Origin: Gadus chalcogrammus
Taxonomy: Eukaryota; Chordata; Actinopteri; Gadiformes; Gadidae
Reading direction: 5' to 3'
DNA: 64,000 nucleotides
Assembly (NCBI RefSeq): GCF_026213295.1
Contig: NC_079425.1
Location: 15,394,623-15,458,622, forward strand
Shown here in pieces: positions 1 to 64,000 of this stretch (positions are counted from its first letter, which is position 1; each line of letters starts with the position of its first letter). Under the pieces are notes generated by a model that searched no databases, was not told the origin of the DNA, and worked only from the letters and a program-made list of their open reading frames with translations. The position numbers were made by a program, and so were the translations under genes.

Positions 1-767
1 AAATATTCATAATGAATCTACTGATCTGTATTTCCATAGTTGACCAAAACACTTGTGATTCTTGTTGTGATTCCCCTGTAACGGTACATGAAGAACCGAA
101 TCGGTGCCGACGTCGCGGTTCGGTGCATGAATTTACACAGAGAATAGACGGTATACAATTAAATAAAAGTGGCTGTAAATTAAGAAATGTAATGCGGAAC
201 TAATGTTAGATACACAAGTTATTCAGGGACAACTAAACTGCAGCTCTGATTGGTGCCTAGGTAGCCGAGCGTGTTATGGCGCATAACACGTCTGTTTCTC
301 TGACGTCTCTGGTATTACCATAACGAGACTCGTAGTAGGGGTTATCTCAGCCATGGTTGAGAAGGAATTGGGGGGAAAGGAACGTTGGCTTTGATTCCCT
401 GAGGTACATGAACCTTTGACATGGAGGAGAAAGGGATGTTTCCCGCGATTTGCTCCCCCGGCCGGAAACCGCTGCCCGCTCCCGCTGCCCTCTGTCTGAG
501 CTTGTTACAAGTTACGGATGGAGTCTGGAGATGATGGGGGGGTACTTATTGTATACTGTTTATATCTTGGATTACACAGTTCAGGCTCTTGCAGATAGCT
601 CAGGTGAGAGACTGTATGACACTAGGTGGTACAACCTGAGGACATGCAAATAAGAAATAATTGCTTCTGCAATTTTTGTTTTTTCTTTTGCCTTCATTGT
701 ACCGTACTCGTCACCGAACCGTGATGTATGAACCGAACCGGGACTTCAGTGTACCGTTCGTCCCCTA
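1..767. mobile_element. hAT-like element, truncated by the window edge
   Basis: The stretch holds repeated CGAACCG/CGGTTCGG words near 95-125 and 710-745 and ends in GTACCGTTCGTCCCCTA at 751-767. This matches the right terminus of fish hAT-type non-autonomous elements (terminal CCTA, subterminal GAACCG repeats). The left end lies outside the window, so no target-site duplication can be tested. No transposase remnant was recognised. The two short ORFs inside have no recognisable domain. Confidence 0.4.
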
Positions 768-818
768 ATGTGTACATTAGCCAGTTCTACATATAGTTCT
801 CTTTATCACTGTTCCAGT

Positions 819-1322
819 TAGGGCTGGGCGATATGACGATATCATACCGTGGACGAATATGAAAGTGTCTACCGGGGAGAGATTTGGCCATATCGTTATA
901 CCGATGAGAGAAACGAAAAAAAAAAAAAAAAAAAAAAAAAATGGCGGTGGATGGAACTGCAGTTAACTGCAGTTGCGCCACAACGGGGCCCTGCAGCAGA
1001 GTGCTTAGCTGTAAGACATTTAACTATTCCCAGAAGAAGAAACTTCACCAGCCCAATCTTGTAAACATCAATGTTTACAAGATGTTTGCACTATATGACA
1101 CTGCAGTTAATGACAGATTGTTCACTATACTTACTCCTTTGTAAGCATGGAAATTCACGTTCAAAATAAAAAGAAAAAACTGATCAAATGTGAAGTATGG
1201 TTATTTTAAGGCATTGATTATTTTAATTTACTTCAAAAATACCATATCGTGAATATATTCCATATCGTGATATAAAATTACTCATATCGTGATATAAGAT
1301 TTTGTCCATATCGCCCAGCCTA
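819..1322. mobile_element. hAT-type MITE, 504 bp, with near-perfect 8-bp TSD
   Basis: The left end reads TAGGGCTGGGCGATATG and the right end is its near reverse complement, CATATCGCCCAGCCTA. The flanks are GTTCCAGT (811-818) and TTTCCAGT (1323-1330), 7 of 8 identical, as expected for a hAT target duplication. Subterminal ATATCGTGATAT words recur at 1240-1310. A 26-base poly-A run lies at 916-941. There is no transposase coding. It was presumably mobilised in trans by an autonomous hAT element. Confidence 0.85.
916..941 (+). repeat. poly-A run inside the hAT MITE
   Basis: An uninterrupted A homopolymer of about 26 bases. It creates the artificial poly-Lys and poly-Phe reading frames seen here on the two strands. 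Confidence 0.9.
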
Positions 1323-1338
1323 TTTCCAGTCTATCATC

Positions 1339-1700
1339 AGAATCACTCTCTCTCGTACTTGTTAAAGGAGTACACTAACACAGTTTCGCTGTCTCCCTCT
1401 GAAGCTCGCTCTTTTCCTGGCTTTTTTCCTGGCTTTCTCTGACTGTAGCTCTCTGTACATCTCCCCCTCTCTGCAGCTCCCCTTCTCTGTCTCTTTAGCT
1501 CTCCATCTATCTTGCTTGTCCGCTCTTCCGCCCTCCTTCTGTCTCTTGCTTGCTCTTTCTAAGCCTGTTGGCTCTCTCACTAGGCATCTCTGCTCTCGCG
1601 CTCGCTCCAACACTCACTGCCTCTTTCTGTTTCTTTCTCTCGCAGCCTCTCTCTCATACTCCCGGTCACATTCTGTTTCTCTTCCTGTATTTCGCTCCCT
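1339..1700. repeat. CT-rich low-complexity tract
   Basis: Dense CTCT/CTTT/TCTC polypyrimidine sequence with no fixed unit. The ORFs on both strands (Ser/Leu-rich on plus, Arg/Glu-rich on minus) are by-products of this composition and not genes. Confidence 0.75.
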
Positions 1701-4141
1701 GTAATGTGTTCTAGAGATCAAAGAGGAGGCTTGGAGGAGTAGCTCTAAACCCCACTAATCCTGTCTCACAAACGCCAGCCTGTTCTTGGGGAGGATTCAG
1801 GCCTCTATCCCAGGTGACCACCGCTCCAAGTTGGCTTGTGGTTAGATAACGCACAATGCACATGGAGCTCCTAGCCCAATCAATAGCCTAGCCTAACCAT
1901 GTCTATGTTAAGATGCAGCGTTGTCCGTACAGTCAATGATCATGACTTCTCAGTGTCAGGGAAGGGCATTGACCTTTGCCCATTTATGGATTGTGTTGTG
2001 TTATCCCTTGGTGCAGACCCCCACAACTCATATTTGAAAGGGGGACAACACACACATGAAGGTAATCCTGGTGTGGGCAGCTGTGTTGTTGATGGGTATT
2101 TGAGAATTTGTGCAGCGCTTTGAGACTGTGATGGCGTGTCAGCAGTTTTGCTATCGCTTCTGGGGGGCATTGGAGAGCAAAGCAGCATGTTGCCTTGTCG
2201 CTCACTCCACGCGTGCTGACTGTTAAACATTTTGCAGCAGCTTGTCTGCCTCACACATCAACACACATGTATACACGGATCATTGTTCTAGTGGAAGAGA
2301 TTTAAAGTATTTAAAACAGTCATCATTGCTACTGAAAGCTATTTACAGAGTTTTGTTAATAAATGAATACAGGTCGTTGGTCTCCGGTGACTAAAGAGCC
2401 GTAAGCCTGTATCTTTGGTCTGGTCAGCCTTGTTGTTGTGTTTCTGAGGAAGTACTTGATAGTTGTGCGAAGGGTGCCAGGCTTTTCTGTCTACCTCAGC
2501 ATATGTGCTGCAGCAATGCAGAATGGGTTGGTTGTCAACCAATCCGCACATAACAAAGGAGGTTCTGGTTTCCCGTTTCCTCGACTGTCTGGGTCTCCCA
2601 TTAAACATCAACGGCAAGAAGAAGCATATTTCTGCTCTCTCCGTATCTCTAAAGGGCTAAAAGTTGACAGGTAGCGTTGTCCTGCACAATTGCCCTAAGG
2701 TCTGAAAGTTGTCAGGTAGCATTCTCCTGCCCAGCTGCCCTACCCTGCTCTTTAAGACTGTTGGCTCAAGGCTTCGCAAGCTGCTTCACAACAACGCTAA
2801 TGCATACTGAATAACACTTTATTCATGATGGTCCAAATTGCAAGTTAGTTGATCCCTATTATTTCACTAGTATAATTCTTCACATCATTGTGGTTGACTT
2901 GTTGCTGATTGTGAGGAATACTGCATCAACGACCATAAGTTTTTGTTAATGTAACCATTCTTTGTTCTCTTACTGACTAGATGCAACGGTGAGCTGATGC
3001 TACATTTATATACTGACTCTGTGCAACGTGTACTTAGAGTTGATTAACTATCATTTGCCTTCTGCACAAAAAACTTTAGTGACCGAACCACCTTTTTTAA
3101 CAAAACAAATTTGTGTCGACTCTCAACCATCACACATATTCTCTTTTTGCTTTTTTAGGAACTTGTTTACAATGATTGTTCAAGTGTGGCATTCATAATC
3201 AAATGCCCATTAACAGACAAACAGCCGTAATCATTAACGGAAATATTATGCTTAACTTCCGGGCATCATAACAGCATAAATAAATTCAAACACAATTTTA
3301 ATAAACATTTGAAATAGGGCAAAGCAGAGAAGCCAGTTGCGAAGACGAGAATTAAGGAAAAATTAAGGCTGCAGGCAGGAAAATGGCCGACTCGCAAAAA
3401 AAAACCTCACTCTGTCCCTCAAGGCCAACTGCACATCCAATGGGAGGAACACGTGACGCAAGTTATTATGCTTTGCCTTCTATATTGCGGGGGGATATTG
3501 TCCTTGCTGTCAAGAAGCCCAATCAAACATACAATTATATTTCAAGCTCTGTCCTGCATTAGTGGAGGGATTTTGTGGCCCATTCTAAACCCTGACACTG
3601 CTTTTTGGCACCATGACGTGGTACCAACCTGGTAGGGGGCTGTCTCGCTCCTATTCCCGTCTCAGCTCTGCATCCCACTCGGATTAAGCCAATCCCACAA
3701 TCCTGTGCACAATCCCCCCCCCGACCTCCAAACAGGGACAAACACGCCACTGTTCCTACCTACTTAGCAGCCACTGGAGGTCTGTCTTTAATCCAGCATG
3801 CCCACCTGCCAGACTTCATCTCCCTGGCCTCTACACTCAGATGGTGCTGGGTCTGAGGGTCAAGTTCATATCATACAGCCTTTGGTCACCTAGACCTGGT
3901 AGAGCTTCAACCAGCTTCACATACCCAACAGGTCATAGGTCCTATTGAAACTAAAACTACAGCGCATGCTCATAGTAAAGACTCTCTGTTCAGTTGATGA
4001 CAGGGAACTTGTCTGTTCCGATCAGACAAGTTTTGATGCAACTACGATCTATAGTTTAACTATGATGTAAATATATACTTGTATGGCAATGGTAACGATG
4101 TCAGGACTCAAATTGAAAATAAAAGGAGCGAAACCATATAT
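1701..4141. other. Unassigned AT-rich DNA
   Basis: No exon, RNA gene or complete transposon was recognised. The only local structure noted is an imperfect direct repeat of roughly 48 bp at about 2656-2755, sharing words such as AAAGTTG, CAGGTAGC and TCCTGC. ORFs in this stretch are short and without domains. Confidence 0.5.
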
Positions 4142-5287
4142 TGAACTGGGCGGTATATCGATAATTGAAATATATTGATATTTTTTCAGGCAAGGTATGA
4201 AACGTGACGCTATCGTCAACATCAATATAGTTAATTTGCGTTGAAAGTACAGCGCATTTGCCCCAAATCAGCTGTTTTGAGCCGCGCCTGCCGCCTGCTA
4301 TTTCCTCACTCTGCTTATCTCTCTCCGTCCCTCTCTGCCTCCGGCTCACAGTGTTGCCAGATTGTGTAAAATGTCCCGCCCAATCTGGCAACACTGACTG
4401 CAGGGTGCTGGTGCCAGGGTTGCCAGATTAACCCATACTTTGCGCCCCATCTGGAAATGCTTCTCACAAACAATGCCCCGGCCCCCGCTCTTCTACTCCC
4501 GCCACTTTTTAAAATCCCCCTCAGCGTGAAAGATGGAGTCCGTCAAACGCATATAACTTTAAAATGTTTGCTACCCTGGCCTACACTAGTGCTGCACGAT
4601 TTGGTGAAAAAGTCATATTGCGATTATTGTGGACAATATTGCGATTGCGATATAATAAACAAATGGTGTCATGAGTCTACTTGCTTGGTTATCAAGGAAA
4701 ATGCACACAGATTACTGCTAATTTTAAAATGTTTATTTTTCAACTCACATACAAACTTAAACTAGCATAAAAAATACAAATCTAAAAAACGTGTACAGTA
4801 CTGTTTTCAAAATAACAATATTTTACAAAATTTAATAAATAATAATAAAAAAATAATTTTTCAGGCATTCAGGCAAAGGCATTTCTGCAATGCAAACTTG
4901 TTCGTTTTTTTAGTTTTTTTTCAATATTACAACTACGAATTAAATTGGGGCTCATGTTAAATAAAATTAATAGAATAAATAAATACATTATTATTATTTT
5001 TTTTATCCTAGCCTGTTGCGGTTATACAATCGCAAAGGCTCGATAAGTCGTGCAGCACTAGCCTACACCCACATTTAGGAATGAGTTTGCTTCAGCAACC
5101 CAGGTTAACGAGCACAGAGACGCAGGCAGGCTGGAAATGAAAGCACAGCGGGGTACCGATGTAGAATGACGAGTTGGAGCACGGCAACGGAAACTATGCT
5201 ATTGTGTCAACAAATATCTATATTTCTTATACCAACATTCTGCTTGAGAATATCGATATGACTTTTGGGCCATATCGCCCAGCACTA
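4142..5287. mobile_element. hAT-like element interrupted by a second hAT MITE
   Basis: The left end reads TGAACTGGGCGGTATATCG. The right end CCATATCGCCCAGCACTA is its approximate reverse complement. The flanks are CCATATAT (4134-4141) and CCAAATAT (5288-5295), 7 of 8 identical. A separate 474-bp element with its own TSD is inserted at 4587-5060, so this is a nested pair and the outer element was about 670 bp before the insertion. The termini resemble those of the elements at 819-1322 and 6551-7146. No transposase coding was recognised. Confidence 0.65.
4587..5060. mobile_element. Nested hAT MITE, 474 bp, perfect 8-bp TSD
   Basis: The termini are TAGTGCTGCACGA at 4587 and TCGTGCAGCACTA ending at 5060, perfect inverted repeats over 13 bp. 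They are flanked on both sides by GCCTACAC (4579-4586 and 5061-5068). The interior is AT-rich with ATTGCGAT words and no coding. The exact TSD makes this one of the best supported elements in the window. It is younger than the element it interrupts. Confidence 0.95.
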
Positions 5288-6402
5288 CCAAATATTAGCA
5301 TTACTGGTTAGTAGGGCGTACACCTTCTTGTTTATTGGTCGATTGGTTGGCATGCTGTTGTGTTGTTTTTTGTTTTGTTTTTTTATTTTGATCATGATTT
5401 AGCTGCTATTGTGAAGCGTCTGCATTTGGAAAAGCCCTATATCAATTTCATGTATTATTGTTGTCCAACGTAATTCTCATTGGTTGGACAATCGCTGGTG
5501 TTGCATAAGGAGAAAAGCACAGCTTAATCGTTTATGTTTGTTTGGACATTGACTTTGAATACAAAATAATGTTCACATTAATTTACATTTTGTGTTTTTT
5601 TAAATAATCGTTTGTTTTAATATACCATATTACTTGAACTCACTCAACCTATTAGTATTTACTGACATTTACTCGGCTCCAAACTAATGGTGTTTTCCAG
5701 ATGCCTTGTACACCATCCTTACGAGTTGCAAGTGAGGAAATCTCCCAGCTTTCTGTGGCATTTCACAGAGGCACGCCCTCTTTCTGTCAGCCCCACTTGG
5801 AATTATTAGAGTATACAGAGTTCAGTGAGGAGACTCGACAACAAAAATGGCTGTGCCCATGAATATATTTACTTTCTTTGTATTTGTACCACGTTGGTCA
5901 TTTTAATGTCGATTTTAAATGCTCTAACACCCTTGATTACATGCGTGCAAAATGCGGTGCGTGCAATGCAATGTAAAGTTGTGTTGCTTGTTTTCGAGCT
6001 GGTTTGCTAAAGAGGCTAATGTAGCTAACATAGCCAATGACACAATCACAAAGAAGAACGGGAATGCTATAAGTGCTATGAGACAGAAAATGACGTCACA
6101 AGTGCCACTCGTGAGGCTGATTTACGAGGCATCTGGAACAAACCATGTCAACAAAGGTGTCGGTGTGGTAGTGTTTGGTTGAAAAGGGTTAGGGACAAAA
6201 ATATAAAATGTTGACTTTGGTTACAGAAGTTTAAATATCACGATTCAACAAACAACATGGTACATCTTAAAAAAGTCAGGTTGTGTGCTCTAGGATAGTT
6301 GATCGACTATCTTGTTTAATGCTTGATGGGCTTCGAGTGTGAACATATCAGAATTGGAACCATGGCACCCATCGCATTCGTGTGTTCTCTTTATACTGCA
6401 TG
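5288..6402. other. Unassigned AT-rich DNA
   Basis: No gene, RNA or complete mobile element was recognised. Small ORFs at 5825-6010 and 5952-6182 overlap in different frames and show no domain or splice context. Confidence 0.45.
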
Positions 6403-6500
6403 ATGCTGCCAGCTGCGGCACTTTGTGGCTTGTGTGGTGTGCGATCCCCTTTAAGTTGAAGCCCTGCCTTAACCGAAATCCACTGAGTTCCTCCACACAA
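6403..6500 (-). repeat. Old repeat family, copy A (related to 22065-22190)
   Basis: On the minus strand this reads from CVEELSGF through LRQGFNLKG to HHTSHKVPQLAA. The segment at 22065-22190 reads CVEEVGGF, LLQQSFNVKQ and YTSHGAPRQAA in the same order and orientation. The nucleotide sequences also align by eye, with about 30 extra bases in the second copy. I do not recognise the protein. It is either an ancient repeat or two decayed copies of a coding sequence. Confidence 0.4.
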
Positions 6501-6550
6501 TATTTATATTTAGGTTACCAGGTAGAATGCATTCTGTCTTTGGTTGACTT

Positions 6551-7146
6551 TAGGGCTGTGCGATATGGACAAAATCTTCTCACGATATTGGTCATTTCAT
6601 GTCGATAACGATATATATCACGGTATAGTGCATTTTTGGTCAATTGTATGAAAAAGAATTCTAGCCAGAATAACCACATACTCTATAATACTTTTTAAAA
6701 ATCCTATCAACTAATTTCTTGGAAGGAGGGGGCATGTTTGGACCCATGGCAACTTTTACATGCACCGTAGCGTTATACTGAGAAGCCCAACACTCACTCG
6801 GCCGCGATCATCAAAATAAACGGCTTTCCAGAACGAGCTTCAAATATCCGCATACTTGACTCAACCCGTTTAGCTAGTGGTTAGCTAGTGGCACTAGCTT
6901 TTTTTCTTTTGAAAGATTGCATTATTTGACTCTTGTACTGCCTCAGAAAGTTGCGGGACATTCGTTCTGTTTCAGACCGAATCCCTCCAAATGTGTAGTG
7001 TAGTAAAAATAAAGCAGGGTCAGAATGATGTAAAATACTGCCATTACGGATAAGTAATAGAACGAAAGGTACGATACAGGGAAATGTGTATTGATAGACA
7101 TTTTTTCTCACATCCCCGATATATATTGTCAAACCGCCCAGCCCTA
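6551..7146. mobile_element. hAT-type MITE, 596 bp, degenerate TSD
   Basis: The left end TAGGGCTGTGCGATATGG and the right end CCGCCCAGCCCTA form short imperfect inverted repeats. The flanks GTTGACTT (6543-6550) and ATTGACTA (7147-7154) match at 6 of 8 positions with an identical TTGACT core. The termini are of the same general type as 819-1322. The small minus-strand ORF inside has no recognisable domain. Confidence 0.7.
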
Positions 7147-9992
7147 ATTGACTACAGCCCTACTGGTTAGAAGGCTTTACTTTTTCTGCAGCATTTGGAT
7201 ACGACATCCTTGACGGATGATCATGTGTTACGGCCAGACCAGTATCTAACTGCTGTTCTGCCAACTTATGCTCCCTTGTCAGTTTTGCTACCAAGTGATT
7301 CTGCGGAAGCGCATGACGAGACTATTGCTCCCCGGTGTAGTAGTGGTGAAAATACACATAATGAACCCCTGAAATCTCCAATGACTAAGTTATAATACAG
7401 TATCAAAATATATTTTTGGAGTGAGTAAAATAACGTTGTTCTGTCTTGGGAGCATCATTTGATAAGGGCAATTGGTCTACAGATAAAATACGCTACCAAA
7501 CGCATACGGTAGTACTTTTTGATTGGCTAGTTGTATACATTGTTCTGCCAATGTATGCTCCCTTGTCAGAGTCTATCAAATCATGTTACCCTCACAAATG
7601 GTGCTGCCTCATGTGTTTGGTAGTGTCGTCATGCTCATGTGCAGAACCACTATGTAGCAACATCTGATAAATTGGCAAAACACCAGGTACGTTTTGCAGC
7701 ACATTTATATTCCTGAAGGGCCAAGATCTGCGACCATCCCATGCCTCTTCTAGTATAACATCTGTGAAATGTATTTCAATGGATATGTTATTAATGTCGA
7801 TGTGTGGTTGTGTCTTGTTTTCCAGGATTCCCTGGACTACTAAAGCAGCAGCAGTCGTTTACTTTCACTGGATTTTAGTCCGACTCATTCTCCCTCAGCC
7901 ATGGAATCGGTATGTCCCTCTGCTGTATACAGCAACTTCTATCTCTTCCCTCTCGCACGTGCAGAGCAGCGGCTGTGTTCAACCCTCAATGCTGGAATGT
8001 TTAGAGCAGGAGCATGCCTGTCCTCGCCCTGGCTGGGTTTGTCAGGGGCTTTGTGTGTGGGACTGTTTATGCACACACACTTTTGATCTTTCTGTCTACT
8101 ATTGTAAGTTCAAAAAGTAGTTGTAATTCGCATTTAGGGCTGGCACTACCACGTGCCAGCAGGGAGTCTATTAATTAGGTTTGAACAGACTTTTCAGCGG
8201 TCACTCCAATGAACTGGGCACAGGCAGTTTTCAGCTGTAAGTCAGCTTTACAATCAACCCGTTCTTTTTCATCAGGATGATCTGGGACTTAAATTTAGAA
8301 AACAGCAGCTCTTCTTAAGCTATATAACAAGCAGTGTTAATTTGATCATCATTTCCGAATCCTCAATGCTTATGTTTGCCGTTGTCTGGCACTGAAGCGC
8401 TGCGGGAGGGGGGCCCGCTCTGCCGGCTACACACCTCGAGGCACAGGGTGCGTTTGTTGGATACTTTGTGTTGTGTTTTTATTTATTTTTAACTAATTAA
8501 AGGTTGTAACAGCGATGTTGAGTGACGTCACTTATGGTATTTGAAGCGAGATCCCAAACAAACAACTAGCTTGGCCCTCCCTTCCATATTTTATGCATTC
8601 ATGAACGCTGCGCGAAACCCCACAAAACCCACCCCTTGTCGGTGATTGGTCTTGGAATATTATTTATTTTGGTTTTGAGTGTTTGGTAGCACCATTTGTT
8701 TTTGTATACGAACTCGGAGCATAGGCTGCATACAGAGATGTGTTTTTTTGACGGCCTGCTTATGGGGTGGCAGCTAGGCGGATCGTGAGAAAAGATCAGA
8801 CAAATGTGATCAATTATGTTTCGGCCTAGAATCGCTGATCCAACCTTTAACATTTAACTATTTAACGTTCTGTCCACAAGAGGGCATTCTAACTATAATT
8901 TTTTTTCTTGCAAAGTAAATTATAGGCAGAAATGGAGATTATATTAACGCTACCTCTCGACTCGTTAATATAATTAGCCGCTTGTACGTGGTGATGGAGA
9001 GCACTGACTCATCACTTCGTTGAGTATATTGTAGGTAACAGCCTATTTATGTATCTCAGCAGACAATGCTCTTACTGCATCCATAGTCGTAAACAACAAT
9101 CACAGACCTCATCTTAAACGGAAATTTAAAATGAACTTAAACACACGGTTTCCCCCTCGCGGTATTCCACCAAAATAATAATTGTGTTTAAAATTAACAT
9201 TTATTGATATTGTCAACATTTTTATTGGGGTTTACCGTTACACCCCTAAACACAACAGTTTAATTTAGTATACCAACTTTTGACAAAAGAATGATTGCCA
9301 ACTTCAGTTTAGAGTAATGTAATTTTATTTTCAAATGTTAGTAGGACCAGAAGAGAACGGCAGGATTCCCTTACGTTAGCATCATTTGAATAGTATACAT
9401 TTTTTACATTTTGATTCCCCGAAATTCGTTCCAACAGCCATAATACACAGCCATGTATTATGTTTCCAGCTTTTCATTGCATTAACTAGGAACTAGGATG
9501 ACTTGCGCTGCACCGACTTGTCTGCACTCTTGAGCCGAGGTAAAAGGCTCCCCCTTTCTTGTAAGGCCAACTCCTGACACAGCAGGGCTAATGGTTGACT
9601 CCAGGAGCACTGTGCTTGTCCAACTAGATTATGACATCTTCTTAGGAGACAGGCATGGCTTTCACCTTTTTCCTAGTGTCGGCCAGACTAAAATGCAGAT
9701 GACAATGTATCTGCCGAAGGCTAATATTGCTATTATTTAGCATTTGAATGCTGAATTGAGATTGAAATACCTACCTCAAGAACTAATATTTGTGACCTTT
9801 AATTATTTTTTATGACAGTCACCACACTGCTCACAAGTTGTGAATCTCTGGTGTTATTATAGCACCAATAGCACAATGGCTAATAATATAAAAATGGGAG
9901 CCGATAAATCAACCCGAGATTATTGTGATATTTTCATGGGAGCCGATGCCGCGACTGTCGTTTCGGAATCTTCACTGGCCTGAGACTGGCAC
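7147..9992. other. Unassigned DNA
   Basis: No gene was recognised. A possible hAT left end (TAGGGCTGGCACTACC) starts at 8135, but no matching right end or TSD was found. A short hairpin CTGGCAC/GTGCCAG sits there. The phrase ATGGGAGCCGAT occurs twice, near 9894 and 9935. The 118-aa ORF at 7764-8120 has no domain and looks fortuitous. Confidence 0.45.
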
Positions 9993-10584
9993 TGTCATGC
10001 CAAATTTGTACCGGCTGCCAAATTTGTACCGGGCGCGTCATCCATACGTAATCCATTCCAAACCTGCATGGCAGCAGATGATCGCGTCGTCCGTTGCCGG
10101 GCAGGTTTCAAAAAACATTCGCGCTCATGTTGCCAAAGACTAAATAACATAATACAGTTAACGGATCGCTAGATAATGTAATGTTTTGTTGGGTTCCTTA
10201 ATAAAAACACAATGTATCTTGGAACAGACATCAACATGCAGCGCGCCAATCCAACTGCGCATGCTCCGTGTGACGGTCTAATAACTGATGTTGATATCAT
10301 TACAGATAACACTTGTTTTTACTTTATATTTGTATTGTATTTAATTGTTTAATCAAATTTAGCAAGTAAACTTAGTGTTTAAAGCAGGTCAAGGACAAAA
10401 TAGCACAATACAGATAACGGATCGCTAGATAGAAGGTTCGCGAATGTTCACGTCATTCGACGCGATCGTCCGTTGCCAGGCAACGGACGAAGCGATCATC
10501 TGTTGCCAGGCAGATTTGGAGTGGATTACGTATGGATGACGCGCCCGGTACAAATTTGGCAGCTGGTACAAATTTGGCATGACA
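9993..10584. mobile_element. Non-autonomous DNA transposon with 111-bp inverted repeats
   Basis: The first 111 bases (9993-10103) and the reverse complement of the last 111 (10474-10584) agree at about 104 positions. The outermost bases are TGTCATGCC and GGCATGACA. Each arm carries the word GCCAAATTTGTACC twice near its tip. The flanks share only GCAC (9989-9992 and 10585-10588), a possible 4-bp target duplication. The interior repeats ACGGATCGCTAGATA near 10161 and 10417. There is no transposase coding. Superfamily is unassigned. Confidence 0.85.
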
Positions 10585-10933
10585 GCACCACCCTAACCCC
10601 TCCATCCCCCTACCCCCGGCCAAAGTAGTGTCTGCTTGTTTGTGTGCAAGGGCGATCTGCTTACCGTCAGTAGGAAGCAGGAAAACTGATCACAAAGCCT
10701 CATAGACCTCCGGCATTAGTAGGCCCCGCCCTCTCCACACCTTCCCAACCAGCCCTCCCCGACTAATGTGATGCCAGTCACATGTATTACTGGAAGCAAC
10801 CAAGTAAATCACCATCATATTTTAAGCGTTCTAACTCCTCCACTTCACCCCTTGGTTACCAGACACAGACTGAGGTGGCCTACAAGCTAGCACTCTCCCT
10901 GATTCTCTCTTCTTGCGTGTGTGGGGTTATTAA

Positions 10934-13315
<2,382 letters not shown>

Positions 13316-14195
13316 GATGCACCGATTCCACCTTTTCTTAGCCCAAGTACAAATACTTGGCAGTACCAAAGTAAAAAATTACTAAAGTAATAAAGTACTC
13401 AGTACCTGAGTACCATAGATAGTATATAAAATGGCTGTAGCATCCGGGCAGTTATTCCAACTGCATCTAATTCTCTTGGTTTATGCGCGTCGCCATCTTA
13501 GTTTGACTCGTCATAGTTTGACTCCGCCTCATTTCCTTTAACCAAAAAAGGGCATTGATCTTCGCCCCCCCATGGGGGGCGGGAGATACGCCCATCTAGG
13601 TGACGTACACCGAATTAGCAACATCAGCTAGCTATCACTCTAGACTAGAGACTGCGCCCCTAATTATTCCTACATTTTAACCTCCAATACAATAAAAATT
13701 AGCCTCCTAAAAAAATCTGTGTTGTCATGGAGATATGAAGTAAACATTCTGACTAGATTGTTTTTTTGGACCAGGCTGTAAATAGGTTTAATAAGACTGT
13801 GAAAACGGCCTGTTTAACATGTGAGTCAACGAAGAATTGCTCCCTTTTGGTACCACCTCGTAGTGGTCACCCGGTGCTACTTCAATGTTTGTCACTTCCG
13901 CATTGGATGCTGGTATATCTCGCTGTGCTTAGGGCTTGCTGAGTATGCAGTATCGCTGTCAAATCTGTAACGTCTGTGATGAAAAGTAACGGTGCGCAGA
14001 ATTGAAAAAGGAACTATGTTTCGTCTTTACTTATTACATGAAAAAGTAGTTGCGTTACTGTGTTAACGTGTTACTTACTTTGTAACGTGTTGCACGCAAC
14101 ACTGTCTAGTGGTCTCACGGTAACGTCAAAATCCATACCGTAGTGCAAATTCACACCGGTATACTTTCTATACCGTTTATACCATACACCCCTAC
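13316..14195. mobile_element. Degraded composite of DNA-transposon fragments
   Basis: The stretch begins with GAGGGATGCACCGATTCC, a terminus typical of fish hAT-type elements. At 14050-14105 it has GTTACTTACTTTGTAACG then CAACACTG, the end of another common fish repeat. At about 14120-14195 it has ACCGGTATACTTTC then CATACACCCCTA, a third hAT-like right end. The three ends do not pair with each other and no TSD was found, so this looks like a pile-up of decayed insertions. Confidence 0.35.
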
Positions 14196-14520
14196 CCTAG
14201 AGTCTTAGTAATGAATTGATGGTGTTGAATTTCCATCGCCCAACGTGCTGTCATCCACAGTTCTATAAGAGCGCTCTTATTGTGTAGTGGTGTTCCGAAG
14301 GAGCTGGCTGATGCTGGTTAGTGGATTTTGAAGAGAATGAGGAGGGTGCAGGGTGCATGCACATGGTCTCTTTGCTCTCCAGTTTCCAGCCATAATGACC
14401 CAATAATGGCTGCTATTCTGATTTGTTTATCTCAGACCGGTGTCAGTTTTCAGGAAGTTTTGCCCTGAAGGGGAGTATCAAAGTGTATAAGCGAAAGAAA
14501 CGCCCAAGACGCGCTTGCAA

Positions 14521-14646
14521 GCACACGCAAGACACGCCCACCGACACGAGCACACGCACACACGAGCACAGACGCACACACGAGCACAGATGCACACACA
14601 AGCACAAGAGACACACATACTGTGTTTGTGTGTGTGTGTGTGTGTC
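14521..14646. repeat. Imperfect CA-rich tract followed by (GT)n
   Basis: Irregular ACACACGAGCACA units at 14521-14612 are followed by a short (GT)n run ending at about 14646. The two could pair as an imperfect stem. The overlapping ORFs on both strands (His/Thr-rich, Cys/Val-rich) are compositional. Confidence 0.7.
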
Positions 14647-15125
14647 TAATCTCGTCCAGCCGAACAAAGAAAGAAAGATGGATATATTCCCCCCCACCCC
14701 ACCAATCCCTTGCTACTTTGTGTGGGTGTCCTGTAGCCAGCCTTCCCCCCTTTCCCTAGCCATAAAGCAGTGACCTTGGTTTCAAGTAGCTGTGCTCTGC
14801 TAGTAAGCCAACACCTCTCAAGGGATGGGCTGACCTTGTTCTCTGACACTGTAAGTAACCCCTTCCTCTCTTCACACACGCATGCACACACAGATACTAC
14901 TAACTAATAATAATGTCAACATGCACACACAGATGTACGTAGACATGCATCTCTCTGCAAGTTAGATTTGGACTTTGATACTTGGATCCAAATTTAAGGG
15001 GCCTGATAGGTCAGGGATGGTACATGATCATTTCTTCCGCATCTTTATAGCCAAGCCTAATCTGTTCAAACAACGCACCCTCCCTTTTTATGTGCTCTGC
15101 CTTGTAATCCTGCTTTCATATAATT

Positions 15126-15248
<123 letters not shown>

Positions 15249-15455
15249 GCAGTAATTATGCCCTGTAATCTACTCAAATACCTTTCAAAGGTTTGTGGCA
15301 TGATCAATACTTTCTAATTGGTAACAAACAATTTAATTACCGACATATACATGCCTCTTCAGTATATTATGCTTTGATATAAGATATAAACATAAAATAA
15401 TTTCAAAGGCTTCTCACAGACTTATTGCAAACATTTATTTCTGAAGTGTGATCAC

Positions 15456-15644
15456 CTTCTTCTAGCACACTGAGGTGGTCCGGCTGGTCCATCACCACAA
15501 TTTTGCCGTGCTTCCGCAGCAAGTGGGTCAGCTCCTCTGAGCTGCTCAGTGTTGCTGTCGTAATCCACGAAGATCTCAAAGTCTGAATACCTGCGCAGCA
15601 CTTGCAGGGCCTTCAGATATGATTTCATGTACTTTAAATTGGGC
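15456..15644 (-). pseudogene. Candidate exon or retro-pseudogene fragment, frameshifted
   Basis: On the minus strand the sequence reads PNLKYMKSYLKALQVLRRYS, then DFEIFVDYDSNTEQ. After a one-base frame change near 15545-15550 it continues SEELTHLLRKHGKIVVMD, then QPDHLSVLEE. Both halves have ordinary protein composition, unlike the surrounding ORFs. The 3' edge is followed by GTGATC, a possible splice donor. A weak acceptor (ACAAAG before GCCC) precedes it, just downstream of an in-frame stop. Taken as an exon it is 189 bp. I do not recognise the family. The frame change could be a real lesion (pseudogene) or an assembly indel. No neighbouring exon was found nearby. Confidence 0.45.
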
Positions 15645-16552
15645 CTTTGTTACCAAAAGCCTTTACACGGCGGTGACATATGTACAGGTTTGTTTCTTTC
15701 AATCCTTAATTGTTATCAAGTGCGGCTTATGCACAATGAGGTATTTGTGTGATTGTGTGTGTGCACGCATTGCTGGGCCAGAACGAGTGACTAGTTAGGA
15801 GTCCAGAAGCAGAAAGAGATGGGCCTGTATGGACTGAACCATTCCCACACCACGCTCCCTGTCTAGCTCCACATCCGTCCCCAGCCTAGCCCGGCCATAA
15901 TCTGCAGGCCTGTCCGGACCCAGTGGACAATGTTGAATGTGGACACTCATGCCAATCTAGCTAATTCAATTGTTGGTAAGAGAGGGTGAAACTATGCACT
16001 GAGCTTAACAGATGGATATATATTTTTCTCTTTTTCTCTCTCTCTCACCCTCTCTGTCTCTCTGTGTGGGTGGGTTTGAAGAATATTGTTGATGAAACGA
16101 GCAGGCAGCTGGGGGCCCACTATAGTGTTTATCTGTTGCTACATTGTAACAATACCCCTTGACTCCTCATCACCCCCCTAGCACTCTGAATGGACCCAGG
16201 CGAGGAGGAGGGGGGTCAGGGGGTTGGGGTGGGAGCGACCGTTGGCTCTATTTGCCTCGATTGTATTGTTTGGAGAAGCAAGATGACCATAGCAGAAGGA
16301 GCCCACTGATGAGGACGGGATCACAAAGTCAGCTAGCTGGATTCCCGTTGCTCATGTCATTCTCGGTCTAGTATTTATTAGTCTGGAAAACATTAATTTA
16401 CATTGATAAAGCACAATGTATCTCTCTCTCCATCTTGCTTTATTTTCTTAGTTTCTCTCTCTCAATATCTCGCTCACTCATGTTCTCGTATCTCTCCACC
16501 ATTTAGATCCATCCACCTTCCCCATCTACTCTGACCATCTTCCCTGTATCTT

Positions 16553-16967
16553 CTGAAGAAAAGCATCTCCACAGCATGATGTTGCCACCACCATATTTAA
16601 CAGTGGGGTTGGTGTGTTCAGGGTGATAGTGTGCAGTGTTAGTTTTCCGCCACACATAGCGCTTTGCATTTAGGCCAGAAAGTTCAACTTTGGTCTCATC
16701 TGACCTTCTTCCACATGTTTTCTTTATAACCTAACCCTGCTTAAAACTTCTCCACAACTTTATCCCTGACCTGTTTGGTGAATTCCTTGGTCTTCATGAT
16801 GTTGTTGTTCCAGTGTTCTCTAACAAACCCCTGAGGCCTTCACAGAACAGGTGTATTTATACTGAGAGTAAATTACACACAGGTGGCCTCTATTTACTCT
16901 TTAGGTGACTTCTGAAGGCAATTTATTAGACAATGTATTTAGGGGTATCGGAGTACAGGGGGACTAT
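16553..16967 (-). pseudogene. Tc1-like transposon relic, internally deleted
   Basis: The plus strand carries the reverse complement of a fish Tc1-type transposase gene. Recognisable words are CACAGCATGATGTTGCCACC near 16570 and TTTGGTCTCATCTGACC near 16690. The 5'-untranslated part, with TTACACACAGGTGGCCTCTA near 16873 and GGGTATCGGAGTACAGGGGG near 16943, lies to the right. Compared with the remembered family layout, most of the transposase body between the catalytic-core end and the N terminus is missing. No long ORF survives. The terminal inverted repeats and TA target sites were not located. It cannot encode a working transposase. Confidence 0.75.
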
Positions 16968-19092
16968 AGCTGCTTGACTCATTTGGATTATAATGGTTTT
17001 CAATTGATCCCCAACTGTCTAGTTTCAGTTTCAGTACACCAAAAAAAAAAGGTTGATTTAAATCTTGAAGAAGACAATGTCAATGAACCCGCTGAGGCCT
17101 TTACTAACCGGCCAAGTCTTTTAATTGAGCTCTGTAGTTATCTGATGTGTGCTCTAAAATGGAGCTCTGTGCTGGTAATCGGTCTTATAGTTATTATAAT
17201 GATGATTAGCTCTCTGATGGAGCTCTGTAGTTATGGGATGTGACCTCTAGGATGGAGCTCTGTGATGGATAAAAAGCCTGAATGAGAACAAGAAGGACAG
17301 GTCTTTGCCTAAAGCTCTAGGGTGCAAAGAGTGTTGTCTTGTGTCCATTCACAGAATTAAACTCTGGTCTCACTATTTGACGCAGGCTGTCCATACAAGG
17401 AAGTGCAAGTGTGTTCTTTCCTGCAGTCCTGATTAGGGCTTGCCTCTCGATCTCATGCATTCTGTTACCCAATCCACCAAGTAGACAAGTAAAACGATGA
17501 ACACAGCTGTAAAGAAGGCTAGATTAACATCACTAATACTACTATTACTAGTGGTAGTTTAAGCTGTAGTTTGGCTCTAAATCTTTCTGGAAACTTGTTC
17601 TTGGTAGTGGTGTTTTTCAGACACTTCTATATTTACCCTTCTTGCAGTTGGTTGTGTTCCAGAAGCTGCCATGCTTCATTATTCAACATTTGCTCCAGTT
17701 GTTGAGGTTATATTTAGCAGTGTAGTGGGGGAGAACCAAGCACACTTACCCACCAATGGTAGCCAGAAGCTCACAGCTCCAATCTGAAGGCTAGCTCGCA
17801 AATGACTGTTCTCTTATCCTTCTTCTCCCCTCCCTTTCATCCATCTCTCCTCCCCCTCTCCTCCTAACCCCTGTTCAACAACAACAACAACAACATTCTC
17901 CTTCCTTCAAAGATCCCCTCATTTGCTATTGATATCATTCAATTTTATATCTGTTTTTGTAGTTCTCTCGCTCTCTCTTGCTCCCCCCAACCCATTTCCT
18001 CCACTTCGGTTGATACATCTTTCTACCAGAATAGCAGACCAATTATTTGTTTTCATTCTCGTGTATTTTTCCTTTTTTTTGTTGTTTTTAATATTTTTAT
18101 TTCACGTTTTCTTTTTATTATTTTTTTGGGGCGCAATAATGTAATGCTGCTCACGTTTTAAGCTATGCTGCCTGTTGTGGTTCCTTGATTTCCACTGTTG
18201 TCATCTCTCCTAACTGCCCTTAGCCTTGTTTATACACATTCTATCCTATTCTGTGATCTTGACAAGGAATTGGTTATAATATCTAGCATTACCTTTTTAA
18301 AATAAGCACATATTACATTTTTGTGAACATCTCTTTGAATTTGTTCCATTTGTAAGTTAAGTATTTAATTGTATCTTCTACAAATGTACTATAAATATAC
18401 AATACAATTTTAGGGCTGAATAAATTCTTCCATATCTGGAGCCCTAACACTATAATGTCCTCCGCCAAAGACTCCGGCTACACCACCATCGTTTACCACG
18501 TCACCTTCCACCCACACCCCCGCATTATCTTGTGTGTCTCCATTACTAGAGTAACCGCCCTGCACCACAAACCTCCATAATACAATGTTCCATTAGATTG
18601 CATCAGCCAGATTCAAGCTGGCCTTTTAGACTCTCCTTCTCCCGCTCTCCCCCTCTGTCTATATTGTCTCTCTCTATCCCTTCTCCCCTCCTTTCCCTTC
18701 CTTCATCTTTGTCTTCACTTTCTCTCTCCCTTCTCCCAATTTATCTCTTTATCCCACTCTTACACTCTTCTTCTGATATATTTTGTGTATTACTTCTTTT
18801 TTTCCTCGTTGGTTAAAGAGGGCAAAGAGTTCATGAGGTTTTGCATGATGAGTCTTGATGGGAAGTGTTCAAGCCAAACGCTTAAGTAAGGTATTTTCCA
18901 TTCATTCCTCCCAAGAACCCTTCCTTGATACCCAATGTTTCAAAAAGCAGGCAGACCTTGAAAGCAGTGTAACTAATTGTTCTTTGCTTTCAGGATGGCT
19001 ATGCTTGCATTGCTATCATGTTACAAGTTTCTAAACATGCAAGCTATTAACGATGGAGCAACAGCTCAAGCTATATGTGCTATTCTAGTAAC
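16968..19092. other. Unassigned DNA with low-complexity tracts
   Basis: Contains four loose repeats of GATGGAGCTCTGTAGTTAT-like sequence at about 17125-17270, a short (AAC)n at 17877-17893, and pyrimidine-rich runs at 17810-18130 and 18620-18810. ORFs in the runs are Leu/Phe/Ser-rich and compositional. No gene was recognised. Confidence 0.45.
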
Positions 19093-19678
19093 TAGGCCTG
19101 CACGATTCGGGGAAAAATACGAATCACAATTTTTTAGCTTGGAATTAATATCACGATTCTCTGCCAAGATTTGACGTCATTTGGTCATGAACCATGACCA
19201 AAAAAAAAGGCAGTACCAAGCATAGTTTTTTGGCACCTCTAGCACGTTGCGTTTCATATGGCTTTTTATAACTGATTAAAGTACAGTATCAAAAACGGTA
19301 CGATTTATTTTGTACAAATAGCAGCACAGTCTTTATTTGCTGGCCTTTTATAACTACTGAACCAATGACAAACACCTGTAAATGAAGGCTTTAAAAAAAA
19401 AAAAAAAGTAATACCAAAAGCAAACATTTTATTTTTGACCATGACAGGCTATAGAGTAGAAAGAAAATATATTCTAAATAGACGCGACTGATACAAAAAA
19501 TCAATACATTTAATAATGGAACATGGTTTAACTTCTTAATAAGGATGTTGTAAATTAAGTAACAGTGGACATACACAAGTCCACTTTAGAGCAAAAGTAA
19601 TGTAGGCCTAGATAATCTTTTTTTTTATGTACATGTTGATTTAACTTCAGTAACTGTAAGCTTAACTGTAAAGGTGCT

Positions 19679-19968
19679 TGCCCACCGCCGCGCGGCAACC
19701 GCCCTTATAACCGCCTCGCTGCCGGAGGGTTCAGCGCGGCGGTGTGAAGGGCCAGGCGTTTTCAAAAGCGGCTGCTGCTGCGGCTACCGCCGAAAGTTTC
19801 AACACGGGGAAAGCTGAGCGGAAGGGCAAAATCTGTACGCGTTAAAGTGGGCGGCAACCGCTTCCTGGTCAACAGACGCTTTTGTAACCGCCTCCCCTCT
19901 GCCGCCCTTACCTCAATGGAATTAATGGAGGCGGCGAGTTGCCGCGCGGCGGTGTGAAACCGGCTTAA
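19679..19968. mobile_element. GC-rich MITE nested in the hAT element
   Basis: A GC-rich block sits in AT-rich surroundings. It is bounded by inverted copies of a 17-bp core, CACCGCCGCGCGGCAAC on the left and GTTGCCGCGCGGCGGTG on the right. TTAA occurs close outside both ends, but the exact termini and a TSD could not be fixed. The minus-strand ORF at 19762-20004 is Arg/Leu-rich because of the base composition. Confidence 0.6.
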
Positions 19969-20135
19969 GCTTAAACCAAATGTCAGTACATTATAGTTTA
20001 ACAATCCTTTTCTAGAAAGGGATATAAAATGTAAACAAAACAGTGAACATACGTACGTCCACTTTAGTTAAATAGGCATGAACTGTATGCCTCAAAACAT
20101 TTTTTAAATGATTTTTTTTATACACTGAATGTGCA

Positions 20136-20345
20136 TCAGCAATTATTATGCAAGAATACAAGCATATCTGCCTTTTCTGGTAGGTTTCTTGAGCGCTCCG
20201 CACTAATGGTATCTCCTGCTGTGGAGAATACCCTTTCTGAGGGAGTAGAAGAAGCCTGAGCGCACATATACTTTTGTGCTACATCACACAGAAGTGGCAA
20301 ATGGTCCTTCTTCTGCCACCACCATAGAACAGGGTCAGATGACAT
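20136..20345 (-). pseudogene. hAT transposase C-terminal dimerisation remnant
   Basis: The translation contains WWWQKKDHLPLLCDVAQKYM, then SSTPSERVFSTAGDTISAER, then an N-L-P region. This is the signature of the hAT dimerisation domain: aromatic-rich start, P-L-L, the S-x-P-S-E-R-V-F-S-x-A-G core, then the S-R-L-x-P region. In intact hAT proteins it closes a transposase of roughly 600 residues. Here only about 70 residues remain open, with no catalytic core upstream. It is a relic inside the element 19093-21359 and has no expected activity. Confidence 0.9.
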
Positions 20346-20773
20346 GGGAGTTGCTTCTGTACATTTGTATTTCTAAGTCCTCACCAATGTTCTGGGTCTC
20401 TACCTAGTGCACGCTCCTCCTCTCCAAACAGCTCCTCTAGGGCCTTCTTGGGGTGCTTTAAAGGTACAGTCTGAAATTAAAAGGACCATAAATGTGTGTT
20501 TTGACTGACACTCATGTGGCCCTACCAACAAAAGTAGAAACATATAAACCTGGCAGTGGTGAGCAATGATCATGTTTGAAATAAAAAATGTGCTTATTAG
20601 ATGGAAGACGGATCCGCGCTGTCCTTTAGGACAGATGGGTTGTTTTGGGCTTCATACACTGCCCTGGTTCTTAGGACTTTACCTAAGATCTTTCCCTGCT
20701 TTGTATAATGTACAGTGACCGTTGTATAATGGTCTTGGGCAAGCCATGTCCATGCATCTGCTGTAATGGCTGC

Positions 20774-21090
20774 CTATTTCAAATTTTTTTTGGAGGGGAA
20801 GTTTTCTCTTTCAACCTGATCATTACCGTCGTCAACAGAGGACACAGTGGAGCTTGTTTGACTCGTACGCAGGCTTTTGAACACAACATATTCTTGGTAC
20901 TTAAATCCATTCTGGGTAGACAAATGTTTTAGCATGTTGCTGGTATTTGCACATTTACACAATATAACAGCATTGCATTGATTACACAGGGCATAGATTA
21001 AATCCATTCTGGGTAGACAAATGTTTTAGCATGTTGCTGGTATTTGCACATTTACACAATATAACAGCATTGCATTGATTACACAGGGCA
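20774..21090 (-). pseudogene. BED-type zinc-finger remnant of hAT transposase, partly duplicated
   Basis: The minus strand reads ALCNQCNAVI, then NTSNMLKHLSTQNGF. This is the second half of a BED DNA-binding finger: C-x2-C, then H with the final His replaced by Asn. An acidic Ser/Thr-rich linker follows (SSTVSSVDDGND). The Cys pair and following residues are encoded twice because 20901-20993 is repeated at 20998-21090. The second copy is out of context and contains stops. BED fingers bind element ends in hAT transposases and ZBED proteins. This one is clearly broken. Confidence 0.8.
20901..21090. repeat. Tandem duplication of 93 bp, period 97
   Basis: Positions 20901-20993 recur at 20998-21090 with no difference noticed by eye. 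The four bases TAGA (20994-20997) lie between them. The identity implies a recent event, or a local assembly error, inside an otherwise old transposon. Confidence 0.9.
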
Positions 21091-21367
21091 GCATTTTCAT
21101 TGCTTTTGGTGTACTGGAACCAGACTTTGGATCGCTTCCTCCTCTCTATGATGCTGCCTCGTTGTTTGAAGGTCTGAGCCGTCGCAGAGAGAGTGATGCA
21201 ATGTACCGTTGACGCAAAATGTTGAGAAAACCGGAAAACGTTGCACAGAGAAATGAGGGCATCGTGAAGAATCGATAATTTTGGAGGCGTACAATTCCGA
21301 TGGAATTGGTTAGTTGGAGTCGGTTCTGAGTAGGAACCGGTTCTCGATTCCCACCCCTACTAGTAAC

Positions 21368-23616
21368 ACACTCAGCATTTAACAGGGCTTAAGACTGTGA
21401 CCAAAATGATTGCATTTATTGTGTGGATGGGAGGTAATGTGTTCCTAAGTCCAGTTGGGACAGTAAAAAAGTAGACGCATAGAGCATCAGAATAACGCTT
21501 CAAAAAGAAAAATGACAAAATCAGGACTAAGTGCTGCATGAAAGAGGTCAGTGGCTTTCTGATCCACTCTTGGTCCGAGTCCTGCTAGGTTATGTCAGAG
21601 CTTCAATATGAAGTGGTCGGCTCACCAGACGAGCAATGTATCTATTGTTGAGTTTATTCGGTTCAGAAAACCTACCAGTCTCGGATGATATTTAGACGCC
21701 GTCCCGGCAGGGCTCAAAACTAGGATTTTCTAACTTCTTCATTTGGCATGTCCGTTGTCACAGAACCTTCCCTCTGTGTATATTCATTATAAAAGATTCA
21801 CTCACTTTGAAATTATCAAAAAATGTTTTTATTGCATTGGTAGTCTTTTTATTTTTTTCTACTGCCAGTGACTTGACATCTCGAGATTTGTCATCTACAA
21901 TAGTACATTTCTGCCCATGCTTGTGAATAGAGATAGTGTTGCTGTGCTATTATTATTATTATTTATTGAAACCTTTGCCACATGCTCTCAATAACTTTCG
22001 GCACATCCAAAACCTTGGCGTATGTACTAATTATATTAAACATGGAACAAGACCTAAATTCAACGCTGCCTGGCGTGGTGCTCCATGGCTTGTATAGTGT
22101 GTGTCCTGCTTTACATTGAAGCTCTGCTGTAACAGAGTCAAACTCGGACCAAGTGTGGATCCGAAGCCACCGACTTCCTCCACACAGCACTTGATAATAC
22201 AGTTTTGCTTTTTTAAGCTTGATTCCAATAAAACATGTATTTTAGGGTGATGAAGCGTGGTTTCAATGATTGCGTCTGGTATCGCGATATCAGAGGTATG
22301 ACTCGGGAGAGTAGTAAAGGATCAACATGCGTTACAGAGATGCAAGGTAAATGGACAGATTGTTTAAAAAAGGATTCAGCAAAAATTCTTATGGTGCCAA
22401 GAAAAGTGTGTGGCACTAGTAGTACATGATAGTCTTGAGCCCTGTTTGAACACATTCTTTTCATTAAGCTTGCAGAGATTGTAAACTACGTTTGTGCTAT
22501 TCAATTAGTCATTTGCTTGGAATTGAAAAGCATTCATTCGAATCATACAAGCACATGCTAAAGTTTTGTTTACGGGCTACAAACACACACAACTTAAAGG
22601 ATTTTGGCTTGATTGCTCGGATCCCAGGTTAATTGTTGACAAAATCTCTTGTCTATATGTAAAATCTAAGTGTGCAGGCCGGGCACCTCATTCATTCATA
22701 AAATCGACCTACATTTTTGGCAAATTAAAGCCATTGAATCCCTTTCTACAACAAGTGAGTCTTCGGTGGTGTAATCATGGTGTCTGTATTGTTCATCCCA
22801 AGTAAGTGCATTCAAACGGCCCTGATTAGGTCATTTTCACCAATTTATGAAAAAATAATGTTTTGATTCTGCTTTTACACACAGTTAGAAATCTGAGTGA
22901 AGATCAGAGTCGAAACTTGTCGATCTGTTTATTTTTGGGCACTATTGTAGAAACCTATGATTACTTATGTTGAACAAAACAATAATACAGCTATTGGAGC
23001 TGCTTTATTGGGAAGAGAATGGATGTCAATGGGTCTCCAACTTGGGGTCATTGAAAAACAGGGAAATAATTAAAGCTATTTATGCTCTGTTGTTGCAGAA
23101 CTAAACTACAGGGGGTGTCGTGCTGTACAGCTGAATTTACGTGTGCTTTGTTGCTGTATAGATCCAGCCCCGGCATTCGTGCTCCCTCAGTGTTTGTTCA
23201 AGAAATGTAGTTTGCCAGAAAGCATAGGACTCTTTCCCAGCCACCCACGCATCCAAAGAGAAGTGCGCAACAGTGTCTCCATGCGTGTCAGTGAGTGGCT
23301 GTGCGTGAGTGTGTCCGCCTGAGTGTGTCCGCGTGAGTGTGTCCATGCACGCAAGATGAATCCAGTGACATGCTAAGATAAGACATCAGCATAGCAGTGA
23401 CTGTATTCCTTCGCTCTTCTCTTCCCCCTAAATAACTGACAACTCTTTAAACCTCAACAACCGATTGTATTGCTGCTGAAAACATCAGTCATTACCAATT
23501 GAATGGCTAGCCTAGCATCTAGTAGCAAAACTAAACCAAAGTGTTTGTACTTATTCTGGTAAACCTTGTTGGCAACACAAGTAGCTTGTTGTTGTTTTGG
23601 TGATTGATAAATCAAA
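21368..23616. other. Unassigned DNA
   Basis: Apart from the repeat at 22065-22190 and three short GTGAGTGTGTCCGC-like units at 23304-23346, nothing was recognised. ORFs are short and overlap one another in different frames. Confidence 0.45.
22065..22190 (-). repeat. Old repeat family, copy B (related to 6403-6500)
   Basis: Minus-strand reading: CCVEEVGGFGSTLGPS, then LLQQSFNVKQD, then YTSHGAPRQAA. With a frame change it continues toward the left as STYAKVLDVPKVIESMWQRF (to 21963). It matches copy A in order, orientation and several conserved residues. The continuation looks protein-like, so a decayed coding repeat or gene copy is plausible. The family was not recognised. Confidence 0.4.
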
Positions 23617-24238
23617 AACATAATGTATAAACGGCTAGAAACTGGGTATAAAAGTAAAGCAACAAGTTGTTTTCTCCCTGGTTATGGAGATTATCAGCAA
23701 ACTAAATCTACTGTACAAGCACTCCTATCCCCTTCTGCTTTGGAACAGTGAGTGCAGCGTGTGAAAGCAGAGTGCTAATTTTGTGGAAAGGAGAGAGGAG
23801 GAGTTTGTCACAAATCTTTGGGTTGTGGCGGTTATTTGATTTTTCTTGTGGTGAACGTCGTTTGACGTCGGTCAGAAGCTAATTCAACATTTTAGAGAGC
23901 CCCAATAACGGTTTACACTCTTTAGTGTACATTCTCCATTCATACTCGTTGTGGTGGTATTGGATTAAATTATTTTTCGTGGACACTGATTAAACTGAAG
24001 TAGAACAGGAGGGAACATACTTCAGTTAAAGACACACACACGTGACACGTTGATCTGTTGCATGAACGCGACCAAGCAGAAGACAGCTTGGCAAAGTGGA
24101 TTTTTAAGTTTTTTTTCCAGTTTGTATTGTGTACTGTTGTTGGCAGCTACCTGTTTAGCATCCCTAGTACCTACCTACCTTTGTCTGGGATGCTGTTATA
24201 GTTCTGTATTTTAGCCGTGTGAACTCAGCCATGACTGT

Positions 24239-25142
24239 AAGGCCACTCACACTAGGGCCAACGCCCCGTGCCCGAGCTCATTTGCATATTCAAGTCTAGA
24301 ACGTTCGGCTAGTGTGACCACGCCATCCGTATTCCAGCACAGAACAGCCCCTTGGCCACGGCACACCTGGGAGAGGTGTGCCGTGGCCAAAGTACAGATG
24401 CTAATGAGATGACACGCGCGGATACTCAACGTGAGCTGGATGACGTAGTCCTTGCGTGACCCTTCTTTCTTTGTAGGTCCAAGTCCTTCTTCCCCACAAC
24501 AATCATTTTAGACAATGGCGGCAAGCGGTTCACGAGTGGGTTTACGTTGATGCGATAGTGAAGTCGAGTGTTTACTTGAAATTTGGGCAGACGACAGCAT
24601 TTAGTCGCAGCTGGACACCACGCTTGGTGATGACGTATTTATCGTATTACGACTCGATGACGTATGTATGAAGGAGCAATCGTGCCCAGGCCACGGCCTT
24701 TGTAGCAGTGTGACCACGGGCCAGCGGGGGGAGTGGGGACTGGGGAGGGGGGGAATCGTGCTTCTTCTTCTTTCGTGTAATTTCCTTTGGAACTATCACA
24801 CAGGGATTGCTACATTCAGCAGCCAGTTCAGTGTCTCTCCGTCCAGCTGTACCAGGCCTCTACGGCCATGTGGGGTACCAAAGGTCGGGCACTCGTTGAT
24901 TATGTGTGAGACCGTCTGGGTAGCCCCACATTGGCAGGTGTCTGAGGGGCTTGATCCTGTCATTTTCTGGAAGGACTGGGTTCTCCCCCAGGTTCTGGAT
25001 CGAGCAGAGAACCTCTACGTGGTGATCCTAGTAACGACTCATAGTCGGCTAATCTCAGCAACTCAATTTCCAGAAGGAAACTATACATACTAGGGAATCT
25101 TCAGCACGGAACAGGCAAACGGCCCTAGTGTGAGTGGCCCCT
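24239..25142. mobile_element. MITE with GGCCACTCACACTAGGGCC ends, copy 1, carrying a LINE insertion
   Basis: The left end GGCCACTCACACTAGGGCC pairs with the right end GGCCCTAGTGTGAGTGGCC. Other copies are at 35405-36325 (duplicate) and 60034-60594 (inverted and lacking the LINE insertion). A perfect 17-bp stem with a 5-base loop lies at 24352-24368/24374-24390. The interior includes GATGACGTATGTATGAAGGA and other words shared by all three copies. No TSD was identified. The long plus-strand ORF crossing it is fortuitous. Confidence 0.85.
24763..25092 (-). pseudogene. 5'-truncated non-LTR retrotransposon fragment (reverse transcriptase C-terminus)
   Basis: The minus strand encodes CQCGATQTVSHIINECPTF, then GRRGLVQLDGETLNWLLN, and stops at 24796-24798. 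The pattern C-x-C ... H-x4-C is typical of the Cys/His tail of LINE polyproteins (jockey/Nimb-like or CR1-like; the clade was not settled). A GAA/GAAG-rich tail follows the stop, as for a LINE 3' end. The sequence GGGAATCGTGCT flanks it on the left (24751-24762). The right duplicate is intact in the second copy (36267-36278) but trimmed by 10 bp here. Confidence 0.75.
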
Positions 25143-26125
25143 TGTGTGGAGAAGAGAAAACATGCTGATTAGGCAGTTAGGAGTTGATGGACTTGTCTAG
25201 ACAATGACTACTGCGACCCTTTAAATGGGCGTCCTACGTTCTAAGGGAACATTGCGCGTTTTCTTTTTATACAGGTCTGTAGTGAAATTACAATCCCAAT
25301 GTACGCATTTAAATATGTACGATGGTTTGGTCATATCTGGTTATTCTAACAACAACCTGGATCATCCGGTTGTTTGCTGTGTGATGTTTAATATTTAGAT
25401 TAGTCGATTGGCTCTATGTTTAATTGGTTGGACAATCGCTGATGTCCTATTCTCTGGGGCCCGAGGGACACATGCAGACTGAATAATTTTACCCCTTAGT
25501 GATGAATTGTGTTAGAAATGTCCTTGATAATGAATAGAAATAATCTTAAAGGCGCCGTTGTTTCTGTTGTATTAATCATATTCATAGGCTTAAAGACTTG
25601 GTAAAACCCCTGTTTTCACAAGTTTGAATAAAAAAATGAAGTACTTAGTCTTTTATAAAAAGTTCAAAATGTTAGCTCTTCGACTAATCGATTGGTCCAA
25701 AAGTAGGTTTAATTTTAAGTTCATCAAGGTTCTCTGGTTGACTACTGACATACCTGGATGAATTCAAGGGGGAATATTTCGATGTCATACTTTCTCTAAA
25801 CTTGTAGTGGATCAACACACTGTGTGTGTTGGTCCACTTTCATAATCCAAGCTACACTGGAGTAGAATGCTAGATTCTAATCAAATCCACTGCTTAGGTC
25901 TGTATTAAGCCTTGATTAGGGTGTGCGAAACCCTTTAGCCAACTTTTTTTTAACCTATCAATGTTTGCATGCGTGTTGACTACATCAGCCTCAGAGCGTG
26001 CCTTTATGTGCATTTGTGCTCGTGTACGCGCTTGTCTGTGCAACTCTTTTGTGCGTCCACATTTGATTCAGCCTCATCATCACAGCGCAAGTAAATTGTC
26101 CTGAATTGCACTTTTACTTTGTATG

Positions 26126-26566
26126 TGTGTCTGACTGATATATCGGTTGCAAGATTTTGGCCTTTCACAGATATATCTGTATCAAAGTATATGTCTGCCG
26201 ATATGAAAACTTTAGAAATGGTTGTTTATAAATGTAATTACCTCTTTAGAATTCCTCTACAGGGCTGGTTGGACCTCTAAATGCTTACTGAGCATCCACC
26301 TAAACCCTCCCAACACTAACAGTTTTATATCATATCCTGTGTGAAGGTTAGTAGCTCCTCCCCATATGGTTCATTGGTTCCGTTAGCCCAAGATGTTGCT
26401 GAGGCCCGAACTACAGCTGCTCAACCCCCAGGGTACCACAATATATTTTTTTCGAAATCTGACAATATATGTACATTTTGAATATTGGCCGATGAAACGA
26501 TGTCGGTAATGTTTTTCTCCCTAATATCGGTATAGGACCCTAAAATCCAATATTGATTGGGCGCTA
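26126..26566. mobile_element. Degraded hAT-like element, copy 1
   Basis: The left end CTGACTGATATATCGG and the right end CCAATATTGATTGGGCGCTA resemble fish elements of the TAGxxCTGACCGATATATCGG type. Subterminal ATATCGG words recur on both sides. Candidate flanking octamers agree at only 4 of 8 positions, so the termini are provisional. The duplicate copy is at about 37305-37758. Confidence 0.5.
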
Positions 26567-27952
26567 GTCTGATGTTATGTACATGTTGGTGTTCTAGGTA
26601 ATCGCTTCCCAGTGAGCTCCATGTTCTTTTCCTCCAGTTTTATGCGTCCCCTATAGGGTTAACTCCTCCGGTTTAGCCATAGTAACTGCCCGTTTGCCGG
26701 CCCACTTTTAATATTAAGAAAAGAGGGGGGGGGGGGGGGGACTTGAGTTGGATAAAGAAAGAGGGTTGATGAAACTAGAAACTGCATGTGACGAGCAATA
26801 GGATGAGAGTTCCTCCTCACCTGCTTTACAAGCACACACAGAGAATAGTGGACACGCCAACACACTCAAGCCCATCCCAGTAGAGGATCTGTCCAGATAA
26901 TGTGGAGCATTTTTTTTCATTGATTTGAATGTAAATACAGCATACACAGTGGTGGTTAGTTTAGTTAATTCACTCTTATTATAGGGGGTTAATGACACAG
27001 CCTCCGAGGTTTCTGGTTCCATTGGTCAAATGTCTATGGGAAATAACATTTCCTTCTACGATGATTTTTTGAATGATCGTACATAACAAACTCCGTAGGT
27101 GGCAAAGAAATAAAAGCTGCTCACGTTTTGAACAACACACTTTTTCCATCTAGATTCCACTTGGGTTTTGGATTGTCGATGCCGTTAAAGTAGTTAACTA
27201 TTATAAAGAAGCATTATGTTAACGCAGATCTGCTAGGTTGTGTGTTTTATAACAGACCCTTTCCTGCCTCCACTTCCCTGCGGAAGTGATGCAGTGCACA
27301 CTATTGGTATAATCATGCTCCTCTGTAGCCAATCAGGGCCCTCCTAAGGTGTTCTGTTGACCAGGCTTGTTTATCGCCTGACGATCCGTTGATGTCAAAC
27401 GTTTCACAATACGCTATTTAAAATCCAACAGTACACTGCAATGCTGAAGATCATATCCAAATTGCAGAAGATGGACATTCGAAAAATAACCGCCAGGGTA
27501 TCAAGTGATCTTACTGACACAATTGGAAAATATTGTGGGTGAAATATCAATTCAAGAAATGTGTTGTTTTGAATGCTGACAGTTTTTGGAGATGAGGAGC
27601 GTTGCTGCGGGAGTGGGTGGATGTTCTGCCACGTTCTGTAACGTATATCATGCCTGGTGAGGTGGAGGTGACGATACTGTCAAGATGGTGGAGCTGGGGT
27701 ACCAGGCGCTGCAGGTGACTGGCTGCCTGTCTCCAGGCAGAACCCCTTACACTGCGTCGCTATGGAGCCTGCTCCCGGGCTGCGTCCTCACATTGAGCCA
27801 CAAGCGTGATCCTGAATACATTTCCAGTGGCTGCGGGATTAGCAGATTAGCTGCCTTGGATGTTATTTCGTGCAGGGAGGATGTTTATAATGCCAGTCAC
27901 ACGCATGCCACAACGTAACTCGCTCTCTCGTGTACACAATGATGCATTACAG

Positions 27953-28062
<110 letters not shown>

Positions 28063-28289
28063 ATTTACAGCATGTCTATTCACTCCATCCCCTCCTCCTC
28101 CCTATGACCCTTCTTTCATTGTTTATCTCTCCTTTCACCCCTCTCTCTCCTGCATAGTCCCTCACCTCTCCTCTCCCCAGCTTCTACCTTTCTTATTTCT
28201 AAATGAATGAGCAGCGAGAGCTGTTCTATTAGAGACTGAGAAGGAGTGATGAAAACAGATCTAGGGGGAGGGAGGCAAATGGAGAGAGA

Positions 28290-28418
28290 GAGAGAGGGAG
28301 AGAGAGAGAGGCAAAGCAGTGCGGGCGGCAGGCTGCTATATATAGAGCAGTGTTCAACCTCAACATACCGATGATGTCACAGGGTGTAGGAGGGGGCGGG
28401 GCTACAGATTCCTGGCCA
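28290..28418 (+). promoter_or_regulatory. Promoter-like sequence: GA tract, TATA word, CRE-like and GC-box words
   Basis: An (AG)n tract is followed by CTATATATAG (28336-28345), TGATGTCAC (28372-28380) and GGGGGCGGGGCT (28392-28403). Together these resemble a vertebrate promoter neighbourhood, but no first exon or ORF with recognisable content follows within the window. Such words occur by chance at this scale, so the call is weak. The same block recurs in the duplicate at about 39475-39605. Confidence 0.15.
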
Positions 28419-30054
28419 AGAACCAGCTCTGCTGAATTCTAGCAGTTCCCTTCAAATTTTAAATGGCGGTTCTGATTCTCCCCCTCGGACCATAGGAAGG
28501 AGCAAGCTATTGTTTGAAAGACCTTGTTTTGAAATCATAAAGGTCTGCCTTTGTTAGTGGAAGGTTATTTAGTTGGTGTAGAAAAACAATTAAAGTGTCC
28601 TTTCTTACCTTGTTGGATTACTTGAATACAGTTTTTTCAGTACTGTAATACTGTTTGGCTGCAGCAGTATCATGATTGGCTACTTACACTTTGAGTCCAT
28701 ACATATTTTTCAGTGTCTATTACATTTGATTACATCAAATTGAATATAGTTTACTTGGCTGTAACAGTTACCAGTAGGTCATCAATAATCCTGTTTTCAA
28801 GTACACTGTATGAAATGCTTCCTGTTGTGTCTCAATATAAATTCAGATCCTGTTGTTGTGGTGAGGCCTACAGCCTTTTTCAATTGGACTACTGGCCTCG
28901 CTCCAGTTTGAAACCTGTTTGACTAGGTGCATTAAAGCGGGGAGTGTCTTTAACTGACAACGCGCTTGTCTTGAGTCGATGAAACAACAAACACTTATTG
29001 TAGCTTATTTAGTTTTATTCTATTGTCTACCATATAATTGTATTGATTCATATGAGAGACATTTCACATATCTGGGTTGTTTCAGTCCAACAAAACACAC
29101 AATTCAAATTCAACGGTCAATGTTCACCCCTTTTTTGCTTTCTTATCTCATTAACTCATTGAGAGACTATTTATTTAAGTCTTGTTGGCACATTTGAAAA
29201 TGTTTCACACATATTTCTCAGAGTGCCACACGATGTCCTTGATATTAGGACATGACTGGAATATTAATATCAGCAATCTAAAAATGTGAAAAATTCTCCA
29301 ATGTCCAGTAATTAGACAAAGACTAATCTGAAAGAAATCTGACGATATTTGTTTGTTATACAAAATACCTGGTTGAAATAGGACAACCTAAAATTAACGG
29401 GTTGTGCTTCCATCTAAACTTTCATTACCCTTTTCATTAGGCCAAACAAGTTTTAGGACCAAACAAATATTATTATTTTTAAAGGTCTATATTCATTACA
29501 TTTGAAAGAACCAGGGATGAGGTCATTGCAGCCTGTTTGGAGCTGGGTTGGGCTTGCTTTGGCCCAATTCTGGAGATGCAGTTCAGTGCGTTTATACTGG
29601 TAATGGAAACGCGTATCAGCCTAGTATGGTTTGAAGGGCAAAACCATAAGTGCAAATGGCAGAATGGCAGAAGAAAGGCCACTTCTTTACAGAGCCACTG
29701 TGTTGGCATTGGTGTGGGTGACTCACTTGTCAGCAGAACTTCAGGCATTGGAGGACTCTGCCCCAGGGCTATAGAGCAACAGGTGCCCTCTCTTGATGAC
29801 TCTTCCAAAAAGCAACATTGTGGCTGTTTAGCTACAAGTGATATACAAGACTAACCGCTTGGTCCTTCACACGTTCTGATGTTTGGGTTGGGGGTATGGC
29901 TGTGATATCATGACGCATCACGTGGTCATGCCGCTATCTCAGAAACAGGCAAACATTTGAATACAGCATGCTTATGGTCTAGTTGCACTGTTGTTGCTTG
30001 GATTAATCCTTATCACGGTTTAAGGTTAGACTTTAATGTGAAATATGGCTCTTG

Positions 30055-30201
<147 letters not shown>

Positions 30202-30784
30202 ACGTGTACTAGCACAAGCAAGCACATGCTTGCACATAAGTTGCTAGGCAACCGGCAGAAGAGAGTTCTGGACTGCAATGTTTTTTTCTCATTCTAATGG
30301 AGGGGACGTGAGTGAATGGAAAGGAGTAACAGTAAACTGGATTCAAGTTCAAAATAATTCCATAAATTACTGATTACAGCCTGCCGGGAGGAATAATCAA
30401 ATTCGATCATTTTTGTAAGTTGATATGTTGAAACTAGCTGTAGAAACACCCATTGTTGTGATGGCTGATTACATTGTATTTATATATCGAATGAGAGCTA
30501 GTTATTCTAAGCTCTTTTACATTTCCCAATAATTTACAACCGTTTAAATCACACAAGATGCACTCATTACGATCTTAGGACTTGCTTACACCCCAAATAA
30601 CATAATTTTTTTTTATGTTCAGTGTTCCTAACGAACACTTCAACCACAACACTAAGTACTTGCCAACTATGACGACATATTTTCCGTTATGCAAAACGGC
30701 ACAGGCGGAATTAGCCGACCCATTAGTAAATGGCTATGCAACAGTTATTTTCCCCTCGCAGCACAAATACGACTCTGGTCTTGT

Positions 30785-31728
30785 CCTCATCCTCATACGC
30801 TAATCCGGGGTCGGGTCGCGGGGGCAGCAGCTCAAGCAGTGGTCCCCAGACTTCCCTTTCCCGGGCCATATTGACCAGCTCTGACGGGGGGATCCCAAGG
30901 CGTTTCCAGGCCAGTGTTGAGATGTGATCTCTTCACCTAGTCCTGGGTCTTCCCCGAGAAAACCCCCTATGGGGGGCACCGAGTGGGCATCGTTACTAGA
31001 TGGTATACTTATGAGCGCCCTTATGTTCGAACATGGTGTTTGTTATGGACAATCCATGAGGAGCACAGAAGTCCAATAACAAACGACTGCTCGGGTTTTG
31101 ATCACCACACCTCTCCAGGTGTCTCCATCGTTGCGGTGAAGTCTCCCAGCAGAACTACGGAGTCCCCTACAGGACTCCATTCAGGGTCTCCAAGAAGGCT
31201 GAGTACTCTGAACTTCTGTTCGGTGCGTACGCCGTACGCACAAACAACTGTCAGAGTTTTCCCCCCCACCACCCTTAGGTGTAGGGAGGGAGGCGACCCT
31301 CTCGTCCTCCGGGGTAAACTCCAAAACCACCTTCACTGCCACTCATGTGGTAGCGCACCCGACCCCAGCAGGTCTTCCTGCAGTTGGTGGGCCCACAGGA
31401 CGAGGAGGGGGGGATGCCACGTTGCTTTTTCGGGCTATGCCCGGCTGGGCTCCGTGGAAAACCCGGCAACCAGGTGCTCGCCGACGAGCCCTCCGTCTAG
31501 GCCTTGCTCCGGATGGGGGCCCATGGCTTCCTCCGGGCAGGGTCTCTCCTCCTCTGTCTTGTTCTTTCATGGGGTCTTGGTGAACAGTTCTTAGTCTGGC
31601 CCCTCACCTGAGACCACTCTACCATGGGAGACCCTACCTGGAGCACAAGGCTCCAGACACCACAGCCCTCAGGTTCACAGGGACATGCAAAGCTCTCCAC
31701 CACGACAAGGTGATGGTTCTAGGAGAGG
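30785..31728 (-). pseudogene. Internally deleted LINE (CR1/L2/Rex type), copy 1
   Basis: The plus strand is the reverse complement of a LINE common in fish. The 3' end is on the left (TCCGGGGTCGGGTCGCGGG near 30803, then GGGATCCCAAGGCG). Within about 30 bases the sequence jumps to the 5' endonuclease region. There the minus strand reads TLTVVCAYAPN, EYSAFLETLNGVL and SVVLLGDF in shifting frames, the APE-type endonuclease core. The 5' leader runs to about 31728. The whole reverse-transcriptase domain is missing and stops and frameshifts interrupt the rest, so it is inactive. The 203-residue plus-strand ORF here is the antisense shadow. Confidence 0.85.
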
Positions 31729-32172
31729 TTTGACTCTTGGCTTGTACTTTCCGCAAACAAACATGTTTGGTTATACACTTCAAACGCTGTGGATGTGGAT
31801 GGTGAAAACACTTTCCTCCTTTGACTTTATCCTGTCACTGTTTGTATTTTATTCTTTCCCATCGGTGTGCAGCTGGTTCATGCTATTCGAGATTGTTATT
31901 TCATACCATCAAACCTGTAGGAGTATATATATTGGCATTTTTGCTATTTTTATTATCACCATTGTCATTATTATTAATATGCTATACTTTACTTAGCACT
32001 AAATGGCACCAGATTAGGGCGTATGTTCTGGTAAGAAGCGTGTTGCTGTTTCAATTGCAAATGTTTATTTTTGTGTTAAATTAAAGAAGCCATATAAAGA
32101 GCTGCCTCTTTTATTTATTTTTGGTGATGAGAGAAAAGTGGAAAAGTGTTTTTAAGTAACGTAGAGAGCAGG

Positions 32173-32296
<124 letters not shown>

Positions 32297-32579
32297 AAGT
32301 AGAAGCAAGCAGTAGAGAACAAGGCAGTGGGGGGGCACGAGTGTCAGACGTATTTGTGGTTTAATGACCGTGTAAGCTAGCTAGCTACGTGGCTAGCTCC
32401 CTCCCTAGCTGGCTGCAATATCCATTGTGTGATTAATACGAACGCTGGTCTATGGTTCTGGCTAGCATGGGATAAGCTCAAAACAATCATGATGGAGGAT
32501 GCAGGATCAGAAAAAGCAAGGCAGGAACGCTAGCTTGGGTCTGCTTCTAGTATACCATCTGCCCTGCCTGCCTGCCGCA

Positions 32580-32720
32580 GTCAGGGGGAGGGGAAAAGGA
32601 GGGGGGGGAGGGAGAGAGGTATGAATGGGGGAGGGGCGGAGTCATCGAGGTAACAACAGAGTAGCAGCACTGAGCAGCTCTGTCGTTCTGTCTCCTCGCT
32701 CTTGTTTCTGCTCTGTCTCA
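32580..32720 (+). promoter_or_regulatory. GA/GC-rich promoter-like block
   Basis: A purine-rich run (GGGGGAGGGGAAAAGGAGG onward) is followed by GGGGCGGAGTCATCGAGG, a GC-box-like word, and a pyrimidine-rich stretch. The composition differs from the surroundings. No exon was identified downstream, so a regulatory role is only a possibility. It is repeated in copy 2 at about 43730-43870. Confidence 0.12.
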
Positions 32721-33442
32721 CGCTACTCAAACCAGCCAATGGCAGCACTGCAAAATTATTTAATACTTTTTTTTAAAAATATGCCACTACAATAACTGCC
32801 TTTATCTATTGTTGCAGACTTTGTACATGTTTTATATAATGCCGATATTTACAAATTCTACAGAAATCAGTTTGAATACATAAACGTGTATAATAGCTAT
32901 TTTTGTTCATTCGTGAGCATTGTTATGCAATTTAGAGAATTAGAATAGATTTTTGTTTGTGTTGAGTTTATTGAGCTTATATGTGTATCCCATCGCTGCT
33001 TCACTTGTGTTTAGCTCTAGCTCTGAGCTCTGGCGTTGATGTAGACCTTCCCAAGCCCCACCTGGCAATGCATTCCCGCCCACATGCCACGAGCACATGT
33101 ATCTCTACACCCACACAGCCGCTCTCGGAGACGTGGCTTACTTTAATTAGTTCCTCCATGCTGAGAAGCCGGCCTTGAGAATAGCAGAGCAGTATGTGAG
33201 ATAGCGATGTATTAATGGCGTGCACTCTGTATAACAGCACTTTTCTAAAACTCGGACGTGCTCAAAGCACAATTGGACAATAACTGCTGCCTTGCAATCA
33301 ACCCTTCGTTGACATGTCGGAGACAAGGCTGGAGCCGTTAGTGTTCTGCTGTCTTGCACAGGGATAGATCCTTGGCCAGGGAGTTAGGTGATGGCTAAAT
33401 AGTTGATTGTTAGATAAACGATAATTAGATGGATTTTGATTG

Positions 33443-33530
33443 CAGTGTTTCCTCTAGAATTTTTTTCAGGCCTGGTGGTACGTACTGAAAAAACCTAAAC
33501 GGACGAGGCGCAGAATGGCAAATTGGCGTG
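33443..33530. mobile_element. Terminal fragment of a fish DNA-transposon family, copy 1
   Basis: CAGTGTTTCCTCTAGAATTT followed by CAGGCCTGGTGGTA matches the remembered end of a widespread fish repeat of the CAGTGTTTCCC type. No opposite end was found. The counterpart is at 44592-44679. Confidence 0.35.
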
Positions 33531-33995
33531 GTCTTCTTTGGTCACATAGCAGGCCGTCAGCAATTTATCTTTGCGTTCAAATGTTTGTTCACTTGGTATA
33601 TCAAGACTGATAAAGCAAAGTGATCACGAGGAGAGGATTACTTGGATAAAGTGCATTTATTGCATAAAAAGAAATATGAACTTTGTTAAACATAGCAGTA
33701 GACACACTGCAATCTCTGTTTTGCAAAAAGGAGTAATTATTATGTTCGCACCAAGGTTGATATATTTACGTCTTCCACAAGCGATGATATCTGATTTACC
33801 AATCACATTCAGGTATTTTTGTCAGTCACCATGGCCAATGTACAAGTTGTACGACATTGCGGCGGCCTAATTACGTTTCTCAAGTGTTCTTACTGATCCA
33901 TAGTGGTAAACTTAAAACATAGACCTATACTGATCATCGCTATCTGTTATATGTATTGATCATTCATCTCGATAGCGGTCTGTGCTACAAGGCAA

Positions 33996-34032
33996 TGTTT
34001 ACTTGCACTGTGGTACGCAGTGCAAGTAAACA
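33996..34032. repeat. Perfect 15-bp hairpin
   Basis: TGTTTACTTGCACTG (33996-34010) is followed by a 7-base spacer and its exact reverse complement (34018-34032). The counterpart is at 45145-45181. Function is unknown; it may be the centre of a small palindromic element. Confidence 0.8.
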
Positions 34033-34552
34033 CTGTCTGACTGAATAGGTTGCTTTTGATAACATGAAGGTGTGCAGTTGTATTGCAACAGTTTCGTAAC
34101 AACTCTGTAAAGGGTGTTAGCCTATTTTCACGTGTGCAAACTTGTCACATTTCAGTGAATTAACTTGAATAGTGCAGCCACATGAATTGTGTAGATCTGC
34201 AAACAATATATTTGGGGTGTGTTGGTTTTACATCTCATCCAAGTAACGTGAAAGTTAAAAAAATACATATCTTTGCTACCATCTTGGACATTTAGTTATG
34301 TACATTTGCATAAAATCATGCAGGTCTACAATATAACTGGGCGATAGCTTTGATAGGTTGCAACGGTGGACTGAAATCACTTGGATTTGACCGTTCGGTA
34401 AATAAGTAAACAGAAGTTTGTTCTTTTTTAAACACAACATGTGGGGAAGCTGACATTCAGCTTAAGTCTGAGCGAGGGTGAGTTTACTGAGCCCCCCAAA
34501 ACCAGGCAGGTACCTGGCAGAAAGAGGCGATACAGATTTTAATTTGGGCAAG

Positions 34553-34660
34553 TGAACATGACATTCGGGCAAGTTGAACATGACCTGTACTTGCCCGATG
34601 GGCAACCTGTACTTGGGCAACCTGTACTAGCCCGATGGGCAAGTATAGGTTTTTTACTTT
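34553..34660. repeat. Short inverted and direct repeats of ACTTGCCCGATGGGCAAG type
   Basis: CCTGTACTTGCCCGATGGGC, CCTGTACTTGGGCAA and CCTGTACTAGCCCGATGGGC follow each other. CTTGCCC/GGGCAAG form small palindromes. Probably part of a MITE. It is duplicated at about 45715-45800. Confidence 0.5.
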
Positions 34661-34734
34661 TGAAACCTTAGTGTCAACCCCTGGAACTACCGTTTGTCAA
34701 TATTTCTATACAATTGGCAGAACACAAAGTACCC

Positions 34735-34834
34735 NNNNNNNNNNNNNNNNNNNNNNNNNNNNNNNNNNNNNNNNNNNNNNNNNNNNNNNNNNNNNNNNNN
34801 NNNNNNNNNNNNNNNNNNNNNNNNNNNNNNNNNN
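34735..34834. other. Assembly gap, exactly 100 N
   Basis: A run of exactly 100 undetermined bases, the conventional size for a scaffold gap of unknown length. It separates the two copies of the 11-kb repeat. Both copies abut it directly. Confidence 0.99.
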
Positions 34835-35404
34835 AACATAAGGTATAAACGGCTAGAAACTAGGTATAAAATAAAGCAAGGTTTTTCTCCGGTTATGGAG
34901 AGATCAGCAAACTAAATCTACTGTACAAGATCCCCTCTGCTCAGTGCAGAAAGAGTGCTAATTTTGTGGAAAGGATTTGTCACAAATCTTTGGGTTTTGG
35001 CGGTCATTTGATTTTCTTGTGGTGAACGTCGTTTGACGTCGGTCAGAAGCTAATTCAACATTTTAGAGAGCCCCAATAACGGTTTACACTCTTTAGTGTA
35101 CATTCTCCATTCATACTCGTTGTGGTGGTATTGGATTAAATTATTTTTCGTGGACACTGATTAAACTGAATTAGAACAGGAGGGAACATACTTCAGTTAA
35201 AGACACACACACGCGACACGTTGATCTGTTGCATGAACGTGACCAAGCAGAAGACAGCTTGGCAAAGTGGATTTTTAAGTTTTTTTCCAGTTTGTATTGT
35301 GTACTGTTGTTGGCAGCTACCTGTTTAGCATCCCTAGTACCTACCTTTGTCTGGGATGCTATTATAGTTCTGTATTTTAGCCGTGTGAACTCAGCCATGA
35401 CTGT

Positions 35405-36325
35405 AAGGCCACTCACACTAGGGCCAACGCCCCGTGCCCGAGCTCATTTGCATATTCAAGTCTAGAACGTTCGGCTAGTGTGACCACGCCATCCGTATTC
35501 CAGCACAGAACAGCCCCTTGGCCACGGCACACCTGGGAGAGGTGTGCCGTGGCCAAAGTACAGATGCTAATGAGATGACACGCGCACACGCGCGGATACT
35601 CAACGTGAGCTGGATGACGTAGTCCTTGCGTGACCCTTCTTTCTTTAGGTCCAAGTCCTTCTTCCCCACAACAATCATTTTAGACAATGGCGGCAAGCGG
35701 TTCACGAGTGGGTTTACGTTGATGCGATAGTGAAGTCGAGTGTTTACTTGAAATTTGGCAGACGACAGCATTCAGTCGCAGCTGGACACCACGCTTGGTA
35801 ATGACGTATTTATCGTATTACGACGTGATGACGTATGTATGAAGGAGCAATCGTGCCCAGGCCACGGCCTTTGTAGCAGTGTGACCACAGGCCAGCCGGG
35901 GGAGATGGGACTGGGGAGGGGTGGGAATCGTGCTTCTTCCTTCTTCTTTCGTGTATTTCCTTTGGAACTATCACACAGGGATTGCTACATTCAGCAGCCA
36001 GTTCAGTGTCTCTCCGTCCAGCTGTACCAGGCCTCTACGGCCATGTGGGGTGCCAAAGGTCGGGCACTCGTTGATTATGTGTGAGACCTCTGGGTAGCCC
36101 CCACATTGGCAGGTGTCTGAGGGGCTTGATCCTGTCATTTTCTGGAAGGACTGGTTCTCCCCCAGGTTCTGGATCGAGCAGAGAACCTCTACGTGGTGAT
36201 CCTAGTAACGACTCATAGTCGGCTAATCTCAGCAACTCAATTTCCAGAAGGAAACTATACATACTAGGGAATCGTGCTGAATCTTCAGCACGGAACAGGC
36301 AAACGGCCCTAGTGTGAGTGGCCCC
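35405..36325. mobile_element. MITE with GGCCACTCACACTAGGGCC ends, copy 2
   Basis: Duplicate of 24239-25142, with the hairpin at 35518-35534/35540-35556. It carries the same LINE insertion, here with both target duplications intact. Confidence 0.85.
35935..36266 (-). pseudogene. LINE 3' fragment nested in the MITE, intact 12-bp TSD
   Basis: GGGAATCGTGCT flanks the fragment at 35923-35934 and 36267-36278. The uninterrupted version of the same site exists in the MITE copy at 60034-60594, where it reads (reverse complement) GGGAATCGTGCTGAATCTTC. The insert is therefore 332 bp plus one 12-bp duplication. The orientation is minus, with the RT C-terminal Cys/His segment as in copy 1. It is 5' truncated and non-functional. 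Confidence 0.85.
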
Positions 36326-37304
36326 TTGTGTGGAGAAGAGAAAACATGCTGATTAGGCAGTTAGGAGTTGATGGACTTGTCTAGACAATGACTACTGCGA
36401 CCTTTAAATGGGCGTCCTACGTTCTAAGGGAACATTGCGCGTTTTCTTTTTATACAGGTCTGTAGTGAAATTACAATCCAAATGTACGCATTTAAATATG
36501 TACGATGGTTTGGTCATATCTGGTTATTCTAAACACAACCTGGATCATCCGGTTGTTTGCTGTGTGATGTTTAATATTTAGATTAGTCGATTGGCTCTAT
36601 GTTTAATTGGTTGGACAATCGGCTGATGTCCTATTCTCTGGGGCCCGAGGGACACATGCAGACTGAATAATTGTACCCCTTAGTGATGAATTGTGTTAAA
36701 AATGTCCTTGATAATGAATAGAAATAATCTTAAAGGCGCCGTGTTCTGTTGTATTAATCATATTTCATAGGCTTAAAGACTTGGTAAAACCCCTGTTTTT
36801 CACAAGTTTTGAATAAAAAAATGAAGTACTTAGTCTTTTATAAAAAGTTCAAATGTTAGCTCTTCGACTAATCGATTGGTCCAAAAGTAGGTTTAATTTT
36901 AAGTTCATCAAGGTTCTCTGGTTGACTACTGACATACCTGGATGAATTCAAGGGGGAATATTTCGATGTCATACTTTCTCTAAACTTGTAGTGGATCAAC
37001 ACACTGTGTGTGTTGGTCCACTTTCATAATCCCAGCTACACTGGAGTAGAATGCTAGATTCTAATCAAATCCACTGCTTAGGCCTGTATTAAGCCTTGAT
37101 TAGGGTGTGTGAAACCCTTTAGCCAATTTTTTTTAACCTATCAATGTTTGCATGCGTGTTGACTACATCAGCCTCAGAGCGTGCCTTTATGTGCATTTGT
37201 GCTCGTGTACGCGCTTGTCTGTGCAACTCTTTGTGCGTCCACATTTGATTCAGCCTCATCATCACAGCGCAAGTAAATTGTCCTGAATTGCACTTTTACT
37301 TTGT

Positions 37305-37758
37305 ATGTGTGTCTGACTGATATATCGGTTGGAAGATTTTGGCCTTTCACAGATATATCTGTATCAAAGTATATGTCTGCCGATATGAAAACTTTAGAAA
37401 TGGTTGTTTATAAATGTAATTACCTCTTTAGAATTCCTCTACAGGGCTGGTTGGACCTCTAAATGCTTACTGAGCATCCACCTAAAGCCTCCCAACACTA
37501 ACAGTTTTATATCATATCCTGTGTGAAGGTTAGTAGCTCCTCCCCATATGGTTCATTGGTTCCGTTAGCCTAAGATTTAACAAGATGTTGCTGAGGCCCG
37601 AACTACAGCTGCTCAACCCCCAGGGTACCACAATATATTTTTTTCGAAATCGGACAATATATGTACATTTTGAATATTGGGCGATGAAACGATGTCGGTA
37701 ATGTTTTTCTCCCTAATATCGGTATAGGACCCTAAAATCCAATATTGATTGGGCGCTA
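37305..37758. mobile_element. Degraded hAT-like element, copy 2
   Basis: Duplicate of 26126-26566, with the same provisional ends. Confidence 0.5.
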
Positions 37759-39146
37759 GTCTGATGTTATGTACATGTGGGTGTTCTAGGTAATCGCTTC
37801 CCAGTGAGCTCCATGTTCTTTTCCTCCAGTTTTATGCGTCCCCTATAGGGTTAACTCCTCCAGTTTAGCCATAGTAACTGCCCGTTTGCCGGCCCACTTT
37901 TAATATTAAGAAAAGAGGGGGGGGGGGGGGGGGACTTGAGTTGGATAAAGAAAGAGGGTTGATGAAACTAGAAACTGCATGTGACGAGCAATAGGATGAG
38001 AGTTCCTCCTCACCTGCTTTACAAGCACACACAGAGAATAGTGGACACGCCAACACACTCAAGCCCATCCCAGTAGAGGATCTGTCCAGATAATGTGGAG
38101 CATTTTTTTTTCATTGATTTGAATGTGAATACAGCATACACAGTGGTGGTTAGTTTAGTTAATTCACTCTTATTATAGGGGGTTAATGACACAGCCTCCG
38201 AGGTTTCTGGTTCCATTGGTCAAATGTCTATGGGAAATAACATTTCCTTCTACGATGATTTTTTGAATGATCGTACATAACAAACTCCGTAGGTGGCAAA
38301 GAAATAAAAGCTGCTCACGTTTTGAACTACACACTTTTTCCATCTAGATTCCACTTGGGTTTTGGATTGTCGGTGCCGTTAAAATAGTTAACTATTACGA
38401 AGAAGCATTATGTTAACGCAGATCTGCTAGGTTGTGTGTTTTATAACAGACCCTTTCCTGCCTCCACTTCCCTGCGGAAGTGATGCAGTGCACACTATTG
38501 GTATAATCATGCTCCTCTGTAGCCAATCAGGGCCCTCCTAAGGTGTTCTCTGTTGACCAGGCTTGTTTATCGCCTGACGATCCGTTGATGTCAAACGTTT
38601 CACAATACGCTATTTAAAATCCAACAGTACACTGCAATGCTGAAGATCATATCCAAATTGCAGAAGATGGACATTCGAAAAATAACCGCCAGGGTATCAA
38701 GTGATCTTACTGACACAATTGGAAAATATTGTGGGTGAAATATCAATTCAAGAAATGTGTTGTTTGAATGCTGACAGTTTTTGGAGATGAGGAGCGTTGC
38801 TGCGGGAGTGGGTGGATGTTCTGCCACGTTCTGTAACGTATATCATGCCTGGTGAGGTGGAGGTGACGATACTGTCAAGATGGTGGAGCTGGGGTACCAG
38901 GCGCTGCAGGTGACTGGCTGCCTGTCTCCAGGCAGAACCCTTACACTGCGTCGCTATGGAGCCTGCTCCCGGGCTGCGTCCTCACATTGAGCCACAAGCG
39001 TGATCCTGAATACATTTCCAGTGGCTGCGGGATTAGCAGATTAGCTGCCTTGGATGTTATTTCGTGCAGGGAGGATGTTTATAATGCCAGTCACACGCAT
39101 GCCACAACGTAACTCGCTCTCTCGTGTACACAATGATGCATTACAG

Positions 39147-39251
<105 letters not shown>

Positions 39252-41242
39252 GTTAATTTACAGCATGTCTATTCACTCCATCCCCTCCTCCTCCCTATGA
39301 CCCTTCTTTCATTGTTTATCTCTCCTTTCACCCCTCTCTCTCCTGCATAGTCCCTCACCTCTCCTCTCCCCAGCTTCTACCTTTCTTATTTCTAAATGAA
39401 TGAGCAGCGAGAGCTGTTCTATTAGAGACTGAGAAGGAGTGATGAAAACAGATCTAGGGGGAGGGAGGCAAATGGGGAGAGAGAGAGGGAGAGAGAGAGG
39501 CAAAGCAGTGCGGGCGGCAGGCTGCTATATATAGAGCAGTGTTCAACCTCAACATACCGATGATGTCACAGGGTGTAGGAGGGGGCGGGGCTACAGATTC
39601 CTGGCCAAGAACCAGCTCTGCTGAATTCTAGCAGTTCCCTTCAAATTTTAAATGACGGTTCTGATTCTCCCCCTCGGACCATAGGAAGGAGCAAGCTATT
39701 GTTTGAAAGACCTTGTTTTGAAATCATAAAGGTCTGCCTTTGTTAGTGGAAGGTTATTTAGTTGGTGTAGAAAAACAATTAAAGTGTCCTTTCTTACCTT
39801 GTTGGATTACTTGAATACCGTTTTTTCAGTACTGTAATACTGTTTGGCTGCAGCAGTATCATGATTGGCTACTTACACTTTGAGTCCATACATATTTTTC
39901 AGTGTCTATTACATTTGATTACATCAAATTGAATATAGTTTACTTGGCTGTAACAGTTACCAGTAGGTCATCAATAATCCTGTTTTCAAGTACACTGTAT
40001 GAAATGCTTCCTGTTGTGTCTCAATATAAATTCAGATCCTGTTGTTGTGGTGAGGCCTACAGCCTTTTTCAATTGGACTACTGGCCTCGCTCCAGTTTGA
40101 AACCTGTTTGACTAGGTGCATCAAAGCGGGGAGTGTCTTTAACTGACAACGCGCTTGTCTTGAGTCGATGAAACAACAAACACTTATTGTAGCTTATTTA
40201 GTTTTATTCTATTGTCTACCATATAATTGTATTGATTCATATGAGAGACATTCACATATCTGGGTTGTTTCAGTCCAACAAAACACACAATTCAAATTCA
40301 ACGGTCAATGTTCACCCCTTTTTTGCTTTCTTATCTCATTAACTCATTGAGAGACTATTTATTTAAGTCTTGTTGGCACATTTGAAAATGTTTCACACAT
40401 ATTTCTCAGAGTGCCACACGATGTCCTTGATATTAGGACATGACTGGAATATTAATATCAGCAATCTAAAAATGTGAAAAATTCTCCAATGTCCAGTAAT
40501 TAGACAAAGACTAATCTGAAAGAAATCTGACGATATTTGTTTGTTATACAAAATACCTGGTTGAAATAGGACAACCTAAAATTAACGGGTTGTGCTTCCA
40601 TCTAAACTTTCATTACCCTTTTCATTAGGCCAAACAAGTTTTAGGACCAAACAAATATTATTATTTTTAAAGGTCTATATTCATTACATTTGAAAGAACC
40701 AGGGATGAGGTCATTGCAGCCTGTTTGGAGCTGGGTTGGGCTTGCTTTGGCCCAATTCTGGAGATGCAGTTCAGTGCGTTTATACTGGTAATGGAAACGC
40801 GTATCAGCCTAGTATGGTTTGAAGGGCAAAACCATAAGTGCAAATGGCAGAATGGCAGAAGAAAGGCCACTTCTTTACAGAGCCACTGTGTTGGCATTGG
40901 TGTGGGTGACTCACTTGTCAGCAGAACTTCAGGCATTGGAGGACTCTGCCCCAGGGCTATAGAGCAACAGGTGCCCTCTCTTGATGACTCTTCCAAAAAG
41001 CAACATTGTGGCTGTTTAGCTACAAGTGATATACAAGACTAACCGCTTGGTCCTTCACACGTTCTGATGTTTGGGTTGGGGGTATGGCTGTGATATCATG
41101 ACGCATCACGTGGTCATGCCGCTATCTCAGAAACAGGCAAACATTTGAATACAGCATGCTTATGGTCTAGTTGCACTGTTGTTGCTTGGATTAATCCTTA
41201 TCACGGTTTAAGGTTAGACTTTAATGTGAAATATGGCTCTTG

Positions 41243-41362
<120 letters not shown>

Positions 41363-41940
41363 AACTAGCACAAGCAAGCACATGCTTGCACATAAGTTGC
41401 TAGGCAACCGGCAGAAGAGAGTTCTGGACTGCTATGTTTTTTTCTCATTCTAATGGAGGGGACGTGAGTGAATGGAAAGGAGTAACAGTAAACTGGATTC
41501 AAGTTCAAAATAATTCCATAAATTACTGATTACAGCCTGCCGGGAGGAATAATCAAATTCGATCATTTTTGTAAGTTGATATGTTGAAACTAGCTGTAGA
41601 AACACCCATTGTTGTGATGGCTGATTACATTGTATTTATATATCGAATGAGAGCTAGTTATTCTAAGCTCTTTTACATTTCCCAATAATTTACAACCGTT
41701 TAAATCACACAAGATGCACTCATTACGATCTTAGGACTTGCTTACACCCCAAATAACATAATTTTTTTTTATGTTCAGTGTTCCTAACGAACACTTCAAC
41801 CACAACACTAAGTACTTGCCAACTATGACGACATATTTTCCGTTATGCAAAACGGCACAGGCGGAATTAGCCGACCCATTAGTAAATGGCTATGCAACAG
41901 TTATTTTCCCCTCGCAGCACAAATACGACTCTGGTCTTGT

Positions 41941-42883
41941 CCTCATCCTCATACGCTAATCCGGGGTCGGGTCGCGGGGGCAGCAGCTCAAGCAGTGGTC
42001 CCCAGACTTCCCTTTCCCGGGCCATATTGACCAGCTCTGACGGGGGATCCCAAGGCGTTTCCAGGCCAGTGTTGAGATGTGATCTCTTCACCTAGTCCTG
42101 GGTCTTCCCCGAGAAAACCCCCTATGGGGGGCACCGAGTGGGCATCGTTACTAGATGGTATACTTATGAGCGCCCTTATGTTCGAACATGGTGTTTGTTA
42201 TGGACAATCCATGAGGAGCACAGAAGTCCAATAACAAACGACTGCTCGGGTTTTGATCACCACACCTCTCCAGGTGTCTCCATCGTTGCGGTGAAGTCTC
42301 CCAGCAGAACTACGGAGTCCCCTACAGGACTCCATTCAGGGTCTCCAAGAAGGCTGAGTACTCTGAACTTCTGTTCGGTGCGTACGCCGTACGCACAAAC
42401 AACTGTCAGAGTTTTCCCCCCCACCACCCTTAGGTGTAGGGAGGGAGGCGACCCTCTCGTCCTCCGGGGTAAACTCCAAAACCACCTTCACTGCCACTCA
42501 TGTGGTAGCGCACCCGACCCCAGCAGGTCTTCCTGCAGTTGGTGGGCCCACAGGACGAGGAGGGGGGGATGCCACGTTGCTTTTTCGGGCTATGCCCGGC
42601 TGGGCTCCGTGGAAAACCCGGCAACCAGGTGCTCGCCGACGAGCCCTCCGTCTAGGCCTTGCTCCGGATGGGGGACCATGGCTTCCTCCGGGCAGGGTCT
42701 CTCCTCCTCTGTCTTGTTCTTTCATGGGGTCTTGGTGAACAGTTCTTAGTCTGGCCCCTCACCTGAGACCACTCTACCATGGGAGACCCTACCTGGAGCA
42801 CAAGGCTCCAGACACCACAGCCCTCAGGTTCACGGGGACATGCAAAGCTCTCCACCACGACAAGGTGATGGTTCTAGGAGAGG
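41941..42883 (-). pseudogene. Internally deleted LINE, copy 2
   Basis: Duplicate of 30785-31728, with the same deletion joint and the same broken endonuclease. Only a few substitutions and one single-base indel were noticed between the copies, for example GGGGGGATCCC in copy 1 and GGGGGATCCC here. Confidence 0.85.
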
Positions 42884-43330
42884 TTTGACTCTTGGCTTGT
42901 ACTTTCCGCAAACAAACATGTTTGGTTATACACTTCAAACGCTGTGGATGTGGATGGTGAAAACACTTTCCTCCTTTGACTTTATCCTGTCACTGTTTGT
43001 ATTTTATTCTTTCCCATCGGTGTGCAGCTGGTTCATGCTATTCGAGATTGTTATTTCATACCATCAAACCTGTAGGAGTATATATATTGGCATTTTTGCT
43101 ATTTTTATTATCACCATTGTCATTATTATTAATATGCTATACTTTACTTAGCACTAAATGGCACCAGATTAGGGCGTATGTTCTGGTAAGAAGCGTGTTG
43201 CTGTTTCAATTGCAAATGTTTATTTTTGTGTTAAATTAAAGAAGCCATATAAAGAGCTGCCTCTTTTATTTATTTTTGGTGATGAGAGAAAAGTGGAAAA
43301 GTGTTTTTAAGTAACGTAGAGAGCAGGATT

Positions 43331-43445
<115 letters not shown>

Positions 43446-44591
43446 AAGTAGAAGCAAGCAGTAGAGAACAAGGCAGTGGGGGGGCACGAGTGTCAGACGT
43501 GTTTGTGGTTTAATGACCGTGTAAGCTAGCTAGCTACGTGGCTAGCTCCCTCCCTAGCTGGCTGCAATATCCATTGTGTGATTAATACGAACGCTGGTCT
43601 ATGGTTCTGGCTAGCATGGGATAAGCTCAAAACAATCATGATGGAGGATGCAGGATCAGAAAAAGCAAGGCAGGAACGCTAGCTTGGGTCTGCTTCTAGT
43701 ATACCATCTGCCCTGCCTGCCTGCCGCAGTCAGGGGGAGGGGAAAAGGAGGGGGGGGGAGGGAGAGAGGTATGAATGGGGGAGGGGCGGAGTCATCGAGG
43801 TAACAACAGAGTAGCAGCACTGAGCAGCTCTGTCGTTCTGTCTCCTCGCTCTTGTTTCTGCTCTGTCTCACGCTACTCAAACCAGCCAATGGCAGCACTG
43901 CAAAATTATTTAATACTTTTTTTAAAAATATGCCACTACAATAACTGCCTTTATCTATTGTTGCAGACTTTGTACATGTTTTATATAATGCCGATATTTA
44001 CAAATTCTACAGAAATCAGTTTGAATACATAAACGTGTATAATAGCTATTTTTGTTCATTCGTGAGCATTGTTATGCAATTTAGAGAATTAGAATAGATT
44101 TTTGTTTGTGTTGAGTTTATTGAGCTTATATGTGTATCCCATCGCTGCTTCACTTGTGTTTAGCTCTAGCTCTGAGCTCTGGCGTTGATGTAGACCTTCC
44201 CAAGCCCCACCTGGCAATGCATTCCCGCCCACATGCCACGAGCACATGTATCTCTACACCCACACAGCCGCTCTCGGAGACGTGGCTTACTTTAATTAGT
44301 TCCTCCATGCTGAGAAGCCGGCCTTGAGAATAGCAGAGCAGTATGTGAGATAGCGATGTATTAATGGCGTGCACTCTGTATAACAGCACTTTTCTAAAAC
44401 TCGGACGTGCTCAAAGCACAATTGGACAATAACTGCTGCCTTGCAATCAACCCTTCGTTGACATGTCGGAGACAAGGCTGGAGCCGTTAGTGTTCTGCTG
44501 TCTTGCACAGGGATAGATCCTTGGCCAGGGAGTTAGGTGATGGCTAAATATTTGATTGTTAGATAAACGATAATTAGATGGATTTTGATTG

Positions 44592-44679
44592 CAGTGTTTC
44601 CTCTAGAATTTTTTTCAGGCCTGGTGGTACGTACTGAAAAAACCTAAACGGACGAGGCGCAGAATGGCAAATTGGCGTG
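44592..44679. mobile_element. Terminal fragment of a fish DNA-transposon family, copy 2
   Basis: Duplicate of 33443-33530. Confidence 0.35.
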
Positions 44680-45144
44680 GTCTTCTTTGGTCACATAGCA
44701 GGCCGTCAGCAATTTATCTTTGCGTTCAAATGTTTGTTCACTTGGTATATCAAGACTGATAAAGCAAAGTGATCACGAGGAGAGGATTACTTGGATAAAG
44801 TGCATTTATTGCATAAAAAGAAATATGAACTTTGTAAAACATAGCAGTAGACACACTGCAATCTCTGTTTTGCAAAAAGGAGTAATTATTATGTTCGCAC
44901 CAAGGTTGATATATTTACGTCTTCCACAAGCGATGATATCTGATTTACCAATCACATTCAGGTATTTTTGTCAGTCACCATGGCCAATGTACAAGTTGTA
45001 CGACATTGCGGCGGCCTAATTACGTTTCTCAAGTGTTCTTACTGATCCATAGTGGTAAACTTAAAACATAGACCTATACTGATCATCGCTATCTGTTATA
45101 TGTATTGATCATTCATCTCGATAGCGGTCTGTGCTACAAGGCAA

Positions 45145-45181
45145 TGTTTACTTGCACTGTGGTACGCAGTGCAAGTAAACA
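45145..45181. repeat. Perfect 15-bp hairpin, copy 2
   Basis: Duplicate of 33996-34032, unchanged. Confidence 0.8.
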
Positions 45182-45895
45182 CTGTCTGACTGAATAGGTT
45201 GCTTTTGATAACATGAAGGTGTGCAGTTGTATTGCAACAGTTTCGTAACAACTCTATGTAAAGGGTGTTAGCCTATTTTCACGTGTGCAAACTTGTCACA
45301 TTTCAGTGAATTAACTTGAATAGTGCAGCCACATGAATTGTGTAGATCTGCAAACAATATATTTGGGGTGTGTTGGTTTTACATCTCATCCAAGTAACGT
45401 GAAAGTTAAAAAAATACATATCTTTGCTACCATCTTGGACATTTAGTTATGTACATTTGCATAAAATCATGCAGGTCTACAATATAACTGGGCGATAGCT
45501 TTGATAGGTTGCAACGGTGGACTGAAATCCCTTGGATTTGACCGTTCGGTAAATAAGTAAACAGAAGTTTGTTCTTTTTTAAACACAACATGTGGGGAAG
45601 CTGACATTCAGCTTAAGTCTGAGCGAGGGTGAGTTTACTGAGCCCCCCAAAACCAGGCAGGTACCTGGCAGAAAGAGGCGATACAGATTTTAATTTGGGC
45701 AAGTGAACATGACATTCGGGCAAGTCGAACATGACCTGTACTTGCCCGATGGGCAACCTGTACTTGGGCAACCTCTACTAGCCCGATGGGCAAGTATAGG
45801 TTTTTTACTTTTGAAACCTTAGTGTCAACCCCTGGAACTACCGTTTGTCAATATTTCTATACAATTGGCAGAACACAAAGTACCCTGCCCCAAAC

Positions 45896-46305
45896 TTAAA
45901 CTAAATTCAACCAGAAACGTCACATTTCAACAATCAATCTTGCTAGCTGTTGCTTCCTATCAGAATTGAATGACATCACTGTACTATAATACATTAATAC
46001 AATACAGGACACGCTTTTTCCCTACCAAGCAACATCACTGTACTATAAAATAGGCCAAGGCTACTTCACTACTTTTTATGATTATTGAAATTATAGGAGG
46101 CAGTATTTATCTCATTTGAGAGCTTGCATCTGAACATAAAAATGTTTAGCACTTTTTTTGGATGAGAATGAACACTTTCTTGCTCATAAACAGCTTTTTT
46201 GGCGCCAATATGTATCATTACCTTATCTAGAATATTCTGATTCAGCACTATAAAATAGTAAGAGGAATACATCTGTGTTTCGGTGGTGTTCTAATGAGGG
46301 GATCA
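45896..46305. other. Unassigned DNA right of the large repeat
   Basis: Single-copy sequence within the window. CATCACTGTACTATA occurs twice (about 45975 and 46030). No gene was recognised. Confidence 0.5.
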
Positions 46306-46313
46306 GACAAGAG

Positions 46314-47386
46314 TAGGCCTGACCGATTTATCGTTTTCTGATCGAAATCGCGATTTCAGACAACGCGATCTCGGGATCGCCAAAGACACGTTTTTTTCGG
46401 TTTTACTGTGCGTTCACGCGTCAACGTAGAGACGCGAATCGGGCGAATTAATATAATATAATTTTATACATAATATCATTGCCAAAAGCTGAGTGAGCCT
46501 CCGGATGGCCGTAGGGCTGGGAGCTCTCTTCGAGGGGTTTGTTTACTGGCGTTTGTTTACCGGCGTTGCAATGGTTAACATGCGTTCAACAGCGTGGCCA
46601 CTGAGTCACATATGTAACATAACAGCCAATCAGCGTTCAACCGTCAAACTCAGTGCAGTTCAGTCCGGGGTGAACTGCAGCATGGAGGAGAAAGTGAATG
46701 TTGCCGTTTGCGTCTCCCGGAGCTCTATATAATAGTATCGTAATATAATATTTGTATATATAATATCACGGGCAAAAGCTCTGTGCACCGCCGGACGGCC
46801 GTAGCGCAGGGAGCTCTCATAGGGATTGGGCTTCTCGGGGTTTGTTTACCGGAGTTGCTATGTTTCCGGTCTTGTGTGTTCCAACGGTTTATTAGGTAGG
46901 CCTATCTAATAAATCTCTGTCTATTCAATACTTCATTCACTGCCTCTTCCGTGGTCATTACAATATTATGAATAGACTGCGTTGGGTTCTCTGACGTCTC
47001 TCTCTTTGTTGTTATACTCTAATGCACGAATTAACTAAAAGAGCCATCTTTGACTGTCTTAAAAAGTAGTAGTACTTTTCTAAGTTAAGACAGTCAAAGA
47101 TGGCTCTTTTAGTTCATTTGTAACAACTGCAATTGGTCAAGGACTTTAGTTTACATTGTTTCTTAATAAATACATTTAAAATAAATTCTTAACTTTAGTT
47201 TTCATTCTTACATTAGAGTAATGGCATGTAATGTTTTAATGTTATGATGTCATGTTTGTAAATATTACTGTACATAATGAATATTGCACTGAAGCTTGAT
47301 TTGAAGAAAATCGTGAAGAAAATCGAAATCGCAATATCTGCCAGAAAAATCGCAATGCAATCTTTTCCTGAAATCTTTCAGCCCTA
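46314..47386. mobile_element. hAT element, 1073 bp, perfect 8-bp TSD
   Basis: The ends are TAGGCCTGACCGATTT and AAATCTTTCAGCCCTA. Both flanks are GACAAGAG (46306-46313 and 47387-47394), an exact hAT-type duplication. Subterminal AATCGCGATTT/AAATCGCAAT words occur at both ends. The interior holds an imperfect direct repeat (46447-46573 and 46740-46861, sharing GGAGCTCTC and GTTTGTTTAC) and a perfect 29-bp hairpin at 47033-47114. No transposase coding was recognised, so it is non-autonomous. Confidence 0.93.
47033..47114. repeat. Perfect 29-bp inverted repeat with 24-base loop
   Basis: Arm 1 (47033-47061) starts AACTAAAAGAGCCATC. Arm 2 (47086-47114) is its exact reverse complement. The loop also contains a smaller imperfect stem (AAAAAGTA/TACTTTTC). 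If transcribed it would fold into a long, pre-miRNA-like hairpin. It may also be a small foldback transposon inside the hAT element. Confidence 0.9.
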
Positions 47387-47394
47387 GACAAGAG

Positions 47395-49475
47395 CCACCA
47401 TTCTTTCTAAACAAGTCCTCCGTGCTCCTCGTCGAGCCTCTTTGCTTAACTCTCTACATCTACGCATACATTCACTGTGTTCTCTGAGCGGAGAGGGCTA
47501 GGGGGCTTTGTGGGTGTTTGGGTGGGTTGGCAGACATGTGTTCATCAGCCCATTGGCTGAAGACAGTGTGGTTTTCGAAGGAGGTGAAGTCAGTAGAAGG
47601 GCGTGAGGAGGAGGAGAGGGTTGTGAGAGAGACGAGTACACATGGAGGAAGGACACCACCCAGGCCTCAGCATCAGAAAGAGGAGAGCATGGTGATGTAA
47701 TGTGAAATAAAACCCCTTCAGCCTGTGTTTGCCGTCTCTCTCCCTCCCGTCCCTTCTTCATCAATAATTCACCAGTCCTTTTAGCTTGTCCCTCCCTTGC
47801 TCTGACCTCCCTCTCCCCTCAAACCTGCACCACCCCCGCCCTACCTCCATTGCCCACCACCCTCCCCATGTTATCAGACAGTTGGTGACCAGTCTGCCCC
47901 TACCGCAAGATACCACCTCCTGTTTGTCTGAATTGGACGATATGAGCGACAGCCCCTCCGATCAGCTCCTTAGCGCTCCAATTTCTTTCCTGATAAACTA
48001 AAATAGACTCGCAGTCCAAAATAATACTTTGTGTGTATTGTAGAGCCCTATGATATCCGTTTTCAATTTTTCAGTTTAGTTTTATTTAGAAAACAGTGTT
48101 TTACGATTTTTTGCTAATTTTATCATCAGATATCTTTTTGTGAATTAATAAAACTTCAACAAAGATATAACAGTATATTTTTATATTAACAACCACAGAT
48201 TGCAATAACATTGCCTGAATGTTATTCAGGACCAGAGGAGTAAACTAGGGAAATTTTATAATGATAGGACGCCGGTTCTGTATCGGTGAAATATTCCTTT
48301 CGGCCTCCTTGGTCTGACTGACTACCCTCCTCTTTTTACGTTTTCTAATACATTTTCATAATGTGTAGGCCGAGCTAAACCTCTTATTGTTTTTATCACA
48401 TTTTATGCTGGCCTTGATGAGGAACTTTGCTGTGGTTTCTCCTGTTCCTTTTTTTTGGCTATAGCTGTGCCGTGTGAAAGGATTTCGACAGCAACTCAAA
48501 GCTGTGCAAAGTTGCATAATAATAGAAAAGTAAGAAGACAGAATAAAAGAAGGGGGTGTGGATTAAAAATAAATTTAAATAAAAAATTTATGAAGAGGGG
48601 GGAATTATTATTATTCATTTTTACGTATGGCTTGGGGGAAAAAACTTCTTCTTATTCTTTCTGTTCTTGCCTTTTGAGATCAAAGCCGCTTTCCAGAGGG
48701 CAACCATTGAAAAATGTCATGGCCAAGGTGATGTGCTGTTTGCTGTGTCATGAGGACTTTCTGCTGAAGATTTAACAATAGCTTCTAATGGCTTGGTTTT
48801 ACATTTTGTAAATGCCTTTTTTCCCCACTGATAGCTTAATGCTTAATCGTCTGTCCTCTGCATTGATTGGCCAACTGGATCCCTGCCCCCATCCCAAGAG
48901 CCAACAACGCCAACCTAGTGCCCATCCCTTGACTGGTTGTGAAAGCCGCTCTATTTATTGTATGGGAAAAATCTGTTGGAGGCAAGCAGAAGATCTTGGG
49001 GTTGGATAGAGGGGTGATTTAGGGAACCAGATTCAGCAGAGCTTCAAAGGGAACTGGATCTAGTGCAACACCTATTGATCGTGAATGTTTTGGGCCAGTT
49101 TTAGCTAACCAACCAGTAGTAGATCATGCAAACCCTGCCTACGTCTAGCAGATACTGCTGTTTTTAAAAGCGCAGCCTGGAGCAATGCTGTAAACCCACA
49201 ACATAGCAAATAATGAATGGTATTATTCAAGTTGAAGATGGTGTCATTCACTGTCTTTGAAGGTATGTTGCTTCTGGTAAAAACTGATGTTGATTGTCAA
49301 GACCGTTGATGTATACAATATTGTTATAGTACATATGCTGAGGTTGACTGTACATAGATAAATGTAGATGGCATGTATGCTGTTGTCGGAGGCATAAAGA
49401 TGTTTGATGATGATTAGAGGCTTCTGCTTATTAGCAGGGACCTCAAGATACGATATTATGATCCCTGAGTGCCAA
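47395..49475. other. Unassigned DNA
   Basis: Contains purine-rich and pyrimidine-rich stretches (47560-47660, 47735-47870). At 48043 TAGAGCCCTATGATATCCG resembles a fish hAT left end, but no partner was found. ORFs have no domains. Confidence 0.45.
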
Positions 49476-50880
49476 TAAGGGTTGGGTGATCGTCTACAAG
49501 CTTCCATCGTCCGATTGCGCCCCCTAGCGATAGGCGATCTGATCGGCCAAGAGTGAGGGTGGGTGGGGGGTGTCAATATCACCGTTTCATGTAACGCCCG
49601 ATGCAACTACTCCGTTCCGCTTATTCGCTATTTTTGAAGTTGATTTATTACATCATAAAACTGCCGTTTTATTTTTCTAATTTTTGTTAAATACTTTTAT
49701 CAAGGTGGTCGTCAATATCACAGTTTCATGTGACGCCGGATCCAACTACTCCTTTCTATTATTTTCAGTTGGTTTCATGAAGCCGCCTGGTCAACCTTTG
49801 ACAATTCAACACATAACTAATTCATTTTTCAACCTTTTACCTTCGGGGGGGTATATTAACATGGGACTGCATACAAATGTGTACACAGACATGGTGACTA
49901 ATGTATAATAGTAAGTATAATAGTAATAATATTCAGAAACAACACTGCCTCAAAAGGCTTAAGCAAAACCAGTAGTGGCATGTAGTTTCCCCCGAACTTT
50001 TAAACGTTGCAAACGTGCAAAAACATAATTATATATTTATATGGCATTCTGATACAGACATGGGTCTCGCTGCACAGTGCGGTAGTTGCGCTTTTGAGAG
50101 ATTGGAGTATGCGCAGAATGTCTTCAGTAACCTTCCAGTTCTCATCTATGAGTTCCAGGGTCCTGGCATCATTCAGCTTGGTTATGGTCCTGTCCGAAAG
50201 GGTGGCACACACAGCCCATCTCTACTCGTGAAGCCTTTCAAACATATCGCTGATGGAATTCCAACGCGTACGGCAGTACTGAATACGTTTATGTTACGGG
50301 ATATTTTGCTGCTCCTGTATTCTCTTCAGACCTGCGGTGGCTACAGTACAGTTCCCACATGCTCCCACCACCCACCACTGCCTGCTTTAAATCCATCGTT
50401 GATGGCGAGTTGGAGCGTGTGTGCGAAGCAGGGTACGGACTCCCACTCCAAAAGTGACCAATTAGCAAGCACCATGTTACTGGCGTTGTCATGGACGCAG
50501 GCTGTCAACATGTCCAGTATGCCCAACCCCACTCTTCAGTAGCAGCTTGTAGTTGATCTGCTTTGTTCTGCACTGTGTGCCTTTCAACCGAGCTGCGCGT
50601 TTGCAACAGAGAACTCTTCATCTCAGAAGTGATGTAGTGGCAGGTGATAGTCGTGTATGATTCGGTTGTGAGAGCTGTCCATGAATCTGTGGTGATGGTT
50701 ATTTTTCCTGCCTGATGAAGGCCCGTTTTCAACTTTCTCACCCACTCTTGGTGTTTAATTTCCACCCTGGCAACGCTAGTCTTGCGAGCAGGCACCTTAT
50801 ATTCTGGTTCTACAAACTCCATAAGTGCTCGGAATCCCTCTCCCTCCACGAAGCTCGAGGGCAGTGATGCAAGGCTTTTG
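49476..50880 (-). pseudogene. hAT transposase pseudogene
   Basis: Minus-strand frames give, in order: FVEGEGFRALMEFVEPEY; ITITTDSWTALTTESYTTIT; CVHDNASNMVLAN; SVPCFAHTLQLAINDGF; TRWNSISDMFERLHE; LSDRTITKLNDARTLELIDE; LKSATTALCSE. This is the N-terminal and central part of a hAT (ZBED-like) transposase. It includes the D-S-W motif of the RNase-H-like core and the C-F-A-H-T-L segment. At least one frameshift and one stop (after ERLHE) interrupt it. The BED finger and C-terminal dimerisation domain are missing. A possible element end, AAGGGTTGGGTGATCG, begins at 49477. The other end and a TSD were not found. Confidence 0.88.
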
Positions 50881-52239
50881 GTCTGTTACGGTCCACGCCG
50901 GCGTGTTCTTGCGCGCTTATCCTGCCATGTTCAATAATCAATCACTATTGTTGACTCTTTGAACGCTGATGCTAGTATTTAAAGATGCCGGGTGTTGGGT
51001 GTCAGGCTTGGATGTCGGGCTCGTCCAGTGGTGTCACTCCCTGGCCAATCAGTAGCCAACAGCCTGTTTACGTCACGCAAAAGTATCAGATCAGCACTCT
51101 TGGAACCTCGACGGAAGTGAGACTGAAAAAGTACCAGGTACCATATTTTGGTGATCAAAACTCAAGTTAAGGCGGGCCAAAGCGAGGCGAGTTCAATCGT
51201 AGCCTGAGAAAAACTTTCAAACAACTGAAAACATGATTTTGTGTTTGATTTTTCCTTTTTCTGAATTACCACCAAGAGATTTTCAAAATATTTCACCAGC
51301 ACATTTGCACCGTTTCAAATCTAACACTTTTCTCCGAGTGTATTATTTTGTTTCCCGGTTTTGAAACATTGTAAAAAGAGTTTTGCAAACAAGTGTTCAT
51401 GCATTGACAAAAAAGTTTTGAAATGGTGAATATTTATTTTGGAAAACCTGTAAGGTGTCAATTTACGCTATTGCAATGTATTTATTATAAGTTTTCATCA
51501 AAGACTTTTTAGAGATTTGACCCCACAGGCGCAAGTTTTTGAGTCACGTGATTATTGAGTGTGCTGGCGCTGATTCGTTTTTGCTGACGTACAGTCCAAT
51601 CACATGTGCCGTTGACCGGGCTGTGTGAGATTGACAGTGCTTCGCCAGTTCTTGACAAGAATAACAAGCGCTGAGGAAGGCAGAGCTCCGTGAGTGACCA
51701 ACAATGTACATGAAATTGGTCGCTGTGTTGGTTGCTTGGCTGGCTGCTTTGGGTCGCTGTGTATTTTGTGGTGTATTCAAATAATGTATTTTATATATTA
51801 TATATAGCCTATTTGTTTTGTTAAATGTCATGAAGTCTAATAAGATACATTATATACAACATTCTTAATTGTAGCTTCATATAGTTTTAGAAGAGTAAAA
51901 CCACGGTTAACAGTGTGGGTACCGAAGCGGTAGTGACGCCATCTCTTTATTCAAGAGGTTGCCTGTTCGATCCCTTTTATCCCTTCGGTCCCTTGATATA
52001 TCATCATATTGAACAGCCCTAGCCAATGGTTTATAGGCTGGTGTTGATGTGTACAGATTAGTGTTGTTGATGAAATATTGGTGTTACTGGTATATAGATT
52101 GTGGTTGATGGTTATTGATGTAATATAGACAGATGATGGCATGGCTATGATGTATTAACTAATATTGATGGTTAAACTGCTGCTGGAATGTTCTATATTG
52201 GAATATTGTACATATATTTAGTTGCTGATGTCATAGAGA
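50881..52239. other. Unassigned DNA with decayed MITE words
   Basis: At 51085-51180 words such as CTTGGAACCTCGACGGAAGT and AAAGTACCAGGTACCAT recall a common fish MITE, but both ends are unclear. A tRNA-like B-box word (GTTCGATCC) near 51966 is not supported by a foldable tRNA. Confidence 0.4.
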
Positions 52240-52410
52240 GGAGTTGCCTGTTCTCGTATCAACCTTTAACAGGTTGGTACAGGAGGTGCCTGGTCCCGTA
52301 CCGAACTTAAATGGGAGGTCCCTGGTCTCGTATCAACCTTTAACAGGATGACACGGGAGATGCTTAGTCTCGTACCAACCTTAAACAGGCTGGTACGGGA
52401 GGTGCCTTCT
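52240..52410 (+). repeat. Minisatellite, about four units of 42 bp
   Basis: Units start at 52240, 52282 (shortened to 32 bp), 52314, 52356 and 52398 (partial). Each begins GGAGGTGCCTGGTCTCGTA or a close variant and contains CAACCTTTAACAGG. Confidence 0.85.
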
Positions 52411-52940
52411 CACCAGGTGCACATGGTGAGCCTGGCCTTTTCACTGTTACGGCTGGCTGACCTCTTTTCTGTTCTGTTCTCTTCCATTTCTTGGCTCCGG
52501 TGTGGTTTTTTCCTCTCACCCTTTTCTGCTTCCTTCCCTCCCTCCTGGAGAGGAGGAGCAATCAACACTCGGCCACGTGAAAACTCTGTTATGCGGAAAA
52601 ACACTTTCACAACATTGCTTTGTTTCTCTTTCTCAAGCACATGCTCTCCTTCTCTCTCGCTGCCTCAGTTTCTTGTGCTCCCTCTGTTTTCCTCCTCCTG
52701 CCTATGTAGGTCACCATGACTCACTTCTCTACGCTTTAGAAGTCGGTAGATTCTTCCTCGCCCCATCTCGGTTCTCACTCCCGTGCAGTAGAAATGTGCC
52801 CGGCACTGCTGCGAGTGCACGGGACAGCAAAAACCGAACTGCCATTTTTTCTTGATACGCACCGTTCCTTCCATTTTCGTCTCTATCTCTCTCTCTACCT
52901 GTTCATTAAAGCTGCTCCTCTACCTCCACCACCGCTGCTG
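52411..52940. other. Pyrimidine-rich stretch
   Basis: CT-rich sequence that produces overlapping Ser/Leu/Pro-rich ORFs on plus and Arg/Glu-rich ORFs on minus. No domain or conserved motif was seen. Confidence 0.5.
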
Positions 52941-53058
52941 GTTTTAAACAGAAAGCTGTGTTTGTTTGCAATGTGTTGCACACATGCCATTGTCATTAGG
53001 TTCAGAGAGAGAGCGAGGAGAGGAGGTGCCCCCCATGGGTGCTAAGGGACCTACATCA

Positions 53059-53345
53059 GTGTTTCCCCCAGCACTGTATGGTTAAGTTCGGCCGCCTTAA
53101 CAGTAGGGCCCCGCCTTGACTTCCAATGTATAAAAAAATATAAATATATAAAGATTTTTTTTTTTTTTTAATAAATAAATACTTTTTAATTATTATGCAG
53201 TAACAAAGTGCAAATCTCGCCTGTTTGTCAGGGGGATGCATACAAAGTCTTAAGTCTCTCAGGGGAGCACGTTTAGTTGGGTTGAAGTAATTTAGGAACA
53301 TAATTCTATCGAGTGACAGTGTTGATAGCCCAGTCGGCTCCAAAC
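53059..53345. mobile_element. Fragment of a CAGTGTTTCCC-type fish DNA transposon
   Basis: CAGTGTTTCCCCCAGCAC at 53059 matches the terminus of a common fish element. An AT-rich run with poly-T (53155-53169) follows. The opposite end and TSD were not found. The same terminal type occurs at 33443. Confidence 0.35.
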
Positions 53346-53390
53346 CAGGCCATGACAGCCTGCTCTCTGGTACTGGAATAGCTTTGACTT

Positions 53391-53878
53391 AAGGCCAAAG
53401 TATACAACTCAGACTCCATAATCCGTAATCCAACCCCCCTACGCAGAGCTTCGAGACTTCGAAGTTCTCAGTCGGGATGTCGGATACGCAATGCATTTTG
53501 CCGCCCGATCGATCTTATATGGTGACTAGTAATCATGTTATAGTGTTGTATGTAAACTTCCAAAGCTTTTCAAATCTTATTTGGTGTTTTATTGGTCCTA
53601 ATGTGCAAAGTAAACCAGGTGCAAAGTAAATAAGGTGCAAAGTCAAACCGGGAAAAGCGATTCCGGAAATGATGTTGTTAGAGGACCAATCACAACCTTT
53701 GCCGTCTCTGTTGCCCCGACGGATAGTTCAAAAATATTTGATGCGCACGTAGAGCTACAAAGAGGGTCTCCGACGACGGAGAGGGCTCTTGGTGTCTACG
53801 TGGCACTTTGTAGTAGCACTGAGTAATAGCACTGAGTAGCACTGAGTAGTATAGCACTGAGTAGTATAAACCAGCCTT
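53391..53878. mobile_element. MITE with AAGGC...GTATAC inverted ends
   Basis: The left end AAGGCCAAAGTATAC is inverted imperfectly at the right end GTATAAACCAGCCTT. The right subterminal region repeats AGCACTGAGTAGTA four times (53815-53868). A TSD was not resolved. A 63-residue ORF inside has no recognisable domain. Confidence 0.55.
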
Positions 53879-55325
53879 CATCCCCTGTCCCTTAAGCCTG
53901 CTATATCTCGAGATAACAAACATTATTTTCCCATGATGATGAATTAATAGGTCAATGAGGTGGCAAGCCCAGTGCAGGGGAGGTGCTGATGATTAAAATG
54001 TCTGAGGAGCAAGAGCATGTTGATGAGAGCGCATCACATTTCTCTTCAGCCAAGGTTTGACGGCTGCTGAAAGAGCATTATGCCTTGCTGGGGAACCTAT
54101 ACACATAAGAATGCCCCACCTTAGGAGACAGTTAGCAAGAAACAGCCATCATTCGTTCATTGCATTCCTCAATGCAGCATAGAACGGTTCATCCATTCTA
54201 CAAGTGACATGCGCTGCTCCTTCTCTTGATGGTTAAACGGAAGGGCATTCGGCAAAGTAATATGGAAACCATAAGATAGCATCAGTTGACATTCATTTTA
54301 GCCCCCTGTTTTCTCGAGATCTCAACTTATTTTACTGTTCCCAAGTGATATGAAGTTAAACAAGTAAAAAGCAGTTAAAAAACGGTTCGGCCAGTAGATC
54401 TCCGGTGTGGTTGTAAAGCAAGGGGACTGTATAATACAGCTTAAAACAGACTTTTCATATGTGTACATTATTGGTAACTATTGCAGTCTTTCAATTAAAA
54501 TGTACACAAGTAGGGATATCTGAGATTTTTCGGATTCTATGGAAGAAGAGTGTTTATTGCCCATCTGCTTAATCTATGATCCATAAATATTTAGATCCTA
54601 GCAAGACTTGTCTTGGCAGGCTAACTTATTATAAGACACAGCATTTTAGGCTAGACAATGTCACACATGCTAATGACTTCTATCCCGAACTCAGGTTTTA
54701 CTTTTTTATTTATTATCGTAATAATTTTACACAAATACCATCATATAACGTATACCCACTGTCATGTGTCAGGAAGGTGTGGCAAAAAGATGCCGGCCAA
54801 GCCTATGTGTGAGTAATATATTGAGTGTTGGGGGTGTAGCCTAGCCTAGCTATATCCTGCACACAGTGCAGTGTCATCTGCATATGAAAGCAACCGTCTG
54901 CTGCTCTCAAACGAACAAACCCAGGAGCTCCTTTAGTTTCACACGGAGGGCCTTCTCACATGGACTCCCTTGAGCAGGAGCATGTTACTGTGTTTTAGTG
55001 TGTCTGAGTAAAATGCGCTTATGTGTCGTTAACTGCCTTTGTGTGTGTACATGTATGGCTGTCTGTACATGTGTTTGGTGGTGTTGTCTAGTGAAGGGCC
55101 ACAGTATTTCTATTGCCATTTAAAAGGCCACAGATATGGTGTCGTGACCCAGTTCTCTTAAGGGCCCAGTGGGCCATATGTGTCCTTTTCTCTTGCTCTC
55201 AGGGCTGCTTTCACCGAGGATGGGCCTCTCCTCTTGAGCCGGGAGCGGGGTTCTTCTTTGATGAGTCACTCAACAGCACAAAACCAGGAGGAAGGGCGGA
55301 GCAAAGGCACAAAGCCGCCGTGCCA
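53879..55325. other. Unassigned DNA
   Basis: No transposon ends, RNA genes or protein domains were recognised. Confidence 0.45.
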
Positions 55326-55348
55326 CCCCCCCCCCCCCCCCCCCCCCC
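55326..55348 (+). repeat. poly-C run
   Basis: About 23 uninterrupted C. It accounts for the poly-Pro and poly-Gly stretches in overlapping ORFs. Confidence 0.95.
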
Positions 55349-55403
55349 ATCCTCTTTGTCCCTGAGAAATACTCCACCATTACATCACCCGCTCTCTCCC
55401 TGT

Positions 55404-55521
<118 letters not shown>

Positions 55522-55929
55522 CTGACAGATAATGGCCTGGCAGCCTGTCTTCCTAATGCTGGCCAACTGGCGGCAGCAACACTAGATGGTTATGCAAGTA
55601 AAAGCAGGTAGGTAGGTAGTGATCTGGCAAGGGCTGATCACACCACTAGGCATCTGTTCCTCTAGCTGAAGAGGTGGATGGGGCGTGGGGGCTTTTGTCT
55701 GCTGACAAAGTTAAAGTTAAACACAAACACACGCACAACCTAACACGCACAAACATACACCCGCACTCACTCTCGCATCAACACATACGCGCACACACAC
55801 GCCGAACCTACAGCTAATCCCAGGACAGACAGGGGTTGTCTCCAGAGCTGTGAGGGGAGAGAGAGAGATGACACTGTTCAGAGTCTAGAGGTCTCTCACC
55901 CTCTTTATATCAGCTAAATTCAGAGATGA

Positions 55930-55931
<2 letters not shown>

Positions 55932-55975
<44 letters not shown>
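55932..55975 (+). repeat. (GT)n microsatellite
   Basis: About 44 bp of GT. The flanks AGAGATGAT and ATCTCT give it a small inverted border. Confidence 0.95.
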
Positions 55976-55976
<1 letters not shown>

Positions 55977-56604
55977 ATCTCTGTATGTTTAATGAATAGA
56001 CCAGACTGTCTAAATATGCGCGGTAATAAAAGAAAGCGTGTTGGGCTCCTGGTTTTTCCAGAGTAACTCCTCCTATCACATTTATTTGTTAAATCCATGC
56101 ATTTATTGCTCCTCCACTGGATCTGGGACCATGTTGGTGCTGCATGCTTGGGTAGGCGTTTTCTCCAGGCTACCAACAGGAAATTCCAGCAGTTCGGCGT
56201 GGGAGGGTAAGGGGTTCTGTAGAGCAGAGATAGGAATTACCCACAAGGCATTAGAGCAGAGTTTGGTGGGAGACGGAGCTTGGTTATGAATACTAGATGC
56301 ATGGTGTTTGCAATGATGGTGCGAAATAAAGATTCCTGATGAAATTTGGCCTGTGGAGAGTTTAAAAAAAAACTCAGACATTTGGAAAAGAAGAATGTGA
56401 TGTCTAAATTAAGTCTAAAATAAGTATTGTGCCTATCAAGCTCTGACACCTAGCAGCCAGCCACCTCGCTAGCTAGCACTCAGTGTTCCTACATGCATGC
56501 TGAGGGTCTCTGACCTCTCATCCTTAACCCTTCCTCCGGGTCTGAACCACCTGATGGCCCCCCTATGCTTGAGCAAAATTTCATTACCTCCAACTGCCGG
56601 AGGG
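55976..56604. other. Unassigned DNA
   Basis: No recognisable gene or repeat family. Confidence 0.45.
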
Positions 56605-56799
56605 GTCTCGGGTAGGGATGCAAACAATTAATCGATTATCGATTAATTGTCGATAAGAGATTACTCGATTCAAATAAATTACTTGCAATTAATCGCATTT
56701 TAACCCGTAATTCCCCAACCGTCCACGTGAGGGCGCACTTGACGCCAGACGTACTTGACGCACACGCGGGAACACAAGCGGGAACACAAGCAAAGCAGG

Positions 56800-57306
56800 G
56801 CCGTGTTCCAATACCCGTACTTCCATGAGTATACTTAAAGGGAGTATACTATCCGCACTGGCTACTACGTTAATTTTTCAGATGTGAGTGCTGTTCCAAA
56901 TCGAGTAGGCTACTCCGTGGTGCACTAACCGGAAATTACGATCACGACTGCCGCCGTGGCTCCTCCCCCGCAATAAACATCCCGCTTTGAACGGTGAACT
57001 CTTTACGCCTAGCAGCTATAAAAAGCTATGAAAACTATAAAAACTACAAAATGACTCTATTAATGCAGGCTATGTGGAAAATGCGCCGACTTTGGCTCAG
57101 CCTGGCTCCGCCTCTTCTGCTACGTAGCTAAGAAGGCTGCCGTTGAGTACGGGGAGTGTCCTTCGATCCACACTTCACGATTAGCCCGTTTTGAGTACGG
57201 CATCCGGGTCCTTGAAGTATACTTCTTTTCGCCGGATCTGAATTGGAGTACTGCGTACTCAAATTTTGGCTAGTAAGTACGGACAGTACGGGTATTGGAA
57301 CACGGC
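56800..57306. mobile_element. MITE nested in the hAT element, 507 bp
   Basis: The ends begin GCCGTGTTCCAATACCCGTA and are inverted at the right (GTACGGGTATTGGAACACGG then C), a perfect pairing over at least 20 bp. A 3-bp AGG flanks both sides (56797-56799 and 57307-57309), a possible 3-bp target duplication. Removing it rejoins the hAT interior. No coding was recognised; superfamily unassigned. Confidence 0.85.
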
Positions 57307-57342
57307 AGGACAAGACAAACGAAAAGCGGGACACTGACACGA

Positions 57343-57490
57343 TGAAGAGGGCAAAACGGAGTGCAGTATGGAGCCACTTTAAGTTGGATAATGACGACAA
57401 AGACGCCAAATGCACAATATGTGGAAGTATTTTAAAGTACAACAACTAAACGACTTTGTTGAATTACCACCTAAATGTGTCACATTCAGA
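57343..57490 (+). pseudogene. BED zinc-finger remnant of a hAT transposase
   Basis: The reading begins MKRAKRSAVWSHFKLDND, then CTICGSILKYNN. An in-frame TAA at 57447-57449 breaks it before TTLLNYHLNVSH. This gives the BED pattern: conserved W and F, C-x2-C, then H-x4-H. It is the N terminus of a hAT transposase or ZBED-like protein. Nothing of the catalytic domain follows, because the element ends about 110 bp later. The start was chosen at the Met preceding the KRAKRS basic stretch. Confidence 0.85.
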
Positions 57491-57606
57491 AGGAAATTCA
57501 GCTTCTCAGAAGAATTGCCGCTTATCAATTAATCGATCATCGATCGATAAGATGAAACAACTATCGATTAATGAATTACTCGATAATTTGCATCCCTAGT
57601 CTCGGG

Positions 57607-58730
57607 GAAGTAATAGATCCTTGTTTTCTGTATGCCTTCGTTGATCTGCGGTAGGGCTGTACTGGCTTATGGTTAAATGGCTTTATTTGCTTTAATTGCA
57701 TACATCAGGGGTGTGTGTGTGTGTGTGTGTGTGTGCGCGACTGCGCGCATGCGTCACGCCGGTAGGCAGCACGCCGGTATGCCGCCCCAACAAACATACA
57801 AAATAATAGTATGTTTCCCCCCCCCTAAATGATACTCCTGGCGTTTATAAGTACTATATGGCCAAATGCCACGCACCCCCGACCCATCGCTGACAGTTGA
57901 CAGACAATGTCATTGTGATAGAGAAAGGAAAAGACAGCACTGCAGAGCAAAAAGAAAAAAGCTAAATTAGAAATGAGAACATAGGACAATCTCCTTAGGG
58001 TAAACTGTACATGCAGTGCTGTAGGAATTACAGTGCAGTCTTCCTAAACTTCCTCAGGTTCCTGTCTGTTGGGACACAAATTCTCATCCACATTTCACAG
58101 ATATCTTCATGAGATGCACCTTTGAGCTATTTCCGTAAACTGGTTGATCGTTGGTTCATCCAACAAGACATACATTTCCCTTCATTAGAGAAAGTCAAGA
58201 TTCACCTGGGAGCAATTTACCAATTCAAAAAAATGTTCAACCATTTTGCATATAAAGACTTATGCAATGAACTAATGCCTAAATGTTGTGGGTCTGAGAC
58301 TAGTCAACAGAGATCAATTGTAATCCATTTTGATGAACATGACATAAGCAATTGATAATGTAGGATAGAGCAGATAATTGTACATAATCATTTGCATGGA
58401 TGTGCCAAAGCATTTGCAACTTGTTCAAAGTAATGAGAAACCACTTTATTGATTTGCACAATGATGTGAAGATTGAACAAGTAGTTTTGAGAATTTCAAA
58501 TCTGATCTGAGAAATGTACCAACGCGACTGAGAACAGCTGTGAGAGATAAACATGCCCCCTTTAGAATGAGCACACACACACATACATGCCAGAAACACT
58601 TGCACCGGCAGATTGTTGATAAGATAGCAAGCGGTAATTAACGGTAAGCAGGTTGGTGCGATGACTGTCTTGAACACAGACATGCTGCCCCTCAACCATG
58701 CAGCACATCATCCACGTGACATGCATCACC
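57607..58730. other. Unassigned DNA with a short GT array
   Basis: A (GT)n run of about 24 bp lies at 57712-57735, followed by CG-rich words (GCGCGACTGCGCGCATGCG). The 131-residue minus-strand ORF at 58300-58695 shows no recognisable domain. Confidence 0.45.
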
Positions 58731-59010
58731 TTGTCCATGCGTCACCTTTCGACCATGCAGCACCTTGTCCATGCGTCACCTTTCGACCATGCAGCACCTT
58801 GTCCATGCATCACCTTTCGACCATGCAGCACCTTGTCCATGCGTCACCTTTCGACCATGCAGCACCTTGTCCATGCGTCACCCTTCGACCATGCAACACC
58901 TTGTCCATGCGTCACCTTTCGACCATGCAGCACCTTGTCCATGCGTCACCTTTCGACCATGCAGCATCTCGGTCATGCGGCCGTGCGGACCCTCGTCCAT
59001 GCAGCACCTT
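58731..59010 (+). repeat. Minisatellite, 34-bp unit, 7-8 copies
   Basis: TTGTCCATGCGTCACC recurs at 58731, 58765, 58799, 58833, 58867, 58901 and 58935, exactly 34 bp apart, with a degenerate further unit. Point differences between units are few (for example GCATCACC, CCCTTCG). Because 34 is not a multiple of 3 and the unit has no stop in any forward frame, all three forward frames stay open across it and give the same HASPFDHAAPCP-like peptide. Confidence 0.95.
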
Positions 59011-59613
59011 GACCATGTGCCCATAGGGCCCAGCCCATTGATTTATAATTCATCTGGTGGCCTTGCTACCGGCACCCCGCCGCACCAGCATTAACATTCA
59101 GTTTGGGCCCTCATTGCTGCGCAACGCAGCCCTGTGCCCCTGCCGTAATGTGGCTGAGGGGGGCTATTGAATGTGTTAGTGGTTGTTTGCATGCTGACGT
59201 ATGTTTGAAAGAGATTTGTCGGATATTGTGACATTGTTTTAGCATGATACTATAATTAAATAATATAATATAATATAATAATTAGGACTGCTAGCAGTCA
59301 CGATAGGCATTAACAGCCCACGTGCACTGCCCTAACCCAGTGACCAGCCTTTTCCCACAGTTCGCTGAGGCACGTCAGTCGAGGGCGATGAGATAATTTC
59401 CCACACGAGTGTATCCATGTCTGTCTAGTGATTCCAGTTCAAGTCTGGTTCTCTTTTGAAAATAATTTCTGTTGATTATAGCTGTATGGCAACACGACCC
59501 ATACAGATTGCAATCTACTGCAATACACTGCAGTCTGACCTAAACATTTGAAACTTGAATGCAAGTTGTTGGAACATAATTCCCATAAGTGTTTGCAAAG
59601 TTGTGAATTTACA
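59011..59613. other. Unassigned DNA
   Basis: A short TATAATATAA run lies at 59260-59280. No gene was recognised. Confidence 0.45.
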
Positions 59614-60810
59614 ATAGAGTTGCGAAGTCACGCCCCTTCCGGTAGAGCCCATGGGACCTATCAGATCGAAAAATATGAATGGGTTTCAATGGAGAGAAAG
59701 TAATTCTCTTCTGGTCCCAGTCTCTATATGCCCCGGGTTGAAGGCTGTAGAGAAAACACAATGAGAAAGACTACACGTCTCGTATGTGACGTCACGCTCC
59801 CTGCGACTGGCGTGGACAAGACCGGCAATCTCCCCATCGGCATAACTGACACTCTCCACATGCCCCGACTTATAATGGTTTTCACCTCTTTCGATGCTTT
59901 TATCTTCCTCTTGGAAAAAAGCGGGGAAGTGGAGCAGAGAGATCGCCATGTCTGTACCGGAGTTCCAAGTGCGGGTGGTGACGTATATCATTTGCGTCGA
60001 ACAGCGAAGAGCTTTAGTTCACAAAGCAGCCCCAGGGCGCACTCACACTAGGCAAGTTTGCCTGTTCCGTGCTGCAGGAAGATTCAGCACGATTCCCCCC
60101 CCCTCCCCACTCCCGCTGGCCCGTGGTCACACTGCTCCCAAAGGCCGTGGCCTGGGCACGATTGCTCCTTCATACATACGTCATCACCAAGCGTCCTCGC
60201 CGCCATAGCAACAATGGAGAACAACAACTTGAATGCTATCGTCGGCCCAAATTTCAAGTAAACACTCGACTTCACTATCGCACCAACGTAAACCCACTCG
60301 TGAACCGCTTGCCGCCATTGTTTAAAATGATTGTTGTGGGGAAGAAGGGCATGAACCTATAAAGAAAGAAGGGTCGCGCAAGGGTTACGTCATCCAGCTC
60401 ACGTTGCGTATCCGCGCGGGTCATCTCATTAGCATCTGTACTTTGGCCACGGCACACCTCTCCCAAGTGTGCCGTGGCAAAGGGGCTGCTCCGTGCTGGA
60501 ATACGGATGGCGTGGTCACACTAGCCAAACGTTCTAGACTTTAGTATGCAAATAAGCTCGGGCACGGGGCCGCGGCCCTAGTGTGAGGGGCCCCTCACAC
60601 AAAACCTAACATTATCAAACTTCTTCGTGAATTTTATTAGTATTCTTTTCATGAAAAATTATCATTAAATCAAAAAACAACATGTGTAATCCGGGGCATA
60701 TAAAGACTGGGACCAGATAATTACTTTCTCTCCATTGAAACCCATTCATATTTTTCGATCTCATAGGTCCCATGAGCTCTAACGGAAGGGGGGTGACTTC
60801 GCCACTCTAT
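59614..60810. mobile_element. Element with ~120-bp terminal inverted repeats, containing a nested MITE
   Basis: 59614-59736 and the reverse complement of 60691-60810 align over their whole length with few differences. The tips are ATAGAGTTGCGAAGTCAC and GTGACTTCGCCACTCTAT, and the arms share AATATGAATGGGTTTCAATG. A different element occupies 60034-60594. The outer element alone is about 640 bp. A TSD could not be fixed. ORFs inside have no domain. Superfamily unassigned. Confidence 0.85.
60034..60594. mobile_element. Third copy of the CACTCACACTAGG MITE, inverted, without LINE insert
   Basis: Reverse-oriented relative to 24239 and 35405. It has CGCACTCACACTAGGCAAG on the left and GGCCCTAGTGTGAGGGGCC on the right. 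The shared interior includes the TTTGGCCACGGCACACC hairpin near 60443 and GATTCAGCACGATTCCC near 60083, which is the empty LINE target site. It shows the ancestral state of the MITE. Confidence 0.85.
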
Positions 60811-62828
60811 AATGACCACCCATCAGGACCATCAATACTAAAAGTAAATTATATAGCAACATAGCACTGCTATCTGTTGTCTCTTGTCTATTTATATTGA
60901 GCATGCTTATCTTTGTATGTGATGAATAACCATAACCCTATTTTGCAGAGTGCAAAGATTTGATTTTAGTCATCCCGGTCCCTCACAACATCATACAGAG
61001 CAAACAGTACAATTGAGCACCACTGGTCATTGAGTCCATGTGTGTCGTTCTTCACACTGGCTCTAACGGAAACAGCTGGGATAATTCTCTTGATCACGCT
61101 CCAGAGGCTTTTAATGCCTACATTTTTCTGAGCTCCTTTCCGTGAGTGTAAACTCTGAAGAGCAGCTGACAAACGCACATTCATTTGAAACTGTACACAC
61201 ACTAGGGTGGTTTTTCGTGTTGAGTCACACTGCTTTTTGCCATCAATCATGCAATGACACATGCTCTCTTGCACTCTCTGGGGCTGTCATTCTGGTGCAC
61301 TCTTTTTCTGTCTTTCTTTCTCTGGCATCCTCTTTTCATTCTCTCTCCCTCGCTTTCTACACAAAGATCGAGCAGGCCAATACGATAGTCAAAGTGTATT
61401 CTATTGTAGCACATTTATGTCTTTGGGTCATAATGTCAAGCGGGCCCTTTCTCCTAAATAGGGTGTGCCCATGTACTCAGTGTTTTGAAGTGTTGGTGTT
61501 GGTATTCTGTACAGATGTCTGAGTGTTTGGTATTGGACTGTTGGAGTGGACACTATAAGATGTACCTTCCGTTCCTAGGCAACTGGATTAAGGGGGGGGG
61601 GGGGGGGGGGTTCTGATTGGTTGGGAAAAGTGCATTCATCCTACACATTAGCAAAGTCGAGGCAGTCTGTTTTTGTAAAAGCAAGGTGTGATTGGTAACT
61701 GGTCAGCTAGGTCGTCACTGTCTCTCAGATGGTATCAGTAGTCTATTTCAAAATGTTGTCCTTGAGATGTTTGAGGTAGTGCAGCTGCCATGCTGGAATC
61801 CACTCTATTTACCACAGAGTACACAGAATGACTCATGGTTAACTTCATTAGTATGACACAACTATGTACACTGCAATGTATAAGAATGTAAAGGTAAAAC
61901 AACATAAAGGCAACTAGCTTTTCACAAGCTGGGAAAGTTTCGGTTGATGATGAGAATGTATGCTTGATTTGAAATTTTGCGATGGGGCTAGGGTCAACTT
62001 CATCATGAGACGACAACATGCACCACTGCAAATTATGTTGTAAGCTTTGCCTTGTTGTATGGGTTGGTGAGTGTAGTGTAGCTCCTGCGGTTAGGCAGGC
62101 TTGCTGAAAGCAGATAAACATAACTGAGCCATTCAGCAGGGGGTTGGACCTGGAAGTGGGGGCCAGATTGTCCATGGTACTTGTTTGAAGAATTGGAGCA
62201 GATGATTCAGCCTCGGCCGACCTCTGGTGAACTGGTTGTCATGGTGTTCTGGGCTGGCAGTTGCTCTTCTTTGTTATTGATGATAAAATGTGTGTGCATT
62301 TAGTTGAAACACAAACACAAATATGTTTTACAGTAATGGGCTGGCTCAAAGAGCTCCTGCTTATATGATGGTAAGAAATAGATTGTTATTTCAATATGAG
62401 GATGTGTCCTTTTAGATTTTTGTTGAAGATATGATGTGTATTTTGATTGTGTTCAAGATGCGTTCTGGCTCTGAAAAGGAGCGCTGTGCAGTTGAATTAG
62501 AAGTGCTCCGTTTACTATAGGTTGCTTAGGTTGATATTCACCGAACACAGACACTTCTATCTCTTCTCCGTAGCCCAACATCCGTTACATCCCTGAGTTG
62601 CCAAGCAACAAGTTGCGTGGGTGTGTGTGTGTTTGCACGCACGTGTTACTGTGTGTTGTGTGGATTTCCAATTTTTGCATGTGAGAGGAGGACGAGAGAG
62701 GCTTGAAATGAAATTAAGGCGCAGGGTTATGGATAGAGCGAGATAGGGAAGTATGAATCATCGTCGCCTGAAGGGAATGACGACACATTTATACTTTTTT
62801 AATAGATTTGTATCTCTGTATGTGTATA

Positions 62829-62829
<1 letters not shown>
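60811..62829. other. Unassigned DNA
   Basis: Includes a poly-G run (61592-61610). ORFs up to 146 residues (61735-62175, minus) carry no recognisable domain or splice context. Confidence 0.45.
61592..61610 (+). repeat. poly-G run
   Basis: About 19 uninterrupted G. Confidence 0.95.

Positions 62830-62861
<32 letters not shown>
62830..62861 (+). repeat. (GT)n microsatellite, short
   Basis: About 30 bp of GT. Confidence 0.9.
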
Positions 62862-62866
<5 letters not shown>

Positions 62867-64000
62867 CCTGAGGAAAGACATGTTGAGGCGGCCTCAGTGG
62901 AGAAAAAGACGACCTATGCAATAAAAACATTTTGCATATTATATAATCCGATTTAATGTTTTAAAATGAATGTACATAGAACAGAAGCATGTTTTACTTG
63001 ACAAGGAGGGAGTCGGACATACAGCTAGACAGTGAGATGGAAAAACAGACGGGCTTGTGGACAGGCAGACAGGCTCTAGGTCCATGACTGTCATTTGATG
63101 ATCCGGAAGCAGAGAATGAGCGTGCTGAGAATAGAATATGAGACCAAATTATTCGTTCTGTCATTGCATTCATAGCCTTTCCACCAACCCTCCCCCTCCT
63201 CCTCCTCATCCTCCTCCTGCTCCTCCTTTTTCTCTTCTCCTCTTCTCCTAGAATAATAGGGTAATTGGGTTTTAGGGCTACTACTCCTCTCTTCTCTGTC
63301 CTGTAATAAATATGTTCTGGACAACTTTGATCATAATTAGTACTGCAAGAGAAATATAAATCTCTAAACTATTACCAATTTGAATTTTAACAACAAAGCA
63401 TTTATGTTTAATTCATAGATGATGCATTTAGTTTTTCTCTGTCAAGTTAAATCCGTTGTCCATTATGTTGTGATTTAAATTTTCTTACGTGTATTTGGTC
63501 CTAATGAGCATTAGGACCAGATACAAACCACTGTTGTTATTTATAAATATATCGTAGCATTATGTTGTTGAACGATTATTTAAATTTAAACCGACATTGC
63601 GATGTAATGGAAAGCATTTTTTTTGGAACACATAGGCTGCAATATAAAAAATATGAGTGCTCGTTTTAATCTTAACCAATTGAACCAATTGGAAAGAAAG
63701 GTCCACGTGAGGTCCACGTGTACACGACAATACCCTTCGCTCACATGACATGCGAGAGAGCAGTAGATGAAGAAAACAACTTGCTTTGATTTGTTGATGT
63801 GGATATAAAAAACTAACACCACGGACATGTGGGCAAGTCGCACATGTTAAAATATTACATGTTTATTGCAACGATATGTAGATTGCAATCTACATATTTG
63901 TTGAGTGGTGGGAGCTACATATTTGTTTTTTTATATTTCTGCACTTAAGTTTGTGTGATCTGTTACTGAATGGAGATCAGTAGGATTTGTGTATTTTTTT
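62862..64000. other. Unassigned AT-rich DNA to the window end
   Basis: Contains a CTC/CCT-rich run at 63189-63249 and a doubled GGTCCACGTG word at 63700-63720 (two CACGTG E-box cores 10 bp apart). A perfect palindrome lies at 63874-63897. No gene was recognised. Confidence 0.45.
63874..63897. repeat. Perfect 24-bp palindrome
   Basis: ATATGTAGATTG is followed immediately by its reverse complement CAATCTACATAT. The partial word CTACATATTTG recurs just downstream at 63915. Confidence 0.9.

Follow-up and report, generated by a model that had tools for sequence, protein, structure and literature searches.

Overlapping and alternative-haplotype contigs almost certainly laid end to end in the Gadus chalcogrammus genome assembly

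The repeated stretch described here almost certainly consists of overlapping and alternative-haplotype pieces of one region that were laid end to end. We put at about 95% the probability that it is an un-purged haplotypic (heterotype) false duplication, an assembly artefact and not biology. The artefact is of an already known kind, and it concerns users of the assembly: analyses of copy number, segmental duplication, heterozygosity and read mapping would go wrong here. We began from a 64-kb stretch (the window, C14:15394623-15458622), and viewing only that much can lead to an incomplete fix for an error of this sort. In total, 334 kb of C14 were read, the window included, from an assembly of 629.9 Mb in 168 sequences. 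Coordinates are relative to the window, and negative values lie to its left.

Layout of the region

Four runs of N occur in the 334 kb, three of which are 100-N gaps; the window holds a single run, of 100 N (34735-34834). From left to right, the three gaps separate contigs X, Y, W and V (Table 1). In X, the distance separating the matches to W's two readable pieces equals the N run inside W to within five bases, so W was treated as one piece.

Table 1. Contigs, repeat copies and other features of the region. Coordinates are relative to the window unless marked C14.
Feature	Position	Strand	Remarks
Contig X	-169999 to -26238		143.8 kb read, all gap-free
Contig Y	-26137 to -5100		21,038 bases, between two 100-N gaps
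Contig W	-4999 to 34734		39,734 bases including one internal N run
W, window part	1-34734	+	Duplicate of X at C14:15333094-15367703; read as a contained alternate-haplotype contig
BED zinc finger ORF (PF02892)	20985-21356	minus	21.0 bits against a cut-off of 20.6
R copy in W	23617-34734	+	98.128% to 34835-45885; also in X at -37992 to -26920
Scaffold gap	34735-34834	.	One of three 100-N gaps
Contig V	34835 onward		Right of the window's gap
Error-like head of V	34835-34985 (right edge approximate)	+	Rich in small deletions when set against the other two copies
R copy, start of V	34835-45885	+	Begins at the first base after the gap
X/V overlap past the end of W	45886-46573	+	688 V bases, 682 in X; X then stops at its own 100-N gap
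(GT)n tract 1	W 27955-28060, V 39149-39250		Lengths 106/102; in X no uninterrupted stretch reaches 24
(GT)n tract 2	W 30058-30198, V 41246-41360		Lengths 141/115; X agrees with W (141)
(GT)n tract 3	W 32174-32294, V 43332-43443		Lengths 121/112; X split into 33 and 50

The repeat in the window

The original prediction, made from the window, described a near-identical direct repeat (R) split by the gap. BLASTN of the window against itself bears this out, aligning 23617-34734 with 34835-45885 on the same strand at 98.128% identity over 11163 columns, with 52 mismatches and 60 gap openings. A match of 11 kb at 98% is far beyond chance. As had been stated, the first copy runs to the last base before the gap and the second starts at the first base after it; the end of the repeat had been set at 45895, about 10 bases too far, and the alignment ends at 45885. 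The second copy was also correctly described as about 52 bases shorter within its first 570 bases. Its net shortfall reaches 46 bases at V 35000, 47 at V 35100 and 52 at V 35404, and falls mostly in the first ~165 bases.

Contained and overlapping contigs

A further copy of R exists beyond the window. When a 1-kb probe from R (30000-31000) was searched against the genome (best 40 of 1214 candidates scored), three full-length matches were obtained, all on C14: both window copies and one located 61.6 kb upstream. The third copy belongs to X, within which the whole of window positions 1-34734 aligns at -61529 to -26920, with 99.158% identity, 81 mismatches and 151 gap openings in 34778 columns. 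A readable piece of W to the left of the window gives 98.647% over 2513 columns, starting from X -66546. Likewise, Y lies within X end to end, at -153214 to -132155 (21136 columns, 98.827%), and Y and W keep the order and orientation that their matching segments have in X. Probes of 7 kb from W (16000-23000) and from Y each gave two full-length matches in the assembly among the best candidates scored, namely the contig itself and its counterpart in X, the W matches both being on C14.

One earlier candidate, in which Y was an unrelated or haplotype-specific insertion, fell once the sequence 100-170 kb left of the window was read. Against the 73.8 kb of X that were read first, Y has no match, and it aligns to the other pieces over only ~60-220 columns.

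The tail of X overlaps V as well. X -37992 to -26238 aligns with V 34835-46573 in two blocks of 97.844% and 99.119% identity, the second of which pairs X -31551 to -26238 with V 41246-46573. X and V are identical over the 60 bases that follow the point where W ends. Under the distinction made in PMC7203741, Y (end to end) and both readable pieces of W lie inside X as contained haplotigs do, and the alignment of X with V, taken as an alignment only, reaches both contig ends, as it would in a heterozygous overlap. That class is defined by a contig end that matches another contig's start, together with low depth on both.

These results bear on the repair that was originally put forward. The window's left contig (A-R) and right contig (R-B) had been thought to overlap by R only, making the true locus A-R-B, and the exact abutment of the R copies of W and V on the gap speaks for such an overlap. 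However, all of A-R is present again in X, and X reaches 688 V bases further into V than W does. The scheme as drawn still leaves A duplicated and survives only as a local description of how W and V overlap; the simple two-contig overlap was rejected, the left contig being itself contained in X. As an account of the locus, we find A-R-B barely credible. The extent of 11 kb originally assigned to the duplication was too small; the error comes to ~72.5 kb of redundant sequence, several times what is visible in the window.

Contig ends and junctions

There are six contig ends at the three 100-N gaps, and every one coincides exactly with a boundary of a match to another contig (the N run inside W is excluded from this count). 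The right end of X corresponds to V 46573. Y begins at X -153214 and ends at X -132155, and the left end of W (-4999) corresponds to X -66546. The right end of W coincides with X -26920 and V 45885, and the left end of V with X -37992 and W 23617. Every 100-N gap in the sequence read, three of three, has duplicated contigs on its two sides. It had been proposed from the window that overlapping or haplotype contigs were left unmerged and that the gap betrays a false duplication, a reading that is supported in kind. The accompanying argument, that edges of a real duplication falling at a gap would be a coincidence, has become stronger, now that it applies to three gaps instead of one.

No self-match longer than 400 bases is present within the 143.8 kb of X, and neither Y nor the window part of W has one above 1 kb. 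V has 29 self-matches longer than 1 kb, and among the listed matches of more than 500 bases all those above 1 kb lie in a minisatellite at 113-116 kb. An ungapped junction between units, as expected of a true tandem segmental duplication, was therefore not found in X, in Y or in the window part of W, and the listed self-matches of V are of minisatellite scale only. Duplications of the size at issue were not found within any one contig.

Real nested segmental duplications, each broken by the assembler, would have to comprise a unit offset by 61.5 kb (W), a unit offset by 127 kb (Y) and an 11-kb tandem unit (R). True repeats are places where assemblers do break, the assembly does hold three copies of R, and X, which has few private substitutions (see below), could be a slowly changing ancestral copy. 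Nevertheless, every junction would need to coincide with a gap at three of three 100-N gaps, no contig was seen reading through a junction, and consensus error and phase switching would account for the indel-rich, blocky pattern of differences from X. We consider this explanation highly improbable.

Indels and consensus error

Many small indels distinguish the contigs, and these look like long-read consensus errors. Indels outnumber substitutions between X and W (127 to 117), X and Y (123 to 111) and X and V (68 to 59), whereas no such excess is seen between X and the part of W read to the left of the window (12 indels, 20 substitutions) or between W and V (42 and 75). An excess of indels is unusual for alleles or paralogues and usual for long-read consensus sequence, and its occurrence in three of four comparisons with X suits long-read consensus error. 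The same excess points to X as the rougher sequence. For one-base indels between X and W, the base is missing in X in 75 of 92 cases; between X and Y they are balanced (51 and 48). Private one-base deletions within R number 21 in X, 15 in V and none in W, and those of X are presumably consensus errors.

The start of V resembles the unpolished end of a long-read sequence. Counted against X in successive blocks of 100 alignment columns, its differences number 14, 49, 1, 0, 2, 1, 0, 8, 2 and 0, with 63 in the first 200 columns and 3 in the next 300.

Substitutions and alleles

When compared as sequences, the copies differ at allele-like sites. The 117 substitutions between X and W are blocky: 42 are clustered in the first 1.4 kb, 8 lie in 2-15 kb, 1 in 15-16 kb, 63 in 16-29 kb and 3 in 29-34.7 kb. 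Such blocks are as expected from phase switching. Because only three substitutions fall in the last block, this segment would be a same-haplotype (homotype) duplicate, although one GT tract within it differs despite the near-identity of the two contigs (tract 3 in Table 1, 121 unbroken in W and 33 + 50 in X).

Within R, all three contigs can be aligned. We counted as isolated sites the substitutions more than 8 columns from any other difference, closer ones being dropped before the count. At 32 such sites the odd one out is X twice, W 10 times and V 20 times, the low count for X having a binomial P of 3e-4 against equal thirds. Without the filter, the odd one out at 78 sites is X in 5, W in 19 and V in 54, the excess for V coming partly from its head. 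Nearly every substitution state of X is therefore common to W or V. The near absence of substitutions peculiar to X would be explained by two alleles being spread over three contigs, and the substitutions are consistent with two alleles.

Before V 39490, a boundary picked after the alignment of R had been inspected, 20 isolated sites comprise 10 that are W-only, 10 that are V-only and none that are X-only. The W-only and V-only sites are interleaved, which argues that X is no simple long-range phase switch in this part. Here X is necessarily either a consensus that mixes two alleles site by site or a third haplotype carrying ancestral states. A false duplication involving three haplotypes instead of two, through pooled individuals or higher ploidy, would account for a block in which X, W and V all differ, with their W-only and V-only sites intermingled. 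A third independent haplotype should carry private substitutions, however, and X has 0 of 20 in the block and 2 of 32 overall, so that we regard a third haplotype as unlikely.

A low count for X as odd one out is also expected if, of three real copies, X had simply mutated the least. A real, recent and polymorphic nested segmental duplication that was homogenised by gene conversion, and whose junctions defeated the assembler, would present R three times and W and Y twice each; we think the chance of this very slim. With two haplotypes and an un-purged false duplication, which we prefer, the copies would be alleles of one locus.

Origin of the duplication and its repair

Our preferred explanation takes X as a long primary contig that overlaps V in a dovetail of ~11.7 kb and should have been merged with it. 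Y (21.0 kb) and W (39.7 kb) would be alternate copies contained in X. The scaffolder, which was probably Hi-C based, would have taken Y and W as neighbours in the right order and orientation and inserted them, flanked by 100-N gaps, between X and V, so that the order became X, Y, W, V. We infer these steps of the assembly pipeline.

Both classes of retained sequence have precedents. In PMC7203741, contained haplotigs are distinguished from heterozygous overlaps, and linked-read and Hi-C scaffolders are said not to handle the latter, to its authors' knowledge. PMC9516828 counts gaps between duplicated pairs on one scaffold among the primary characteristics of a false duplication, alongside half depth, discordant linked reads and one-copy k-mers. 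The region resembles heterotype false duplications as the two papers describe them, with duplicated pairs separated by gaps on one scaffold and with contained haplotigs and overlaps of primary contigs retained. It departs from those cases in that two haplotigs and one overlap are stacked, so that R occurs three times. Contained haplotigs and a heterozygous overlap appear to stand side by side here.

Some features recall instead the homotype class, in which sequence is under-collapsed as a result of read errors (as set out in PMC9516828): X and W are near-identical in 29-34.7 kb, and the head of V is rich in errors. Another block between X and W, with 63 sites in 13 kb, is unlike that class and would be more allele-like than a product of errors.

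For repair, we favour joining X to V through their overlap of ~11.7 kb, with Y and W set aside as alternates. Since A is already a duplicate, repairing the locus as A-R-B is wrong, and deleting one R within the window would leave ~61 kb redundant. The redundancy of ~72.5 kb on C14 here is the sum of Y (21,038), W (39,734, including its N run) and the X/V overlap (~11,739).

Genes and repeats

Fifteen ORFs of the window gave one Pfam match, a BED zinc finger, in an ORF that we take to be a remnant of a hAT-type transposon. As regards false gene gain, this was also the only Pfam match among 11 ORFs of W, a search that small exons would escape. No Rfam family was found in the whole window at gathering thresholds.

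Duplication by a mobile element was considered and rejected: the copies end at contig ends, and a dispersed repeat common to them sits at the corresponding position in each (X -37373, W 24241, V 35407). Several repeats were observed in the window. A short dispersed repeat of SINE-like length at 30781-30958, within R, has matches of 93-94% on many chromosomes and accounts for 37 of the 42 matches listed for the 1-kb probe (best 40 of 1214 candidates scored). Another, of ~300 bases at 19668-19969, recurs on many chromosomes at about 83-92%. An inverted pair of ~500 bases, 24241-24762 and 60086-60592, is 87.6% identical.

To the right of the window, Pfam gave no match for a 989-residue piece of the first of two long ORFs at 92452-100293, nor for a 182-residue ORF just downstream of it; the two long ORFs presumably belong to the ANKRD11/12 kind, which they look like. 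The right flank also holds an ORF with an RCC1 repeat (Pfam PF00415), in surroundings that we assume to be HERC1-like. The minisatellite array occupies 113022-116138, with kilobase-scale self-matches at about 80-98%. A reverse transcriptase domain (PF00078, E 1.8e-29) at L019:8465-9043, also right of the window, probably marks a LINE-type element.
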